Assembly: GCF_009068765.1 (NCBI RefSeq)
Contig: NZ_CP035534.1
Span: 1,860,001-1,924,000, forward strand
From: Sulfurimonas hydrogeniphila
Lineage (GTDB): Bacteria; Campylobacterota; Campylobacteria; Campylobacterales; Sulfurimonadaceae
Length of the DNA stretch: 64,000 nucleotides
Reading direction: 5' to 3'
Positions 1-64,000 of this stretch are shown here, in pieces (within the stretch, counting starts at the first letter, position 1; each line of letters begins with the position of its first letter). A program made the translations under genes and the position numbers. A model generated the notes under the pieces. The model did no database searches, was not told the DNA's origin, and saw only the letters and a list, made by a program, of their open reading frames with translations.

Positions 1-1
1 T

Positions 2-1777
2 TCTATTGGCGGCGTTACATGTAACGCGGTAAATGACTGGGATAACAACCTTACTACACAAATAGTCAATAAGCCTTATGGTCTTTACATCCTCTCAAAA
101 GATGCACTGACGCAGACTGCTCCAAGCGTGGCAGACATTACAAAGGTTACACTCAAATACTATGATGACGGAAACACTACAGACTGTGGCGGCAATCTTC
201 TTGCCAATGTCGTAAAATGTGATGACGCAACCAGCACTACATGTAACGATACCAATGCAAGCGGCTGTGCTTATTATGACAATATGACGATAGACCGCGC
301 TGTAAAATGTGTTCAGGTTTACATAGAGGGAAGAGATCAAAACAATACCTCTTTGGACACAAACAGCTCTTATTCAAGTGATAATTATGCCGTACGCCCT
401 GTAAATTTCACATTGAATGTCACAACTTTACCTCTGGTTGCAGGCGCAGATTTCAACACCACTTTTCAAGCTTTGGATGCAAACGGCAATCCCTCCACAG
501 ACTATAATGAAACAAGGAACAGTTCTTTTAAAGTGGACGCCAATATTACAAAAAGCACATGTACTCTTGGAAGCTTTACGATGGAAAATTTTTCCTTTGT
601 CAACGGACAAAAAAATGATGTCAATGCAAGCTACAGTGAAGTCGGCGAACTTAATATCACTATACAAGAGATAAACGGCAATGAATTTGCAAAAATAGAT
701 GCAGATGACACAAATGACATTCAAAGACTGATAGAACAAAATTCGACAACAGTCTCATTTGCACCACATCATTTTTCCATCATAAACTATAGCTTTACAC
801 GCAACAATCCGGATCAGGACTGGCGATACATGGCGAATGTCAATGATGCCAATATCAGCATCGCCTTTAATGTCCGGGCACAAAACGAACAGAACCAGAC
901 AACACAAAACTTTGATGCTCTGTGCGCCGCAACGGATGTCGGTGTAAAAATAGATCTCAACACAACAAATGATGATGCGAATGCAAGTTATTTTGAGCGT
1001 ATAAACAATACCGTTACAACCGGACATGATAAAAATTTAAGCAATATGGACCTGAATGCTACAGTCAATGACAGCAACTTCAGTTCCGGAGACTCTACAC
1101 AAATAGAGTATGCCCTCAATGTCTACAGAGTCTTCAACGCTCCAAAAGAACCTCGTACTATCACGGTCACAGAGGTAAACACAACAAGCTCCAGTGTCAT
1201 AAACATAGGATTGACTCCGGAAAACAACAGCAGTAAATTTTACTATGCAAGACTCTATACACAAGATTTGGCAACTTCTCAGACAACTGATACCGTGCAG
1301 GCAAAAGTACTGGTCTATGACAGCCTTGCAGACAGTTATGTAAGTGATTTGAATTTGACAGAAGAGTTGAGTCACTGGTATCACTATGTCCCTCAAAACG
1401 AAAATACAAACGGAGACATCCTTGCTCTGAATGTTTCAAGAACTACAACGAAAAAATCGGCGGATGATGACGGAATGAGCGCAACAGTCAGTTTTGATAC
1501 AAACGGCACCTTTAGCATAACTGTCAACAATCCAAATCAAAATACACTGACTCACTATATTCATTTGGATGTCAGTCCGTGGATCTGGTATGTCCATGAA
1601 AATTTTGGCAGTGACTATAACGAAAGTGTCGGCAGCAGTTGCAGTGAACACCCCTGTATCAAATACAATTTCAATACACAAAGCAGCGGAACAGGTGTCA
1701 GCAGCGGGAATGTCAACGGTGTCTCTTTTGATGTCAATGTCTCCAAAAATTCTCGAGGAATCAGGCTGCTGCGATGA
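2..1777 (+). CDS. MshQ-like pilus-associated surface protein, 5' end outside window
   Basis: The reading frame is open from base 2 with no start in keeping with a complete gene, so the N-terminus lies before the window; an internal GTG at 128 is only the first start-like codon. The visible 590 or so residues are rich in Asn, Thr, Ser and Asp with scattered cysteine pairs, typical of a secreted or surface-exposed beta-rich protein. The segment VSFAPHHF around 750-775 resembles the F-x-PDHF pattern of MshQ/DUF6701 proteins. The stop codon overlaps the next pilin start (ATGA at 1774), so it is co-transcribed with the minor pilins. Assignment to MshQ rests mainly on this context. A role as pilus tip or adhesin is inference. 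Confidence 0.6.
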   Translation, partial: SIGGVTCNAVNDWDNNLTTQIVNKPYGLYILSKDALTQTAPSVADITKVTLKYYDDGNTTDCGGNLLANVVKCDDATSTTCNDTNASGCAYYDNMTIDRAVKCVQVYIEGRDQNNTSLDTNSSYSSDNYAVRPVNFTLNVTTLPLVAGADFNTTFQALDANGNPSTDYNETRNSSFKVDANITKSTCTLGSFTMENFSFVNGQKNDVNASYSEVGELNITIQEINGNEFAKIDADDTNDIQRLIEQNSTTVSFAPHHFSIINYSFTRNNPDQDWRYMANVNDANISIAFNVRAQNEQNQTTQNFDALCAATDVGVKIDLNTTNDDANASYFERINNTVTTGHDKNLSNMDLNATVNDSNFSSGDSTQIEYALNVYRVFNAPKEPRTITVTEVNTTSSSVINIGLTPENNSSKFYYARLYTQDLATSQTTDTVQAKVLVYDSLADSYVSDLNLTEELSHWYHYVPQNENTNGDILALNVSRTTTKKSADDDGMSATVSFDTNGTFSITVNNPNQNTLTHYIHLDVSPWIWYVHENFGSDYNESVGSSCSEHPCIKYNFNTQSSGTGVSSGNVNGVSFDVNVSKNSRGIRLLR

Positions 1778-2400
1778 AAAAAGCATTTACGCTGATAGAA
1801 CTTATCTTTTCTATGGTTATCATCGCCATTGCTTTTTCTGTATTGCCTAAAATTCTGCAGCTCTCCATCAAGTCATCCACAACAAGCTTAAAAGAAGAAG
1901 CAATGTTTAATGCCGTAGCCTATGTCGGTTTGATTAAATCTACCGCATGGGATGAAGAAAATACAAAAGTTGATGACATTCTTCTTGTGACCAGCGGCAA
2001 CAGTGTTTATGACTGTAATGAAACATCAGGCTACAGAGCAGGCGGTATGAAAGGCTCTCGGAACTGTTTTCATAAAAAATATGCTTCTGTACTTGGGTCT
2101 GACAGCAATGATTTGGATGATATGGATGATTTTATCACGCTCAATGCAAAAAACTCCAGCAGTTCACGTGACTATAACCTCAGTGTAACGGAAAACTATA
2201 TAGATGACATTACGCTCAATGCAACCCAGTACACAATTGTCTATCCTCCCAATGCCACCGATACTACCAATACAAAGTTCATAACAGTCACGGTTCAGGC
2301 AAATAAAAAAGGAAATGTTTTAGGCAACAGTTTTGTAAAAATTCCTTTTATTGCCCAAAATATCGGGCAAATCAAAGTAAACAGAAGAGTATGGCAATGA
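1774..2400 (+). CDS. MshD-like type IV minor pilin
   Basis: A 208-aa prepilin. The N-terminus MKKA/FTLIELIFSMVIIAIAF is a class III signal: short basic leader, cleavage before Phe, Glu at +5, and a hydrophobic helix that anchors the subunit in the inner membrane before assembly. The remaining 170 residues form a divergent globular domain with one Cys pair (YDCNET...RNCFH). Start and stop overlap neighbours by 4 nt (ATGA) on both sides, showing tight translational coupling. In Vibrio MSHA loci the MshD-O-P set encodes minor pilins next to mshQ; the same set appears here, so MshD is the likely counterpart. The letter assignment is by order and is less certain than the pilin call. Confidence 0.7.
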   Translation: MKKAFTLIELIFSMVIIAIAFSVLPKILQLSIKSSTTSLKEEAMFNAVAYVGLIKSTAWDEENTKVDDILLVTSGNSVYDCNETSGYRAGGMKGSRNCFHKKYASVLGSDSNDLDDMDDFITLNAKNSSSSRDYNLSVTENYIDDITLNATQYTIVYPPNATDTTNTKFITVTVQANKKGNVLGNSFVKIPFIAQNIGQIKVNRRVWQ

Positions 2401-3290
2401 GAAGAGCGGCAACCCTTATAGAAATGATATTTGTCATTGTCATTATTTCTTTTTTGGCTACGGGTTCATTTAAAGCGATGCAGGCAATTTTAGTGCGTGA
2501 GTATAAAGCAAAACAGCTGACAAACCTCTCTTTGGAGTCTCAGATTGTTGTCAACCAAATCAGTAATTATTTAACGCAGCGCATCGTCTACAGTACCATT
2601 GGATACAACCCCAATGACGGCAGTTTTGAGTATATAGGCGATTTGACAAGCTCCAAACCTGTACTTGAGTGGATAGGCAGAGCCAATGACTTATACCTTG
2701 AAAAAAGATACAGTGGCTTTTTTGATATGGCAACAAAAACCGATACAAAAGTCGCCTCATACGATATAGACGGCACTGCCATAGATACAAGTAAAACAGC
2801 TCTTATATTCGCAGGAAGTTTTGACCGTTCACAAAGCGACAGTGCAAATATAGCTTCGAGTTTCGGCTGGCATGAAAGCAACAGAGAGGACACCTATGAT
2901 ATCACAATAAGTGATCAAAATATCTCTCTTGACAACCCTGTCCCGCAATTTCTGTATGAAAAATATTTTTTGGTTGAGAGCGCTTATGCTATCGCCAGAG
3001 GAGAAGATATCGATCAAAATGCCACCTGTATCACAGATCTTGGCTTAAAGAGCAAAGATGTCAACAGTACTCTTTTTCTCTTTTCAAACTACAGACCGTG
3101 GAAGCAGGAAACATTTTGTGCAGACAAACAGGGCAACTCCAAAGTGGGAAATGTCTCTGTTTTGATGCAGAATATAGACGGTTTCAACTTCAGTGAAGTT
3201 GATTACACGATACGCATTCTTCTGGATGTCAACAAACAGATTCGCGGCGCCCACCCGGTGCACTTTTCCAAAATAAAGGTGGTATTTTAA
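2397..3290 (+). CDS. MshO-like (GspJ/PulJ-type) minor pilin
   Basis: A prepilin-like protein of 297 aa starting MRRAATLIEMIFVIVIISFL. An ATG 6 nt upstream is also in frame, but the 2397 ATG overlaps the preceding stop as ATGA, the arrangement used throughout this operon. After the hydrophobic helix come about 270 residues, larger than most minor pilins, which fits GspJ/MshO-type subunits. It lacks the usual Gly or Ala plus Phe at the cleavage site (A/ATLIE instead), so processing by prepilin peptidase is probable but not certain. It likely forms part of a minor pilin tip complex with the three adjacent pilins. Confidence 0.65.
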   Translation: MRRAATLIEMIFVIVIISFLATGSFKAMQAILVREYKAKQLTNLSLESQIVVNQISNYLTQRIVYSTIGYNPNDGSFEYIGDLTSSKPVLEWIGRANDLYLEKRYSGFFDMATKTDTKVASYDIDGTAIDTSKTALIFAGSFDRSQSDSANIASSFGWHESNREDTYDITISDQNISLDNPVPQFLYEKYFLVESAYAIARGEDIDQNATCITDLGLKSKDVNSTLFLFSNYRPWKQETFCADKQGNSKVGNVSVLMQNIDGFNFSEVDYTIRILLDVNKQIRGAHPVHFSKIKVVF

Positions 3291-3751
3291 TGCGCAGCGG
3301 ATTTAACCTTTTAATGGCTATTTTCATCATTCTTCTTTTAGCCGGAGCAAGTGTACTGACACTCAAGTACACTTCAATTTCTGCAAAACATTTTGCCGAC
3401 AGCTATATAAAAGAGCAGGCAGAAATTTTTTCCCAAAGTGTTTTAGAGACAACAATTTTAAAAATTGAAGGGACAGACAGAAGTACCGAGTGCCTGACAC
3501 TCTTTAGCCTTGATTCGGCAGACGGCAAATTTACAGCAGATGTAAATATTTCAACATATTATCTTTATGCAGATGACTATGACAATGCAACCGGGACAAA
3601 CTGCAACAATGTAAAAAAAAGAATTCAGACAGAAGAGTCAAACGGCTATGTTCTTATAAACATCACAGTACAGACAAACAGCAGCAATAATAAGATAGGA
3701 GACTATATATCTCCCGTCAGAATCGTAACAAGGAGCCTGCAACGACCATGA
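3290..3751 (+). CDS. MshP-like membrane-anchored minor pilin component
   Basis: A 153-aa protein beginning MRSGFNLLMAIFIILLLAGA. It has the short basic leader and Gly-Phe site but lacks the usual Glu at position +5, the pattern seen in MshP/PilX-like components. One helix is followed by a periplasmic domain with two cysteines (TECLT and TNCNN), probably a disulfide. The start overlaps the upstream stop as TAATG and the stop overlaps the next start as ATGA. Role in pilus initiation is inferred from position. Confidence 0.6.
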   Translation: MRSGFNLLMAIFIILLLAGASVLTLKYTSISAKHFADSYIKEQAEIFSQSVLETTILKIEGTDRSTECLTLFSLDSADGKFTADVNISTYYLYADDYDNATGTNCNNVKKRIQTEESNGYVLINITVQTNSSNNKIGDYISPVRIVTRSLQRP

Positions 3752-4206
3752 GAACAAAGGCCTATACATTAATAGAATTGATTTTTGTCATAATCATCAT
3801 AGGGGTTTTAGCCGGAACAGGATTTTACTATTTTAAACCGCATTACCTTCAAAACGATCGTGATTTTTTAGAACTCCAACTCAATACAACCCGATATGAA
3901 GGACTCAATTATGACAAAAGAAATCCGTCCGAAGATACAAATTATACTATAGGATGTATTTCGCAAGAGGATTTTTTCACCGACAGAACAACAATTGATA
4001 CACATTATAAAGCACATGCTGTATTTACGGTAACTCCAAATGAAAACATTCTCTGTTTTGATGCACTCGGACGCGTACACAACGGAACTGACGGAAACAA
4101 AACAACACAAAACTCATTATTGACCAGTGATATTGTGATAACATTAAGTTACAATAACGAAGAAAAAAACATTACAATTGACCATTTCAGCGGTGACTTA
4201 AGGTAA
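3748..4206 (+). CDS. MshC/GspH-like minor pilin
   Basis: A 152-aa prepilin with N-terminus MRTKAYTLIELIFVIIIIGV, including Glu5 of the mature form and the single long hydrophobic helix. The C-terminal domain contains a Cys pair (IGCISQ and NILCFD) that could close a disulfide loop as in type IV pilins. It is the last of four overlapping minor pilin genes; after it a 44-nt gap contains a promoter for the assembly genes, so this marks the end of the first transcription block. Confidence 0.65.
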   Translation: MRTKAYTLIELIFVIIIIGVLAGTGFYYFKPHYLQNDRDFLELQLNTTRYEGLNYDKRNPSEDTNYTIGCISQEDFFTDRTTIDTHYKAHAVFTVTPNENILCFDALGRVHNGTDGNKTTQNSLLTSDIVITLSYNNEEKNITIDHFSGDLR

Positions 4207-4216
4207 CCTAATTCAT

Positions 4217-4229
4217 ATTTTGTTATAAT
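4217..4229 (+). promoter_or_regulatory. Probable sigma-70 promoter of the pilus assembly genes
   Basis: TATAAT at 4224-4229 is preceded by ATTTTGT, matching the T-rich plus TATAAT form of Campylobacterota sigma-70 promoters. It lies 21 nt upstream of the MshI-like TTG start in a short gap between two otherwise overlapping gene blocks. Confidence 0.55.
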
Positions 4230-4250
4230 AAAAGAAAATAGGATTGGTTT

Positions 4251-5726
4251 TTGGCTGAAAATGCAATAGTTCTTCTTGATAATGAACATACTGTTATTTA
4301 TGACGGACAAAAACCTGTTTTTGATACAAAGAACAAGGACCCTGAACTTTTCACTGCAGTTGTTGTTCCCTTAAAATATATTCACTCTTTTTCTTTTAAA
4401 ATTGCAAATACAATCAGCGATGATGAACTCGCAATGAAAACAGAACTCAAAATGTACAAAGAGGGCGGACTTGATGTACAAAAAGAGTATGCTGTTGATT
4501 TTATCAAGTATGAGCTTGACCATGAGTATCTCATCGAAGCTTTTGCCCTTTCTCTTGATGATTTCAATCACTATATTGCGAATTTTTCATATAAAATAGA
4601 TGTAGTCGACCTTGCCCTGCCCCGTTTTTTGATATATGAAGCACTTTATAAAACAGAAGAAGAGAAAAAATCAAATGATTTGTATATCTACATCAGCGAC
4701 GACGAAGCTTTCGGAGCGATATACCAAAACGGTAGGTATATCGGTCACAGGGTTATCAATTCACTCAATGCTATCTCGAAACGGACAGGCCTGGAACTTG
4801 TAAAACTCAAAGAGTATTTGCAGGAAAAAGGCTTTAACCGTGACAACTACGGGCTTGAAGAGACCTTGATTTTAGATACCGTCATTGAAGTCTTTTCAAA
4901 AGATATAGAAAAAATTGTTTATTCTATCAACCATAAACGCGGTCTTTTCGGATTGACCGGCATAGATACAGTTGTCATAGATTTTGAAGGACACACCCTC
5001 GAAGGCATAGGAGATTTTTTCTCTCAATATGGCTTTGAACCTGTTATAAAACCTTTGACATACCATATACAGCAGGCAACACCTTCTCTTTCTGTCTTGC
5101 TTGAGTATCTCTTTGGGCTGCATCAGGGAGCAGATTTTCATCAGGTTAATTTAACACACCTTGAAAGAAAAAAACCGCTATCGCAGTATACGGGCTTTCG
5201 CTATCTTATAGAAACACTTATTACAATTGTTGTTCTTTTAGGTATCGGCATCTTTGTCAGCTACTATCTCAACCAACAGCAGGAAAAAATTACCCTCCTT
5301 GAAGTCAAAGCAAAAGAGCGAAAAAAGAAGATAGAAGACCTCTCTCTTCGTTTCAAAAAGATCAAAAAGAAAAATGATCGGCTGCTCAAAGAAAAAGAAG
5401 GGCTTGAAGACAAAATATTTGTATACGAAACGACTTTCAGGGTTATTCCTATGATAGGACAAATTGGGATAAAACGGCAAAAAATGATGAATGACATTCT
5501 GAAAGTACTGAAGAAGTACCGTTTGAGCGCCTCCTCTATATTTCAAAAAGATGAAAAAAGATTTGAGATTCAACTCATCTCGCAATCCGCTAAAAGAGGT
5601 AACATTTCCAAGTTTATGCATGATCTTATAGAACTGGGATATAAAAATGTTATGACGAAAGATATTACTTATGAAGACGGTGTCTATAAAAGTAAAATCT
5701 ATATCAGTGTAAAAGAAGTTGAGTAG
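4251..5726 (+). CDS. MshI-like pilus assembly protein (PilM-PilN-type fusion)
   Basis: A 491-aa protein with a TTG start; a GGA-containing ribosome site lies about 10 nt upstream and no ATG is available nearby. Residues 1-320 look like the actin-fold cytoplasmic PilM/MshI domain. One membrane helix at about 322-345 (LIETLITIVVLLGIGIFVSYY) is followed by a strongly charged coiled coil (about 345-400) and a periplasmic PilN-like tail. It therefore combines the roles of cytoplasmic PilM and membrane PilN in one polypeptide, as in MSHA systems, and should pair with the MshJ-like protein next door to connect the ATPase to the periplasmic alignment complex. Confidence 0.7.
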   Translation: MAENAIVLLDNEHTVIYDGQKPVFDTKNKDPELFTAVVVPLKYIHSFSFKIANTISDDELAMKTELKMYKEGGLDVQKEYAVDFIKYELDHEYLIEAFALSLDDFNHYIANFSYKIDVVDLALPRFLIYEALYKTEEEKKSNDLYIYISDDEAFGAIYQNGRYIGHRVINSLNAISKRTGLELVKLKEYLQEKGFNRDNYGLEETLILDTVIEVFSKDIEKIVYSINHKRGLFGLTGIDTVVIDFEGHTLEGIGDFFSQYGFEPVIKPLTYHIQQATPSLSVLLEYLFGLHQGADFHQVNLTHLERKKPLSQYTGFRYLIETLITIVVLLGIGIFVSYYLNQQQEKITLLEVKAKERKKKIEDLSLRFKKIKKKNDRLLKEKEGLEDKIFVYETTFRVIPMIGQIGIKRQKMMNDILKVLKKYRLSASSIFQKDEKRFEIQLISQSAKRGNISKFMHDLIELGYKNVMTKDITYEDGVYKSKIYISVKEVE

Positions 5727-5727
5727 C

Positions 5728-6342
5728 ATGCTAAGAGATAAATTTGAAGAGATAGAGAATTTAGATTCCAGAAAAAAAACTGGCATATATATTGCTATTC
5801 CTTTTATACTGTTTGCTCTTTTTTACTTTCTGTTTCTTTCCTCTGCCCTGGATGAGTTTGATGCCAACCAAAAAAAGACAGAGGCACTGCAAAAAGAGTT
5901 AAGCAAACCGACTCTTAGGCTGCTTTTGGCAAAAACAGTTCGTTTAAAAAAAGAGATTGTAAAAAACAAAACAGCAATTGAGCAAGACAGAGAGCAGTTG
6001 AATTATTTTCAGCATAAACTGGATTCAAAAAGTTTTCTGTTTATTTCCAAAAAGTCAATCAGTCTCTTTTTGGACAAACTTTTAGATAATTCTTTGCACA
6101 AAGGTGTCTTGATTCAAGCCATCACTCTGCACAATGAGAACAAACCCTACATAGGGAATTTAAAACTGAAAAAGGTCATCGATGTCAATGCCAGCGGACG
6201 ATTTTTAAATGAACTCTCTTTTTTGCGCAGCGTAGAAAAAAGTACCATGCTGATAAAAGTTGAGAACCTGCACATTTTTTTGCAAGAAACGAATCAACCG
6301 CTTTTCTCTTTTGAAGTAAAATTTTATGGAGTTGAGAAATGA
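5728..6342 (+). CDS. MshJ-like (PilO-type) alignment protein
   Basis: A 204-aa protein starting at ATG 5728 just after the previous stop; a TTG 9 nt upstream is possible but overlaps that stop. The layout is a short cytoplasmic N-terminus, one membrane helix at about residues 22-42, a charged coiled coil (about 45-100) and a ferredoxin-like periplasmic domain. This is the PilO/GspM layout, expected to dimerise with the PilN portion of the preceding protein. Sequence conservation is low, so the call depends on architecture and position. Confidence 0.6.
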   Translation: MLRDKFEEIENLDSRKKTGIYIAIPFILFALFYFLFLSSALDEFDANQKKTEALQKELSKPTLRLLLAKTVRLKKEIVKNKTAIEQDREQLNYFQHKLDSKSFLFISKKSISLFLDKLLDNSLHKGVLIQAITLHNENKPYIGNLKLKKVIDVNASGRFLNELSFLRSVEKSTMLIKVENLHIFLQETNQPLFSFEVKFYGVEK

Positions 6343-6677
6343 AAAAAGTGATTTTAGCCTCTCTGTATTTTCCTTTTTTATATGCAAACTCTCTGCCCAT
6401 TGTCAACTATGACCCTTTTTACAAAAGTCAGAAAATACTGCATACACGCCATGCCAGCAAAAGGCAGAGCAACTCTTTTGTACTCAGTGCAATTTACAAC
6501 AACCGTGCCTTTGTCAACAACAGATTTTATACTGTCGGTGAAAAAATCCAGGGCTATAAAATAAAGAAAATATATAAACAATCCGTTGTTTTGCAAAACC
6601 GTAGCCGTCTAAAAATACTGCATTTGCAAAAAAACCACCTTATCCAAATCAAACAAGCAAAAAGAGAAGAAAAATGA
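6339..6677 (+). CDS. MshK-like (PilP/GspC-type) periplasmic protein
   Basis: A 112-aa exported protein with signal peptide MKKVILASLYFPFLYANS. The core (FVLSAIYNNRAFVNNRFYTVGEKIQGYKI and on) has the short beta pattern of PilP or GspC homology-region domains, which bind the N-terminal part of the secretin. It overlaps both neighbours as ATGA and sits between the PilO-like and secretin genes, as mshK does. Confidence 0.6.
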   Translation: MKKVILASLYFPFLYANSLPIVNYDPFYKSQKILHTRHASKRQSNSFVLSAIYNNRAFVNNRFYTVGEKIQGYKIKKIYKQSVVLQNRSRLKILHLQKNHLIQIKQAKREEK

Positions 6678-8236
6678 AAATACTACTTTTACTGTTCCTC
6701 GCACATACCCTGTTTGGATCCACTGTTTGTGAAAACCAGCTCTTCTCACTCAGTGCCTACAAACAAAAACAAAAAAGTGCTATAGAAGTCGCTTCGATTT
6801 TAAAAGAATTAAGTGCTACCTGTAAGCTTTCTATTGTATTCAATGATGACGTATCCAAAAAAATGCTTCATAAAAAACTGGATTATGTCAATATTAACAA
6901 CTATACTTTTGAGCAGTTTTTAGACTTTCTGTTTAACGAGGCAAATCTTTTTTATACCTATGAGCCTACAAAAAATACCCTGGAAGTACAGTATTTGCGA
7001 ACAAAAACCTTCAGTGTTGATTATATATATCTAAGTGAGTTAAGCAGTGAAAGCAGTAAGTCCATTACAACAGGAGCAGCAGGTATTGCGGCAGGTAATA
7101 CAGGAGGAGGCGCAGGTGGCCTTTCTGGCGGTGGCGGCGGATTTGGCGGTGGCGGCGGTGCCGGAGGCAACAACGGACGCCAAAACAGAGGAACTTCATC
7201 TTCCAATGATTTTACCACTATTAGCTCAAAATCAAAATTTACTTATTGGGACAATCTGTACAGTAATATTTCAAAACTGTTTCATACAAAAGAAAATGTA
7301 CGAATTTTCATTAACAAAGATGCTTCTCTTTTAACCATCACCACAACAAAAAAGAACCTGGAAAAGGTAGACAGATACCTTAATGTTTTACTGAAAAAAA
7401 TGCACAAACAGGTGGCTATAGAAGCAAAAATAATAGAACTCACCTATGATGACAGCTCCTCAACAGGCATCGACTGGAGCAAACTTGACATCTCTTTAAG
7501 CGGGAGTATAAGCAATGACCCCGGAGCTGTTGATGCCACACTTTTAAACAAACCTTCCTATAATCTGGCATACAGTTTTTCAACAGCAAAGTTTTTAAAA
7601 TATTTAAAAACATACGGGGACATCAAAGTCCTCTCCAACCCAAAAGTTGTCACAATGAACAACCAGCCTGCTGTTATCAATGTAGGAGAGCAACTCTCCT
7701 ATAAATTCCAGACAGGTTCCGTGACAACGACAGGCGGCACAGCGGCCGGAACCAACACTTTTTCTGTCGGTTCGACCTTTATAGGTGTTACTCTTTATGT
7801 TATTCCCGAAGTCAGCGAAAACAATGAAATCATTATGAAAATAAATCCTGTGGTTTCCAAACTCGCTGACAACACCTCCACAACAAATACCGCTTCAAGT
7901 GCTACACGGGAGATTCCGCCTGATACAAAAATAAAGCAAATGACCTCTATTGTACGTATAAAAAACAATGAAAAAATAGTCATTGGCGGGCTTGTCAGCA
8001 TCACTAAAGGCGGTTCTTCTGTAAAAGTACCTCTTTTGGGAGATATCCCGTTTTTTGGATCTCTCTTTAACTATAAAGAGAAGATAAAACAAAAAACGGA
8101 GATGTTTATTATCATACAGCCCCATGTTGTAACGACAAAAGCTATGCCGACACTCAGAGACATTGATTTAAAAGATCCGTTTTTTCAATCAACTTTTGAC
8201 AAAAACAGTACCATTGAGAATACAACCAATGGGTAG
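6674..8236 (+). CDS. mshL: MshL-like outer-membrane secretin
   Basis: A 520-aa secretin. A signal peptide (MKILLLLFLAHTLFGS) precedes an STN-like N-domain (about 40-120), a glycine-rich low-complexity stretch (about 140-175, mostly Gly, Ala and Asn), a further N-domain, and the C-terminal secretin domain (about 260-500). The latter shows VGEQLSYKFQTG, the QMTSIVRIKNNEKIVIGGL motif and VPLLGDIPFFGSLF, all diagnostic of bacterial secretins. It would form the ring through which the pilus crosses the outer membrane. The Gly-rich insert is unusual and may be a flexible linker between the N-domains. Confidence 0.85.
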   Translation: MKILLLLFLAHTLFGSTVCENQLFSLSAYKQKQKSAIEVASILKELSATCKLSIVFNDDVSKKMLHKKLDYVNINNYTFEQFLDFLFNEANLFYTYEPTKNTLEVQYLRTKTFSVDYIYLSELSSESSKSITTGAAGIAAGNTGGGAGGLSGGGGGFGGGGGAGGNNGRQNRGTSSSNDFTTISSKSKFTYWDNLYSNISKLFHTKENVRIFINKDASLLTITTTKKNLEKVDRYLNVLLKKMHKQVAIEAKIIELTYDDSSSTGIDWSKLDISLSGSISNDPGAVDATLLNKPSYNLAYSFSTAKFLKYLKTYGDIKVLSNPKVVTMNNQPAVINVGEQLSYKFQTGSVTTTGGTAAGTNTFSVGSTFIGVTLYVIPEVSENNEIIMKINPVVSKLADNTSTTNTASSATREIPPDTKIKQMTSIVRIKNNEKIVIGGLVSITKGGSSVKVPLLGDIPFFGSLFNYKEKIKQKTEMFIIIQPHVVTTKAMPTLRDIDLKDPFFQSTFDKNSTIENTTNG

Positions 8237-8245
8237 GTTTGCCAA

Positions 8246-9031
8246 ATGAACTATTTAGAACTTGCCCAGTGTTTTGAAGAACAAAACAGTTCTGAACATT
8301 ATCATCAAAACAGTGAAGTGCTTCACATAAAAAATACAATAGAGAGCATCTTAAACAACAATACAAAACAACTCCTCTTTTTAACGGGCGAACCAGGCGT
8401 AGGAAAAAGTGCTTTTTTAAATTACATCGAAGAGCAGTTTACTTATGACATTATCAAATTTGACATTCCTTTTTTGGAACCTATAGACTTCGTAAAAATT
8501 CTAATTCAAAAAACGCAGACAGAAGTTGCCAACTACTCCTTAGAAGAACTCATCAAGCAGGTCATCTCTTTATACCAGAATTCAAACTATATAGTAGTGC
8601 TCGATGAAGCACAGCTGCTCTCTAAAGATATGATTGAAATCATTCGGATTCTGGCAGATTCCAAGGCATTCTGGTTTATCCTCGCTATGCATGAGCATGA
8701 GTCACAAAAGATACTCAAAGAGCCACAGTTTGCATCAAGACCACACAAGGTTCTCAAGTTGCAAAATATTTCAATGCAGGAGTGCAGAGAGTATATTTAC
8801 ACAGAACTGCAAAATAAAAACGCCTCTATGCTTGCCGATGAAATCACAAAAAAACATATAAAAGATATATACAGACTCAGTAACGGCAATATGCGCGTAC
8901 TCAAAAAACTTCTCTATACCTCCTTTTTACTCATTGACTATGCACAAAAAAATGATAAAGAGCATTACAAAGCATTTAACAAATGTATTCTGACTATGGC
9001 TGCCATAGACGGAGGACTGATCAATGCATAA
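8246..9031 (+). CDS. mshM: MshM-like AAA ATPase (ExeA-type)
   Basis: A 261-aa AAA+ ATPase with Walker A GEPGVGKS at about residue 48 and Walker B VVLDEAQ at about 115. It is close to MshM/ExeA, which help place the secretin in the outer membrane in MSHA and type II systems. It lacks the C-terminal peptidoglycan-binding domain of full-length ExeA, as is normal for MshM. The start at 8246 has a GGTAGG-like ribosome site, and the gene directly follows the secretin. Confidence 0.75.
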   Translation: MNYLELAQCFEEQNSSEHYHQNSEVLHIKNTIESILNNNTKQLLFLTGEPGVGKSAFLNYIEEQFTYDIIKFDIPFLEPIDFVKILIQKTQTEVANYSLEELIKQVISLYQNSNYIVVLDEAQLLSKDMIEIIRILADSKAFWFILAMHEHESQKILKEPQFASRPHKVLKLQNISMQECREYIYTELQNKNASMLADEITKKHIKDIYRLSNGNMRVLKKLLYTSFLLIDYAQKNDKEHYKAFNKCILTMAAIDGGLINA

Positions 9032-9932
9032 TTTTGACGACTTGCAAAAACGCTGTAAAAAATATGCAATGAAAAAAAAACTGAAATATGCCCTGGTCGC
9101 TGTTTCTGTAATTATCGCTGCTGTGCTTCTTTATCTTTATGCGCTTGAGCAGGTATCGACTCTTCCTGAGAAAAAAACTTCTGCAAAACCCAAAGCTGTT
9201 ACAAGTGCGCATCCTGTAAAAAAAACAGCACCCAAAAAAGAAGTGCAAAGAGAAAAAGTCAAAAAAGTATCAAAAAAAGTGCAAACAGATGCAAAAAAAT
9301 ACTCTTTGCAGTTTTTGGTAGCATCTCCACGCTATACAAACAGAATCAAAAAAGAAAAAAAGCATCTCGAGACTCTTGGTTTTGTCAATTGCAAACTGCA
9401 GCAATCTTCTGTTTACATCCACCTTGTATGTAATGAATCAGACACTTTGCAAGACCTTGATCCCTATATAAAACTGGCACAAAGAAAAAAACTGGACTAT
9501 GTTATCCGGACACAAAACAATGATGCCCTGCAGCAAGAAACAGTGCCAGAAAAAAAAGAGAAAGTTAAAAAAGCAGTTCCGCCGTTGCAAATACAAAAAA
9601 ATGCACAAAAGACAGTGCCCCCTATGATCAAAGTGCAAAGTGCTGATACACAGGAGCTTCAAAAAAGGTTTGCACAGACTCCAAATTATGCCGTAGCACT
9701 TGTCATAGCACGCAACTATTACAAAGAAGGCAACTACAAAAAAGCGATAGTTTGGGCAAAAAAAGCAAATCAGCTTAATAAAAGTGATGCACAATCCTGG
9801 ATAATTTATGCAAAATCTCTTTATGCACTGCATCAGGATGCCAAAGCCAGGCAATTGTTGCATATATATTTGCAGTATGAAAATTCGGATGCAGCGCAAA
9901 GCTTGTTAAAACAATGGGAGCATACTCAATGA
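9024..9932 (+). CDS. MshN-like TPR pilus protein
   Basis: A 302-aa protein with a short cytoplasmic tail, one membrane helix at about residues 20-40 (YALVAVSVIIAAVLLYLYAL), a long Lys/Pro/Thr-rich linker (about 45-95), a central globular part and a C-terminal tetratricopeptide region (NYAVALVIARNYYKEGNYKKA to the end). This is the MshN layout, a periplasmic TPR protein anchored in the inner membrane. It overlaps the upstream ATPase gene by 8 nt and the downstream MshE gene by 4 nt. Confidence 0.6.
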   Translation: MHNFDDLQKRCKKYAMKKKLKYALVAVSVIIAAVLLYLYALEQVSTLPEKKTSAKPKAVTSAHPVKKTAPKKEVQREKVKKVSKKVQTDAKKYSLQFLVASPRYTNRIKKEKKHLETLGFVNCKLQQSSVYIHLVCNESDTLQDLDPYIKLAQRKKLDYVIRTQNNDALQQETVPEKKEKVKKAVPPLQIQKNAQKTVPPMIKVQSADTQELQKRFAQTPNYAVALVIARNYYKEGNYKKAIVWAKKANQLNKSDAQSWIIYAKSLYALHQDAKARQLLHIYLQYENSDAAQSLLKQWEHTQ

Positions 9933-11608
9933 TAAACAAAAAGATAAGACTCGGTGATCTGCTGATTGAAAAAGGATATATCACACAAGAGCAGCTTGAA
10001 TCTGCTCTGGCCAAACAAAAAAAGCTTAACTTTACAAAAAAACTCGGTGAAATTTTTATTGACGAGGGGTATATTTCACAAAAAGAACTGCTTAAAATGC
10101 TTGCAACTCAACTCAAAATTCCTTTTGTCTACCTTTTTGGTGAAAAAATTGATTTTGAAAAAATTGTTGCAAGGTACCCGATAAATTTACTAAAAGTCGC
10201 CCATGCCATTCCTTTTAAAGAGGATGAGGACTTCATCTATATGGCAACCAGCGATCCTCTTAATTATGATGCTTTGGAGAATTTGGAAAGAAGCATATCC
10301 ATCAAACCGATGAAAATTTCTTTGGCCTATGAAGATGACATTAATGTTATTTTCAAAAGAATAGAGACGCTTAAAAAAACCAAAGTCCTTATAGATGAAG
10401 TAAAAAAAGAGTTACAGACAGAGGGATTAAAAAAAGAGGGAGAAGACAGCGCTGTTATGCGGCTTATTCGACTGCTCATCAGCGATGCTATTGCAAAAAG
10501 AGCCAGTGATATCCATATAGAACCCGAAGACAATGACAGAATGATTGTACGCTCCCGTATAGACGGCGTTTTGTTTGAAAACTTCATTTTTGATATGGAG
10601 ATTTACCATGCCATCTCTTCACGCATCAAACTTTTAGGCAATATAGACATATCCGAAAAGCGGGTTCCCCAGGACGGAAGATTCTCTTTGAACCTTTTTG
10701 ACAAAGCCTATGACTTCAGACTCTCTACCACGCCGACTATCTTTGGCGAATCTATCGTTATGAGAATCCTCGACAGAGAAAAAGTTCTTTTAAAACTCGA
10801 GGATTTGGGCTTTGCAGATGAAAACCTGGAAGCGTTTAATGACCTGATTACCTCGCCTCACGGTATTTTGCTTATTACCGGACCTACGGGTTCTGGTAAA
10901 ACAACCACTCTGTATGCGGCACTCAATGAGATAAAAAGCATCTCCAACAAGGTTATGACGGCAGAAGATCCTGTTGAGTACAGACTGCCTCTTGTACAGC
11001 AAATCCAGGTGAACGAAAAAACAGGACTCACTTTTGCAAGAGCAATAAAATCTTTTTTACGCCAGGATCCTGATATTATCCTCATCGGTGAAATTCGTGA
11101 CAGCGAAACCCTTGATGCCGCATCCCAGGCTGCCCTTACCGGACATCTCGTACTCTCAACACTCCACACAAACGATGCCCCGGGAGCAATCCCGAGAATG
11201 GTACAGATGGGGCTAAAACCCTACTTGATTTCAGATTCTCTTATCGGTGTTGTAGGACAGCGTCTTGTAAGAAAGATTTGTCCCTACTGCAAGCATGAGG
11301 TAAAAATACAAAAATCCCAACTGCCAAAAGTAGAAAAATATATCAAGCCTGACGCTGTTGTTTATGAAGGGAAAGGGTGCTCAAAATGTGATTTTACAGG
11401 GTATTTCAACAGAACAATGATTTCAGAAGTTTTTGTTCTTGATGAAGATACCGCAAAGCTTATCTCTGAAAATGCAAATAAAATAGTTTTGGCAGAGTAT
11501 GCAGAAAAAGCGGGAAAATACAAGCCGATGATTTACGACGGAATGAACAAGGTACTCAAAGGAATAACAACTGTTGCGGAAGTACTGCGTGTAACCAAGG
11601 AACATTAG
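9929..11608 (+). CDS. mshE: MshE-like pilus extension ATPase
   Basis: A 559-aa GspE/PilB-family ATPase. The N-terminal region (about 1-150) is an MshEN domain (LGDLLIEKGYITQEQL), the domain that binds cyclic di-GMP in Vibrio MshE. Walker A GPTGSGKTT is at about residue 318, with Asp box, Walker B (DPDIILIGEIRD) and His box (TGHLVLSTLHTNDAP) downstream. A zinc-binding CPYC...CSKC pair begins at about 451. The start at 9929 gives an ATGA overlap with the upstream stop; an in-frame ATG at 9914 is less likely. Several diguanylate cyclases in this window could supply the ligand, which is inference. Confidence 0.85.
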   Translation: MINKKIRLGDLLIEKGYITQEQLESALAKQKKLNFTKKLGEIFIDEGYISQKELLKMLATQLKIPFVYLFGEKIDFEKIVARYPINLLKVAHAIPFKEDEDFIYMATSDPLNYDALENLERSISIKPMKISLAYEDDINVIFKRIETLKKTKVLIDEVKKELQTEGLKKEGEDSAVMRLIRLLISDAIAKRASDIHIEPEDNDRMIVRSRIDGVLFENFIFDMEIYHAISSRIKLLGNIDISEKRVPQDGRFSLNLFDKAYDFRLSTTPTIFGESIVMRILDREKVLLKLEDLGFADENLEAFNDLITSPHGILLITGPTGSGKTTTLYAALNEIKSISNKVMTAEDPVEYRLPLVQQIQVNEKTGLTFARAIKSFLRQDPDIILIGEIRDSETLDAASQAALTGHLVLSTLHTNDAPGAIPRMVQMGLKPYLISDSLIGVVGQRLVRKICPYCKHEVKIQKSQLPKVEKYIKPDAVVYEGKGCSKCDFTGYFNRTMISEVFVLDEDTAKLISENANKIVLAEYAEKAGKYKPMIYDGMNKVLKGITTVAEVLRVTKEH

Positions 11609-11609
11609 G

Positions 11610-12848
11610 GTGAAGTATTTTAAAATTGATTACAAATTTGGGAAAAAACGTTCCTCCGTTGTTCTCGAAGCACAAAACAAGATAGAAGCCATGGAGAAGT
11701 TTTTTGAAATGGAACTTGGCGTTCTTGTAAAAATTCAAGAGACTTCAAAACCGCTTGAACAGTCATTTCAAGACCTTTTGGCAAAATACAACGACCCTAT
11801 AGGCAAGGGAAAAGTTGATCAGGAGAGGCTCATAGCACTGCTCGATCAAATGGCAATTATGCTTGATGCAGGGCTTCCTCTCAACTATACACTCAGCGAA
11901 GTAACAAAACACCAGGAAGACAAAGCGCTCAAAGCCATATTTGAAAAAGTTTTAAACGACATAGAGAGCGGAAAAGGTTTTTATGCTTCCGTGCTTCCGT
12001 TTCAAGAGCAGCTTGGAAGTCTCACTGTTGCCATGATTCAGCTTGGTGAAGAGACAGGCCAAATAGCTGAATCACTCACACATCTCACCGATATACTCCA
12101 AGACATTCTGGATAACCGAAAAAAATTCAAAAAAGCCACACGCTATCCGCTGGTCATCGTGACAGCCATGGGTATTGCATTTAGTGTTGTGACAATTTTT
12201 GTTATTCCCCAGTTTAAGTCTATCTTTGAAAGTTCACAAATGGAACTGCCTCTGCCGACAAAGTTTTTACTCTGGCTGGAGTATGCTTTACGTGTCTATG
12301 GTCCCTATATTCTTGCCGGTGCTGTATTTTTGGCGCTTACTATTTCTTACATGTATAAAAAGAGCGACAAAGTTCATATGTTTTTGGATAAACTGATACT
12401 TAAAATTTACATTATCGGCAAAGCAACTTTTTTTGCAATGATCAGTCGTTTTGTCTATGTGTTCAGCGTACTTGTCAAAGCAGGAATTCCCATGCTTGAA
12501 GCTCTGCGCATAGCCTCCGGAATTATAGACAATGTCTACATCAAACAAAAAGTAGACAGAATTGCGAGTGCTATCGAAGAGGGGAAAAGTCTGAACCAGG
12601 GTTTTGAAGAGACAGAACTTTTTGAAAATATGGTTGTTGAGATGATAAAAGCGGGTGAAACCGGTGGTGGTTTGGATAAAATGCTGCAAAAAGTTGTCAA
12701 AATTTACAAAGACAGATTCAGCTATATTGTCGACAATATTGCTACACTGATAGAGCCTATACTGCTTGGGGCAATTGCAGGATTTGTTTTAATGCTTGCA
12801 CTTGGAATTTTCCTGCCAATGTGGAATATGGTCGATATGGCAAACTAA
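11610..12848 (+). CDS. mshG: MshG-like inner-membrane platform protein
   Basis: A 412-aa GspF/PilC-family protein with a GTG start. It has the family's two repeated cytoplasmic helical domains (about 65-170 and 270-375), each with the LLDQMAIMLDAGLPL / FSVLVKAGIPMLEAL pattern, and three membrane helices (about 172-195, 220-245 and the C-terminus). It forms the platform on which the MshE ATPase acts. Directly downstream is a short ORF with its own ribosome site. Confidence 0.8.
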   Translation: MKYFKIDYKFGKKRSSVVLEAQNKIEAMEKFFEMELGVLVKIQETSKPLEQSFQDLLAKYNDPIGKGKVDQERLIALLDQMAIMLDAGLPLNYTLSEVTKHQEDKALKAIFEKVLNDIESGKGFYASVLPFQEQLGSLTVAMIQLGEETGQIAESLTHLTDILQDILDNRKKFKKATRYPLVIVTAMGIAFSVVTIFVIPQFKSIFESSQMELPLPTKFLLWLEYALRVYGPYILAGAVFLALTISYMYKKSDKVHMFLDKLILKIYIIGKATFFAMISRFVYVFSVLVKAGIPMLEALRIASGIIDNVYIKQKVDRIASAIEEGKSLNQGFEETELFENMVVEMIKAGETGGGLDKMLQKVVKIYKDRFSYIVDNIATLIEPILLGAIAGFVLMLALGIFLPMWNMVDMAN

Positions 12849-12858
12849 AGGAGTCAGA

Positions 12859-12954
12859 ATGGATATAGAGACAGGGAGTATCGGTATAGCAATTGTAAGT
12901 GCATTTATACTGGGATTTGCTTTATGGATTATACACAAAATGTCAAATTTATAA
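12859..12954 (+). CDS. Small 31-aa single-pass membrane peptide at end of msh operon
   Basis: ATG at 12859 is preceded by a good AAAGGAG ribosome site (12847-12853). The product is MDIETGSIGIAIVSAFILGF followed by ALWIIHKMSNL: one predicted membrane helix with a basic tail. It lies 10 nt after mshG on the same strand and ends 7 nt before the convergent pilin stop. Vibrio MSHA loci have a small mshF gene after mshG; this may be a reduced equivalent, but I do not recognise it by sequence. Confidence 0.5.
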   Translation: MDIETGSIGIAIVSAFILGFALWIIHKMSNL

Positions 12955-12961
12955 GAAAGTT

Positions 12962-13459
12962 CTATCCCTCTATAAGTATAAAAGTTCCGTTGACATCATT
13001 GTATTCCCAATGGTCTGTACTGTCAGGTTTGTCACTGCTGTTTTCGCCAATACCGCTGCTTGTGCTTGATGCCGGTCCGTGGTAGTCGTTGTTTGCCGTG
13101 CAGCTCCATTTTGCATCCACACTTGCCGGATTTTTCAGCAGATACTTAAAAGCCTGGGAATTTGTTGCTGCACACTCACCCAGTTTTTTAGGGTAACCGT
13201 TGTCACAGTCAAAAAGAGCATCACTCCCGTTGTTGCAGTCAATACTGTTGCCGTTTCCCCAGCTGAATGTACCCTCAGCGGTTATCCAGTCGGCATGAAT
13301 ATCATCGAGTGCAGACTGCACCGTCGCAGCCGTTGCCATTTCAGAAGAGATTTTGGCATTTGAAGAGAGGTGACTAAATTTTGGTATAGCAACTGCGGCT
13401 AAAACACCGATGATTACAATAACAAAAATTAGTTCTATGAGTGTAAATGCTTTTTTCAA
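12962..13459 (-). CDS. Type IV major pilin (MshA-like), copy 2
   Basis: A 165-aa prepilin starting at TTG (13459) behind an AAAGGG ribosome site. The N-terminus MKKA/FTLIELIFVIVIIGVL and following AAVAIPKFSHLSS are the canonical pilin leader and helix. Four cysteines (DCNNG, DCDNG, GECAA, WSCTA) suggest two disulfides. It faces the msh operon tail to tail and follows another pilin gene 49 nt upstream. One of these two is likely the main shaft pilin. Confidence 0.8.
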   Translation of the reverse strand: MKKAFTLIELIFVIVIIGVLAAVAIPKFSHLSSNAKISSEMATAATVQSALDDIHADWITAEGTFSWGNGNSIDCNNGSDALFDCDNGYPKKLGECAATNSQAFKYLLKNPASVDAKWSCTANNDYHGPASSTSSGIGENSSDKPDSTDHWEYNDVNGTFILIEG

Positions 13460-13474
13460 ACAAGCCCTTTATAT

Positions 13475-13499
13475 AAAGAAGAGAGACTATCCCTTCTTT
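13475..13499 (-). terminator. Intergenic hairpin between the two pilin genes
   Basis: Seven-base arms AAAGAAG and CTTCTTT enclose an 11-nt loop, followed on the minus strand by a short U/A-rich tract. It lies just after the first pilin gene and before the second, so it could partly terminate or process the transcript and set unequal pilin levels. There is no long U-run. Confidence 0.35.
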
Positions 13500-13508
13500 A
13501 TAATATAA

Positions 13509-13949
13509 TTAAAATGTTATAGTGTGTGCTGTCGTGCTGTTATTGTCATTCAACTTGGCACATTTTGCTTTTGTTTGAGGATCACCAAGCTGATTACAAT
13601 CAACACCATAAACAATGGTAGAGTTATCCGTCATTTGAATCTGTGCAACAACCGCATTAGCATTGTTTGGATCTTGGTATTGAGATGTATTTGCATCCGT
13701 CCAAACCCAGTTTTTACCATTAAGATTTACTAAATCCTGCAGTGCATATGTCGCATTATCTTCTAAGTCTCTTTGATTTACTGCTGTAGATGCACCCGCA
13801 CTTGCCATATCAGTCGTAACTTTAATGATATTATTCGCCTCTGCACTCTGTTTCAAGTTTTTAAATTTCGGAACAGCTACTGCTGCCAAAACACCAATGA
13901 TCACAATTACGAAAATTAACTCTATAAGAGTAAAACCGCTTCTTTTCAT
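13509..13949 (-). CDS. Type IV major pilin (MshA-like), copy 1
   Basis: A 146-aa prepilin. The ATG at 13949 is chosen over one 15 nt upstream because it has an AAGGAAG ribosome site at the right distance and gives a normal leader, MKRSG/FTLIELIFVIVIIGVL. The mature helix continues AAVAVPKFKNLKQ. Two cysteines near the C-terminus (VDCNQL, AKCAKL) would form the usual pilin D-loop. It is promoter-proximal relative to the second pilin and so probably the more highly expressed. Confidence 0.8.
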   Translation of the reverse strand: MKRSGFTLIELIFVIVIIGVLAAVAVPKFKNLKQSAEANNIIKVTTDMASAGASTAVNQRDLEDNATYALQDLVNLNGKNWVWTDANTSQYQDPNNANAVVAQIQMTDNSTIVYGVDCNQLGDPQTKAKCAKLNDNNSTTAHTITF

Positions 13950-13979
13950 ATTACTTCCTTGCATTAATATATCATACTC

Positions 13980-13985
13980 ATTATA
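13980..13985 (-). promoter_or_regulatory. Probable promoter of pilin genes
   Basis: TATAAT on the minus strand, about 30 nt upstream of the pilin ATG, preceded by T-rich sequence. A purine-rich ribosome site lies between it and the start. Confidence 0.5.
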
Positions 13986-14006
13986 TCGGCTTAAAACTTA
14001 AAAAAC

Positions 14007-15269
14007 TTAAATTAATCCCAAAAGTGCGATAAATAAAACAGGAGGTGTTACTACAATTCCTACTTTCATATATTCGCCCCAGCCTATTTTTACTCCTTTT
14101 TGTGCGAGTACATGTAACCACAGCAGTGTTGCGAGAGAACCTATGGGTGTCATTTTCGGTCCAAGGTTTGCTCCGAGTATATTGGCATATACCAAAGCTT
14201 CATTGCCTATATATCCGACTTTGTCAATAGCAATGTCCATAATCATAATTGTCGGCATATTGTTCATCACAGAACTGATAACGGCCGACAAAAAGCCCGT
14301 ACCTATGACAGCTGCCGTTGTGCCCTGTGTGTTGAGCATTGCTATCCATGAAGCAATGATGTCCGTTAATCCTGCATTTTTCAAGCCGTACACAACAACA
14401 TACAGCCCGATACTGAACCATACAATCTGCCAGGGTGCCGCTTTTATGGTCATTATCGGTTTGACAGCCTTGTAATGGTTGGCAATTGCCAAAAACACCA
14501 AAGCCCCGCCGAGTGCAAAGAGAGACACGGGCAGGTGAAATCTATCGCCTATAAAATAGCCCAACATCAAAAGTACCAAAAAAGCCCATGAAATTTTAAA
14601 CATTACAGAGCTTTTTATGACTGTAGAGGCTTCAGGCAAGGCTTCTACGTTTACATGTAAAGGAATATCCTTTCGAAAGTAAATCCATAAAACGGCAATG
14701 GAAGCAAAAATACTCAAAAGATTTGGCAGGAACATATTTTTGGCATACTCCACAAAACCTATGTCAAAGTAGCCCACCGTTACGATATTTGTCAGGTTTG
14801 AAATCACGAGCGGGTTTGATGCGGCATCGCCTATGAAACCGCCTGCCATTAAAAAAGCAAAAATAGGCAAGGGTTTCATTTTCAGGTATTTCATCTTTGC
14901 CAGTAAAATCGGTGTCAAAATCAAAGCTGCCCCGTCATTGGCAAAGAAGGCTGCCACAACTGCCCCTAAGAGTAAAATATAGACAAACATTTTGTTTCCG
15001 TTTCCACCGCTGAGACGCGCCATTTTAATGGCTGCCCACTCAAAAAAGCCTATTTCATCCAGTACCATGGAAAGGATGATAATGCCTATAAAAGAGAGTG
15101 TCGCATCCCAGACTATATCTATCACTGTGAGCACATCATCAAAACTCACTATACCCAGCACTAGAGCGACGACAGCGCCAATAACCGCCGTTGTCCCAAT
15201 CTGCAAACCTCTGGGCTGCCAGATGATAAAAACCAATGTCACTAAAAACAAACCAAATGCAAGTACCAT
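14007..15269 (-). CDS. arsB: ArsB-type arsenite efflux permease
   Basis: A 420-aa integral membrane protein with about 11 helices of the ArsB/NhaD ion-transporter superfamily. Diagnostic segments include AFFANDGAALILTPILLA and GDAASNPLVISNLTNIV in the N-half and AVISSVMNNMPTIM in the C-half. It is expected to export As(III) or Sb(III). The gene is divergent from arsR-arsC across a 362-nt gap, supporting arsenite rather than sodium as substrate. It contains one TTACATGTAA palindrome (14651-14660). Confidence 0.8.
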   Translation of the reverse strand: MVLAFGLFLVTLVFIIWQPRGLQIGTTAVIGAVVALVLGIVSFDDVLTVIDIVWDATLSFIGIIILSMVLDEIGFFEWAAIKMARLSGGNGNKMFVYILLLGAVVAAFFANDGAALILTPILLAKMKYLKMKPLPIFAFLMAGGFIGDAASNPLVISNLTNIVTVGYFDIGFVEYAKNMFLPNLLSIFASIAVLWIYFRKDIPLHVNVEALPEASTVIKSSVMFKISWAFLVLLMLGYFIGDRFHLPVSLFALGGALVFLAIANHYKAVKPIMTIKAAPWQIVWFSIGLYVVVYGLKNAGLTDIIASWIAMLNTQGTTAAVIGTGFLSAVISSVMNNMPTIMIMDIAIDKVGYIGNEALVYANILGANLGPKMTPIGSLATLLWLHVLAQKGVKIGWGEYMKVGIVVTPPVLFIALLGLI

Positions 15270-15327
15270 ACTTCACCTTTTATACTATTTTTAAAATCAA
15301 TACTGTTGTTGCAGCCCTACTGCTCCC

Positions 15328-15494
15328 AGCCGGCACTGAAGTACCGGTTCCGAAAAAGCTGTTTAACTTAATGGCATCAGGCTTAAAAGACACAAAGCCC
15401 GCACTGAAGTACGGGTTCCCAAAAAGTTACTTCACTTCATGACGCAGTCTCTATTCCAAAAACACCTCGGAACCGGTACTTCAGTGCCGGCTGT
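15328..15494. repeat. Dispersed palindromic repeat cluster in ars intergenic region
   Basis: Three related units lie in the 362-nt arsB-arsR gap. The first (15328-15357) contains CACTGAAGTACCGGTTCC; the second (about 15397-15424) is a variant, GCACTGAAGTACGGGTTCCC; the third (15466-15494) is the inverted form, GGAACCGGTACTTCAGTGCC. Units 1 and 3 form a large inverted repeat with a loop of about 110 nt holding unit 2 and a TTTAACTTAATGGCA block that is also seen beside repeats at 27700, 59825 and 61310. The same family recurs at five loci and is the target of the IS4-type element. The rest of the gap holds the arsR promoter and operator. Confidence 0.8.
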
Positions 15495-15572
15495 TACAAC
15501 TTTCGTGACTGTTGTAATTGTCCTGCATAATTTGTACGCTTTGGTGAAAGTATAACGAAATAAAATCTATAA

Positions 15573-15588
15573 ATCAATATATCTTGAT
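15573..15588. promoter_or_regulatory. Putative ArsR operator
   Basis: ATCAA-N6-TTGAT is an exact dyad ending 18 nt upstream of the arsR -10 box, so a bound dimer would cover the -35 region. This ATCAA-N6-TTGAT form is typical of ArsR/SmtB-family operators. Confidence 0.55.
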
Positions 15589-15603
15589 ATTTGTGTTTTA
15601 ATC

Positions 15604-15612
15604 TGCTATAAT
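15604..15612 (+). promoter_or_regulatory. arsRC promoter, extended -10
   Basis: TGCTATAAT is an extended -10 element 20 nt upstream of the arsR ATG, directly downstream of the ArsR dyad. Confidence 0.6.
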
Positions 15613-15631
15613 TTTGCAAACGGAGGATGCA

Positions 15632-15955
15632 ATGGAAATATTTTTAAAAACTGTTTCGGCATTAAATGATGAAACAAGAGTCCTTTTACTGCGATTTTTG
15701 GATGAACACGGGGAGTGTTGTGTCTGTGATTTGCAGGAATCGCTTGATATGATTCAGTCACGCCTCTCACGGCACCTGAAAATACTCAAAGAAGCCGGAT
15801 TTTTAAGAGTTGAGAGAAAAGGCACCTGGGGCTTTTATGCTATTCGCTCACCGCTTGACAGATTTCGCACAGAGGCTTTAAGAGAAATTCGGCATTTGGA
15901 AATAGCCTTGCCGCCTTTGAAAAAATCATCCCAAAACGGAGCATGTAAAATATGA
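15632..15955 (+). CDS. arsR: ArsR-family arsenite-responsive repressor
   Basis: ATG at 15632 is selected because GGAGG (15622-15626) sits 5 nt upstream; a TTG 18 nt earlier would overlap that ribosome site. The 107-aa protein is a winged-helix ArsR repressor: LNDETRVLLLRFL, then ECCVCDLQESL, whose adjacent cysteines are the metalloid-binding ligands of the alpha-3 type, then the recognition helix SRLSRHLKILKEAG. It should repress its own operon and release DNA on binding As(III). The stop overlaps the arsC start (ATGA). Confidence 0.85.
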   Translation: MEIFLKTVSALNDETRVLLLRFLDEHGECCVCDLQESLDMIQSRLSRHLKILKEAGFLRVERKGTWGFYAIRSPLDRFRTEALREIRHLEIALPPLKKSSQNGACKI

Positions 15956-16380
15956 GTCAAAAAAAAGAAGTTTTAATTCTCTGCACCGGCAACAGCTGCC
16001 GCTCCATCATGGCCGAAGCCCTTGTCAATGCGAAACTTGGTGAGTGTGTGCATGCCCAAAGTTCGGGTGTCAAAGCAAGCGGCAAGGTAAACCCTCACGC
16101 ACAGGCACTGCTCAAACAAAAAGGGTATTGGAAAGATGAGTATCATTCAAAGGTGATTGAAACGGTGCTGGATACTCCTTTTGATCTGGTCATTACGGTC
16201 TGTGACGCTGCAAAAGAGAGCTGTCCCGTCTTTGCCAAAGCGGTAAAGACCTTACATGTAAGCTTTGAAGATCCAAGCGGCAAAGCAGAAGCGGAGTATG
16301 AAAAAACTCTCAATTTAATAGAAAAAAAGTTATTGCCAATCATAAAAGAGGAGTTATGCGATGAACAGAAAAGTAAATAA
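15952..16380 (+). CDS. arsC: Arsenate reductase, LMW-phosphatase (thioredoxin-linked) type
   Basis: A 142-aa protein of the low-molecular-weight tyrosine-phosphatase fold. The P-loop CTGNSCRS is at residues 11-18, and TVCDAAKESCPVF near residue 82 supplies the two redox cysteines that shuttle the disulfide in the Bacillus/Staphylococcus ArsC class. It reduces arsenate to arsenite for export by the adjacent ArsB. It overlaps arsR by 4 nt and the following small gene by 20 nt. A TTACATGTAA motif lies at 16252-16261. Confidence 0.85.
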   Translation: MSQKKEVLILCTGNSCRSIMAEALVNAKLGECVHAQSSGVKASGKVNPHAQALLKQKGYWKDEYHSKVIETVLDTPFDLVITVCDAAKESCPVFAKAVKTLHVSFEDPSGKAEAEYEKTLNLIEKKLLPIIKEELCDEQKSK

Positions 16381-16615
16381 AACAGACAGCGGTGTAAAAA
16401 TTTCCTTCAGTGGTGCAGTCAAAAAGCAAAATATCGTTTCCATGGTAGAAAACTGTGCCACAGGAAAATGCGAATGTATGAGTGATGCCACAAAAAGCAA
16501 AATCAAAAATATGTCTGTCAGCGGAAAAGACGGCGATGTTTCGTTAAAGCTTGACGGTGATGTAAGCACCCAAGAGATAGAAGCCGCACTGGCAAAATCA
16601 AAAGTTATAAATTAA
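16361..16615 (+). CDS. Small cysteine-containing protein of ars operon, unknown function
   Basis: An 84-aa soluble protein whose start lies inside arsC (20-nt overlap), implying coupled translation. Its notable feature is the cluster NCATGKCECM at about residues 31-40, three cysteines in eight residues, a plausible thiol-metalloid site. The rest is a short alpha/beta pattern (VKISFSGAV...VSLKLDGDVSTQEIEAAL). I do not recognise the family. A role in binding arsenite or supplying electrons to ArsC is a guess from context. Confidence 0.7.
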   Translation: MNRKVNKTDSGVKISFSGAVKKQNIVSMVENCATGKCECMSDATKSKIKNMSVSGKDGDVSLKLDGDVSTQEIEAALAKSKVIN

Positions 16616-16689
16616 CTCAAAAAATATAGATTTTTATTAGTAAAAATTAGATAGAATCGGTTTATAAAATTAAACACAAGGACATATAT

Positions 16690-17286
16690 ATGTTAGTAAC
16701 AAATCCAGCTCCAGATTTTACAGCTACAGCAGTTTTAGCTGATGGCTCAATCGTAGAAGACTTCAAATTAAGCGAAAATTTCGGTGAAAAAGGTACTGTA
16801 GTATTCTTTTACCCGTTAGACTTTACTTTTGTCTGCCCATCTGAAATCATTGCATTTTCTCACAGATACGATGAATTTCAAAAACGAGGTGTGAACGTTG
16901 TAGGTGTTTCAGTTGATTCACAGTTTTCTCACTTTGCATGGAGAGAAACTCCGGTTGAAAAAGGCGGAATCGGCCGTATCAATTTCCCTCTTGTTGCAGA
17001 CTTGACAAAAGATATTTCCCGTGCTTATGATGTACTTTTAAACAATGCAGTAGCACTTCGCGGTTCATTTTTAATAGATGACAAAGGCATTGTTCGTCAT
17101 GCGGTTATCAACGACCTTCCACTTGGACGTAATGTTGATGAAATGCTCAGAATGATCGATGCACAGCAGTTTACTGATGAGTACGGTGAAGTTTGTCCTG
17201 CCGGCTGGGAAAAAGGTGACGAGGGTATGAAACCTGACGCCGAAGGTGTTGCCGAGTACTTGGCAAAACACGAAAAAGAGTTATAA
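16690..17286 (+). CDS. Typical 2-Cys peroxiredoxin
   Basis: A 198-aa AhpC/Prx1-class peroxidase. The peroxidatic site FYPLDFTFVCPSE places Cys49, and GEVCPAGW places the resolving Cys169, so it is a typical 2-Cys enzyme that reduces H2O2 and organic peroxides as an obligate dimer. Full family length. It has its own AT-rich promoter region and an AAGGA ribosome site. No AhpF-like reductase is adjacent, so thioredoxin is the likely reductant. Confidence 0.9.
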   Translation: MLVTNPAPDFTATAVLADGSIVEDFKLSENFGEKGTVVFFYPLDFTFVCPSEIIAFSHRYDEFQKRGVNVVGVSVDSQFSHFAWRETPVEKGGIGRINFPLVADLTKDISRAYDVLLNNAVALRGSFLIDDKGIVRHAVINDLPLGRNVDEMLRMIDAQQFTDEYGEVCPAGWEKGDEGMKPDAEGVAEYLAKHEKEL

Positions 17287-17299
17287 AAATCTTTAGATA

Positions 17300-17317
17300 A
17301 GAGAGTTTTTACTCTCT
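17300..17317. terminator. Short hairpin between convergent genes
   Basis: AGAGAGT and ACTCTCT arms with a TTTT loop lie between the convergent peroxiredoxin and lipoprotein genes, overlapping the stop codon of the latter. U-tracts on either side are weak. Confidence 0.35.
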
Positions 17318-17452
17318 GTCTAGCTTCTGCAGTGCTTTCTCGCTTGCCTTGTTTGCTCTTTCATAATACCCTTTATCCTGATGCGATACACATCCGCTGA
17401 AACTGACAACCGCCAACAATAAAACCAACAATAAATTTTTATGCAGCAACAA
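17309..17452 (-). CDS. Small lipoprotein, unknown function
   Basis: A 47-aa protein. TTG at 17452 is chosen because GGGAGG lies 7 nt upstream; earlier in-frame starts run into the diguanylate cyclase gene without a ribosome site. The product has a hydrophobic leader (HKNLLLVLLLAVVSF) and lipobox FSGC, then a 28-residue charged tail (KGYYERANKASEKALQKLDR). It overlaps the end of the cyclase gene by 14 nt and so is co-translated with it. Confidence 0.6.
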   Translation of the reverse strand: MLLHKNLLLVLLLAVVSFSGCVSHQDKGYYERANKASEKALQKLDRE

Positions 17453-18707
17453 CCTGATTCCTCCCGTTTTGTTTCGCTCTGTACAAAGCGTCATCTGCTT
17501 TTTTCACCAGTTCTTCTCTCGTCTGCGGCTCCTGATACTCGGCAACGCCTATACTGATCGTGATTTTATATTTTTTATCTATAGTATATGCCTCAACTCT
17601 CTTTCTTATTTTTTCGGCAATGACAACAGCCTTCTCTTTTGTTGTATTTTCCAGTATGACAACAAACTCTTCACCTCCCCAGCGACCAAATATATCAGTT
17701 TTGCGAATATGCTTCAAAACCAGACGACTCAAAGCTTTTAACACTCTGTCTCCTATATCATGGCCGTATGTATCATTGACAACTTTAAAATGATCTATGT
17801 CAAACATTAGTATGCAAAACGGTTCTTTATAGCGTTTATATCTTTGTATTTCTATATTTATCGCATCATCTATTTTGTAACGGTTGTATATTTCCGTCAA
17901 GCTGTCTATGGTTGCCAGTTTCTTCAGCTCTTTTTCCATCTCAATGCGGCTTGTTATATCTGTACTTGTGGAAACAAAGTTTTGAATATTTCTGTTTTCA
18001 TCAAAGAGCGGTGTTATTTTCAAGTCTGCATAATAGAGCCTGTCATCTTTTGTCTTATCAATCAGAATATTATGATAATTCTTTCCAGCGAGTATTGTCT
18101 CCCAAAGATTCTTATAAAACTCCTGTGTATGTTTTCCTGATTTAAAAATATTTGTTTTGTTGCCTATCAGTTCTTCTCTCTCATATTTTGTTTTTTCAAT
18201 CACAGAATCATTGACATACTCTATGATACCGTTTGCATCGGTAATCAACACCATGTCATCAGTCTGTTCCAAAGCCTGTGCAAGAAGTTGCACTTTTTTT
18301 CTCTCAAGCACTGTTTCTTTATCCAGATAATACAACTCTTCTTCCATCTGCTTACACCTCGTCATATCTTTGTAAAAGACTATCAGTTCACCGTTTGGCA
18401 GTTTTCTTACACTGTTATATCGCCAGCCGCTGAGCTTCTCATCTTTGTAAAGCCTTGTGTCAAGATCTCTTGCTTTGCCGTCTTCATGGACCTGCAACAA
18501 AACATCAAAAAGCCCGAACTCTTTTACTCCGGGAAAAACTTCTGTCAATTTTTTGCCTATCAGTTGCTTTTTAGAAATATTTTCAGTTTTCTCAACATTT
18601 TTATTTAAATCCACAAAAATAAAATCATTCTTTTCAAATTTATAAATAACAACATTATCAGGAAGTTCATCTATTGCAATAGTAACACTTCTGTCCGCAC
18701 CTTGCAT
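17439..18707 (-). CDS. PAS-PAS-GGDEF diguanylate cyclase
   Basis: A 422-aa cytoplasmic protein. Two PAS-like domains (about 10-105 and 130-250; the second has the PAC end FVSTSTDITSRIEMEKEL) are followed by a GGDEF domain (about 255-420). The active site is GGEEF, and RKTD five residues before it is the RxxD product-inhibition site, so it should make cyclic di-GMP under feedback control. PAS domains imply redox, oxygen or ligand sensing; the cofactor cannot be read here. No membrane segment is seen. Confidence 0.85.
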   Translation of the reverse strand: MQGADRSVTIAIDELPDNVVIYKFEKNDFIFVDLNKNVEKTENISKKQLIGKKLTEVFPGVKEFGLFDVLLQVHEDGKARDLDTRLYKDEKLSGWRYNSVRKLPNGELIVFYKDMTRCKQMEEELYYLDKETVLERKKVQLLAQALEQTDDMVLITDANGIIEYVNDSVIEKTKYEREELIGNKTNIFKSGKHTQEFYKNLWETILAGKNYHNILIDKTKDDRLYYADLKITPLFDENRNIQNFVSTSTDITSRIEMEKELKKLATIDSLTEIYNRYKIDDAINIEIQRYKRYKEPFCILMFDIDHFKVVNDTYGHDIGDRVLKALSRLVLKHIRKTDIFGRWGGEEFVVILENTTKEKAVVIAEKIRKRVEAYTIDKKYKITISIGVAEYQEPQTREELVKKADDALYRAKQNGRNQVVAA

Positions 18708-18764
18708 CTAATCTTGCCTTTTTTAATATATTTAAATGATAACCTTTGTTTTCTGCCAAAAAGC

Positions 18765-19259
18765 TTAATTGGGATTTTTCATTGTTTGTTGTGGCAGAGA
18801 AGAAGACGGAAACACACTAAATATAATTTTCGGATACTCTTGTACTTTACACCATTTATACCCGTTTTTACGATAATAACCCGGAATTTTTTTCTGCACT
18901 ATATTAGCTTGGTAACAATTCTCGTAGTTCTTTGAGATTTTCCACAGGTCATAATGTCTTTTATCTTTGATTTTATAGTTTTTTTTATATGTTTTCGTTG
19001 GATAGATTTTCAAATTTCCATTGACAACTTCATAGTTATACACAGTATTTGTAGTTTTATTTTTCACTTCTCCCCTTTTGTTAAAGGAAAGAGTATAAAT
19101 TTCACCTCTGGTTTTTGAAAATTCTTTTCCAAAGGAGGCAAAACCATTTGGTTTTACTGACGAAACCTCCCATACTCCTAAAATATTTTTTTTGCTATAA
19201 GAATCAGCATAGACTAATCCGTACAGTAAGATTATCATAGTAATTATCATTTTATTCAT
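18765..19259 (-). CDS. Exported protein, unknown function
   Basis: ATG at 19259 follows AAGGTAG at correct spacing and gives a signal peptide MNKMIITMIILLYGLVYADS. The mature part, about 145 residues, opens with ILGVWEVSSVKPNG, reminiscent of lipocalin-like small beta domains, and holds two Cys (ENCYQ, KWCKV). No family recognised. It is the last of three minus-strand genes for small exported proteins behind the divergent sensor kinase. Confidence 0.55.
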   Translation of the reverse strand: MNKMIITMIILLYGLVYADSYSKKNILGVWEVSSVKPNGFASFGKEFSKTRGEIYTLSFNKRGEVKNKTTNTVYNYEVVNGNLKIYPTKTYKKNYKIKDKRHYDLWKISKNYENCYQANIVQKKIPGYYRKNGYKWCKVQEYPKIIFSVFPSSSLPQQTMKNPN

Positions 19260-19294
19260 TGCACTACCTTGCATTCTTGATAGAATTTTATAGA

Positions 19295-19519
19295 CTATAA
19301 TCGGATTTTATCTTCTGAAGAGGCTCCTCTGTTGAAGTCTTTGATTCTTTCTCCAAGTTCTACACCTTTTTCTCTGCATTCCTCTTTTGAATATTTCAAA
19401 TTATAACAATCTTGAAAAAGTGTTTTCATTTCTTGTCTTAAAGACTCTTTTGAATCAGAACTGCATCCAGAAAACATAACTATACCTAAAATACTTACTG
19501 TTAATAAAACTTTTTTCAT
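19295..19519 (-). CDS. Small lipoprotein, unknown function
   Basis: A 74-aa protein with leader MKKVLLTVSILGIVMFSGC, a clear lipobox. The mature part is acidic and charged, with a Cys pair (DCYNLKYSKEEC) spaced ten residues apart, suggesting a small helical hairpin closed by a disulfide. Lies between two other exported-protein genes on the same strand. Confidence 0.6.
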   Translation of the reverse strand: MKKVLLTVSILGIVMFSGCSSDSKESLRQEMKTLFQDCYNLKYSKEECREKGVELGERIKDFNRGASSEDKIRL

Positions 19520-19590
19520 TATCTATTGACCTCTACTCTTTGTTTTTTTTCACTCATTTTAATTCCTCCGTTTTTCAGTTATCTGTACTT

Positions 19591-20307
19591 TTACTTATAG
19601 TTGTCATATGTTTTTAAAACTTTGCCATCTTTGCCTAAAATTTCCAGCTTCGTTATATGTCCGATCACTTTCACATTAATATCATCACTACATCCGCGAA
19701 AATTTTCCTGACATTGTTCAATATTTTCAGATGAAGAGATTATTTTTTTAATTACATAAGAATATTTTGCAGTCAAATCTCTATCTACACTGCCTCTGCT
19801 GTTCTTTCTTGCTTTCATAAATTGCTTAGCATCTGCTTTTATCATTGGAAGTATTGTATTATTAGGATTAATATTATCAAATGACAATTTAGTCTTCCCG
19901 TTATATGCCAAAACGGATCCATAATATGATATATACGAATTTTTACTCATAAGTGACAGAGGAAATTCTTGTTTTTTAAAGTTATATTTTCCAAACTGTG
20001 CCCCCAGTCTTAATACACTTGTTTGTCCAATTATGTCTTTATTTTCTTTTATTTTATTTAGAAAATGCGTATATGCCTCTTCAATTGCACCGTCAAGTTC
20101 AAATTCATCATTTCTTACTTTTCTCCAAACAGCTGTTTCTCCCTGATATAAATACCAACGACCGGCTGCAGCTTTATCAACTTTTGCTATGTTTGCATTT
20201 AATCCTGCTAATGCTATCTTGTCAATAGTTTTATGTTCATTTAAATCGACCTCTGCAAAAAGGCTGGCACTCATTGTTAGTATTCCTGCAAGTATTACTT
20301 TCTTCAT
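19591..20307 (-). CDS. Periplasmic protein, unknown function
   Basis: A 238-aa protein with a clean signal peptide (MKKVILAGILTMSASLFAEV). The mature domain has few cysteines (EQCQENFRGCSDD near the C-terminus, probably one disulfide) and no motif I recognise. The gene is divergent from the sensor kinase at 20465 across 157 nt; a minus-strand TAGAAT box with T-run (about 20337-20350) could be its promoter. It may belong to the regulon or sensory input of that kinase. Confidence 0.55.
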   Translation of the reverse strand: MKKVILAGILTMSASLFAEVDLNEHKTIDKIALAGLNANIAKVDKAAAGRWYLYQGETAVWRKVRNDEFELDGAIEEAYTHFLNKIKENKDIIGQTSVLRLGAQFGKYNFKKQEFPLSLMSKNSYISYYGSVLAYNGKTKLSFDNINPNNTILPMIKADAKQFMKARKNSRGSVDRDLTAKYSYVIKKIISSSENIEQCQENFRGCSDDINVKVIGHITKLEILGKDGKVLKTYDNYK

Positions 20308-20464
20308 TTATTTCCTTTGTGTTTTAATTTCACGAAATTCTATAAAAAAAGTGTGTGCCAAATGTGAAAAATATTAATTGTTATAAAAAAACAGATAAAA
20401 AGATTCTCTTTATGTAAAAATGATACACTTTCGAAATAATATTGCAACTGCATAAGGCCCATTA

Positions 20465-22345
20465 TTGAAATTTTCAACATGTAAGTATTTTTTTTCTCTT
20501 CTTTTGCTGATGCAATTGTCTGTTAATGCACAAAGCATTACGTCCATAAATGAAAATACAAGTAATCTTAATCTCTTGAAAGAAAGCTCCTGGTTTTTAG
20601 ATAAAAACAGTCAAAAATCAGTGAGTGACATACTGCAAAAATCAATATTATTTCAAAAAAGTACAAAAGATTTTTTTAATTTTGGATATATTTTCAAAGA
20701 CACACTTTGGATAAAATCTATTCTTAAAAACACTTCAAACAAACAAATAATACGCTATTTTACCCTTGATGCACCAAACCTTGCTGTTTGCGATCTTTAT
20801 GAAATCGATGCGAATAATACACTCAAAAGAAAAGAGAAAAACGGAGTTCTGCAAAGAAAAAAATTCAAAAATGAACTTTTTTTCACATTTGAAGTTTCAC
20901 TTCGTCCCCATGAAGAAAAAACTTTTCTTTTTGCACTTCGTCCTATGACCCACTCGCTCCATTTTCATCTAAAACTACAAGATTACAAAATGTATAAAAA
21001 TGAAGAACTTCGCCATCAGCTTCTCTTAACTGTTTTTTTCAGTATTTTGCTTGTTGCATTTATCTATGCAATAAGTATAAGTATTCACAGTGACAATTCA
21101 AGCTATTTTTATTATGCTCTTTTTATAGCAATGATTTTTATACATCACCTTTCTTTAAGCGGTATGATCGCATATTTTCTGCAAAACAACCAAACACTGA
21201 TTTACCAACAGGCATATATGCCTGTTTATTATTTGGCTACAGTAGTCTTTTCCATTTTTCTTTTTACCAATAAATTTTTAAATTTACATAATTATAAAAA
21301 AATTTATTATTCCTTTGTGTTAATTATGTTTTTAATTGTCTTGATTGTTCTGTTTAATTCACACCAGAATTATCTTCTAAAATATATGACACCTTTGGCC
21401 ATTGTTTTTGCTTTATATTTAGAGGCTGTCAGTATCTATCTTGCAGTAACAAAAAAAGAAAAATATGCAAAATATTTTGCTTTTATTTGGGGAGTTTCTC
21501 TAGGTGGAATGATTTTTACCATGCTTTATTATGTAGGGTTTTTAAGCAAACCTATTGCATACCTCTTTGAGATAACTGTCATTTTTGAAATTTTCTCCTT
21601 TTCCATAATATTATCAAGACAAATACACACGCTGCAAAGAGAAAATCAACATAAAAATAATCATCTCCAGCGCCAAAACAAATTAGCTGCAATGGGAGAA
21701 ATGTTACAAAATATTGCGCATCAATGGCGACAGCCATTATCTGAACTTAATGCAGTAGCAATGAAAATTGATGCTGATTTTTATACAAAAAAAATTACAC
21801 CAAAAACACTAGATACAGATATAGAACGAATAGAAACAATTACACAACACATGTCCCAGACTATTGAAAATTTCAGCAACTATTTTAAAGAGAGCTCTAA
21901 AAATATAACCGTAGCAAAATTAGAAGACCTTATCTCTCAGGCACTACGATTAATCGATACAAAACTACAAACAATAACAGTAAAAGTAGATATTTCCCAA
22001 AGCATTTCGGCAAAGATAAACAGCAATGATTTCATTCAAGTCCTTCATGTACTTTTAATTAATGCTGTCGATGCATTTAAAAATAAAAATATGGAATATA
22101 GGAAAATTCATATTACATTAAAGAATGCAGATGGAAAAGCCATTATTGAAGTTGAAGACAATGCAGGCGGTATAGATACAACAATTTTAGAGAAAATTTT
22201 TGAACCCTACTTCACAACCAAATTTAAATCAAACGGAATCGGTATTGGTCTATATATGGCAAAGATGCTGGTAGAAAATAGTCTAAAAGGAGAATTGTAT
22301 GTCAAAAACACTCAAAAAGGAGCGCTGTTTAGCATAATATTATGA
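20465..22345 (+). CDS. 7TMR-DISM sensor histidine kinase
   Basis: A 626-aa kinase with a TTG start. It has a signal peptide, a periplasmic 7TMR-DISMED2-like beta domain (about 25-175: SWFLDKNSQ, DTLWIKSILKN), seven membrane helices (about 180-385), then a coiled region, a dimerisation domain with H-box NIAHQWRQPLSELN and a HATPase domain with N-box (INAVDAFKN), G1 (VEDNAGGID) and G2 (GIGIGLYMAK). Family members sense small ligands or carbohydrates outside the membrane. The stop overlaps the response regulator start (ATGA), so they are a pair. Confidence 0.85.
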   Translation: MKFSTCKYFFSLLLLMQLSVNAQSITSINENTSNLNLLKESSWFLDKNSQKSVSDILQKSILFQKSTKDFFNFGYIFKDTLWIKSILKNTSNKQIIRYFTLDAPNLAVCDLYEIDANNTLKRKEKNGVLQRKKFKNELFFTFEVSLRPHEEKTFLFALRPMTHSLHFHLKLQDYKMYKNEELRHQLLLTVFFSILLVAFIYAISISIHSDNSSYFYYALFIAMIFIHHLSLSGMIAYFLQNNQTLIYQQAYMPVYYLATVVFSIFLFTNKFLNLHNYKKIYYSFVLIMFLIVLIVLFNSHQNYLLKYMTPLAIVFALYLEAVSIYLAVTKKEKYAKYFAFIWGVSLGGMIFTMLYYVGFLSKPIAYLFEITVIFEIFSFSIILSRQIHTLQRENQHKNNHLQRQNKLAAMGEMLQNIAHQWRQPLSELNAVAMKIDADFYTKKITPKTLDTDIERIETITQHMSQTIENFSNYFKESSKNITVAKLEDLISQALRLIDTKLQTITVKVDISQSISAKINSNDFIQVLHVLLINAVDAFKNKNMEYRKIHITLKNADGKAIIEVEDNAGGIDTTILEKIFEPYFTTKFKSNGIGIGLYMAKMLVENSLKGELYVKNTQKGALFSIIL

Positions 22346-23037
22346 AAAATTTTACACTACTGTATGCAGAAGATGAGTACACCACAAGGAAAAATCATAT
22401 TGCCTATATAAAAAGTCGATACAATTGTACTGTTTATGAGGCTGACAACGGAGAAGAAGCGCTTAGTTTATACAAGACACATTCCCCTCACATTGTTCTT
22501 ACAGATATTACAATGCCCTTTTTATCAGGCTTGGAACTTTCAAAAGAGATAAGAAAAATCTCCAAACATACACAAATCATTATACTTACTGCACACTCTG
22601 AAAAAGAAAAACTGCTTGAGGCTTTAAGTATGCAAATGCTTAACTATTTAGTAAAACCTATCAAAAGAAAAGAATTAACACAGAGTATAGATATAGCATT
22701 GGAATTATTAAAAACTGAATCTTTTACCAAGAATATTATACACTTGAATACAATCTCAACATATAATTTGGATACAAAAGAATATTTTGTCAATAATACA
22801 TTGATTTTGTTAAGTAATTATGAAACGAAACTTTTGCATCTATTATGTCTCAATGTAAACAAATCGCTCAATTCATTTGATATTTTTGTTAACATTTGGG
22901 AGGACAATGATAAAGAATACAGTGCTGCTTCTATAAGAACACTTATAAAGAAGCTTCGAAAAAAACTCCCTGATGGAATTTTAATAAATATATATGGTGG
23001 TTTGTATACTCTTAAACCCTTGCAGCAAGTGGAATGA
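22342..23037 (+). CDS. OmpR-type response regulator
   Basis: A 231-aa protein: REC domain (1-120) with acidic pocket AEDE, phosphoacceptor Asp55 (IVLTDITMP), conserved Thr (ILTAHS) and Lys (YLVKPIK); then a winged-helix DNA-binding domain (about 130-228, ending INIYGGLYTL) of the OmpR/PhoB type. It overlaps the kinase by 4 nt. Its targets are unknown; the divergent cluster of exported proteins is a candidate. Confidence 0.85.
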   Translation: MKNFTLLYAEDEYTTRKNHIAYIKSRYNCTVYEADNGEEALSLYKTHSPHIVLTDITMPFLSGLELSKEIRKISKHTQIIILTAHSEKEKLLEALSMQMLNYLVKPIKRKELTQSIDIALELLKTESFTKNIIHLNTISTYNLDTKEYFVNNTLILLSNYETKLLHLLCLNVNKSLNSFDIFVNIWEDNDKEYSAASIRTLIKKLRKKLPDGILINIYGGLYTLKPLQQVE

Positions 23038-23053
23038 AATAATTTCATTCTTT
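23032..23053. terminator. Bidirectional hairpin terminator
   Basis: Arms GAATGAAA and TTTCATTC with a 3-nt loop, followed by TTT, spanning the stop of the response regulator and ending at the convergent exporter's stop. Confidence 0.5.
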
Positions 23054-23936
23054 AACGCCTGCTTACCAAAATACCACCAGATATGATAAAAATTATGCCT
23101 GTAAATGTCAATATATCCGGAAAACTGTCACCAAGCAGATACCCAAAACCTATGGCAAAGGGAATATTTGTATAACTGACAACACCTATAATACTTAAGT
23201 TTTGCGCACTGTATGCTTTTGTCAGGAGCCACTGGGAGAGTGTCGATATAAATGCCATAAAAACCACCAAAAGCCATACATGCAATGTAGTCGGCAAAAT
23301 AAACTCAGGGAACAAAAAGCTTAACGAAGCAGGAGCATTGACAAAGGGTGCAGTCAGGAACAACAATGCCGGCAAAAATGTTCCTACACCCACAAAGGAG
23401 AGGACAATCACACGTGAGTCATATATATCTTTTATTTTTTTTATCGTTGTATATGCTGCTGCTGCAAAAAAACCGCCCAAAATACCCAGGAAATGGGTAT
23501 ATGAAAAGCTCATTCCAAAAGGTTTGGTTATGAGAACAACGCCGAAAAAGCCTATAAACAGTGCCAGCAGTGTCGATTTGTTTAAACGTTCATGCAGAAG
23601 AAAATAGGCAAACAGTGTTACAAAAAAGGGAGAGGTTTTGTTCAGAGTTATCGCCTCGCCCAAAGGAATAACGCTAATGGTATAAAAAAAGAGGATCATT
23701 GCCATAAATCCAAAAAGCCCGCGGGTAAAAAGCATATAAATCTTTCCGCCTGTAAGTTTTGGCGCCGTATGTTGCAGCGTATACAGTATGATAAAAATTC
23801 CGATGAGATTGCGAAAAAAAACAATTTCCAAAGCAGAAATATCTTCGGAGAGTATTTTAGTCAACGCTCCGTTGAGTGCAGAAATCAAAGCCGCACCAAG
23901 CATAAAAAGTATGCCGCTCTCTACATTTTTCAACAA
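23052..23936 (-). CDS. EamA/DMT-family transporter
   Basis: A 294-aa membrane protein with ten predicted helices in two EamA repeats (about 8-138 and 150-290), consistent with drug/metabolite exporters. Hallmarks are LEIVFFRNLIGIFII, PLGEAITLNKTSPFFVTLFAYFLL in repeat one and the paired TNIPFAIGFGYLLGDSFPD in repeat two. Substrate unknown. Its 5' end overlaps the helicase gene by 7 nt, so they are co-transcribed. Confidence 0.75.
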   Translation of the reverse strand: MLKNVESGILFMLGAALISALNGALTKILSEDISALEIVFFRNLIGIFIILYTLQHTAPKLTGGKIYMLFTRGLFGFMAMILFFYTISVIPLGEAITLNKTSPFFVTLFAYFLLHERLNKSTLLALFIGFFGVVLITKPFGMSFSYTHFLGILGGFFAAAAYTTIKKIKDIYDSRVIVLSFVGVGTFLPALLFLTAPFVNAPASLSFLFPEFILPTTLHVWLLVVFMAFISTLSQWLLTKAYSAQNLSIIGVVSYTNIPFAIGFGYLLGDSFPDILTFTGIIFIISGGILVSRR

Positions 23937-25198
23937 GCCTCTTCCTTTTGTACAAAATTCAAAGCTTTTGGATTTACATATGCAAGCTCATACCATTGTC
24001 TTTTTGGGGCAATAAGTGTGAGTCTTGCAGGATTACAGGAACGTGAAAGTGCCACATAAAACTGAGAAGGTGCAAAAATCTCATTGGTCTCTATAATCAA
24101 ATCTTCGATGGACATCCCCTGTGACTTATGGATGGTTATCGCAAACGCAAGTTTTATTGGAAACTGATAGACCGTAAAAACATTCTCTTCCACCATCTCT
24201 TTTTTTCCCTCTACACTCTTTTCTTTCCATACGGCCTTACTTTGTGCACTCGGCTCAAGTTTTACCACTTTGCCGTCACTCTTTTGCACATACACATAGC
24301 ACTCATCCACATTCACAACAGTGCCTCTTTCTCCGTTAAAGTAGTTCCAGGCGTTTCGTGTAAACAAAACAGGAGCACCCACTTTCAATGCAAGTTCTTT
24401 ATCTATTCTGGCATCATCCATAAAACGCTCCACTTCTTTGTCCTTCGTTGATTTGAGATGTTTTACAATCTGTGCTTCCTTTACATGTAAAGCCTCATCT
24501 ATAAAATCAAGCTGGGCTTTATTGTGTTTTGCAGCCGAAGCATTTTTGCCAAACAAAAATGTAAACTGACTCAAATCAGCGGGCAATGGCTTTATAAATT
24601 CGTTCAGATGATTATGCGTCTGTTCATCTATCCTGCCAAATCGCACTGCATGTAAAAGCTCTATGAAACGAAGATCATCTGTTCTGTAGATATGTGTCAG
24701 TTCCACTGTTTCAAAAGAGAAATTCTGCCAGGCGGGTGATTCAAAAGCAAATTTTACTTCGCCATAACCGCGTACAACCGGGGGGAGTTGCAAAAAATCA
24801 CCTACGAGCAGCAAAGAGCCATTAAAATCTGCCTGCTTAAGACGCAGTTCTATCATTGCAAAGAGTGTATCACTGACCATGGAAATCTCATCAATAACGA
24901 TTAAATCCATGCTCAATATCAGTTTTTTAATCTTCTTTTTAATTTCAAATTTTGCATTTTTTTGCAACTCATCCACATCCGAAGCAATCCCCAAATCAAA
25001 AAAGCTGTGCAGTGTCTGCCCACCTATAAGTGTAGCAGCCATTCCGGTTGAAGCCAGTTTTGCAACTTTTTTTGCCTCCCTCTCAAATGCTGCAATAATT
25101 TCTCTTGTAACAGTCGTTTTTCCAACACCGGCACCGCCTGTTAAAAAAATATTCTGTTTCCTGTCTAATTTATCAAGTATCAAGGCTTTATAATTCAT
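23930..25198 (-). CDS. Pif1/RecD-like superfamily 1 DNA helicase
   Basis: A 422-aa helicase. Walker A GGAGVGKTT lies at residues 21-29, motif II is VIDEIS, motif III LVGDFLQLPPV, and the C-terminal UvrD/RecD motifs include FAITIHKSQGMS and YVALSRS. This is the Pif1-like AAA/UvrD domain set, expected to unwind DNA 5' to 3' using ATP. Shorter than RecD, with no exonuclease domain. A TTACATGTAA motif lies at 24481-24490. Divergent from the response-regulator cyclase at 25281. Confidence 0.8.
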   Translation of the reverse strand: MNYKALILDKLDRKQNIFLTGGAGVGKTTVTREIIAAFEREAKKVAKLASTGMAATLIGGQTLHSFFDLGIASDVDELQKNAKFEIKKKIKKLILSMDLIVIDEISMVSDTLFAMIELRLKQADFNGSLLLVGDFLQLPPVVRGYGEVKFAFESPAWQNFSFETVELTHIYRTDDLRFIELLHAVRFGRIDEQTHNHLNEFIKPLPADLSQFTFLFGKNASAAKHNKAQLDFIDEALHVKEAQIVKHLKSTKDKEVERFMDDARIDKELALKVGAPVLFTRNAWNYFNGERGTVVNVDECYVYVQKSDGKVVKLEPSAQSKAVWKEKSVEGKKEMVEENVFTVYQFPIKLAFAITIHKSQGMSIEDLIIETNEIFAPSQFYVALSRSCNPARLTLIAPKRQWYELAYVNPKALNFVQKEEAC

Positions 25199-25280
25199 AC
25201 ACGGATAATAGCCATTCTTAGTATAATCTCAGATTAATAACTGTATACTTTCTCTATAACATAATAGGATTCGTTCAAAT

Positions 25281-26534
25281 ATGAATAAAAAAATTTTAAT
25301 TGTAGAAGATAATAAAACACTGGCAAAACTTATTGCAAAAAAGCTACAATCAGCACTTGGGCTGACAGTTGATGTAGCATATTCGATGGCAGAAGCAAAA
25401 CTGTTCATCGCACGATATACATACTTCATAGCACTTTTAGATATAAATCTTCCCGATGCTCCAAATGGAGAGATTGTTGATTTTGTGACAGAAAAGAATA
25501 TTCGTACAATAATTTTAAGCGGAAATATTGACAAGGAATTCAGAAAAAAGATTCTTAAAAAAAATATAATTGATTATGTCAATAAAAGCGGTGTAGATGA
25601 TATAAATTATATTATTCATGCTATACAGCGTCTGCAAAACAATGCAAAGCACAAAGTGCTTGTCGTGGATGATTCAAGAGTTTTTAGAAAACAAATGCAA
25701 ACAATGCTGGAAAATCTTTTTTTTCAAGTCATCAGTGTAGCTCATGGAGAAGAAGCAATCGGCATGCTAAAGTCACAACCTGATATCTCTCTTGTTCTGA
25801 CTGATTACAATATGCCTGTTATGGATGGTCTGGAACTTGTTATTGAAATCAGAAAAACATATACCAAAAACGAACTCTGCATTCTTGTTCTGTCTTCAAA
25901 TGAAGATGAAGAGATAACGGCACTCTTTTTAAAACACGGAGCAAATGACTATGTTAAAAAGCCTTTTTCCAAAGAGGAATTTTCCTGCCGCATTAACAAT
26001 TCCATAGAAGCTTTGGAAAATATACAGATGATCACAAACTACGCAAACCGTGACTACCTCACAGGGCTGTATAACCGCAGATACTTTTTTGACACAATAA
26101 ATGAATATATCGACGAAGTTAAAAACAGCGGTGAAAAATTTGCCATCGCGATGATAGACATAGATCACTTTAAAAACATTAATGACACTTATGGTCATGA
26201 TACAGGAGACAAAATCATCATCGCCCTCGCAGATATCCTGAGAAGTTCTACAAATCCGCATGATATTGTAGCAAGGTTTGGAGGAGAAGAGTTTTGTGTT
26301 GTACTGAAAAATATCAATCAGTACAGTGCAGAAGAAATTTTCAACAGGCTCAGAGAAGAAGTGGAAAAATTCTCATATCATCTAAAAGATGACAAGTATA
26401 TAAATTTCACTGTCTCAATAGGTGCAACACTCTTTAACGAAGAGGAATCTCTTGAGGAGAATATTAATGCAGCCGATATGCTTTTATACAATGCAAAAAA
26501 GAACGGAAGAAATCAGGTTGTTTTTCAAGCCTGA
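25281..26534 (+). CDS. Dual-REC GGDEF response regulator (diguanylate cyclase)
   Basis: A 417-aa protein with two receiver domains and a cyclase domain. REC1 (1-120) has Asp54 in LLDINLP; REC2 (about 125-245) has VVDDSR and LTDYNMPVMDG; GGDEF (about 255-415) has GGEEF. The RxxD inhibition site is replaced by NPHD, so product feedback is probably lost. No kinase is adjacent; phosphorylation must come from elsewhere. The stop overlaps the convergent VWA gene by 10 nt. Confidence 0.85.
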   Translation: MNKKILIVEDNKTLAKLIAKKLQSALGLTVDVAYSMAEAKLFIARYTYFIALLDINLPDAPNGEIVDFVTEKNIRTIILSGNIDKEFRKKILKKNIIDYVNKSGVDDINYIIHAIQRLQNNAKHKVLVVDDSRVFRKQMQTMLENLFFQVISVAHGEEAIGMLKSQPDISLVLTDYNMPVMDGLELVIEIRKTYTKNELCILVLSSNEDEEITALFLKHGANDYVKKPFSKEEFSCRINNSIEALENIQMITNYANRDYLTGLYNRRYFFDTINEYIDEVKNSGEKFAIAMIDIDHFKNINDTYGHDTGDKIIIALADILRSSTNPHDIVARFGGEEFCVVLKNINQYSAEEIFNRLREEVEKFSYHLKDDKYINFTVSIGATLFNEEESLEENINAADMLLYNAKKNGRNQVVFQA

Positions 26535-27664
26535 TCCAGTTTTATCAGTGTTCCAAACGGAAGTTCCTTTTCCTTGGAACTTATCCATTTCACCTCATAA
26601 TCCGGTGCATTTTTCGGAAAAACTCCTGCCAGATCTGTAAAATACAAAAGCAGTTTCACATCATCAAAGTTTTCTTCTATAAAGTAAAACACAGGACGAA
26701 AATCAGTTGCCCCGCCGCCTTTTATATCAATTTCCAATCTTTCTCCACTATAAAAAGTACTGTGTGATTGGATTTTTTCATCGCATACAAGCAGTTCAAT
26801 CTGATAATTTTGCACCAATGTCATTAAAAAGTTTACTTCACTCAAAAATTCATTTAAAAGCACTGTATCAATGGAACCGGAACTGTCCACTGCAATCACA
26901 AGACGGAAAGTCTGAGAAATATTCGAAGGCAGGTATATACCCCTGTAGAGCAGTTTTTTAGAAGGCGGCATCATGACATAATCATCTCGAAAATACGGGT
27001 CAAGTGCAATCCTCAGTTCATTTCGCCAGTCAATTTTTCCAAAATCACCCAGTTGGAAAAAACGCTCAATCGTCACCGGTGCTTCACCTTTGTGCATTTT
27101 GGATTCCAAAAGAGCAATGGCTTCCTCTGCAAAAAGCTGTTCTTGCAAAATTTCTTCTTGCAACTGTTGTTCTGAACTCTGTTGCTCCTGCTCATTGTTC
27201 TCTTTTTGCTCTACATCACCTGCATCATCGGCTTCATACTCCAAGTCTTCATCATCACGCAGAATATCATCTTTTAACTCGGCATAAATCTCCTCTGCAT
27301 ACATCCCGCTGAAACGTTCCCGGTATTGTGCACCATAGGGCATATCCAAGCCGTTTTGTACAAGCATATCATTGACTGCCATATCCGTAGCCATCTGCCA
27401 GAGCCAGCCAGTGCGTTTGTTTTTACGCATCTCATGAGCCAGGCTGGCATGCATCGCCCCGTTGGCAAAGACAAATTCCATTTCACTGAGTTCCAGGTTT
27501 TTCAGATAATCGCTGTTGATCTCAAGCTTTTTACCGTCACTTTTAAAGGCTTCAATATCATCATTCATCACAACATCGATTTTGGAGGCAAGGGTTCCAA
27601 AATAAGGATATTCAAGCAAAAGTTTTGCTTTTGCCTGCGAGATTTTTTCTTCTGTTTTTTGCAT
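26525..27664 (-). CDS. VWA-like metallopeptidase-related protein (DUF2201 type)
   Basis: A 379-aa protein. The N-terminal half (about 1-130) is the helical putative-metallopeptidase region, with SLAHEMRKNKRTGWLWQMATDMAVN; a central acidic, Gln/Glu-rich segment (about 145-185) follows; the C-terminal VWA-like domain (about 240-375) has MIDAS residues DSSGS and a later GGGATDF. Such proteins pair with MoxR ATPases, here the upstream gene, to remodel or activate target proteins. The two genes are separated by 306 nt of palindromic repeats, so coupling may be weakened. Confidence 0.75.
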   Translation of the reverse strand: MQKTEEKISQAKAKLLLEYPYFGTLASKIDVVMNDDIEAFKSDGKKLEINSDYLKNLELSEMEFVFANGAMHASLAHEMRKNKRTGWLWQMATDMAVNDMLVQNGLDMPYGAQYRERFSGMYAEEIYAELKDDILRDDEDLEYEADDAGDVEQKENNEQEQQSSEQQLQEEILQEQLFAEEAIALLESKMHKGEAPVTIERFFQLGDFGKIDWRNELRIALDPYFRDDYVMMPPSKKLLYRGIYLPSNISQTFRLVIAVDSSGSIDTVLLNEFLSEVNFLMTLVQNYQIELLVCDEKIQSHSTFYSGERLEIDIKGGGATDFRPVFYFIEENFDDVKLLLYFTDLAGVFPKNAPDYEVKWISSKEKELPFGTLIKLDQA

Positions 27665-27695
27665 ATTTTTCCTTCACTCCTGTTTTTTAAAACCG

Positions 27696-27940
27696 ATCAA
27701 TGTCATTAAGTTAAGCAGATTTTTTCGGAACGCGGACTTCAGTCCGGGCGAAAGTGGCAAGACTATTGCAACAGCCGGCACTGAAGTACCGGTTCCGAAG
27801 AGATGCTGTATTTTGGTAGCCAAATTGAAGTCCGCGTTCCGAAAAAACTACATATCCTCCCGGAATCGGTACTTCAGTGCCGACTGTTTGAACTTTCTTG
27901 TCATTCTCAGCCCGGACTAAAGTACGGATTCCGGGGAAAA
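27696..27940. repeat. Palindromic repeat cluster between moxR-like and VWA genes
   Basis: The 306-nt gap holds no gene; it is filled by at least five units of the dispersed repeat: 27725-27750 (GGAACGCGGACTTCAGTCC), 27771-27799 (CACTGAAGTACCGGTTCC), 27820-27842 (TTGAAGTCCGCGTTCC), 27858-27886 (CGGTACTTCAGTGCC) and 27907-27935 (GGACTAAAGTACGGATTCC). Units alternate in orientation, so long hairpins can form. A TCATTAAGTTAAGCA block at about 27702 matches blocks at the other repeat loci. An open frame across it is an artefact of the repeat. Confidence 0.8.
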
Positions 27941-27970
27941 CACCCTTTGAGACCAGTGTGTTCGTGTCGG

Positions 27971-28966
27971 CTATTGCAACAGATAGGAAAACTTTTTTAC
28001 CCACTCTTTAAAGACGGTTGAGCCTTCCATAGTGATGCCCGCTCGTTGTAAATCCTGTGCTATCATCACGGCAAATTCCCCTTTGAGCTTGAGCGTATAT
28101 CGGAGTAAATTTTCCAATCGCTCATCGCTTGGATTTTGCAGATAGTGACTCACCAGTCCAGAGCTCAAAGCATACAAAACATCGACCTCATCACTGTAAA
28201 CAAAATCATCTGCACTGAGTATCTTCCCAATATCGGGCAGCCTGTCCATCACTTTTAAAAAACTCAAAAATGAAACGGCAACATCCCGTCCTACCGCACC
28301 GCTCACTGTTTCCAAAAGCACAGATGCAGGCAGAGCACTTTGTAAAATACTCCCGACATATTCCCAGCTTCTGGGTGTTGCAAAACTTTTATGCTCTTTT
28401 TTTGCATCAAAGGTAAAGAGATGCTCATTTTTATAACTTATGTAGGCAATTATGCGACTGTCAAGTCCGGATTTGTATGCCCACTCACGCCAGTCATCCA
28501 CACTCACTTCCAATTCAAAATGCACAAAACGGTTTGCCAGAGGAGCCGGCATCCTGTAGGTCACGCCTCTGTCACCCTCACGGTTTCCCGCAGCAACTAT
28601 AGCCCATCCCTCAGGCAACTCATATTCACCGACACGTCTGTCAAGTATCAACTGATACGCCGAAGACTGCACGGCAGGCGCTGCAGAGTTAAGCTCATCC
28701 AAAAACAAAATCCCCTGGCCTTCACTCGGTAAAAAAGCAGGCGGAGCCCAAAGTGCGGTGTGTGACTCTTTGTCATAAAAAGGGATGCCTTTTAAATCTG
28801 TCGGGTCCATCAAAGCCAAACGCAAATCAATAAAACCAAGCTTGTTTTTCTCTGCAATCTGTTTGACAATCGAAGACTTTCCAATTCCAGGTGCTCCCCA
28901 CAGAAATGTGGGCACTTTTTGCAAGACCAGTGCCTGCAGAGCCTGTGTCAATTCTCCTGCTCTCAT
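27971..28966 (-). CDS. MoxR-family AAA+ ATPase
   Basis: A 331-aa ATPase; ATG 28966 gives an ATGA overlap with the upstream stop and is preferred to the one 9 nt earlier. Walker A is GAPGIGKSS (about residue 25), Walker B ILFLDELNSA, sensor 1 VAAGNREGD and an arginine-finger region follows (APLANRFVHFEL). MoxR proteins act as chaperone-like motors with a VWA partner, which lies downstream. The protein has a long helical C-terminal part (about 240-331). Confidence 0.8.
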   Translation of the reverse strand: MRAGELTQALQALVLQKVPTFLWGAPGIGKSSIVKQIAEKNKLGFIDLRLALMDPTDLKGIPFYDKESHTALWAPPAFLPSEGQGILFLDELNSAAPAVQSSAYQLILDRRVGEYELPEGWAIVAAGNREGDRGVTYRMPAPLANRFVHFELEVSVDDWREWAYKSGLDSRIIAYISYKNEHLFTFDAKKEHKSFATPRSWEYVGSILQSALPASVLLETVSGAVGRDVAVSFLSFLKVMDRLPDIGKILSADDFVYSDEVDVLYALSSGLVSHYLQNPSDERLENLLRYTLKLKGEFAVMIAQDLQRAGITMEGSTVFKEWVKKFSYLLQ

Positions 28967-30207
28967 ACTAACCATCCTATATTTTCACTTTGTATATGTT
29001 TTGAAAAGGTTTTGTTTGTTTTGACTGCCCGCTCAAAACGGCTCTCAAGTTGCAGTTGATATAAAATATCTACCGGAGTATTTTCATTTTTTGCCAAATT
29101 CAGAAGTATCTGTGCATCCCCGCATTTAAAAAGTTCTTCCAAAATATTTTGCGGTGTCGCATTGTTGCGACTCAGCGATTCACTGTAGTTTCCCTCTTTA
29201 TAGGCAGACTTCAGAATATCTCTCGGCGTTGCACTGTTGGCATAAATTACTTGTCTGATTCTCTCATTATTTAGACAAAGCAGCTGTTTACATGTAATTA
29301 CATGTAAGCACTTGTTTGCAGCCAAAGCAAAATGAATTGTCTCATCGTTACATGTAACAAGCTCCTGCTGCATAGCTTCATTTAAGGTCTCATTTGCCGC
29401 CAAAGCATTTTTGCACTCAGACAAAAGTGAGAACATCTCCTCATCGAGCCTGATATTCTGTGCTGCAATCTCGGCAAGTTTTTTATTTTTTATCAACTCA
29501 CGGGCTATATTTTTATCCAGATTGACATTGTACGCCATCGCTTCTTTTGTTGCTTCATCCCCTTTTTTTAAAAACATTTTCTGCACACTTTTTGGAAGCT
29601 TTGGATGCAGGGCAAGTGCTTTTATAATTTTGGGATGTTTTTTGCTCGGCTCAAAAAAAGCAATGGCTTCTAAAAGCTGTTCGTTTTTTGTTTGTACTAT
29701 CAGATGATAAATTCCCGTTGTCGCATACTGTACATTATGGTTTCTCTCTATATTTTCATAAAACCTTGCTATTAAAGCAGCAGAGACATCACGATTGTCA
29801 TCATTTTCGAAAAAATCTTCACCGCCAAAAGAGTACATTTTTAAGAGTTTAAAAAAAAGCGCATCTTCTATACAGCTGTTTTGCAAAAAACTTTTTAATC
29901 TTTTTTTGTCATTGGAGAGTTTGAGACTCATAAGCAGCGTATCGCTGTCAATCTCTTCTGCCAAAAGTTTTTCAAACAAATCTATATTCATAAACTCATA
30001 TTTTTCTTCTTCATAAAGGGTATCACTCAGGTTTTGTTCATACGGACTCATCATGCGCCCCTCAACAACAAGAGTAACCGCATCGGTAACTTCTTTACAC
30101 AGGGTAATATTATGAAACTTCAGCTGTGACACAAACTCATCTTCACTAAAAGCCCTGCTCTTTCCAAACAGCAATATGGTCTTATTTTTCAAATTCTGTA
30201 AATTCAT
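28963..30207 (-). CDS. BRCT-like / variant leucine-repeat protein of the MoxR-VWA cluster
   Basis: A 414-aa protein starting at ATG 30207. The N-terminus (KTILLFGKSRAFSEDEFVSQLKF and VTLVVEGRMMSPYE) resembles a BRCT domain. From about 190 onward it is built of short helical repeats of the variant leucine-rich (LRV) kind: ALALHPKLPKSVQKMFL, AAQNIRLDEEMFSLL, YANSATPRDILKSA, SRNNATPQNILEELF, LAKNENTPVDILYQL. It likely offers a protein-binding scaffold. It is followed with ATGA overlap by the MoxR gene, so it is probably an adaptor or substrate selector of that machine (inference). Contains three TTACATGTAA motifs. Confidence 0.6.
   Translation of the reverse strand: MNLQNLKNKTILLFGKSRAFSEDEFVSQLKFHNITLCKEVTDAVTLVVEGRMMSPYEQNLSDTLYEEEKYEFMNIDLFEKLLAEEIDSDTLLMSLKLSNDKKRLKSFLQNSCIEDALFFKLLKMYSFGGEDFFENDDNRDVSAALIARFYENIERNHNVQYATTGIYHLIVQTKNEQLLEAIAFFEPSKKHPKIIKALALHPKLPKSVQKMFLKKGDEATKEAMAYNVNLDKNIARELIKNKKLAEIAAQNIRLDEEMFSLLSECKNALAANETLNEAMQQELVTCNDETIHFALAANKCLHVITCKQLLCLNNERIRQVIYANSATPRDILKSAYKEGNYSESLSRNNATPQNILEELFKCGDAQILLNLAKNENTPVDILYQLQLESRFERAVKTNKTFSKHIQSENIGWLV
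29288..29307. repeat. Tandem pair of the iterated palindrome TTACATGTAA
   Basis: Two copies of TTACATGTAA abut at 29288-29297 and 29298-29307, and a third is at 29348-29357. Other exact copies in the window are at 15, 14651, 16252, 24481, 33316, 33685, 39748, 59292 and 62780. All twelve lie inside protein-coding sequence, mostly read as Leu-His-Val. Confidence 0.9.
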
Positions 30208-30213
30208 ACACAA

Positions 30214-30219
30214 ATTATA
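30214..30219 (-). promoter_or_regulatory. Probable promoter giving a leaderless transcript
   Basis: A minus-strand TATAAT, preceded by TGTG, ends only 7 nt before the ATG at 30207. A start site at normal distance would coincide with the ATG, and no ribosome-binding sequence is present. Confidence 0.45.
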
Positions 30220-30246
30220 CACATATTTCGACTTATTCTTATTTAG

Positions 30247-30255
30247 TGTTATAAT
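30247..30255 (+). promoter_or_regulatory. nhaA promoter, extended -10
   Basis: TGTTATAAT lies 28 nt upstream of the nhaA ATG, with an AAGGA ribosome site between them. It is divergent from the promoter at 30214-30219. Confidence 0.6.
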
Positions 30256-30282
30256 TGATCTCTGATATTTAAGGAATGGCAA

Positions 30283-31611
30283 ATGAAGTTATACGCACCG
30301 TGGGAAAAAGCTTTTGAAAAAATTTCCACTCCTTTGGAAAATTTCATTCATGCACAAACAACTACGGGACTTATTTTATTTTTTACAACTATTCTTGCTC
30401 TTATACTGGCCAACTCACCTTTTTCCGGACTCTATTATGATATATTTCATACGCCCATATCTGTTTCTATAGGTTCATGGAAACTTTCACAGTCACTCAG
30501 CCATTGGATAAATGACGGACTGATGACCTTCTTTTTCTTTTTGATAGGACTTGAAATCAAACGGGAAATTCTCATCGGAGAACTCTCAAATATCAAAGTT
30601 GCCATTTTGCCTATTTTTGCAGCTGTCGGCGGTATGGTTTTTCCTGCACTCATATATATGAGCATCAACACAGACGGTCCCGGTGCAAACGGCTGGGGCA
30701 TACCAATGGCCACAGACATAGCATTTGCCATCAGTGCCTTGGTGATTTTAGGACGCAGAATTTCTCCGGCACTTGTTACATTCCTGATTGCGCTTGCTAT
30801 TGTAGATGATCTTGGGGCCGTTGTAGTTATTGCACTTTTTTACACCGAACAAATTCATATTCTCCCTCTTTTTCTGGCAGGTTTGTCATTTTTCATTATG
30901 GTGGCCTTTAACCGTTTTGGCATTCACATGCTTTTGCCCTATCTCATTGTAGGCATTTTTATGTGGCTGTTTATGCTCGAATCAGGTATCCATGCGACAA
31001 TTGCCGGTGTTATTGCCGCTTTTGCAATTCCCTCCAAGCCCAGCTATACTCCTTTGGATTTTACAACACATACCAAAAATCTGCTTGACGAATATGATAA
31101 TTATCCCATTGCCACCGATCACACAATGCATGAAAAACAAAGAGCCCTTTTGCAAAACCTCAAAGACAGAATTGACTTGGTAAGTTCTCCTGCTTTGAGG
31201 CTTGAGCATGCGCTTCACCTTCCCATAGGACTCTTTGTCATTCCTCTTTTTGCACTTGCAAATGCCGGTGTCAGTTTGGATTTTACATCATTTAGTCAAA
31301 GTCTAGCCAATCCTGTCTCCCTGGGTATAGTATCTGGGCTTCTGCTGGGCAAGGTCATTGGTATATTCGGGGTTTCTTACCTGAGTGTGAAGCTCGGCAT
31401 TGCCAGACTGCCGCATAACAGCAGCATGAGTCAGCTGTTTGGTGTTGCCATTTTGGGCGGTATTGGTTTTACGATGAGTATTTTTGTCGCTGATTTGGCC
31501 TTTGCAGGCAACAGCACACTGATTTTTCAGGCAAAAACAGGAATACTGCTGGCCTCATTGCTTGCAGGTTTTTTGGGCTTTGTCTGGCTGAGATTTGTTG
31601 TCTCTAAATAG
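30283..31611 (+). CDS. nhaA: NhaA Na+/H+ antiporter
   Basis: A 442-aa membrane protein of full NhaA length. Signature segments are FFFFLIGLEIKREILIGELS, PMATDIAFAISALVILGRR and the ion-binding double aspartate in LAIVDDLGAVVVIALFYT. It exchanges two H+ for one Na+ across the inner membrane, exporting sodium and regulating pH. A charged cytoplasmic insertion of about 50 residues (about 260-305, DYNNYP region) between mid helices is typical of the larger NhaA forms. Useful for a marine organism. Confidence 0.92.
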   Translation: MKLYAPWEKAFEKISTPLENFIHAQTTTGLILFFTTILALILANSPFSGLYYDIFHTPISVSIGSWKLSQSLSHWINDGLMTFFFFLIGLEIKREILIGELSNIKVAILPIFAAVGGMVFPALIYMSINTDGPGANGWGIPMATDIAFAISALVILGRRISPALVTFLIALAIVDDLGAVVVIALFYTEQIHILPLFLAGLSFFIMVAFNRFGIHMLLPYLIVGIFMWLFMLESGIHATIAGVIAAFAIPSKPSYTPLDFTTHTKNLLDEYDNYPIATDHTMHEKQRALLQNLKDRIDLVSSPALRLEHALHLPIGLFVIPLFALANAGVSLDFTSFSQSLANPVSLGIVSGLLLGKVIGIFGVSYLSVKLGIARLPHNSSMSQLFGVAILGGIGFTMSIFVADLAFAGNSTLIFQAKTGILLASLLAGFLGFVWLRFVVSK

Positions 31612-32884
31612 CCTCAATCGTGTTTCTTCCGTTCTCTTTGGCACAGTAAAGCATCTTATCCACAATCATTACATATTCGTCAAGCAGGGTATGCCTGTAT
31701 ATTTTATCAGGCTTAATCCACATAGCCCCCATGCTTACAGTGGCCTGTAACTTTTGTCCATCCGCTTCAAGTACCGCGGCTTCAAAAGCCTGGCGTATCT
31801 TTTCCAATACTTTGAAACCTGCCTCTTTTTGTATGGCTGAGAGAATTATCATAAACTCTTCGCCTCCGTATCGGATGACAATATCAGAAGTTCTGATATG
31901 TTTTTTCACAATTGCAACAAAAAAATGCAACATTTTATCTCCGGCGACATGCCCGTAGGTATCATTTATATTTTTAAAATAATCCAAATCACACATTGCA
32001 AGAACAAAAGAGTTCCCTGTGGCATAAGAGAGTTCGTATTGGGTTTTAAATATCAGTTCCAGGGAATTTCGATTGAGCGCACCTGTCAGATTGTCCTTGG
32101 TCATTTTTTTATTCATCTCGATATTGTCAATAAGTGCCAACTCTGTACCGATGCTCAAAGAGATAAGCTCACATTTTTCCAAATAGGAGATAAGTACATG
32201 ATACTCCGATGTTTTTAAATTTACAAATATTTTCTTTGCAAACATATGCAAATCATTATGCAACCGTATCAGAGCCTTGAGCTTTGAATTGTTTTGGATG
32301 ATTTTTTTTGCACTGTTGTGCAGCCAGTGTCCAAATTCACACTGCATCCCGTCAAGTTCGGGAAAATCATTTTTGTCAAAACTGTTAATATGTTTTGCCA
32401 AATCATTCAGCCAGTTTAAATGCGCTTCATAATGTTTTATGATAATGTCTTTGTCCAAAAGATCAGATAAAGAACTGAGCCGATTATTATTGACCGTATA
32501 AATCTCCTGTGTATATCTCGAGAGATAAATATAGGCAACACCATTGTTTATCTCTTTAAACAGGGATATGAGATTCAAAATTTTATTACTCTCAATATTT
32601 TGCGCAATTCTGGATAACAAAAGGTTTTTCAGCCCGTATATTTCGTTGGTCATAATAATGTAGGGAACATTCATCGAAATTTTATAGAGTGCCAGCTCTT
32701 TATAGAGAGTATTTATATCATTCGAAGTGAATGACTGATGAAATAGATTAATAATTCGCAGATAAAAATTTTTTACCACCTGCTCACAGGCATATGATTC
32801 TATACAGGTTAAATATCTGTCTCTGAGTTCGGTATAAATCAGCTCCGAATCACCCTCTAAAACTCCGGAAAAATCATATTTCAT
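31604..32884 (-). CDS. CZB-GGDEF diguanylate cyclase, DgcZ-like
   Basis: A 426-aa protein. An N-terminal helical region (1-140) of unclear family precedes a chemoreceptor zinc-binding domain (about 150-250) with its ligands visible: HLNWL, CEFGHWL and LHNDLH supply the 3-His/1-Cys zinc site. The C-terminal GGDEF domain (about 260-424) has GGEEF and an intact RTSD inhibition site. By analogy with E. coli DgcZ, zinc binding would inhibit cyclase activity. Ends 8 nt into the convergent nhaA gene; 3 nt separate it from the epimerase upstream. Confidence 0.8.
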   Translation of the reverse strand: MKYDFSGVLEGDSELIYTELRDRYLTCIESYACEQVVKNFYLRIINLFHQSFTSNDINTLYKELALYKISMNVPYIIMTNEIYGLKNLLLSRIAQNIESNKILNLISLFKEINNGVAYIYLSRYTQEIYTVNNNRLSSLSDLLDKDIIIKHYEAHLNWLNDLAKHINSFDKNDFPELDGMQCEFGHWLHNSAKKIIQNNSKLKALIRLHNDLHMFAKKIFVNLKTSEYHVLISYLEKCELISLSIGTELALIDNIEMNKKMTKDNLTGALNRNSLELIFKTQYELSYATGNSFVLAMCDLDYFKNINDTYGHVAGDKMLHFFVAIVKKHIRTSDIVIRYGGEEFMIILSAIQKEAGFKVLEKIRQAFEAAVLEADGQKLQATVSMGAMWIKPDKIYRHTLLDEYVMIVDKMLYCAKENGRNTIEAI

Positions 32885-32887
32885 TTC

Positions 32888-33937
32888 TCAACCTTTATAA
32901 ATGTTCGAACCTGCAAGACTCTGTATTGTGTTGCGTATTATACCAAATTCTCCCAAAATCTCAGGCGTATCTTTATACAATAAAGGAGAGTCTAAATCTA
33001 CATACTTTACAACATCTCTGTATGCAAAGGCAAGACAAAGAGCCGCATGTATGGAGACAGGTCCCTCCAGCATAGACCCCAGCATACACTCTATGTTGTT
33101 GGATCTGGCATACTCCAAAATCTCCTGTGCCTTGCTCACACCGCCGCACTTCATCAGTTTGACATTTATCATATCGGCACAGCCCTCTTCATACACTTTT
33201 TTTACATCCTCAAGAGTAAATACCGCTTCATCCGCAAGAATGGGAACAGTACTTTTTTGGGTTATTGTTTTGAGGCTCTGTAAATCATCTGCAACTACAG
33301 GCTGTTCAATCAGGCTTACATGTAATCCCGCTACCGCCTCAACATAGTACAGTGACTGTTCAAGATTCCACGCCTGGTTGGCATCTATGAGCACCTCTGC
33401 ATCTACAAGCGTTTCACTAATCATTTTTGTAACTGCAACAGCATGCTCCAGATCACTGCCAAGCTTTACTTTTAAAATATGAAATCCATTGTCAAAAGCT
33501 TTTTTCGCATCTGAGAGCATTATGTCTGCATCATTGAGACTGACAGTAATATCGGTAAAAATCGGAGAAAAATCTTTTGTACCGAGATACTGTAACAGTG
33601 TCTGATTATTCTGTTGTGCCAGCAAAGAGACAACTGCCATATCAAGAGAGGCTTTTGCACTCGAACCCATTGTACTGCCATGGATTACATGTAAAGCCTC
33701 ACCCGGCGTCAGGCCAAGCAAGGCATCTTGCAACCCGCCAATCGCATTTGCAATGCTTTGCAGGTCTTCTCCTGTCACTGCTTTGGTGGCAGGCGCTTCA
33801 CCGTAAGCATAAAGACCGTTATCACATCTAATCCTTAGCCGTATAAACTCAACATTTTCCACCCGTCGCAGCGCGGTAACAAAAGGGGTTTTCAGTGCTC
33901 TTTTCTTTATCTGTCTTTCTATCTTCTGTATTTTCAC
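32888..33937 (-). CDS. Dipeptide epimerase (L-Ala-D/L-Glu epimerase type)
   Basis: A 349-aa enolase-superfamily enzyme of the mandelate-racemase/muconate-lactonizing group. The N-terminal capping domain is followed by a TIM barrel with catalytic Lys in HILKVKLGSD, metal ligands in VLIDANQAW, LIEQPV and ILADEAV, and the second catalytic Lys in MINVKLMKCGG. The K-x-K plus D-E-D pattern matches muropeptide dipeptide epimerases, suggesting a role in recycling cell-wall peptides. It contains two TTACATGTAA motifs. The start overlaps the stop of the upstream membrane protein gene by 4 nt. Confidence 0.82.
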   Translation of the reverse strand: MKIQKIERQIKKRALKTPFVTALRRVENVEFIRLRIRCDNGLYAYGEAPATKAVTGEDLQSIANAIGGLQDALLGLTPGEALHVIHGSTMGSSAKASLDMAVVSLLAQQNNQTLLQYLGTKDFSPIFTDITVSLNDADIMLSDAKKAFDNGFHILKVKLGSDLEHAVAVTKMISETLVDAEVLIDANQAWNLEQSLYYVEAVAGLHVSLIEQPVVADDLQSLKTITQKSTVPILADEAVFTLEDVKKVYEEGCADMINVKLMKCGGVSKAQEILEYARSNNIECMLGSMLEGPVSIHAALCLAFAYRDVVKYVDLDSPLLYKDTPEILGEFGIIRNTIQSLAGSNIYKG

Positions 33938-34326
33938 ACTGAGGCCATATAGATAAAAAACGGATAAAGCAAAAGCCCTGCATACGGTAAATACGGTCCT
34001 ATGGGAGTCAGCAATACCTGGGCAAACTCTTTTGATATCTCTTTTTTTATAAAAACCTGATCAATCATAATAATTTTACTTACAATATCAGCAGTTTTAA
34101 AAGAGAGTAATGCCAAAGCATAGGGATTATAGTGGGTATAAAACAAAAACCAGACGGCAAAATAAAAGGTCGGGTGCATAATCAGAAAAAGAAGAACATT
34201 TTTATGATAATAGCGGTACATCCGTGCCAACATGTCCATAAGTGTCCCAGCCTTTTGCCACTGCACTTCATAAAACTCCAAAAGCATATACAGCACAATA
34301 AAGACAATAAGATAATCCTGCATCAA
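33934..34326 (-). CDS. Small membrane protein, unknown function
   Basis: A 130-aa protein with about four predicted helices (MQDYLIVFIVLYMLLEFYEV; VLLFLIMHPTFYFAVWFLFYTH; YALALLSFKTADIVSKIIMI; YLPYAGLLLYPFFIYMASV). No known family recognised. It overlaps the epimerase start by 4 nt and is probably translated with it. Confidence 0.65.
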   Translation of the reverse strand: MMQDYLIVFIVLYMLLEFYEVQWQKAGTLMDMLARMYRYYHKNVLLFLIMHPTFYFAVWFLFYTHYNPYALALLSFKTADIVSKIIMIDQVFIKKEISKEFAQVLLTPIGPYLPYAGLLLYPFFIYMASV

Positions 34327-34375
34327 ATTTCACTCACTTTTTTTGTAAGTATAGCAAAAGAAAAATAAGCAATAT

Positions 34376-34502
34376 TTCGGAATTGGTACTTTTTATGCTA
34401 AAGCATGACTTGTGAGAAAAACTAAATTTTTTTCTGTAGTGCCGACTGTTACTGTTTTTCCTGGCACTCTCAGCCGGCAGTTCTCGGAACCGGTACTTCA
34501 GT
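34376..34502. repeat. Degenerate palindromic repeat units left of IS copy 1
   Basis: Partial units of the dispersed family: TTCGGAATTGGTACTTTT (34376), TAGTGCCGACTG (34437), CTCAGCCGGCAG (34469) and GGAACCGGTACTTCAGT (34486-34502). The last eight bases are the target sequence ACTTCAGT adjoining the IS. Confidence 0.7.
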
Positions 34503-35912
34503 CATAAGTATCTACACAACTTAAAACTCCATCTGCATAAAGTCATTGAGTTCTTTTTTAATGCTATGGAGTTCTTCAATATCATAAAGTTCAAGCATAT
34601 CCATAGCAGAGAAGAAGTTCCATAAACCTGCTAACAGAGCCGGAGAGGTAGATATCTTCTTTCTTGCTACCAATCTCCCGCTTAATCGAACTAAAAACTT
34701 TCTAATTGCCAGCATGTTTTTACTATTTGTATGTTCAATTTCCCATACAAGCAAACAGGCATAAGAGGCAACAAACAAGCGTTTAAATATAGCCTGTGCA
34801 CTCTCTTGCTGCCATTTTTCCAAATTAAACCCTGAGCTTTTTAACAGTTTAAAATACGTTTCTATATTCCATCTGTAATAATACCACAATCCTATCCTTG
34901 TTATATCAACATCTTTTGGAAGATTGCTTAACAGAAGCCAGGTAGCAACTGTATTGTTCTTCTCATCTATGAGTCTTTGGACTATAAATCTGTTTTTTAT
35001 TGGCTTGCCTTTTACTTTTTGTTTTATTGTTTTACCTTGTGGCGTATCTGTCTTTTGATAGCTGTCTCTTGTTATAAGTATATCTACCGTATTAACATAA
35101 ATTTTTACTTTTTTATTTTGATACTGTATAGTTTTTACATATTTGCCTTTATCCATTTTTTTGGACAACTCTTTTTGGGTAATATCTTCATCTTCATACC
35201 TGACTTTGACATTGTCTAATGCTCGTACTATATATAAATCCTCTTTTTGCAGTCCTCTGAAAAACCCCGCACTGTCTGCTTCTCTGTCAATTACATGTAC
35301 AATTTTCTTTTGTATGTTGAGGGATTGATTGATATAAGCTATTCTTTGTGTTAATTCACCGAGATGGGTAAGATGACTCTTCATTGTAGGATTATAGCTT
35401 GAGAGCACTTTATCTTGTGTCTTTAGGTTCTGTACCAAGGGAAGGATTGGTTTGCCGCTGCTGCTCTCAATTGCAAGGGAACTTTGCAACTCATATCCTC
35501 TTGATGAAGCATTATTTACATTGCTTCTGCGTTTTCGTATACAATCTGTTTTTGCCGTATGGTTTTTATAATTTATGAGTGACCAGTCATGGGCTACAAG
35601 TATATATTCATCACTGCTTTTATTAATAGTTTTAATCCCTCTTGTAAGCATTGGCTCATTGAGTGACTCTATATCTACATGCTCATTATTGTAAAATCTC
35701 CAAGCACTTTGTGCTTGTGAAAATCCTTCAGTCTTTTGTAGCAGGTTTAATCCATTGGTACTGTGTTGTTTATGATTCATATGACTTTTTACCAGTCTCA
35801 TATATCTTTTTTTTTAAACGCTCTTCCATTGCATAAACTCTCTTGTTTTTTAAAATCTTATGCAATATCTATTCCGCTTTCTTTGCTTTTTTGAGTTGTG
35901 TAGATACTTATG
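34503..35912 (-). mobile_element. IS4-family-like insertion sequence, copy 1 (complete, 1410 bp)
   Basis: Ends are CATAAGTATCTACACAACT inverted repeats, extending with one mismatch into AAAA. It is flanked by 8-bp direct repeats ACTTCAGT (34495-34502 and 35913-35920). Removing the element and one repeat rebuilds a normal dispersed-repeat arm (GGAACCGGTACTTCAGTGCC), proving insertion into the repeat. It carries one transposase and no passenger gene. Copies 2 and 3 are the same size apart from the nested insertion in copy 2. Confidence 0.9.
34521..35801 (-). CDS. IS4-family transposase, copy 1
   Basis: A 426-aa DDE transposase identical in amino-acid sequence to copy 3. The first acidic residue is in LVAHDWSLIN, the second in HVIDREADSAG, and the glutamate in the YYYRWNIETYFKLLKSSGF segment, which is the Y-(2)-R-(3)-E-(6)-K signature of the IS4 group. 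The stop codon falls inside the terminal inverted repeat. ATG 35801 is used here; a second ATG seven codons later is possible. Confidence 0.88.
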   Translation of the reverse strand: MRLVKSHMNHKQHSTNGLNLLQKTEGFSQAQSAWRFYNNEHVDIESLNEPMLTRGIKTINKSSDEYILVAHDWSLINYKNHTAKTDCIRKRRSNVNNASSRGYELQSSLAIESSSGKPILPLVQNLKTQDKVLSSYNPTMKSHLTHLGELTQRIAYINQSLNIQKKIVHVIDREADSAGFFRGLQKEDLYIVRALDNVKVRYEDEDITQKELSKKMDKGKYVKTIQYQNKKVKIYVNTVDILITRDSYQKTDTPQGKTIKQKVKGKPIKNRFIVQRLIDEKNNTVATWLLLSNLPKDVDITRIGLWYYYRWNIETYFKLLKSSGFNLEKWQQESAQAIFKRLFVASYACLLVWEIEHTNSKNMLAIRKFLVRLSGRLVARKKISTSPALLAGLWNFFSAMDMLELYDIEELHSIKKELNDFMQMEF

Positions 35913-35965
35913 ACTTCAGTGCCGGCTGAGAGTGGCAGGACTATTGCAACAGCCGGCACTGAAGT
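35913..35965. repeat. 53-bp repeat segment between IS copies 1 and 2
   Basis: It starts ACTTCAGTGCCGGCTG and ends CAGCCGGCACTGAAGT: a hairpin with a central GAGAGTGGCAGGACTATTG loop that also occurs, slightly changed, at 27751-27770. Its left 8 bp match the IS copy 1 direct repeat; its right 8 bp are the inverse of the sequence on the far side of copy 2. Confidence 0.8.
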
Positions 35966-36370
35966 CATAAGTATCTACACAACTTAAAACTCCATCTGCA
36001 TAAAGTCATTGAGTTCTTTTTTAATGCTATGGAGTTCTTCAATATCATAAAGTTCAAGCATATCCATAGCAGAGAAGAAGTTCCATAAACCTGCTAACAG
36101 AGCCGGAGAGGTAGATATCTTCTTTCTTGCTACCAATCTCCCGCTTAATCGAACTAAAAACTTTCTAATTGCCAGCATGTTTTTACTATTTGTATGTTCA
36201 ATTTCCCATACAAGCAAACAGGCATAAGAGGCAACAAACAAGCGTTTAAATATAGCCTGTGCACTCTCTTGCTGCCATTTTTCCAAATTAAACCCTGAGC
36301 TTTTTAACAGTTTAAAATACGTTTCTATATTCCATCTGTAATAATACCACAATCCTATCCTTGTTATATC

Positions 36371-37577
36371 CACGGTAATTCAAGTTTAATAACCAGTTAA
36401 ATAAACTAGAACAAAATTTGCTTACTCCTATAAAAATTAGGAGGAGCAGATGCAAGTATTATTGGAAGAGTTTAGACAACTACCAGATTATAGAAAAAAT
36501 AAAGTGCGATACACACATCCAGGAGAGATATTATTTTTATCACTTTTGGCTCTCCTTTCAGGTGCCGGGAGCTATGAAGATATTGCAACATGGATGAAAG
36601 AGAGAAAAAGAGAACTCTCTAAATTTTTGGGTCGTGCTTTTAAAGCTCCGGCATATACAACAATAAGAAATACATTTTTGGGAATTGATACACAAGCAGT
36701 AGAGAAGATGCAACAAAAATGGATTCATCAACTTTCAAATACTCCAAAAGATTCACAAACATTGACAATAGTTGCAACAGATGGGAAAACCATGAGAGGT
36801 TCTGCAAATAAAGAGATGAGTGAGAAAGCCAGACATATAGTTTCGCTCTTTCTAACAGAATCTAAACTTACATTGGCACAAGCCCAGGTACAAGAGAAAA
36901 CAAACGAGATTCCCGCACTTGTTGAACTATTAGATGCTTTAAACCTCACAAATTGTGTGATTACCATGGATGCTATGCATACTCAAAAAAAACATTGAAT
37001 AAAATAGTAAAGTGTGGACATGATTATATTGCACAGGTAAAATCGAATCAGAAAGAGCTTTTAAAATGGGTAATATTCAATACCTCTCTTGAAGATGCTA
37101 AGCCAATAGATACTTATGCCCATTATGAGCATAACACTCATGGGAGATATGAAGAGAGGGTTTGTGAAGTCTATGATGACCTCTATCAAATCAAAAAGAG
37201 TTGGTTATCTGTAAAAAGGGTTGTAAAGATTACAGCAACAACACTATCGTATGGAAAACATACGACAGAGTATCATTACTATATTTCAAGTCTTGATGTA
37301 GATGCAAAAACTTTTGCACATATTATCAGGAGCCATTGGAAAATTGAGAACTCTTTACACTATGTAAAAGATGTCAGTTTCGATGAGGATAGCTCAAGAG
37401 TTCGCACAGGTCAAGCACCTTTAATCTCTACAATGTTAAGAAGTCTTGCCATAAATATCATGAATATTAACAAAATCTCCAATATTAAAAAAGCCAGAAA
37501 GGTTTTTGGATGGAGTCCTCATAAGCTTTTCAGTCTTAGTAGTAGACTTGGGTGAGTATTAAACTTGAATTACCGTG
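36371..37577 (+). mobile_element. ISAs1-family-like insertion sequence nested in IS copy 2
   Basis: A 1207-bp element bounded by perfect inverted repeats beginning CACGGTAATTCAAGTTTAAT. It lies on the opposite strand to its host transposase. Comparing with intact copies shows only one duplicated base (C) at the junction rather than the 8-10 bp usual for this family, so the insertion was atypical or later rearranged. Confidence 0.8.
36450..37555 (+). pseudogene. ISAs1-family transposase with frameshift at an A8 run
   Basis: The N-terminal part (36450-36998) has the family's DDE_Tnp_1-associated domain (LPDYRKNKVRYTHPGEIL, LSGAGSYEDIATWMKERK) and VATDGKTMRGS with the first Asp, and ITMDAMHTQKK with the second. 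At 36985-36992 eight A's are followed by a stop in frame; shifting -1 continues TLNKIVKCGHDYIAQVKSNQK to 37555, ending with the catalytic HWKIENSLHYVKDVSFDED region. Joined, the product has about 368 aa, the normal length. It is either a one-base loss from A9 or a slippery -1 site. Confidence 0.8.
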
Positions 37578-38617
37578 CAACATCTTTTGGAAGATTGCTT
37601 AACAGAAGCCAGGTAGCAACTGTATTGTTCTTCTCATCTATGAGTCTTTGGACTATAAATCTGTTTTTTATTGGCTTGCCTTTTACTTTTTGTTTTATTG
37701 TTTTACCTTGTGGCGTATCTGTCTTTTGATAGCTGTCTCTTGTTATAAGTATATCTACCGTATTAACATAAATTTTTACTTTTTTATTTTGATACTGTAT
37801 AGTTTTTACATATTTGCCTTTATCCATTTTTTTGGACAACTCTTTTTGGGTAATATCTTCATCTTCATACCTGACTTTGACATTGTCTAATGCTCGTACT
37901 ATATATAAATCCTCTTTTTGCAGTCCTCTGAAAAACCCCGCACTGTCTGCTTCTCTGTCAATTACATGTACAATTTTCTTTTGTATGTTGAGGGATTGAT
38001 TGATATAAGCTATTCTTTGTGTTAATTCACCGAGATGGGTAAGATGACTCTTCATTGTAGGATTATAGCTTGAGAGCACTTTATCTTGTGTCTTTAGGTT
38101 CTGTACCAAGGGAAGGATTGGTTTGCCGCTGCTGCTCTCAATTGCAAGGGAACTTTGCAACTCATATCCTCTTGATGAAGCATTATTTACATTGCTTCTG
38201 CGTTTTCGTATACAATCTGTTTTTGCCGTATGGTTTTTATAATTTATGAGTGACCAGTCATGGGCTACAAGTATATATTCATCACTGCTTTTATTAATAG
38301 TTTTAATCCCTCTTGTAAGCATTGGCTCATTGAGTGACTCTATATCTACATGCTCATTATTGTAAAATCTCCAAGCACTTTGTGCTTGTGAAAATCCTTC
38401 AGTCTTTTGTAGCAGGTTTAATCCATTGGTACTGTGTTGTTTATGATTCATATGACTTTTTACCAGTCTCATATATCTTTTTTTTTAAACGCTCTTCCAT
38501 TGCATAAACTCTCTTGTTTTTTAAAATCTTATGCAATATCTATTCCGCTTTCTTTGCTTTTTTGAGTTGTGTAGATACTTATGACTTCAGTACCGGTTCC
38601 AAAAAAGATGCCTGGCT

Positions 38618-38956
38618 TTAAAAATCAGAACTTGGAGTGCTGCAGTTTTCTTTTCCGTTTGGTGTGCTTTCACTTGCGTCAAATCCGATGGTTACACCGC
38701 TTCTTTGCACCAGGTCTCTTGCATCCTCGATATCTTCATCTTCGTCTTCCACAGGTCTTACAGTACTGTGAATGATGATTTTGTCACCGTAATCTACAGC
38801 CTGAAAAAAGTGTTTCATGCAAAACTCTTGATTCATACGACACTCTAACACTCTTGCCTTGTTGATCATGTCTTCTCTTGAATCAAATGTCATATTGTTT
38901 TCAAACCCGCTTTTTTTAAAGCAACTGCATTCTTTGTCAATTTCTATTGTATACAT
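38618..38956 (-). CDS. Small conserved-looking protein, unknown function
   Basis: A 112-aa soluble protein with six cysteines, including CSCF near the N-terminus and LECRMNQEFCMKHFFQ in the middle, an acidic run (VEDEDEDIED) and a poorly structured C-terminus. The spacing could suit metal binding or redox, but no family is recognised. It lies between the mobile region and the DAB operon on the same strand as the latter, behind a putative terminator. Confidence 0.6.
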   Translation of the reverse strand: MYTIEIDKECSCFKKSGFENNMTFDSREDMINKARVLECRMNQEFCMKHFFQAVDYGDKIIIHSTVRPVEDEDEDIEDARDLVQRSGVTIGFDASESTPNGKENCSTPSSDF

Positions 38957-39005
38957 TAATATTTCCTTTGTATAGAGTAATCTCTGTTTATATCACTTTG
39001 CGCTT

Positions 39006-39030
39006 AAAAGTATGGTTAAGAAAACATACT
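39006..39030 (-). terminator. Putative terminator of the DAB operon
   Basis: On the minus strand, AGTATG and CATACT arms with a 10-nt loop are followed by TTTT, starting two bases after the dabA stop. Confidence 0.5.
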
Positions 39031-39031
39031 A

Positions 39032-41908
39032 TTAAAACTCTTTTATAACTTTAAAATCACCTGATTCATACGAATATACCTTCTTCGCTTTTTTGTCAAT
39101 GATAACAGGTCGTATCCACTCATTTAAAATAAACTCTTTGGCCACCGAATTTTCAACCGCCTTGCCCACTGCTTCCAAAGGGGCTTCCATGTAGGTGAGC
39201 AGTCTTACCGGTTCGTGATAGGCTTTACCCTCCAGCATAACAGATTGCGTAGGAAGTCCTATTTTAAGGTCACCGTAATTACCGTTAAAAACCCCGACTT
39301 TGGCAACAATATTGTGGTAGACTTTGGAACCTGCTCCATAAACGGCATTGTCTACCGTAGAAAAATAGTGTTCCATGTTGATCCACTCACCTACAATAAG
39401 AGGTCCGTTGAAAATTTTTGTCAGAATATCCGCATTTTCATTATCCAAAGAAGCCTCATACGAGTGCATAAAGAGTCTGTTTTTAAATGCCATATGTTTT
39501 ATAGAACTTCTTGGACCGGCAAAAACACCCATATTTCCTGCCAATCCCCACTCCGGCCTTGGTTCTGACCAGTCCATTGATTTTACAATGATATCTTCCT
39601 GGGTATTTGTATACGGCAACTGGGTGATTCTCTCCTGGCGCGAAATTTTTGAAGCTTCTTCAAAATCCTTCATAACTTTTGTAAATTTTGTCATCTCTTC
39701 TTGCGTTAGGATATCTGTATCATAAAACTTTATCTCATCTGTACTCGTTACATGTAAAGCCGGCATAAACTTGACATCATCCGGAATGACAATCCCTTTT
39801 TGGGCAATGGCCTCTCTTACATCTTGCGAGTTGGCTATCATACAAAGAGCTCTGTTGTTTGGCAAACTGCTGCTCCCGCCACATGCGCCACAGTCAAGTG
39901 CCGACTCAAACGGATTGTTGTCCGAAACACTTTGGTGTCCACAGAGAATGACGAACTCGGCAAAATTATCCACTTGGCCTATCATCATTAAAAAACTGTA
40001 CAGATATTCTACTTTCTCTTCAAGAGTAAATCCGACCATTTTGAGTTTGTTCTTCTGATACTCATAATCTTTTCGTGTTATTTTATACTTTGTGCGCAGT
40101 TTTTCCAGCAACTCTTTTGGAATATCCAGTGACAACTCTTCTTCAAAAACCAAATGATCGCGAATGGCCTGAATCTCTTCTGCCGTGTACTCCTGCGATG
40201 CACTGTTTTTCAAAGCTTCTACAATCACATATCTGTGCATTTTATTGACATACATTTCTATCTCTTGATCTGAGAGTTTGTTCAGAGTATATGTGGTTTT
40301 AGGTTTTTGTGCCTTAAAGCCGGACAAAAACCTGTTTGTTTTTCTTGGAGAAAATGTTTTTCCAAAAAGGTTTATTCCGAAGATCCAGCCGATTGCCTCT
40401 ACCATTATATAAGGAGTATAAGGATTGTTTTTCAGATCACTTAAAACTTTTTTCGTAGTTTTGTTCATAATTTTTTTCGAACTGTACTCTTCATGCGCTT
40501 CTTTTGGCAGTTCAAATATAATATTGCCGGGTTTTACCACCGCCGGACATAAAAACTGTTCATGCGCCTTGTCAAACTCCACAAAGGCAATAGGAAAACC
40601 TAAAAAACCTCCTGCCCCGTATGTTACATAACTGCCTCTGCTCTCAAGAGACCTTCTCATCAGTTCCGAACGTACGTCCAGACAAAATGTGGCAGAAGCC
40701 AGAGGTCTCTGCCCATTAGCTGTTTGAGTCAGTTTCATCTCATCAATAAAAGTATGAATATAGCTGTCTTCAAGAGACTTCAGCCAGATATATCCCTCAT
40801 GGGAGCGTAATGTCTCCATGATTTTTGCCAACTCTGTCAAGGCAATCTCTTTATTGTTCAGCTGGGCACTTGAGAGGTGCACCTGCTTGGCATCCAGTTT
40901 GAGTTCATCCTGCACATAATTTTCCAAAATCTGCTCATAATTTTGATGCTCCTGTATAGCATCTATATATTTGCCGGGCAGATCCCCTTTTGCCTGCAGT
41001 ATTTTCAAAATGACGCAGGCACTGTTTTTTTGCACAAAAGAGTCCAGCAGTTCAAAGTTCTTGATTTGTCTGTGCTGAAGGTAGGCAAGCTCAAAATAGA
41101 GTCTGATAGCCATATAGTCCATCAGTGATGACGGATACTCCTGCTGTGAAAAATAGTCAGGATCCTCGGAACGGTACTTTATAAACCCTGCCCATCCGTG
41201 CAGTTTTAAAATATGCGCCAGTAGATACTGCTCAACATTTTTCACTTTCAGCTTTTGAAGGGTCTCATTTACAAAAGATTCGGAATCCTTGGCATAGTCA
41301 AAGTTTTCATACAGTTTGAATGTTTCAAACATTCCCAGTTCTCTGTTTGGCATAGTGATGGTTGTCTGTTCTTCATCCAAAAACCTGGTGATATACTCAA
41401 TAATATCTTTTTCTATCATCTCTTTGTCATCACGATCAAAAAGAATATCATTGATCTCATAGAGTGTCATATGCTTTGTCAGTTTTTCTATCCACTTTTC
41501 TTTATTGTGATAGAAAAACTTTTCATCAAGATATGCCAACAGATCTTCATCAATTTCATGTTCGTTTAAATCTGCAGTGCTTCTAAGACTGTTCCATTTC
41601 GGATTGACTTCTATCAGACATTTTTTTGCCAGATCATAATGTTCTTGCAATCCGTCACTTTTGAGTATCTCTTTTAAGTTTGCTTCGAGCAAATCAGAAT
41701 TGATTTTGCCTTCTTTGTAAAGATTCAGATAATACGACGGCTGCATGTAAACATTCCCGCCAAAGATACTCTGCGCCTTGGCCACTCCCTCTTTAAAATG
41801 GAGATGTTCAAAACCTTTTAAAGGGTTGTGATGAATAAATGCACCGATTGGCCAGTAATGGGGTACCGTTGATTTGACAGCATCAAGTTTTTGCATGATT
41901 GTACTCAT
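39032..41908 (-). CDS. dabA: DabA, inorganic carbon uptake subunit (DUF2309)
   Basis: A 958-aa protein of the DUF2309/UPF0753 family. The beta-carbonic-anhydrase-like zinc site is complete: Cys409 and Asp411 (FCLDVRSE), His658 (LCGHQS) and Cys673 (DCGACGG); the 2- and 15-residue spacings match the characterised Halothiobacillus protein. With DabB it forms an energy-coupled system that converts CO2 to bicarbonate vectorially and accumulates it in the cytoplasm. It overlaps the upstream small membrane protein by 4 nt. One TTACATGTAA motif is at 39748. Confidence 0.9.
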   Translation of the reverse strand: MSTIMQKLDAVKSTVPHYWPIGAFIHHNPLKGFEHLHFKEGVAKAQSIFGGNVYMQPSYYLNLYKEGKINSDLLEANLKEILKSDGLQEHYDLAKKCLIEVNPKWNSLRSTADLNEHEIDEDLLAYLDEKFFYHNKEKWIEKLTKHMTLYEINDILFDRDDKEMIEKDIIEYITRFLDEEQTTITMPNRELGMFETFKLYENFDYAKDSESFVNETLQKLKVKNVEQYLLAHILKLHGWAGFIKYRSEDPDYFSQQEYPSSLMDYMAIRLYFELAYLQHRQIKNFELLDSFVQKNSACVILKILQAKGDLPGKYIDAIQEHQNYEQILENYVQDELKLDAKQVHLSSAQLNNKEIALTELAKIMETLRSHEGYIWLKSLEDSYIHTFIDEMKLTQTANGQRPLASATFCLDVRSELMRRSLESRGSYVTYGAGGFLGFPIAFVEFDKAHEQFLCPAVVKPGNIIFELPKEAHEEYSSKKIMNKTTKKVLSDLKNNPYTPYIMVEAIGWIFGINLFGKTFSPRKTNRFLSGFKAQKPKTTYTLNKLSDQEIEMYVNKMHRYVIVEALKNSASQEYTAEEIQAIRDHLVFEEELSLDIPKELLEKLRTKYKITRKDYEYQKNKLKMVGFTLEEKVEYLYSFLMMIGQVDNFAEFVILCGHQSVSDNNPFESALDCGACGGSSSLPNNRALCMIANSQDVREAIAQKGIVIPDDVKFMPALHVTSTDEIKFYDTDILTQEEMTKFTKVMKDFEEASKISRQERITQLPYTNTQEDIIVKSMDWSEPRPEWGLAGNMGVFAGPRSSIKHMAFKNRLFMHSYEASLDNENADILTKIFNGPLIVGEWINMEHYFSTVDNAVYGAGSKVYHNIVAKVGVFNGNYGDLKIGLPTQSVMLEGKAYHEPVRLLTYMEAPLEAVGKAVENSVAKEFILNEWIRPVIIDKKAKKVYSYESGDFKVIKEF

Positions 41909-42636
41909 AAAAGCAGCTCCTTCAGTCCATATATACTCAGTCCGAGTAAGACTATAACAACAGATAAATGCAACAGTTTTTCTCTAAAAGTTAAATCCAC
42001 ATAGTGAATATTTAAATTCGGCTTTCCAAAAAGTGACTTTTCCATAACTCTCATAGCCAAGAAAAAGTTTCCTATAAAAAGCGTTATAACAACTATAGAC
42101 CAAAGCCCAAACGGTTCCCCCGTAAAGAGATAATTCAAAAAAAAGAGCGAATTGGGAAAGGGAGGATAGAGAGCTATACAAAGCAGATACACAGTGATAT
42201 AGATGCTCAGATAAGGTGTGGCAAGTGTTATACCTCTTACGGCAAGATAATTTGCACTGCCGTAATTTTTTTCATAAAACCTTCCTATAAAATAGATCCC
42301 AAGAAGAGAAACCAGCAAAGAGAGACTGTAAAAGGCTCCCTTGTCTTCAAAAAGCATAAAAAACGGAGCATTTATAAAAACAAAATAGTATCCGAGTTTA
42401 TAAAAATTTGTTGTTTTTGTAGCCCTGTATATAGTATACAATGCACTGAAAAAAGATATCATGACAAGTGAAGTCGGATGTTCATTTACTATAAAAAAAG
42501 AGAGAACAATTGCACATAAAAGCAAAAATCCGCTCAATAAAAAGATACCTTTACTGCCAATCTTCTTGCTTTTTTCCAGGAAAATATAATAAGGAAATCC
42601 TGCAGCCAATACAAATAATAAAATACTAGATATCAT
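41905..42636 (-). CDS. NuoM/Mrp-like small membrane subunit between dabB and dabA
   Basis: A 243-aa protein with seven or so predicted helices. Its C-terminus (LNIHYVDLTFREKLLHLSVV and LLGLSIYG) resembles the loop and last helix of NuoM/NuoL/MrpD antiporter subunits (DLxxREKL...LGIYP). Half the length of those subunits, it appears to be a reduced proton-channel homologue. It overlaps both dabB and dabA by 4 nt, so it is probably a third subunit of the transporter in this lineage, not present in the classic two-gene DAB. Confidence 0.65.
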   Translation of the reverse strand: MISSILLFVLAAGFPYYIFLEKSKKIGSKGIFLLSGFLLLCAIVLSFFIVNEHPTSLVMISFFSALYTIYRATKTTNFYKLGYYFVFINAPFFMLFEDKGAFYSLSLLVSLLGIYFIGRFYEKNYGSANYLAVRGITLATPYLSIYITVYLLCIALYPPFPNSLFFLNYLFTGEPFGLWSIVVITLFIGNFFLAMRVMEKSLFGKPNLNIHYVDLTFREKLLHLSVVIVLLGLSIYGLKELLL

Positions 42637-44243
42637 AGTCTCCCTTTTTTAGAACGCTTAAATATTTCAAAATAGAACCCTTCTTTTGCCAGCAGTTTGT
42701 AAAAAAGCCACTTCATTTTATTTGGTTTTATGTCGGCATTCGGAATTTCCACAAAATGCTGTTTATACATAAAGAGCCAGCCAATGGTCATAATGACAGC
42801 CAGCATAACCATGGAACTTGCCATCGTCACATTCAGTGTTGCCGCTTTGTAAAAGAGTAAGGCATCCTCACCATATAAAAAATGCTCAAGTGTCAGACCG
42901 ATAAACTCATAGGTAAACAAAATCAGAACAAATGTACTGACAAGTGCCAGAATGACTTGTATCGAGTCAGATTTTGACACTTTAAAGAATGACAGGAAAA
43001 GCTGAGTTCCTGTCAACCAGGCAAAGGCCAGTATAACAATAGCCGCATTAAATTCAAAGAACTCTTCGCTCAATACCATTTTCACACCTATAAAAGCCAG
43101 AACAGGCAAAATGGTAAAAATTGCAATAAGATAAAAGAGTCTGTTGCTCCTGTTGCCTGTTTTATCCTCCCAAAATACTTTATAGGAGAGGCGTTCGGGT
43201 ATATTAGGATCATGCCGGGCATATTTGATCAAAGCGCCTGATTCCAGGAAAAGTGTTGCCTTGAATATACCATGCACAATAAGATGATAGATGGCAAGTG
43301 AAAATGCACCCAAACCGATTTCCATGATCATATACCCCATCTGTCCTACGGTAGAGTATCCAAGAGAACGCTTGATATCTGAAACTACCAGCATTAAAGC
43401 CGATGCAAATATTGCCGTAAAAAGGCCTACGCCAAAAGCGATATTAAGCACACCCGGAGTCAGCATCAACAGGTAAGCAAGCTTGTTGAGCAGTATACCG
43501 CCAACATTGACAACACCGGCATGCATCAATCCCGATACCGGAGTTGGTGCTTCTGAAGTGTAAGGCAGCCAGATATGAAACGGCACTATTGCCGATTTCA
43601 TCATCGCGGCAATCAAGAAAAGCAGTCCTATAACAAAGATCACAGGATCTTCAACCGGACCCTTGGACATAAGAAGCCACTTTTCGCTCAATGTTGCAAG
43701 GTCCAGACTCTGAAATGTTTTATAGGTCAGTATCACGGCCAGTAAAAAAACCAGATCGGCACCTTTATGTATGTACATAGTCCATCTTGCATTTTTTACA
43801 GCTGTTTTTGAACCGACATTAAATGAAACAAGCAAATACAGACCGATACTCATCAGTTGCCATGCCAGAGCCAAAACAATCAGATTGTTACTCATAACCA
43901 GTAAATATATTGACGCAAAAATAAAGTTCAAAAGAATGAAAAATCTTTTATACCCTGCTTCGTCCCACATGTATTTCGTAGCATATTTACGAATGACAAG
44001 ACCAAGAATTGCAACATAGGGTACCAAAACAGCTGAAAGCTGATTATATATAAGCAATCCGCCAAATCCCGTGATTTGTGTATCATTACTTATGACATAA
44101 TACGCTCCGTACAGTCCGAGCAAGGCTATCATACTCGACAAAATAAGACTGATTTTCGGAATAAACTCTTTTTTCTTCACAAAAATCAGCAAAAATGCTA
44201 TTACAATAGGAATACCCGGAATGAGCAGTATAATTTTTTCCAT
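42633..44243 (-). CDS. dabB: DabB, proton-conducting subunit (NuoL-like)
   Basis: A 536-aa membrane protein of the complex I proton-pump family with about 13-14 helices. Key segments are LIVLALAWQLMSIGLYLLVSF, ARWTMYIHKGADLVFLLAVIL, MMKSAIVPFHIWLPYTSEAPTPVSGLMHAGVVNVGG with the conserved Lys/His of the proton path, and AIYHLIVHGIFKATLFL. In DAB systems this subunit couples the cation gradient to DabA. The operon order is PII, dabB, small membrane gene, dabA. Confidence 0.85.
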   Translation of the reverse strand: MEKIILLIPGIPIVIAFLLIFVKKKEFIPKISLILSSMIALLGLYGAYYVISNDTQITGFGGLLIYNQLSAVLVPYVAILGLVIRKYATKYMWDEAGYKRFFILLNFIFASIYLLVMSNNLIVLALAWQLMSIGLYLLVSFNVGSKTAVKNARWTMYIHKGADLVFLLAVILTYKTFQSLDLATLSEKWLLMSKGPVEDPVIFVIGLLFLIAAMMKSAIVPFHIWLPYTSEAPTPVSGLMHAGVVNVGGILLNKLAYLLMLTPGVLNIAFGVGLFTAIFASALMLVVSDIKRSLGYSTVGQMGYMIMEIGLGAFSLAIYHLIVHGIFKATLFLESGALIKYARHDPNIPERLSYKVFWEDKTGNRSNRLFYLIAIFTILPVLAFIGVKMVLSEEFFEFNAAIVILAFAWLTGTQLFLSFFKVSKSDSIQVILALVSTFVLILFTYEFIGLTLEHFLYGEDALLFYKAATLNVTMASSMVMLAVIMTIGWLFMYKQHFVEIPNADIKPNKMKWLFYKLLAKEGFYFEIFKRSKKGRL

Positions 44244-44271
44244 TAAAACTCCTGTTTTCTAATGCAGATAT

Positions 44272-44667
44272 TTAGCTCGCCGGTGTATCAATAGCACTAA
44301 AAGCGTCTAAATCAATATCATTCGATCTTTTTTTGTTTTTCACTATAGTCTTTTGCAGAGCATCCAAATCTCTTTCACCTGTACGGATACGTTCAACCTC
44401 CAACACAGGCACGACCCAGATTTTTCCTGCACCGTGATCTATATCCTGTGCATTTGCACGAATAGCCTCCATTGCTTTGTCTTTATATATCTTGTTGGGA
44501 ACTATAACAATAACCATTACCTTTTCTGTCAATTCGGTTTCTGTACCGTCCCAGCAACCTTTTCCTAATACTCTTGTTACAGTAACACCCTGTATTCCCT
44601 CATCTTCTAAGCCATGCAACACATCATTAAGTGCTGACGGATCTATAATACTATTAACCTGAACCAT
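44272..44667 (-). CDS. PII-like regulator of the DAB system
   Basis: A 131-aa protein of the GlnB/PII superfamily: SALNDVLHGLEDEGIQGVTVTRVLGKG, the T-loop region WDGTETELTEKV, and AGKIWVVPVLEVERIRTGER with the nucleotide-binding B/C-loop residues. The T-loop lacks the uridylylated Tyr of GlnB, and there is an extra C-terminal tail. PII-like proteins are frequent DAB partners, so it likely gates uptake by adenine nucleotides or bicarbonate. Ribosome site AGGGG is 6 nt upstream. Confidence 0.8.
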   Translation of the reverse strand: MVQVNSIIDPSALNDVLHGLEDEGIQGVTVTRVLGKGCWDGTETELTEKVMVIVIVPNKIYKDKAMEAIRANAQDIDHGAGKIWVVPVLEVERIRTGERDLDALQKTIVKNKKRSNDIDLDAFSAIDTPAS

Positions 44668-44705
44668 ATGGAACCCCTTTTTGTTTATATGGCAGCAATT
44701 TAAAC

Positions 44706-44711
44706 ATTATA
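44706..44711 (-). promoter_or_regulatory. Probable promoter of the DAB operon
   Basis: TATAAT on the minus strand, about 38 nt before the PII-like gene, with an AAAAGT stretch upstream. The 438-nt gap to the por operon otherwise contains only AT-rich sequence with a weak dyad GCCA...TGGC at about 44787 and an ATTGA-ATTT-TCAAT dyad at about 45053; no gene is evident. Confidence 0.5.
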
Positions 44712-45105
44712 ACTTTTAAGCTCGGCTAAAAATAGAATCAGTCACAGATTACTACAGCTAATATTTAGGTTAAATCTCACTATACAGCCATTTGAGATAA
44801 TCTGGCTATCCTAAGTGCTACATATTGTAACACCAATATATCCTCAATGCTTCAAAAAGTAGCATAAGACCCGGCAAAACAACTTATTTGTGCAGGTTTA
44901 TTGTTTTACAAAAAATATTTATCTCATAAATTAAAGAGAATTTAAAGGACTTTCCAAGTAAACTCCCAACTGAAAACATAAAATGTTGCTGATAAAAAGT
45001 ATATTTCTATATTTTTTGATGCCGCAAAATTGATAAAGATACTTAGAATTGATTGAATTTTCAATAGACTGGTATTTTATGTTTAAGTCATTTATAGGAG
45101 AAAAA

Positions 45106-45333
45106 ATGTATTATGTAGCAAAAGTTAATGCTGACATGTGTGCAGAGTACAAGTGTAATACATGTACTCTGTATTGCCCGGAAGCAAATACACTCATGTT
45201 CGATAAAAGCGGAAATACATCTTGGGTTGATGTAGACAGATGTAAAGGGTGTGCATTATGTGTATACGTATGTACTGATATGCTCAATCGTGATTGTATT
45301 ACGATGGAAATGCCTAACGTTGAAGCAGTCTAA
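45106..45333 (+). CDS. porE: PorE: 75-aa 2x[4Fe-4S] ferredoxin-like subunit (operon 1)
   Basis: ATG 45106 has AGGAG 6 nt upstream; an ATG 57 nt earlier lacks a site and would add a tail absent from the second copy. The protein has cysteines in CNTCTLYC and CKGCALCVYVC arrangements plus Cys12 and a late Cys, enough for two iron-sulfur clusters. It begins an E-D-A-B-G gene set as in the Hydrogenobacter thermophilus pyruvate:ferredoxin oxidoreductase operon. It differs from the subunit at 53803 by one residue. It probably carries electrons between ferredoxin and the catalytic subunits. Confidence 0.7.
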   Translation: MYYVAKVNADMCAEYKCNTCTLYCPEANTLMFDKSGNTSWVDVDRCKGCALCVYVCTDMLNRDCITMEMPNVEAV

Positions 45334-45392
45334 GTCTAAGTTTTAGATTTAAGTAAAAAATAGAGTAAAATAAAAAAATCATAGGAGAACTT

Positions 45393-45962
45393 ATGGCAAA
45401 CCAAGGTCCTGCGTATTATTCACCATATCCTGCGGCTACGTATGAAGGTGTAATAACACCACCAGAAGGAAAAGCACTTTTATTAGAAGATGTGGTAGAT
45501 GAAGAAACGGCAATGAGAGAAATTGCAAAACAGATGTTGACAAAAGAAAATGCAACAATTTTCCCCGGTCCACAAGTACTTTACGCATGGAGCGATGAAG
45601 CAAAAAGAAAAGCAACTCTTATCAAAGAGATGGCAGAAGTTCTGAATGCGAACATGATTCCAATGTATGACTACAGACCAAAATATCCAAAAATTGATGC
45701 TGAAGTTGAGATCAATCCAAATCATCCAAACTTGACGATTTGGGAAAACAAAATCAAAGCAGCAATTTTTATCGGTGTTCACTGTCATTATGCAAATGTT
45801 GCATTAAAGATTGTTAGAGCAGAAACAGACTGTTACACTATAGCAATGTGTGCTTTATCCGGACATGAAGATGCAATGGCTACTATTAGAGACCAACATG
45901 CTTCTGATCTTGAAAAGTTCATCAAAATAGCTAAAGAAGTTAAATCAGAGTTGGGAGTATAA
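45393..45962 (+). CDS. porD: PorD: delta subunit of five-subunit oxidoreductase (operon 1)
   Basis: A 189-aa soluble protein with conserved core IFPGPQVLYAWSDEAK, MYDYRPKYPKI, INPNHPNL and IFIGVHCHYANVALKIVR. No cysteine cluster motif is present. Databases often label such proteins as a carbon monoxide dehydrogenase beta-like family, but here the neighbours show it is the D subunit of a 2-oxoacid:ferredoxin oxidoreductase. Ribosome site AGGAGAAC. It lies 59 nt after porE and 4 nt before porA. Confidence 0.7.
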   Translation: MANQGPAYYSPYPAATYEGVITPPEGKALLLEDVVDEETAMREIAKQMLTKENATIFPGPQVLYAWSDEAKRKATLIKEMAEVLNANMIPMYDYRPKYPKIDAEVEINPNHPNLTIWENKIKAAIFIGVHCHYANVALKIVRAETDCYTIAMCALSGHEDAMATIRDQHASDLEKFIKIAKEVKSELGV

Positions 45963-45966
45963 AACA

Positions 45967-47169
45967 ATGAGTAAACGAAGTGATATGACAAACACACACA
46001 ACTGGTCTGGACAAAAATTAGTTTCAACAGACTATTTGCTTTTCGAAGCTCCTAGAGAGAAACACTTCATGACTGGTTCTGAAGTTTTAAAAGAAGCAAT
46101 GAAAAGATGTACGGTAGATGCCTCGGTATCCTACCCAATTACACCGCAGTCAGAAGCAGCACACCTTATCGGTGAATTATGGGCTGAAGGGTATGTCGGT
46201 ACTTATTTTAGAGGGGAAAACGAATTTGGTGTAATGTCTGAAGTTGCAGGCTGTGCAATGGCAGGCGCCAGAACAGTGACAACAACTTCCGGACCGGGAA
46301 CACTCAGAGCGATGGAAAACTTTCCTCAGTGGTCTGGAACAAGAATCCCCTGTCAACTGGTTTTAATGGCCCGTGGTATTAACTCGCCACTGACTATTCA
46401 ACCTGACAACCTGGAAGTTTCTTTTATGCTTGAAACCGGATGTATGATTTGGTATGCTGAAAATGTTCAAGAACTTTTCGATATGTCAATTGCAGCATTT
46501 ACAGTAGCTGAAAAGCCTGATGTACATGTTCCGATTATTACAGTTGTTGACGGTTTCTTTGTATCACATACAAGAGAGGCAGTTATGCTTCCGGCTGATG
46601 ATATAGCATTAGAGCCGTATGATCCGTACAGAGCACCGTTGCCTCCGATTGATTCTGAAACACCTCCGGGACGTTTCTTAAGAGATCCTTTTGTAATGAA
46701 GTCTAACTATATTTCGTATGCAACACACGCTTCTTGGCAGTGGGAAGTACGATCAGCGGTAGAGCGTTCACGCCCTTATGCAGAGCATTACTTGAAAGGT
46801 CTTATTCACATTACCGGTGAAGAAGATGCAGAAATTGCATTCGTTACATGCGGAACGGCATCAAACCAGGCAAAAGAAGCACACAGAGAGCTTATGAAAC
46901 TTGGTATCAAAACAAAAGTTATCAAGCTAAGAACAATCAGACCTTTCCCTGCGAAAGAACTTCTTGCAGCTGTTGAAGGTATCAAACACATATTTGTACC
47001 TGAATTCAATGTTGTCGGATGGCTGGAAAAAGAAGTAAGAAAAGAACTTTACAACAAGTGTGAAGCAGACATTGTCGGCGGACCGAGAGTCGCTGGTGGT
47101 ATGAGTATGCCTGCTGAAGCAATTATTGCGGAAGTAATGGAAAAAATCAACCCGGGAAAAGGAGCATAA
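45967..47169 (+). CDS. porA: PorA: alpha subunit, pyruvate:ferredoxin oxidoreductase (operon 1)
   Basis: A 400-aa alpha subunit. The pyrimidine-binding domain signature YPITPQSEAAHLIGELWAEG (about 57-76), the ENEFGVMSEVAGCAMAGARTVTTTSGPGTL region and a C-terminal transketolase-like domain (TCGTASNQAKEAHREL to VEGIKHIFVPEFN) are all present. With the beta subunit it forms the thiamine-diphosphate active site that carboxylates acetyl-CoA to pyruvate in the reductive TCA cycle. The pyruvate rather than 2-oxoglutarate assignment rests on gene order only. Confidence 0.75.
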   Translation: MSKRSDMTNTHNWSGQKLVSTDYLLFEAPREKHFMTGSEVLKEAMKRCTVDASVSYPITPQSEAAHLIGELWAEGYVGTYFRGENEFGVMSEVAGCAMAGARTVTTTSGPGTLRAMENFPQWSGTRIPCQLVLMARGINSPLTIQPDNLEVSFMLETGCMIWYAENVQELFDMSIAAFTVAEKPDVHVPIITVVDGFFVSHTREAVMLPADDIALEPYDPYRAPLPPIDSETPPGRFLRDPFVMKSNYISYATHASWQWEVRSAVERSRPYAEHYLKGLIHITGEEDAEIAFVTCGTASNQAKEAHRELMKLGIKTKVIKLRTIRPFPAKELLAAVEGIKHIFVPEFNVVGWLEKEVRKELYNKCEADIVGGPRVAGGMSMPAEAIIAEVMEKINPGKGA

Positions 47170-47170
47170 G

Positions 47171-48040
47171 ATGGCATTAGATATCTATAAAATAAATCCA
47201 GAATTTCGTGATATTATGCCTCAAGAGATTATAGATCTTGAGGAAAAAGCTACATGGTCAGTTAATAGAGACACACCACGTGGTATCAAAGAACTTCCTG
47301 ACACAAAAGAGTTGCTTGAAGAGCATTCACTCTGTGCCGGTTGTCCTGAAGCGGCTGCTCTGAGATATGTATTATCTGCACTGCCAAAACCGGAAGATAC
47401 TATTATTGTAAACTCTACGGGTTGTACATCTTTAATGTTCCCGCATATCGCGCTTCATACTGTGCACTCACTTTTTGGTAACCAAAATGCGGTTGCATCA
47501 GGAATCAAAAGAGTGCTTGACTGGAGATTTCCGGATATTGAGAAAGATGTTGTTGTTTTAGCCGGAGACGGTGCTACTGTTGATATCGGTCTTGACTATA
47601 CACTTCAGTCTTTCTTTAGACAGGAAAATATCACTACTATCTGTTTTGATAATGAAGTCTATGCAAATACCGGTGGACAGGAGTCTGGTGCTACAGCCAA
47701 AGGACAGGTCTTTAAAATGGCGCCTCTTGGTAAAAAGTTTGACAAAGTTCCTATGTGGGAATTGGCAACAACTTCAGGATGTCACTACTCTGTAAACATG
47801 ACCGCTTCTGCTCCAAAAGCAGTTGCCAAAGCAGTCAGAGAAGCGATCTTGGTTGCAAGAGAAATCGGACCGACTTTCCTTAATATTTACACACCGTGTA
47901 TTCTTGAAATCGGTTTAAGTGCAAATGAAGGCCTTGGTGAGATGAAAGATCAGGATAAAGACAGATTTGCATCGTACAAATATGTTTCACCTGAAGCAGA
48001 AGAGTTTTTGAAAAAATGTAAAGAAGAAGGGCGTATATAA
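47171..48040 (+). CDS. porB: PorB: beta subunit, thiamine-diphosphate binding (operon 1)
   Basis: A 289-aa subunit. The TPP/Mg motif is GDGATVDIGLDYTLQSFFRQ through CFDNEVYANTGGQ. Cluster-binding cysteines are CAGC (about 56-59), the Cys in NSTGCTSLMF and PC in IYTPCILE. Full family length. The stop and the next start overlap by one base. Confidence 0.8.
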   Translation: MALDIYKINPEFRDIMPQEIIDLEEKATWSVNRDTPRGIKELPDTKELLEEHSLCAGCPEAAALRYVLSALPKPEDTIIVNSTGCTSLMFPHIALHTVHSLFGNQNAVASGIKRVLDWRFPDIEKDVVVLAGDGATVDIGLDYTLQSFFRQENITTICFDNEVYANTGGQESGATAKGQVFKMAPLGKKFDKVPMWELATTSGCHYSVNMTASAPKAVAKAVREAILVAREIGPTFLNIYTPCILEIGLSANEGLGEMKDQDKDRFASYKYVSPEAEEFLKKCKEEGRI

Positions 48041-48741
48041 TGGCAAAAGATTCAATAAAAATCAGAATGCCTGGCCTTGGCGGCCAAGGCGCGGTAACAG
48101 CAGCACACATTGCTGCTACAGCTGCAGATACAGAAGGTTACTATGCTGTATCAAATCCGTTTTTTGGTGCTGAAAAGAGAATGGCACCATCTGAAAGTTA
48201 TGCAAGAATAGGGACAGTGCCTATTTATGACAGAGGGGAAGTTATTTACCCTGATATCATTATGATTTTTCACCCGCAGGTTATTACTATGGGTAAATCA
48301 TACACAATGCCTTTTTATGCCGGTATCAAAGAAAACGGCCTTGTAATCATCAACAGTGACAGAGATCTTTTAACTGATGATGATAAAAAAACATTGAGTG
48401 ATTTGAATGTAAAAGTGCTTACAAAAGACTTTACTCAGTTTGCTATTGATATGGCGGGAACTGAACTTGCAACAAACATGGCAATGCTGGGAGCTCTTTT
48501 TGGAGCTTTGGGCACTGTAAGCAAGCCGGCTATTGAAGAGGGAATCAAAGACAGATTCCTGAAAAAATATACGGCTTCCGGCGGTACGGCTACACTTGAC
48601 TCGGTTATTGAGAAAAAGTTCAAGAAAAAGAAAGAACTTATTCAAAAAAATCTCAATACTGCTTCAGCAGCATTTGACTTGACAGTTGATTGGTGTAAAG
48701 AAGTCGGATTTGAACAGATTTTAGAATCTCCAAGAAAATAG
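48040..48741 (+). CDS. porG: PorG: gamma subunit (operon 1)
   Basis: A 233-aa gamma subunit with GLGGQGAVTAAHIAATAADTEG near the N-terminus and FFGAEKRMAPSESYARIG, both hallmarks of the POR gamma domain. It is the last gene of operon 1 and is followed by a strong terminator hairpin. Confidence 0.8.
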   Translation: MAKDSIKIRMPGLGGQGAVTAAHIAATAADTEGYYAVSNPFFGAEKRMAPSESYARIGTVPIYDRGEVIYPDIIMIFHPQVITMGKSYTMPFYAGIKENGLVIINSDRDLLTDDDKKTLSDLNVKVLTKDFTQFAIDMAGTELATNMAMLGALFGALGTVSKPAIEEGIKDRFLKKYTASGGTATLDSVIEKKFKKKKELIQKNLNTASAAFDLTVDWCKEVGFEQILESPRK

Positions 48742-48750
48742 TCATAATGT

Positions 48751-48785
48751 AACTACTGTTATTCAACACAGTAGTTACTTTTTCC
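48751..48785 (+). terminator. Rho-independent terminator of por operon
   Basis: Stem AACTACTG / CAGTAGTT with a 10-nt loop, then ACTTTTT. It starts 9 nt after the porG stop. Confidence 0.8.
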
Positions 48786-48794
48786 AAAATATAC

Positions 48795-48800
48795 TATAAT
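48795..48800 (+). promoter_or_regulatory. Probable promoter of the G3E GTPase gene
   Basis: TATAAT just after the por terminator and about 45 nt before the AAAGGAAG ribosome site at 48845-48852. Confidence 0.5.
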
Positions 48801-48860
48801 ACTCCAGAACAATTTGTTCTATACAAACATAACTCCATATCATTAAAGGAAGATCCCATC

Positions 48861-49829
48861 ATACAGTCATTTATAATTACAGGATTTTTAGGTGTTGGTA
48901 AAACTACCATGCTTACAAATACTGTCAAAAAATATTTTAAAGATAAGAAAATAGCAATAGTTGTCAATGAATTTGGTGATGTAGGAGTTGACAGTAAGAT
49001 TCTTACAAATGTACACAGTGAGGTGCTTGAAATTTCCGAAGGGTGTATTTGCTGCAAATTAGCCCAGGAATTTGAAAGCGGTGTTACTGAAATTATCAGC
49101 AAATACAGTCCTGACATAATTTTTGTAGAAACCTCCGGTGCATCAGAACCTTTTCCGATTTTCCTCTCTTTGCAGAACCTCGGTATATCAATAGAGGGCA
49201 TTATATGTGTTGTCGATGCAAAAAACTTTGATACATACAAAGAGAACTCTACCGCAAAGTACCAGTTGGGCGGTTCAAATATTATCATACTCAATAAAGT
49301 CGATTTGGTAACACCTGCACAGCTTGAAGAAGTAAAAAAAGAGGTTATACAGATTAAAGAAGAGTATAACATTAAAAACAATCTCACAGGAGAGACGGTA
49401 TTTAATAACTATATAATTCATTATGCCCAGCAGGGTCTGGTAAACAAAGAGGTATTTGAAGGCGTTTATAAAATAGATGAAGTCATCGGCCTGGCAAAAG
49501 ACTACAAGCATCTTGATCATACCGGCAAAGACTCTATCACCCAAAAAGTAGCCTATCTCAAAGACAATGTAACATTTAATGATATAGACCAGCTCCTCAG
49601 TGCCCTTCCAAAGAGTATCTACAGGACAAAAGGTATTTTAAAAGTGACTGATGTCGCCAATCCTATATTTATCAATTATTCCTTTGGTGATGCCAGCTAT
49701 GAAGAGTTACCGGAGTATAAAGAAAAATCACTCTTAATCTTTATCGGTGAGAGCATAGAAGATGATATAAAACTACTCAGTCAAAAATTTCCTTTTTTAG
49801 TTCTTCCCCAATTCAGTATAAATAAGTAA
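48861..49829 (+). CDS. G3E-family (CobW/COG0523) GTPase with non-standard start
   Basis: The first ATG (48909) lies inside the nucleotide-binding P-loop GFLGVGKTT, so translation must begin upstream. The frame is open back to 48753, but promoter and AAAGGAAG ribosome site place the start at ATA 48861 (or ATC 48858), giving MQSFIITGFLGVGKTT. Other family motifs are VNEFGDVGVD, the metal-binding CICC (EGCICCKL), ETSGASEP and NKVD. About 322 aa, with a CobW C-terminal domain. Such GTPases insert metals or guard metal homeostasis; it sits alone between the two oxidoreductase operons. Confidence 0.75.
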   Translation: MQSFIITGFLGVGKTTMLTNTVKKYFKDKKIAIVVNEFGDVGVDSKILTNVHSEVLEISEGCICCKLAQEFESGVTEIISKYSPDIIFVETSGASEPFPIFLSLQNLGISIEGIICVVDAKNFDTYKENSTAKYQLGGSNIIILNKVDLVTPAQLEEVKKEVIQIKEEYNIKNNLTGETVFNNYIIHYAQQGLVNKEVFEGVYKIDEVIGLAKDYKHLDHTGKDSITQKVAYLKDNVTFNDIDQLLSALPKSIYRTKGILKVTDVANPIFINYSFGDASYEELPEYKEKSLLIFIGESIEDDIKLLSQKFPFLVLPQFSINK

Positions 49830-49838
49830 TTTATACTG
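49814..49838 (+). terminator. Inverted repeat at the end of the G3E gene
   Basis: CAGTATAAAT and ATTTATACTG, a perfect 10-bp stem with a 5-nt loop that spans the stop codon. There is no U-run behind it. The remaining gap to 50247 is AT-rich, with an ATCCTC/GAGGAT hairpin at about 50029 and no visible gene. Confidence 0.4.
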
Positions 49839-50192
49839 TGTAAATTCTACACACCTTTCTCTATGCTCTCTCTCCAAACTCCCTGCAGATACTAAAATTC
49901 CAATAGCGTCTACAGGGGAAATAGGCGAAAAAGTTACAGAATTTTTCCAAAAAATTAATCTTAATAAATTAAATAATTTTTTTATGTTTACTTTAAGAAT
50001 AATAGTAAAGAGAAATTATATCCTCTGTATCCTCCTATATGAGGATCTCTGTTTTCCCTGCTTATTTGGAATCCTTATCTTATAAATAATAATATAAAAT
50101 GCTAATAATAATAATTCGCAAATTCAACTAGATGAAGGAAGATAGTCTTAAGATTAAAATATAGTTACTAAGCTTAACTGCGTGTTAGGGCA

Positions 50193-50213
50193 TTTCGATG
50201 TAATTTATCGAAA
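50193..50213 (+). promoter_or_regulatory. Leader hairpin upstream of forD
   Basis: TTTCGAT and ATCGAAA arms around a 7-nt loop, followed by CTTTTTC, 35 nt before the forD ATG. It looks like a weak attenuator or 5' stabilising hairpin in the leader. Confidence 0.35.
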
Positions 50214-50247
50214 CTTTTTCGTATTCGTACTAAATAAGGAGGTAACA

Positions 50248-50961
50248 ATGTTAAAAAAAGTAACAGAAGGTCCGGCTGGGTATATGCCTCAATCGGCACC
50301 ATATATGGGAGTTGAACTTGCACCTGAAGGGCAGGCTTTGCTTTATGGAAATAAAGTAAGTGAAGAAGAGGCTATGAGAGATGCAGCAAGAGCATTGCTG
50401 ACTCGAGATAACCCGACAATTTTCCCTGGTCCACAAGTATTATGGGACTGGAAAGATGATGTAGCTGCAAAAGCAGAAGCGCTTTTAGAGCTGGCGTCTG
50501 AAATTCCAAACTGTAAAATTATTCCAATGCCGGATTACAGACCAAAGTATCCAAAAATCGATGTGAAGGCGGAGATTAATCCTAATCACCCTAACCTGAC
50601 GATTTTGGATAACAAGATCAAAGCGTGTGTTTTTGTCGGTGTACACTGTCACTATGCAAATCTTACTCTTAGAATGATACGTGCAGGTACTGACTGCTAC
50701 ACTGTAGCATTATGTGCCTATATGGGTCATGAAGAGGCTATGGCATCAATCAGAGACCTTCATGCAGACGATATTCACAAATTTAAAGAAATTGTGATTG
50801 AAGAAAGAAACAAACTAGGCATTGAGTGGGAAACTACTTTACCACCTGAAAATCCATCTTTACCTAAAGAAGATTTGACTACATTATCACCTGCTGATTA
50901 TGGTGAGTACAGAAGTCTCATCATGACAAGAAAAGGTGAACATGTTACTGAAGTTGAATAA
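50248..50961 (+). CDS. forD: ForD: delta subunit of five-subunit oxidoreductase (operon 2)
   Basis: ATG 50248 has a perfect AGGAGG at 8 nt; an ATG 66 nt upstream overlaps the leader hairpin. The 237-aa protein shares with the operon-1 copy the core TIFPGPQVLWDWKDD, MPDYRPKYPKI, INPNHPNLTILDNKIKACVF and GVHCHYANLTLRMIR. It has about 45 extra residues at the C-terminus (after NKLGIEW) that may be specific to this enzyme. First gene of a D-A-B-G-E set like H. thermophilus forDABGE, a 2-oxoglutarate:ferredoxin oxidoreductase. Confidence 0.7.
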   Translation: MLKKVTEGPAGYMPQSAPYMGVELAPEGQALLYGNKVSEEEAMRDAARALLTRDNPTIFPGPQVLWDWKDDVAAKAEALLELASEIPNCKIIPMPDYRPKYPKIDVKAEINPNHPNLTILDNKIKACVFVGVHCHYANLTLRMIRAGTDCYTVALCAYMGHEEAMASIRDLHADDIHKFKEIVIEERNKLGIEWETTLPPENPSLPKEDLTTLSPADYGEYRSLIMTRKGEHVTEVE

Positions 50962-50973
50962 AGGAGATAATCA

Positions 50974-52158
50974 ATGAGTCCAAATCCAGAAAAAAAATTA
51001 GAAAAAACATTAGTAGATATTAACTATCTGTTAAAAGAAGCTCCGAGAGAAAAGCACTTTATCACAGGTGCGCAGGCAATGGCAGAAGCTGTTAAAAGAG
51101 CAAGTGTTGATATGGCAATCGCCTACCCTATTACACCACAGTCAGAGGTAATGCACCTTGTAGGTGACATATATGCGCAAGGCCACATTAAAGAGTACTA
51201 CAGAGCTGAAGAAGAGCTTGGTACCATGTCTGCTATTGCAGGTGCTGCAAGAGCGGGTGTACGTCTTTTTACAGCTACTTCAGGACCGGGACTGCTTCGC
51301 GGTTTGGAAGCTATTGTTTCTTGGCCAGGTCACCGTGTTCCGGCTGTCCTTGGAATATTGACACGTGTTATCAATGCACCGTTGTCTATTCAGCCTGATA
51401 ATATCGAAATGGCATATATGATGCATTGTGGTGCCGTAATGTTACATGCTGAAAACCAGCAGGACACATTTGACTTCACTTTGGCAGCATTTGCTATTGC
51501 TGAAAAAGTTGATGTATACATTCCTGTTGCAGTAGCTACTGAAGGTTTCTTCGTAACACATGCAAAAGGTTATGTTGACATGACTCCGGAAGATATGGCA
51601 CTGACTGAATTTGATCCGGTAGCTGCACCGGTTCCTGCGATGGACAATGAAACTCCACCTGCAAGAATCCAGCGTGATGCTCCTGTTCAAAAGTCAAACT
51701 TTATGTCTTACCTGATTCATGCTGTATGGCAACAGGAAATCTGGGATTCAAACAAACGTGCAATGAAATATATCTATGAATATCTTGGCGGACCGATTGA
51801 AGTGAAAAATCCTGAGTCTGAAGTATTCCTTATCGCTTCGGGTTGTGCAGCTGCACAGGCAAGAGAAGCATGGAGATATGCACAGGAAGCAGGTTTAAGC
51901 GTTGGTTTAATCAAAGTAAGAGCTATCAGACCGTTCCCGATTGATGAAATCAGAGATACAGTTAAAAATGCTAAATCTATCATCGTCCCTGAACACAATA
52001 TTATCGGCTGGTTATGTAAAGAAGTAAAAGCGGCGATTCCAAATGGCGGAATTGTTACAGAGGGACCAAGAGTATACGGTGGTATGACACTTCCGGTTGA
52101 GTTGATTATGAAAGAAATTCATAACTCACTTGGCTTAGAATACGACCTAAAACTATAA
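50974..52158 (+). CDS. forA: ForA: alpha subunit, 2-oxoglutarate:ferredoxin oxidoreductase (operon 2)
   Basis: A 394-aa alpha subunit aligned throughout with the operon-1 protein but clearly diverged: APREKHFITGAQAMAEAVKR, YPITPQSEVMHLVGDIY, EEELGTMSAIAGAARAG, SGPGLLRG, SIQPDNIEMAYM and RAIRPFPIDEI. With ForB it makes 2-oxoglutarate from succinyl-CoA and CO2 in the reductive TCA cycle. Strong AAGGAGAT ribosome site. Substrate choice is by gene order, not by specificity residues. Confidence 0.72.
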   Translation: MSPNPEKKLEKTLVDINYLLKEAPREKHFITGAQAMAEAVKRASVDMAIAYPITPQSEVMHLVGDIYAQGHIKEYYRAEEELGTMSAIAGAARAGVRLFTATSGPGLLRGLEAIVSWPGHRVPAVLGILTRVINAPLSIQPDNIEMAYMMHCGAVMLHAENQQDTFDFTLAAFAIAEKVDVYIPVAVATEGFFVTHAKGYVDMTPEDMALTEFDPVAAPVPAMDNETPPARIQRDAPVQKSNFMSYLIHAVWQQEIWDSNKRAMKYIYEYLGGPIEVKNPESEVFLIASGCAAAQAREAWRYAQEAGLSVGLIKVRAIRPFPIDEIRDTVKNAKSIIVPEHNIIGWLCKEVKAAIPNGGIVTEGPRVYGGMTLPVELIMKEIHNSLGLEYDLKL

Positions 52159-52170
52159 AAAGGAGATAAA

Positions 52171-53079
52171 ATGAGTTTAAAATATATAACTCCGGCAGAG
52201 AGATTTAAAAAATATCTACCAAAAGATTATGTAGAGCTAGTTGACTACGGTCCGTTTGGAAAAACACAAGAAGAAGCCGGACCAGGTAATATGGGGCAGT
52301 TTAAAGAGCTCGTTGAAGAGCATCCGATGTGTTCTGGTTGTTGGATGGCATACTATATCAGACTGATTTTTGCTTCACTTCCAAATCCGGAAGATACAGT
52401 AACACTGGGTACAGCAGGTTGTGGCCGTTTGGCTATTTCTCAGGCTGCGGTACCGTTTATCTATGGTAACTACGGTGACCAAAATGCTATGGCATCAGGA
52501 TTGACACGTGCGTTCAGATTACGTTTCCCTGATAAAACAAAAGATGTTATTACTATTGCCGGTGACGGTGGTACTATGGATATCGGTTTCTCAATGACTA
52601 TGCACTCATGGATTCGTGGCGAAAAATTCACGACTATCATGCTTGACAATGAAGTTTATGGAAATACAGGCGGACAATCTTCTGGAATGTCTCCACAAGG
52701 TGCTGTTCTTAAAATGGCTCCAAAAGGAAAAGATTTCGGTAAAATGCCGGCAACAGAGCTTGCCAGAGCAGCCGGTTGTGTCTATACTGTAAGAATGTCT
52801 CCGACAAACATCAAAAAAGCGGCTAAGATTATCAGACGTGCAATCTTTGTTGCAAGAGAAGTCGGACCGACATTTATTCATGCATATACATCATGTAATA
52901 TCGAATATTCAATTCCTACGCATGAAGTGTTTGCTGATGCAAAAGCACAGGAAAAAGATCGTTTTACATTTGAAGAATACATGACTGATGAAGCAAAAGA
53001 AGTCATCGAACGTGTAGAAGCTGAAGAAAAAGCAGCAAGAATGGCAAGAAAAGCTCAAAAAACAGAGGCGGTAAATTAA
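52171..53079 (+). CDS. forB: ForB: beta subunit, thiamine-diphosphate binding (operon 2)
   Basis: A 302-aa subunit with TPP motif GDGGTMDIGFSMTMHSWIRG and LDNEVYGNTGGQSSGMSP, and cluster ligands CSGC, Cys in GTAGCGRLA, and YTSCNIEYS. Its N-terminus is about 15 residues longer and its C-terminus has a charged helical extension (VIERVEAEEKAARMARKAQK) missing in operon 1. AAGGAG ribosome site. Confidence 0.78.
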   Translation: MSLKYITPAERFKKYLPKDYVELVDYGPFGKTQEEAGPGNMGQFKELVEEHPMCSGCWMAYYIRLIFASLPNPEDTVTLGTAGCGRLAISQAAVPFIYGNYGDQNAMASGLTRAFRLRFPDKTKDVITIAGDGGTMDIGFSMTMHSWIRGEKFTTIMLDNEVYGNTGGQSSGMSPQGAVLKMAPKGKDFGKMPATELARAAGCVYTVRMSPTNIKKAAKIIRRAIFVAREVGPTFIHAYTSCNIEYSIPTHEVFADAKAQEKDRFTFEEYMTDEAKEVIERVEAEEKAARMARKAQKTEAVN

Positions 53080-53080
53080 T

Positions 53081-53791
53081 ATGGCTGATAAAACAAGAAA
53101 AAAAAGATATAACATACGTATTTCCGGATTAGGTGGACAAGGTGTTGTAACTACTGCTCACATCCTTGGTTCAACAATGGATAATGCAGGTCAATATGCA
53201 TCTTTGGTACCGTTTTTTGGTTCTGAAAAAAGAATGGCACCTGTTGAGGCTTATGTAAGAGCTTCAACAGAGCCGATTTATGAAGTTGGTGAAGTTGTAT
53301 ATCCTGATATTATCATGATTTACCACTCACAGGTTGTAACACACGGTAAGTCTTATACAATGCCGTTTTATACAGGTCTTAAGCCTGACAGTTTGATTAT
53401 CATCAACTCTGAAGTAAATGTACTTGATGAAGATGATGTAAAAGTTTTAAAAGACTTAAGAGCTACTGTTGTTCAGTTTGATGCAACAAAACTTGCACTT
53501 GATACGGCAGGAACAGAACTGGCAACAAATATGGCAATGATGGGTATGATGCTTGGACTTATAAACCTTGTCAGTATTGAAAACATTGAAACAGCGGTAA
53601 AAGAGAGATTCCTGGGAACATCATTTGTATCTTCAGGCGGTACAGCTATGCTTGACTCTGCAATAGAGAAAAAGTTTAAGAAAAAAGAAGAGTTACTCCA
53701 AAAAAATATGGATGTAATCAGCAAGACTTTTGAAATGGCAAATTCTATTGATTTGGATACTGCTGATTTAATTATTAAGTTCGACATATAA
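53081..53791 (+). CDS. forG: ForG: gamma subunit (operon 2)
   Basis: A 236-aa gamma subunit, with GLGGQGVVTTAHILGSTMDNAG, FFGSEKRMAPVEAYVRAS and the C-terminal SSGGTAMLDSAIEKKFKKKEE, matching the operon-1 gamma protein along its length. One base separates it from forB. Confidence 0.78.
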   Translation: MADKTRKKRYNIRISGLGGQGVVTTAHILGSTMDNAGQYASLVPFFGSEKRMAPVEAYVRASTEPIYEVGEVVYPDIIMIYHSQVVTHGKSYTMPFYTGLKPDSLIIINSEVNVLDEDDVKVLKDLRATVVQFDATKLALDTAGTELATNMAMMGMMLGLINLVSIENIETAVKERFLGTSFVSSGGTAMLDSAIEKKFKKKEELLQKNMDVISKTFEMANSIDLDTADLIIKFDI

Positions 53792-53802
53792 AAGGATAAT
53801 AA

Positions 53803-54030
53803 ATGTATTATGTAGCAAAAGTTAATTCTGACATGTGTGCCGAGTACAAGTGTAATACCTGTACTTTGTATTGCCCGGAAGCCAATACACTCATGTTTGA
53901 TAAAAGCGGAAATACATCTTGGGTTGATGTAGACAGATGTAAAGGGTGTGCATTATGTGTGTACGTATGTACTGATATGCTCAATCGTGATTGTATTACG
54001 ATGGAAATGCCTAACGTCGAAGCAGTATAA
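53803..54030 (+). CDS. forE: ForE: 75-aa 2x[4Fe-4S] ferredoxin-like subunit (operon 2)
   Basis: Differs from the 75-aa subunit at 45106 only at residue 9 (Ser for Ala), with about nine nucleotide changes in 228, whereas the other four subunit pairs are far more diverged. Same cysteine pattern (CNTCTLYC, CKGCALCVYVC). An AAAGGAT ribosome site precedes it. Being last in operon 2 and first in operon 1, it bears out the E-DABG / DABG-E symmetry. Confidence 0.72.
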   Translation: MYYVAKVNSDMCAEYKCNTCTLYCPEANTLMFDKSGNTSWVDVDRCKGCALCVYVCTDMLNRDCITMEMPNVEAV

Positions 54031-54150
54031 TTTCTGTATATATAGGTCATCCTTTAGGGATGGCTTATACCCTCTTAAAATTTAAAAAATCTTTTATTAT
54101 TTATCCAATTCCTTATAAAAAGTTACTTTTAGACAATAATGTTAAAATAA

Positions 54151-54156
54151 TATAAT
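54151..54156 (+). promoter_or_regulatory. Probable promoter of trigger-factor-like gene
   Basis: TATAAT 21 nt before the GTG start, within a 146-nt gap. A hairpin GTCATCC/GGGATGGC at about 54046 lies after forE and may end that operon. Confidence 0.45.
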
Positions 54157-54176
54157 TAAAAATCAAAAGGACCATA

Positions 54177-55433
54177 GTGGAAGTCTCAGTAAAAAAAATC
54201 GATGATATTAACTTTATCTTGAGTGGTACGATCGAAAACAATATAATAGAAAACAAAGTGGCAGAATTTAAAGAAAAATTAACACAAAAGACAAATAACG
54301 ATACGTCAAAAAGTGAAAATATTGAGCAGGAAGCAGCAGGCGAAGTTTTCAAAGAATTCATCAATACCGGCATCAAAAAAGCAAATATAGACATAGATAC
54401 TATTTTGGGACAACCACTCCTGAAAAAATATGAACAGCAGGAGAACAATGTCTACTTCGAGGTCGCGCTCTCTACAAGTCCTCAAATCAATACAGATATA
54501 GACTATAACGATATCATCCCCGACTTCACAAAGCCAAAAGCCGATCCTGCAGCAGTGGAGGCCAAACTTCAGGAGTTTGCACAACAGCAGGCTCCCTTTA
54601 CCAAAATAGACAAACCGCGGGCAGTAAAAGCAGGTGATGTTGCTGTCATCGACTTTGCCGGTTCTATTGATGGAAAACCGTTTGAAGGCGGCAGTGCCGA
54701 AAAATTCAACCTGAAAATCGGATCCCAGTCATTTATTCCGGGTTTTGAAGAACAGATAATAGGAATGGAGTATGGCGAGGAGAGAACCATTACCGTTACC
54801 TTTCCGGCAGATTATCAGGCAGAAGATCTCGCAGGGAAAGAGACTAAATTTGATGTCAAACTTCATGAAATTCAACAGCAGGAAGCCCAAACACCCGATG
54901 ATGCTTTTGCCCAAAAAATTCTAAGCGATCCCTCGGCAACACTTGACACACTCAAAGAAAAATTTGCAGACCAGATTATATCCGAAGAACTTTCACAACT
55001 GTATATGCAGGAGCTTAAGCCAAAAATAATAAATGCTTTAAATGAAAAATTTGATTTCACACTGCCTGAGAATATCGTCGAGCAGGAGATAGATGCAAAA
55101 GTGCGCGAAAAAACAAAAAGCTACACAGAAGAAGAGCATAAACAGTTCCTTGAAGACAAAGAGAAATTTCTTCAGCTAAGAGAATCTGTACGTGAAGATG
55201 CCAAAAGAGTTGTAAAAACTGCCCTTATCGTTGAAGCTTTGGCAAAAAAAGAAGGAATAGATGTTCATATACAGGAAGTGCATGCCGCACTTGGCTATCA
55301 GGCAATGATGACAGGCCAGGATGCCCAGGAACTTGTAAAGTACTATGAAGAGAACAATCTTATGACATCTGCAAAAATGGGTCTTACCGAAGATAAACTT
55401 TTTGGAAAACTCCTGGGGTTTCATAATCAGTAA
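54177..55433 (+). CDS. Trigger-factor-like protein lacking the ribosome-docking motif
   Basis: A 418-aa protein with a GTG start after AAAAGG. It has trigger factor order: N-domain (about 1-110, MEVSVKKIDDINFILSGTIE), FKBP-type prolyl isomerase domain (about 145-240, GDVAVIDFAGSIDGKPFEGG and FIPGFEEQIIGM), and helical C-domain. But where canonical proteins have GFRxGKVP followed by 10 more residues, this one has only a short polar stretch (TQKTNNDTSKSENIEQE). It should therefore not bind L23 at the ribosome exit in the standard way and is probably a paralogue of tig acting as a free chaperone or isomerase. Confidence 0.75.
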   Translation: MEVSVKKIDDINFILSGTIENNIIENKVAEFKEKLTQKTNNDTSKSENIEQEAAGEVFKEFINTGIKKANIDIDTILGQPLLKKYEQQENNVYFEVALSTSPQINTDIDYNDIIPDFTKPKADPAAVEAKLQEFAQQQAPFTKIDKPRAVKAGDVAVIDFAGSIDGKPFEGGSAEKFNLKIGSQSFIPGFEEQIIGMEYGEERTITVTFPADYQAEDLAGKETKFDVKLHEIQQQEAQTPDDAFAQKILSDPSATLDTLKEKFADQIISEELSQLYMQELKPKIINALNEKFDFTLPENIVEQEIDAKVREKTKSYTEEEHKQFLEDKEKFLQLRESVREDAKRVVKTALIVEALAKKEGIDVHIQEVHAALGYQAMMTGQDAQELVKYYEENNLMTSAKMGLTEDKLFGKLLGFHNQ

Positions 55434-55440
55434 AGATCCA

Positions 55441-56085
55441 ATGATTCAAAAAATCTGGGACTGGGCTGATAAAAACAATATATCCGATTTAGAGTGGATA
55501 GCGCATGATTCCTATCTCAAAGGTGGCTATTTCAGAGGACTTCCGAGAGACAAAGAATCATTGCTCGGACTGCAGGAGCTCAATCTTCTTGGCAGTCAGC
55601 TTTCAGACTTGCCGCCGGAAATAGCCTGTCTTAAGAATTTAAAAAAACTTTATATGCTGGGAAACCGGTTGAGGAAACTGCCCCCGGAGACAGGCCTTCT
55701 GACACAGCTTGAAGAACTTTATCTTGCAGGGAATCAATTGGAAGAACTGCCAAAAGAGATAGGGTCTTTAAAAAATCTGAAACTGCTTCTTTTGCAGGAA
55801 AACAGACTCTCAGGCATACCAAAAGAGATCGCTTCGCTCAAAAATTTAAAAACATTGGAACTGGGCGCAAATCAGCTTTCATCCCTTCCTGCTGAAATCG
55901 GACAATTGACAAATTTAACCAAGCTGACTTTCTGGAAGAATCGGCTGAGTACCCTGCCTGACGAGATTGAAAATCTGCTAAACCTGGAAGAGCTGGACTT
56001 CACTTACAACAGGCTTTCATTAACCCAAGGGCATGCCCTGTGGCTGGACAGGCTTATGCAAAAAGGCTGTTGTGTTTCTATATAA
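55441..56085 (+). CDS. Leucine-rich repeat protein
   Basis: A 214-aa protein starting at ATG 55441, 8 nt after the preceding stop. A 40-residue N-terminal region (IWDWADKNNISDLEWIA) is followed by about seven 23-residue LRRs of the LxxLxLxxNxLxxLPxEI kind (LYMLGNRLRKLPPETG, LYLAGNQLEELPKEIG, LLLQENRLSGIPKEIA and so on). It has no signal peptide, so it is cytoplasmic and probably mediates protein contacts. Co-transcription with the trigger-factor-like gene is likely. Confidence 0.8.
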   Translation: MIQKIWDWADKNNISDLEWIAHDSYLKGGYFRGLPRDKESLLGLQELNLLGSQLSDLPPEIACLKNLKKLYMLGNRLRKLPPETGLLTQLEELYLAGNQLEELPKEIGSLKNLKLLLLQENRLSGIPKEIASLKNLKTLELGANQLSSLPAEIGQLTNLTKLTFWKNRLSTLPDEIENLLNLEELDFTYNRLSLTQGHALWLDRLMQKGCCVSI

Positions 56086-56353
56086 ACAGGTGACTCTTGT
56101 CAGGATTTTTTTCCTGATATTTGACAATATACGAACATTGCGCCACAGCTTTTTTATTCTCTTTTTCTATCTCTTTGAGCACATCTTCAAGCAAAGCTTT
56201 TGCAAGACCTTTTCCCGCCAGTTCTTGCGGTACAATAGTATGTGTCAAGTGCATCTTGCCATCCTGATCATCATATGTTATATAAGCCACATGTCCGTCT
56301 ATATGGTATTCGTATCTGCACTCATCTGGATTGTGAATTAAAGTATTTGACAT
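56078..56353 (-). CDS. YjdJ-type GNAT acetyltransferase
   Basis: A 91-aa minimal GNAT protein (N-acetyltransferase-like, COG2388 type): YHIDGHVAYITYDDQDGKMHL, then the acetyl-CoA binding loop PQELAGKGLAKALLEDVL, and a C-terminal CSYIVKYQEKNPD. Length fits the family. It overlaps the convergent LRR gene by 8 nt. Substrate unknown. Confidence 0.8.
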   Translation of the reverse strand: MSNTLIHNPDECRYEYHIDGHVAYITYDDQDGKMHLTHTIVPQELAGKGLAKALLEDVLKEIEKENKKAVAQCSYIVKYQEKNPDKSHLFI

Positions 56354-56534
56354 CTCTTTTCCTTTTTTTTCTATAATTTTATCATGCTAAATTTAAAAAG
56401 AAACTACCCTGTCAATTACATAAATTTCACAACCTTTATATAAGCCTAAGAAATGAAGATGTTTTCTTCTTTAACTTCAAATTACTGTAGTTTTATCTAA
56501 AATACAAAAAAAATTATTGTGAGGTACTGATTAT

Positions 56535-57125
56535 ATGGCTACTCAAGAAACAAAACGGTATATGGAAATGCAAATGCAGGAGCTTAAAGAAGCCTGTGCC
56601 GCAAATGAAGAAGAAAAAAATCCTGCTCCAAAAAAAGCAAACAACAATAGGGACAAAAATGCTGAAATTGCAAAACTCTATGAAGATGCAGCCGAGTATG
56701 AAGAAGATTTAAAAGGCTTTCAAGAAGAACTTGAAATAGTCAATGCAAATGAATTTAAAGATATTCCCGACTTGTTAAAAGAAAAATTCTCAACACAGGA
56801 GAGAGACTATGCACAGGAGATAAGAACTCTTTTGGAAGCTACATGGGCACACTATGTAAATGTGGAAAAAACACATCCTCAGGAGCAGCTTGATATTATA
56901 AAAACAACTGCGTTACATGAAATTGTCACAGCACTTGCCAAAGCCTACCCTGATTATGAAGGTGATTTTGAGTCAGATATCAAAGAGATACTTGTCAAGA
57001 GATGGGAAATGCTCATAGCAATCAAAAAAGAGCATATCAAAGAAGAGATAGCAGAAATCAAAATATTAGGTCTTAAGCCGAATTATGTCCAAAGAATCTA
57101 TAAACAGTTTCATGGCATAGAATAA
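56535..57125 (+). CDS. Soluble helical protein, unknown function
   Basis: A 196-aa acidic, almost wholly helical protein. An Asn/Lys/Glu-rich N-terminal segment (about 1-45) precedes coiled regions (DAAEYEEDLKGFQEELEIVNA) and a possible four-helix part. No motif recognised. The 181-nt gap before it is AT-rich without an obvious strong promoter. Confidence 0.6.
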   Translation: MATQETKRYMEMQMQELKEACAANEEEKNPAPKKANNNRDKNAEIAKLYEDAAEYEEDLKGFQEELEIVNANEFKDIPDLLKEKFSTQERDYAQEIRTLLEATWAHYVNVEKTHPQEQLDIIKTTALHEIVTALAKAYPDYEGDFESDIKEILVKRWEMLIAIKKEHIKEEIAEIKILGLKPNYVQRIYKQFHGIE

Positions 57126-57218
57126 GAAAATATGATGTAAGAGCAGTTTTTCGTTTTTTACACACTTTTGTCATGTTTCACAAAAAGAGTTCTCATATCT
57201 GCATGGATACTGTTAACT

Positions 57219-57228
57219 TTGCTATAAT
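57219..57228 (+). promoter_or_regulatory. Promoter, extended -10
   Basis: TTTGCTATAAT matches the local sigma-70 form; TATAAT is at 57223-57228, 37 nt before the next ATG, with AGGAG in between. Confidence 0.6.
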
Positions 57229-57264
57229 TATTCTATAGACGATATTATTTCAGGAGAATTTGTT

Positions 57265-57567
57265 ATGGACGCAGTAACGAAAGAAAAATTAGAGAAAGTT
57301 GTTACACTGGTAAACAAAGCGATGGTAGATCCGGATATAGATATTGATTATTGTATACCCGGTGTTGAAACAACGGTAAAAGAGTGTGATGTATCAGAAA
57401 CCCCTTTTGTATTAGTTACCTATGTTTTGGGTGATTACAACAAACATACACGTAAAATTCATTTGGATGCAACCTTATTGCGGGAAACACCCGAGGAGAT
57501 CGCCAACAGAATAACATTTTCCATTGAAGAGTTCAAAGGTGAAATAGATTCTGTAGAGATGGGCTGA
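57265..57567 (+). CDS. Small soluble protein, unknown function
   Basis: A 100-aa acidic protein, MDAVTKEKLEKVVTLVNKAM at the N-terminus and an alpha/beta pattern after it (FVLVTYVLGDYNKHTRKIHLD). Two cysteines (DYCIPG, KECDVS). It has its own promoter and terminator, so it is a monocistronic unit. No family recognised. Confidence 0.65.
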   Translation: MDAVTKEKLEKVVTLVNKAMVDPDIDIDYCIPGVETTVKECDVSETPFVLVTYVLGDYNKHTRKIHLDATLLRETPEEIANRITFSIEEFKGEIDSVEMG

Positions 57568-57584
57568 TGCCCTCTCTGTTTTTT
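57556..57584 (+). terminator. Rho-independent terminator
   Basis: GAGA-(T)-GGGC / GCCC-TCTC stem with a TGAT loop and one bulge, followed by TGTTTTTT. It includes the stop codon of the 100-aa gene. Confidence 0.6.
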
Positions 57585-58050
57585 ATTTTACAGTAAAAGG
57601 AATTTCATCCAGTGAAAAATCTTTTAATTTGGAAGTTATCCATTCATACTCTTGAGAATTTTCATTGACATAAAAATAAAGTGCTCCGCCGTCTTCGTCA
57701 TTTTGGACAAGAATATTACTCTCGTTTTGCAACTCCCAGGCAGCCAAGCCTTCATATTGTGTGAACTCTTTTGCAAGCACATAGCTTTGCAGTGTTATTC
57801 CCTTTTCCAGTGAATAAAAAAGAAATCTTTTCGAAGCGATATCTGAAACTTTGACAGGAACAGATGCATTTAAATTAAATATTTTATACTCAAAAGCATC
57901 CAATAATTCGGACAAAAACTCTTGACTCCATGCCATAACTTTTTTCATACATTGAGAAGTTTCAGGATCTAAATTGTCTCTGTCCAAATAAAATGTATTA
58001 TAATCCTTACAGATATTACTGTATTCAATGCCAATGCCTATTTTTTTCAA
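57583..58050 (-). CDS. Soluble protein, unknown function
   Basis: A 155-aa protein beginning MKKIGIGIEYSNICKDYNTF. It has alternating strand/helix character with two early Cys and one Met-Cys (SQCMKKVMAW). No family recognised. It starts 1 nt after the MOSC gene stop, so the two are co-transcribed and may act together. Confidence 0.6.
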   Translation of the reverse strand: MKKIGIGIEYSNICKDYNTFYLDRDNLDPETSQCMKKVMAWSQEFLSELLDAFEYKIFNLNASVPVKVSDIASKRFLFYSLEKGITLQSYVLAKEFTQYEGLAAWELQNESNILVQNDEDGGALYFYVNENSQEYEWITSKLKDFSLDEIPFTVK

Positions 58051-58051
58051 A

Positions 58052-58501
58052 CTAAACTTCTTTTACCACTTTTACATCATTTCCGACTGCAATTCCGCCG
58101 TATTCAAGAGGCGTTACAAAAAGACCGCGTTTTCCTTTTATCAGTGCAGGAAGTTCAGGAGCGAATGCATACAGATACCGGTAATCTTCACACGGCCCGT
58201 TAACTTCAAAAAGCATCTCGCCGATCTCTATTATCGAACCTTTGTTGAGATGATACAGGTCAACATCCACGTAAATATCTTCCATTAAAAGTCCTCTTTC
58301 AAACACAAGTTCTGCATCTTCTATGATGTCATAACTTTTTTTTGAAACCAAAACCATTGGCTTCACTTCACCGTTGTCATAGTCTCTGCTCCCAACAATT
58401 CCGTTCTCATCGCAATCAAAGTCTTCACATTTCATACGATGCCCCGCACGCATCATATCAGGCATCGTCACAAACAACGATAATACTTTTCCCTCTGTCA
58501 T
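58052..58501 (-). CDS. MOSC-domain-like protein
   Basis: A 149-aa protein with the MOSC pattern: early GIVGSRDYDNGEVKPMVLVSKKSYD, then RGLLMEDIYVDVDLYHLNKGSIIEIGEMLFEV, and conserved PC in NGPCEDYRYL. In typical MOSC proteins this Cys binds the molybdenum cofactor. The usual histidine after GD/GS is replaced here (SRDYD). The likely role is Mo-cofactor sulfur chemistry or N-hydroxylated substrate reduction, but the match is to a short form. Confidence 0.6.
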   Translation of the reverse strand: MTEGKVLSLFVTMPDMMRAGHRMKCEDFDCDENGIVGSRDYDNGEVKPMVLVSKKSYDIIEDAELVFERGLLMEDIYVDVDLYHLNKGSIIEIGEMLFEVNGPCEDYRYLYAFAPELPALIKGKRGLFVTPLEYGGIAVGNDVKVVKEV

Positions 58502-58608
58502 TTCTTATCCTTCATATCATTATAAAATTTTAATGATAGTAACATAATTTGTCTGTAGCCTTATTACTAATTTTAATTAGATAAATAAAATAATAATAGA
58601 TAAATTCT

Positions 58609-59739
58609 CTACTGCGTGCTGTAAATAAGTATATATCCGACCAAAAGCCCGCCAAAAGTTCCTATCAAATACCCCATTATTGCCATCAGTACACCTATAC
58701 TTACAAGTGCTTTGTTGTAAGTTGCCGCAAGAATTGGTGCCGAAGCCACACCGCCTATGTTTGCCAGAGAGGCAACTGAGATACTGAATAAATCGAGCTT
58801 GAATATTTTTGCCCCTGCCACCATTATCAATGCATGCACAAGCAAGACGGCAAAACCGGCAAAAACATACATGCCAAGACCACTGAAGCTTTCTATGACA
58901 GCACGAGAACCTATCAGTGCTATTAAAATATAGAGCATGGTTGTTGCCACTTCGTTTGAACCGTTTATAAACCGTAATTTTGTAAAAGAGCCGAGCACCC
59001 CTAAGAGTGTGGAAAAAACAACAATACTTGTCGTTGTATTGAGTATCACCAATTTTTCGGCTATTATCTGAGAAAACAGAGATGCTCCGAGTGCCAGAAG
59101 AATTAGGAGCCAGTATCTTTTAGCACCCACAGAACAGGCACAACCGATTTTATCCAGATAGGCAAGTTTTTCTTCACTCTTTGTAAACCTGTTGAATATT
59201 TTTGCAAAAGGGACCAAAAAAAGCAAGAGCATCACCCATACAGTATAATTGACACTGTCCACAACAAGAGCATAGGCAAAGGCATCTTCACTTACATGTA
59301 AAGCACTTCCGACAGCGATCATATTTGCCGTACCTCCCATCCAACTCCCTGCGAGTGCGCCAAATGCTGCTGCTGTTTCTTTGTCAAACCCAAACAAATA
59401 TGCAACGACTATAAAGGCAAAAGCAATGGAAAAAACAGCTAAAACATAAGCGATTAAAAGCGATTTTCTGAGCTTGAAAAAATGCTTAAAATCCACTTCC
59501 AGAAGCATCAAAAAAAGCATTGCCGGCAGCAGATTCGTTTTTGTCAGTCTGTAGACAGCTGTAATCTCCTGATTTTGCGCAAACACTCCCGAAGAGGCAA
59601 GCAGCATAGAAAAAGCATATATCAGCACAACAACAGGAATATACTCGAAAAATTTGTGTTTTGTTTTGATTTGTGCAAAGCTGAGTGCTGTTACAAGTAA
59701 AGCAAGTGTAAAAAGATATATCAAAGGAGAGTCAATCAA
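58609..59739 (-). CDS. DUF819-family membrane permease
   Basis: A 376-aa membrane protein of about 11 helices in two inverted halves. GALAGSWMGGTANMIAVG in the first half and ASLANIGGVASAPILAATYN in the second are the family's paired discontinuous segments. DUF819 proteins resemble sodium:bile-acid/CPA-type carriers but no substrate is settled. TTACATGTAA occurs at 59292-59301. Confidence 0.75.
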   Translation of the reverse strand: MIDSPLIYLFTLALLVTALSFAQIKTKHKFFEYIPVVVLIYAFSMLLASSGVFAQNQEITAVYRLTKTNLLPAMLFLMLLEVDFKHFFKLRKSLLIAYVLAVFSIAFAFIVVAYLFGFDKETAAAFGALAGSWMGGTANMIAVGSALHVSEDAFAYALVVDSVNYTVWVMLLLFLVPFAKIFNRFTKSEEKLAYLDKIGCACSVGAKRYWLLILLALGASLFSQIIAEKLVILNTTTSIVVFSTLLGVLGSFTKLRFINGSNEVATTMLYILIALIGSRAVIESFSGLGMYVFAGFAVLLVHALIMVAGAKIFKLDLFSISVASLANIGGVASAPILAATYNKALVSIGVLMAIMGYLIGTFGGLLVGYILIYSTQ

Positions 59740-59872
59740 AGCTTTAACCTACTTTTTCATTAGTATATCATATAATAGCGACATGGTAAATCAAAGCAAA
59801 TTAGCCTGGGATTAAAACCTCACTGCCATTAAGTTGAGAAAATTAATGCTTTCTCGGAACCGGTACTGAAGT

Positions 59873-61282
59873 CATAAGTATCTACACAACTCAAAAAAGC
59901 AAAGAAAGCGGAATAGATATTGCATAAGATTTTAAAAAACAAGAGAGTTTATGCAATGGAAGAGCGTTTAAAAAAAAAGATATATGAGACTGGTAAAAAG
60001 TCATATGAATCATAAACAACACAGTACCAATGGATTAAACCTGCTACAAAAGACTGAAGGATTTTCACAAGCACAAAGTGCTTGGAGATTTTACAATAAT
60101 GAGCATGTAGATATAGAGTCACTCAATGAGCCAATGCTTACAAGAGGGATTAAAACTATTAATAAAAGCAGTGATGAATATATACTTGTAGCCCATGACT
60201 GGTCACTCATAAATTATAAAAACCATACGGCAAAAACAGATTGTATACGAAAACGCAGAAGCAATGTAAATAATGCTTCATCAAGAGGATATGAGTTGCA
60301 AAGTTCCCTTGCAATTGAGAGCAGCAGCGGCAAACCAATCCTTCCCTTGGTACAGAACCTAAAGACACAAGATAAAGTGCTCTCAAGCTATAATCCTACA
60401 ATGAAGAGTCATCTTACCCATCTCGGTGAATTAACACAAAGAATAGCTTATATCAATCAATCCCTCAACATACAAAAGAAAATTGTACATGTAATTGACA
60501 GAGAAGCAGACAGTGCGGGGTTTTTCAGAGGACTGCAAAAAGAGGATTTATATATAGTACGAGCATTAGACAATGTCAAAGTCAGGTATGAAGATGAAGA
60601 TATTACCCAAAAAGAGTTGTCCAAAAAAATGGATAAAGGCAAATATGTAAAAACTATACAGTATCAAAATAAAAAAGTAAAAATTTATGTTAATACGGTA
60701 GATATACTTATAACAAGAGACAGCTATCAAAAGACAGATACGCCACAAGGTAAAACAATAAAACAAAAAGTAAAAGGCAAGCCAATAAAAAACAGATTTA
60801 TAGTCCAAAGACTCATAGATGAGAAGAACAATACAGTTGCTACCTGGCTTCTGTTAAGCAATCTTCCAAAAGATGTTGATATAACAAGGATAGGATTGTG
60901 GTATTATTACAGATGGAATATAGAAACGTATTTTAAACTGTTAAAAAGCTCAGGGTTTAATTTGGAAAAATGGCAGCAAGAGAGTGCACAGGCTATATTT
61001 AAACGCTTGTTTGTTGCCTCTTATGCCTGTTTGCTTGTATGGGAAATTGAACATACAAATAGTAAAAACATGCTGGCAATTAGAAAGTTTTTAGTTCGAT
61101 TAAGCGGGAGATTGGTAGCAAGAAAGAAGATATCTACCTCTCCGGCTCTGTTAGCAGGTTTATGGAACTTCTTCTCTGCTATGGATATGCTTGAACTTTA
61201 TGATATTGAAGAACTCCATAGCATTAAAAAAGAACTCAATGACTTTATGCAGATGGAGTTTTAAGTTGTGTAGATACTTATG
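59873..61282 (+). mobile_element. IS4-family-like insertion sequence, copy 3 (complete, 1410 bp)
   Basis: CATAAGTATCTACACAACT termini, with direct repeats ACTGAAGT at 59865-59872 and 61283-61290. Opposite orientation to copies 1 and 2. The target is the reverse complement of that used by copy 1, at the same place in the repeat. Confidence 0.9.
59984..61264 (+). CDS. IS4-family transposase, copy 3
   Basis: A 426-aa DDE transposase, identical to copy 1. Catalytic residues are as for that copy: HDWS, IDREAD and the E in WNIETYFKLLKSS. The identity of three copies over their whole length implies recent transposition. Confidence 0.88.
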   Translation: MRLVKSHMNHKQHSTNGLNLLQKTEGFSQAQSAWRFYNNEHVDIESLNEPMLTRGIKTINKSSDEYILVAHDWSLINYKNHTAKTDCIRKRRSNVNNASSRGYELQSSLAIESSSGKPILPLVQNLKTQDKVLSSYNPTMKSHLTHLGELTQRIAYINQSLNIQKKIVHVIDREADSAGFFRGLQKEDLYIVRALDNVKVRYEDEDITQKELSKKMDKGKYVKTIQYQNKKVKIYVNTVDILITRDSYQKTDTPQGKTIKQKVKGKPIKNRFIVQRLIDEKNNTVATWLLLSNLPKDVDITRIGLWYYYRWNIETYFKLLKSSGFNLEKWQQESAQAIFKRLFVASYACLLVWEIEHTNSKNMLAIRKFLVRLSGRLVARKKISTSPALLAGLWNFFSAMDMLELYDIEELHSIKKELNDFMQMEF

Positions 61283-61354
61283 ACTGAAGTACCGGTTCCA
61301 AATAAATGCTTAACTTAATGGCAGTGAGGTTTTAGCCTAGGTTCCAATATGCTT

Positions 61355-61360
61355 TATAAT
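61355..61360 (+). promoter_or_regulatory. Probable promoter of exonuclease gene
   Basis: TATAAT preceded by TGCTT, 21 nt before the ATG at 61382, immediately beyond the repeat arm. Confidence 0.5.
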
Positions 61361-61381
61361 ATAATTAAAAGTGAAACTCTG

Positions 61382-62125
61382 ATGGCAAAAAAATATGTGA
61401 TTTTAGATACAGAAACAACAGGTACAAATGAAGAAGACAGAATAATTCAACTCGGTTATATGGTTTTAGGCACAAAAGAGATAGAAGTGCATAACAAATT
61501 TTGTTCTGCTGATATTGCTATAAAATACGGTGCGATGGAAGTGCATGGGATTACACCTGATTTGATTGAAGGCAAGCCGCCTTGTGTAGAGACACAGGCA
61601 TACAAAAGACTTCTGGAATTAAATACTGCAGAGAATTATCTCATCATTCACAATGCCCCTTTTGATATAACAATGCTCGAAAAAGAAGGCTTTGTAACAC
61701 AGATGAAAGTTATAGATACGCTAAGGGTTGCAAAACATGTTATGCCGGATGAAGAGGCGCACAGACTGCAGTATTTTCGCTATAAAATGGAACTCTACAA
61801 AGAAGAAGAAAAAGAGGCCGAGGCACTTGGCATCGTTGTCAAGGCCCATGATGCCATCGGTGATGTCCTTGTCTTGAAACTCTTTCTCTCTAAACTCAAA
61901 GATATTGTCCAAGAACAGTTTCCAAATGAAAATCCTGTTGAAAAGATGGTCGATTTAACCAACACTCCTATTTTGGTACAAACATTCAGATTTGGAAAAC
62001 ACAAAGGCAAAAGTCTTGAAGAAGTTGCAAGTGAAGATGCAGGATATCTGCGATGGATGTTGAAGAATATGGAAAATATTGATGAAGATCTGCGCTACTC
62101 TATCAACTACTACCTGGAGTCATAA
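61382..62125 (+). CDS. DnaQ-type 3'-5' exonuclease with DUF3820-like tail
   Basis: ATG 61382 is used because the ATG 33 nt upstream overlaps the -10 box. The 247-aa protein has DEDD motifs: ILDTETTG (Exo I), IIHNAPFDITMLEKEGF (Exo II) and KAHDAIGDVLVLKLF with HD (Exo III). The C-terminal 50 residues (FRFGKHKGKSLEEVASEDAG) are the quorum-sensing-regulator-like/DUF3820 GKHKGK motif often fused to exonucleases. It probably acts in nucleic-acid proofreading or turnover. Overlaps the convergent antiporter gene. Confidence 0.8.
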   Translation: MAKKYVILDTETTGTNEEDRIIQLGYMVLGTKEIEVHNKFCSADIAIKYGAMEVHGITPDLIEGKPPCVETQAYKRLLELNTAENYLIIHNAPFDITMLEKEGFVTQMKVIDTLRVAKHVMPDEEAHRLQYFRYKMELYKEEEKEAEALGIVVKAHDAIGDVLVLKLFLSKLKDIVQEQFPNENPVEKMVDLTNTPILVQTFRFGKHKGKSLEEVASEDAGYLRWMLKNMENIDEDLRYSINYYLES

Positions 62126-63488
62126 ATCCAAACAGTATAAACAGAAAAAAAGCAATAAAACCGCTTATAAGCGCATAAGGGAGTTGTGTCTTTACATGTT
62201 CGATTACCTCACAATCACTTGCCAAAGAGGAGATAATTGTCGTATCAGAAATAGGAGAACAGTGATCCCCAAAAACACCGCCGCTGATAACCGCTCCTAT
62301 TGCCAAAGCCACATCAGCATCCATCCCAACAGCCATCGGTACGGCTATGGGTATCATAATGCTGAAAGTACCCCAGGATGTTCCTGTGGAAAAGGAGATG
62401 ATGCTGCTGAGCAAAAATATCACACCGCTTAAAAGAAACAGACTCAGAGACTCATTGGCAAGTGAAGCCAGATACTCCCCTGTTTTCAAGTCAACCGTTA
62501 CTTCTCCTATAGCAAAAGCAAAAAGCAGTATCACAGCAATCGGAAAAAGTTTTTTGGCTCCAATGTAAGCGCTTTTTGTATAAGTTTTTACAGACATGTT
62601 TTTTGTCCCGACATAATAGAGAAACATTACACTCAAAGTAGCAAGCATTGTATAGTAAATAGAAGTCGAACCGCTTCCTTTGAGCATATTGCCCTCTCCC
62701 GTTATGTATAAGAATACAAACACAAATGCAATCATCAAAAAGATCGGGATAAGCATATAATTCATACTCACATGCGCGTTTACATGTAAAGAAGTTTTGG
62801 CTAAAGACAGCTTGGCATGTTTCATCGCGCCAATGTCAATATTAAACCAAACAGCCAAAAAAGTAACAATTAAAGCACTCATGGCATAAAAATTATACAT
62901 GACGCTATGGAGTAATAAATTTACATTATCACCTTCTATGATGCCTGTTTGTATTTGCGTCGCAATCAGTCCGAGTAAAAGCGCACCCCAGCCGTTAAGA
63001 ACAATTAAAGAGCTGACAGGCGCAGAAGTGGAGTCACAGACAAAAGCCAGTTTGGCATGCGGCACTTTTTCTTTGTCGCAAAGCGGTCTGCCGACAGCTC
63101 CTGCTATTAAAGCAGTTATGGAAGATTCTATAAAAATCAATACACCGATAAAGTAACTGACAAGCAAAGCGGAACGGGGAGAATTGACAAGTCTTGTTTT
63201 TTGGGTCATAAAAGAGACAAATCCGTTAATGCCTCCGCTTTTTTGCATCAACTCCATAACGCTTCCGACAAGCACTGCAAAAGCCAGTGTCTTAAGTATC
63301 CACCCTTCACTTAACAAAGAGAAAAAAAGTGCAACGAGAGCATCAGCCGTTGCAAGGAATGAAAAACCATGCAGAAAAAAAAGTCCTAAAAATATACCGC
63401 CAGATAAAGAGAGTACAATATTTTTGGTATAGAGCGCCAAAACAATGGCTAACAAAGAGGGGAGAACCGAGAGAAAAGAGAGTTCTAT
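62103..63488 (-). CDS. nhaC: NhaC-family Na+/H+ antiporter with non-standard start
   Basis: About 461 aa with 11-12 helices. Family motifs include SALLVSYFIGVLIFIESSITALIAG, PLCDKEKVPHAKLAFVCDSTSAPVSSLIVLNGWGAL and ISFSTGTSWGTFSIMIPIAVP. The first standard codon, TTG 63455, has no ribosome site and would cut into the conserved SVLPSLLAIVLAL. ATA 63488 has TAAAGG 6 nt upstream and gives MELSFLSVLPSLLAIVLAL, so it is preferred. Shares a transcript with the acetyltransferase upstream. A TTACATGTAA lies at 62780. Confidence 0.75.
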   Translation of the reverse strand: MELSFLSVLPSLLAIVLALYTKNIVLSLSGGIFLGLFFLHGFSFLATADALVALFFSLLSEGWILKTLAFAVLVGSVMELMQKSGGINGFVSFMTQKTRLVNSPRSALLVSYFIGVLIFIESSITALIAGAVGRPLCDKEKVPHAKLAFVCDSTSAPVSSLIVLNGWGALLLGLIATQIQTGIIEGDNVNLLLHSVMYNFYAMSALIVTFLAVWFNIDIGAMKHAKLSLAKTSLHVNAHVSMNYMLIPIFLMIAFVFVFLYITGEGNMLKGSGSTSIYYTMLATLSVMFLYYVGTKNMSVKTYTKSAYIGAKKLFPIAVILLFAFAIGEVTVDLKTGEYLASLANESLSLFLLSGVIFLLSSIISFSTGTSWGTFSIMIPIAVPMAVGMDADVALAIGAVISGGVFGDHCSPISDTTIISSLASDCEVIEHVKTQLPYALISGFIAFFLFILFGFMTPGSS

Positions 63489-63497
63489 AAGAAGCCT

Positions 63498-64000
63498 TTA
63501 GAATTCCATAGCCAGAAGCATAACACCGGCTCTGCCAAAAATTTCTCTGTACGCATCACACTCTTTTTTATCGACAATTTCAAAGCCGAGTCTTTTGTAA
63601 AAAAGTTCTGCTTCCAAAGACCCTATCTCTATAACGGTCTGTACAATACTGTAGCCCTTGAGTCTTGCAGTGAGCAGACTTTTTTGCATCAATGCTTTGA
63701 GTACACCCACATCAATAAATCCCTCAAGTTCTTCCATAAAATCAAACATCAATCTGCTTTTGCTTGTATTAAAACTGCATTCATACACAACTTCCAACGG
63801 TTTTTGGATCTCATCACCGCAACCTATCTCTTTGAGGGCCTCTTCAAAAGCCTCTTTTGTTGCAATTCTGGGCTCATAGCTGCATAAGCTCCCCACACTC
63901 TTTCCGTCCATTTGCGCTATTAAAAAATTTTTGTAATGGCAATGGCTTTTTGACTGTGTCTGTGTAAGCTTTTGTAGTTTTTCCAAGACTTCTGTATCAT
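63498..64000 (-). CDS. GNAT-family acetyltransferase, 5' end outside window
   Basis: The frame is open to the window edge, so the true start is not visible; a TTG at 63986 is only internal. The visible 166 residues include AQMDGKSVGSLCSYEPRI, LLTARLKGYSIVQTVIEIGSLEAELFYKRLGFEIVDKKE, the C-terminal strand-helix of GNAT enzymes, and end MLLAMEF. The family's acetyl-CoA loop (Q/RxxGxG/A) is weak. Its stop overlaps the SD of the nhaC gene. Confidence 0.65.
   Translation of the reverse strand, partial: DTEVLEKLQKLTQTQSKSHCHYKNFLIAQMDGKSVGSLCSYEPRIATKEAFEEALKEIGCGDEIQKPLEVVYECSFNTSKSRLMFDFMEELEGFIDVGVLKALMQKSLLTARLKGYSIVQTVIEIGSLEAELFYKRLGFEIVDKKECDAYREIFGRAGVMLLAMEF

Follow-up and report, generated by a model that had tools for sequence, protein, structure and literature searches.

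A trigger factor paralogue without the ribosome-docking loop nearly always shares genomes with five-subunit ferredoxin oxidoreductases, suggesting a dedicated helper

What does a trigger factor (TF) do without the loop that docks it on the ribosome, and is there a functional tie to the five-subunit ferredoxin oxidoreductase (OFOR) operon behind which its gene lies? The window, i.e., the whole stretch of 64,000 nucleotides of Sulfurimonas hydrogeniphila DNA analyzed here, raises this question through tigB (Table 1), which a sequence-only reading had proposed to encode a dedicated folding or assembly factor with an LRR protein as partner. Sequence comparisons suggest that TigB, which occurs in some sulfur-oxidizing bacteria and nearly always shares its genome with an unusual, probably oxygen-tolerant OFOR that fixes carbon, may indeed be a dedicated helper. 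The reading that we prefer, at a probability of about 0.45, is that TigB is a ribosome-detached chaperone and prolyl isomerase that would take its clients from five-subunit OFORs.

Table 1. Features of the tigB region (positions in the window)
Feature	Position	Strand	Remarks
Second five-subunit-type OFOR operon (E, alpha, beta, gamma)	45393..48741	+	
CobW-type GTPase gene, between both OFOR operons	48858..49829	+	likely ATC start
Five-subunit OFOR, E subunit (PF02552)	50182..50961	+	
Five-subunit OFOR, alpha subunit	50974..52158	+	
Five-subunit OFOR, beta subunit	52171..53079	+	
Five-subunit OFOR, gamma subunit (PF01558)	53081..53791	+	
forD, five-subunit OFOR, ferredoxin-like delta subunit	53803..54030	+	named from cysteine pattern only
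tigB, TF paralogue without GFRxGxxP loop	54177..55433	+	418 aa, GTG start behind AAGGA
Polar linker KTNNDTSKSE, residues 38-47, in place of the canonical TF ribosome-docking loop	54288..54317	+	alignment; low pLDDT in model
LRR protein	55441..56085	+	214 aa, conserved N-cap around WIEHDSY..GGYF; directly after tigB in 27/35 loci
hyp56535, conserved protein, family unassigned	56535..57125	+	recurrent tigB neighbour, diverges with tigB-LRR

TigB is a TF homologue that passes the equivalog test of NCBIfam TIGR00115 (tig) with 278.8 bits over residues 47-412 (cut-off 180.2), and the Pfam matches to FKBP_C (68.3 bits) and Trigger_C (90.6 bits) both pass as well, as expected from the FKBP and C-terminal domains assigned to it earlier. 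Its nearest named relatives are Sulfurimonas proteins. Judged by the GFRxGxxP motif, TigB falls outside the canonical ribosome-associated TF class. Neither the window protein nor any of the 32 rows that share its clade has GxRxG in its first 100 residues, and four more TigBs, from G585, G607 and G608, likewise lack it. In the window protein, the 10-residue linker stands in for the 23 residues that surround the motif in canonical TFs and is thus 13 residues shorter, which matches the claim that the loop and about ten residues after it had given way to a short polar stretch. Across the TigB rows, this segment has 7-23 residues (mean 10.7) compared to 23 in canonical TFs, and its net charge averages −2.9 (range −6 to 0) in the 33 TigB rows versus +3.0 (range 1 to 5) in the 49 motif-bearing rows. 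Because the tree rows were classed as loop-less or motif-bearing by the motif itself, the resulting 33/33 and 49/49 are no independent test of motif loss; moreover, row L027 (G202) begins at residue 84, with the motif region outside its sequence, and L162 (1 residue) was excluded from trees and counts. L079 (G612) was rejected as a TigB, being an N-truncated fragment of canonical type with 75% identity to the best motif-bearing row versus 58% to the best TigB.

The host genome, a single contig of 2.34 Mb, also encodes a canonical TF. As the sequence-only reading had anticipated for a paralogue, a canonical tig (L001, 1453-2799) lies next to clpP, with lspA on the other side, and contains the motif as GFRKGKVP. 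Because this gene is the sole match in a genome-wide Trigger_N search, the genome has one ribosome-type TF and one paralogue, TigB, and the possibility that TigB is the only tig in the genome is ruled out.

Trigger_N of Pfam has no match in TigB, but the N-domain is present in the predicted structure. In the AlphaFold2 model (mean pLDDT 87.3, pTM 0.67), residues 1-105 align with the solved N-domain of E. coli TF (1oms; Z 11.3, 102 residues, 3.1 Å), and helix 21-38 joins the long helix 43-68 via a short low-confidence linker. Because the N-domain fold matches 1oms, the predicted loss is local to the loop. The whole model aligns with E. coli TF 1w26 with Z 21.2 over 395 residues at an rmsd of 14.4 Å, which is probably due to differently set domains, and with the TF entry 3gty with Z 18.4.

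Which activities might TigB have kept? Ten positions assumed to belong to the FKBP site are retained in 91-100% of the TigB rows. At nine positions, TigB has conserved residues unlike those in other TFs, with eight of these positions within residues 289-403 and the ninth at residue 11; the clade-specific residues in the C-terminal chaperone region would fit a changed substrate range. With the FKBP residues kept and these C-terminal residues specific to the clade, TigB would be expected to isomerize prolyl bonds and to hold a changed set of clients; with the docking loop gone and the positive charge reversed, it should be absent from the exit tunnel. A highly improbable alternative is that TigB still binds ribosomes by another surface, or pairs with canonical TF and modulates it. 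The N-domain fold is largely kept, while Myxococcus motif-less paralogues are described with a different or no N-domain in the available parts of Wan et al. (2024, PMC11559001), and loop-less TFs occur in tandem in G580, G581 and G608, both of which would suit this alternative; however, the entire clade lacks the docking motif and the positive charge that goes with it.

Independent of that sorting by motif is the result that all 33 motif-less rows fall into a single clade with support 100/100, which is recovered in 100% of 200 bootstrap trees and has no motif-bearing member; this careful tree replaced an earlier quick tree, and both yield a single loop-less clade. The clade nests within Sulfurovaceae tig; its sisters, rows L041 and L042, are motif-bearing tig genes beside clpP, and the two genomes that they come from both carry a five-subunit OFOR. 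The TigB of the f7 genome G327 lies among Sulfurimonas TigBs (support 80/95 for the closest pairing and 100/98 for the larger group), whereas the canonical tig of G327 does not nest among Sulfurimonas, which indicates transfer. According to the trees, TigB arose once as a duplicate of a Sulfurovaceae tig and then moved into Sulfurimonas and another Campylobacterales family. Pairwise comparisons point to strong purifying selection on TigB, with dN/dS of 0.038-0.058 in three of eight pairs, for which dS is already 1.5-2.6, and no ratio in the five pairs that are saturated. The single clade and the low dN/dS argue that motif loss reflects neither an error nor a pseudogene: a sequencing error or frameshift, raised earlier as what might hide the motif, is ruled out by its absence from the window protein, the 32 clade rows and the four further TigBs, and a pseudogene by the dN/dS values. 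Among the 228 genomes of the family, 26 encode TigB with 65-100% identity to the window copy and at least 496 bits; the best non-TigB match reaches 310 bits and 41%, and the four such next matches that were fetched are all motif-bearing. Two peculiarities surfaced among the tig genes collected. In G386, one contig has two copies of tig that score identically and are separated by 111 kb (C1 1187332-1188444 and 1298349-1299461), representing either the recent duplication of a large segment or an artefact of assembly, and a Sulfurovum-type tig lies on L060, a contig with the label Thaumarchaeota, by which this genome record is mislabelled or contaminated.

As described in the sequence-only reading, tigB follows directly on the for operon, with forD ending 146 nt upstream. 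The ATG of the LRR gene lies 7 nt past the tigB stop codon. No terminator was found between forD and tigB; a promoter-like site lies just before tigB (54128-54156), as one of 17 found versus 10.3 expected (sd 3.4). The host genome has two further OFOR gamma genes beyond the window. The CobW-type gene has no ATG, GTG or TTG ahead of its Walker A motif, and an ATC sits behind AAGGA; at this position, 10 of 13 relatives have ATG, the close relatives L112 and L113 have ATC, and L170 has ATG one codon later. Because the ATC matches the ATG site of the relatives and no usual start precedes Walker A, the gene likely has a non-standard start codon. The carbon-fixation region is flanked by two genes identical in all 1281 bases and in opposite orientation (34521-35801 on the minus strand and 59984-61264 on the plus strand), which we take to be transposase-like; the latter copy is absent from this place in G102.

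Is the adjacency of tigB and OFOR genes conserved? Neighbourhoods were counted at 35 loci, i.e., that in the window and 34 others. OFOR genes are close to tigB, with zero to three genes between, at 27 of these, including G085, in which they are inverted and lie beyond the LRR gene, and G087, in which only the delta subunit precedes the contig end. At six loci no OFOR genes are near tigB (G131, G007, G408, G559, G581 and G608), and two end at a contig edge (G202 and G580). In G131, G559, G581 and G608, which are draft genomes, TigB and a five-subunit OFOR are co-present on different contigs, which, with the caution that drafts call for, argues against linkage as the sole cause of the pairing. 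In four Sulfurovum-type genomes (G559, G580, G581 and G608), TigB lies beside nitrate-assimilation genes and not an OFOR operon. At the loci L181, L183 and L205 of three Sulfurovum-type genomes, narK-like, nirA-like and molybdopterin reductase genes lie on one side of tigB, and a fused PP2C-phosphatase/kinase gene and an AAA-M41 protease gene on the other.

These neighbourhoods bear on the idea that a mobile OFOR island carries tigB and the LRR gene along as passengers that are kept by linkage, which we consider quite improbable. The distribution is patchy, and the TigB of G327 that is nested among Sulfurimonas ones has OFOR genes beside it. Also, in 400-base steps, tigB-LRR-hyp56535 (window 54200-57300) has 72-86% nucleotide identity to G102 and G157, compared to 88-99% in the flanking steps with one exception at 78%, suggesting that this block may be an exchanged or fast-diverging cassette. 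Against mere passengers stand the strong purifying selection on TigB and its retention in the four genomes with OFOR genes elsewhere. Moreover, TigB derives from a Sulfurovaceae tig, whereas the alpha subunits of five-subunit OFORs are reported as closest to Aquificales (Molari et al., PMC10066037, in the available parts), so the two did not start as one unit.

The proposal of an LRR partner is partly supported. The gene following tigB is a different one at eight of the 35 loci, which rules out the LRR protein as an obligate partner: it encodes a small Cys-containing protein in G327 and G408 (and, convergently, in G048), a second loop-less TF in G580, G581 and G608, a globin-like protein in G607 and NarK in G559. 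G180, which has no TigB-grade match, has an LRR match that is partial (51% over 113 residues). We also rejected the LRR protein as a secreted effector, since NCBIfam effector and internalin matches fall far short of their cut-offs and are due to shared repeats alone. The small Cys-containing family has no Pfam match and includes window 38618-38956 (minus strand), L128 8835-9128, L179 1252-1560 and L180 9162-9422; it is found near the large gene 39032-41908, presumably dabA-like. A second small family, of about 100 residues, recurs beside tigB loci, often in several copies (21 members at 10 of 28 loci, e.g., in L133, L135 and L122); its window member, hyp57265 (57265-57567), has no Pfam match.

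The co-occurrence of TigB and five-subunit OFORs extends beyond their adjacency. The probe used was the OFOR E subunit, which detects either operon. Among the 228 genomes of the family, 24 have both, two TigB only, two OFOR only and 200 neither, with the E subunit in 26. An order-wide sample of 398 genomes, family members included, has five with both, none with only one of the two and 393 with neither; two of the five positives also belong to the family set, TigB-grade was defined as at least 488 bits (next best 418) by a line set after the scores had been seen, and weaker matches counted as canonical on the strength of their scores rather than by reading each one for the motif. Among 30 further genomes, drawn from other matches to the TigB protein, three have both, one of them Sulfurovum sp. 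AR, one has OFOR only and 26 have neither; five genomes picked for their tig or TigB matches, a biased choice, comprise three with both and two with OFOR only. In all, OFOR occurs without TigB in G152 (81% complete), G221 (89%), and G583, G584 and G601 (no completeness figure), and TigB without the E subunit in G007 (89%) and G202 (65%). Some draft genomes yielded only the pyruvate-type E subunit, and second-operon genes were seen in G126, G327, G580 and G582, not in G408. The genomes are related and not independent samples, and Fisher values are therefore only nominal; the search for TF duplicates covered the genome sets named above, while Aquificales are the reported source of such OFORs and Nitrospira another reported holder. 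Within this scope, TigB tracks five-subunit OFORs beyond adjacency and co-occurs with them across three families. The proposal of a dedicated factor thereby gains a conserved tie to the enzyme.

A shared oxygen-exposed lifestyle may, rather than a mechanism, pair these genes. In such a case, TigB would be a general ribosome-free chaperone of oxygen-exposed or stressed cells that belongs to the same oxygen-tolerance gene set as the OFORs with no special tie to them, a possibility that we regard as rather unlikely. A globin-like gene is among the next downstream genes at 14 of the 35 loci (the member scanned scored 19.7 bits with Bac_globin, below the cut-off of 21), TigB lies between nitrate-assimilation and kinase/phosphatase plus AAA-protease genes in G559, G581 and G608, and Myxococcus TF paralogues are stress-related (PMC11559001, in part), all of which would suit a general chaperone. 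By contrast, the OFOR genes close to tigB at 27 of 35 loci and the close co-occurrence across three families favour a specific tie.

We, therefore, return to TigB as a chaperone and prolyl isomerase for five-subunit OFORs. We suggest that a duplicated TF lost its ribosome anchor and would thereby have become a free cytosolic chaperone and prolyl isomerase. After its single origin from a Sulfurovaceae tig, it spread, often accompanied by an adjacent five-subunit OFOR operon. Away from the exit tunnel, TigB might escape the dosage limit on ribosome-bound TF, in analogy to TF overdose, which is relieved by deletion of the N-domain and partly by deletion of the motif (PMC11559001, in part). Co-occurrence and adjacency point to the subunits of five-subunit pyruvate and 2-oxoglutarate:ferredoxin oxidoreductases as the likeliest clients, which TigB may hold until or while complexes and Fe-S clusters are assembled in cells exposed to oxygen; the Sulfurimonas LRR protein would probably be a co-expressed adaptor. 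Three Myxococcus motif-less paralogues raised GAPDH refolding without preventing its aggregation (PMC11559001, in part), which argues against a holdase role; however, they lack the N-domain of TigB.

In organisms with a reductive TCA cycle, the usual suspect for keeping ferredoxin oxidoreductases working in oxygen is the extra subunit. If our reading is true, a chaperone detached from the ribosome and inherited along with the enzyme would add a second part to the answer. TigB also offers a natural experiment on a TF freed from the ribosome, with one loss event, many descendants (33 in the tree) and strong selection. SlyD, which acts with HypB in nickel-hydrogenase maturation, is an FKBP-type chaperone that serves one metalloenzyme alongside a GTPase; the parallel here is the CobW-type GTPase in the OFOR cluster, and TigB differs by having the whole TF architecture. 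A bolder and unlikely extension is that TigB is a dedicated maturation chaperone in a private OFOR assembly line, to which the CobW-type GTPase and interchangeable partners (the LRR protein, a small Cys protein or a second loop-less TF) would also belong and which would enable the reductive TCA cycle in oxygen in Campylobacterota; a TF would then have become client-specific by the cutting of its ribosome anchor.

How does TigB compare to known systems? The five-subunit OFORs (PFOR/OGOR) of Sulfurimonas pluma have been described as potentially more oxygen tolerant, and Sulfurovum AR is included in the OFOR synteny figure of that work; the words "trigger factor" and "chaperone" are absent from the available parts of its text (Molari et al., PMC10066037). 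Another report mentions five-subunit forms and, in the parts available, not TF (PMC12403661), and among the open-access papers listed by our searches, no title or abstract start linked TF with a five-subunit OFOR. For acidophiles, a single TF copy is reported (PMC10490939, in part).

TigB shares with canonical TF (tig; E. coli 1W26) the TIGR00115, FKBP_C and Trigger_C matches and the alignment of the whole model, and differs by the absent GFRxGxxP, the reversed charge at that site, the lack of a Trigger_N match and a location not beside clpP. It is closer to the motif-less TF paralogues in the available parts of Wan et al. (2024, PMC11559001), in which 367 of 390 multi-TF genomes have just one motif-bearing copy: as with TigB, these are second TFs in genomes that keep one motif-bearing TF, and they lack GxRxG in the first 100 residues. 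Three from Myxococcus did not co-sediment with ribosomes. Pulldown partners and phenotypes are given, with no dedicated client in sections 5, 7, 10 and 11, and the words Sulfurimonas, Sulfurovum and Campylobacter are absent from the main text, the data sets aside. Because TigB fits this published class, its kind is already known. However, the published paralogues are reported as significantly shorter, mostly by loss in the N-terminal domain, whereas TigB lacks the loop, with 13 residues fewer in that segment, but otherwise retains the N-domain fold in the model; it also has a single origin, spread horizontally and is tied to an enzyme operon. As far as our searches of the open-access literature show, what is new in TigB is that only the loop was lost while the N-domain stayed, that a single origin can be traced and that there is a tie to five-subunit OFORs.
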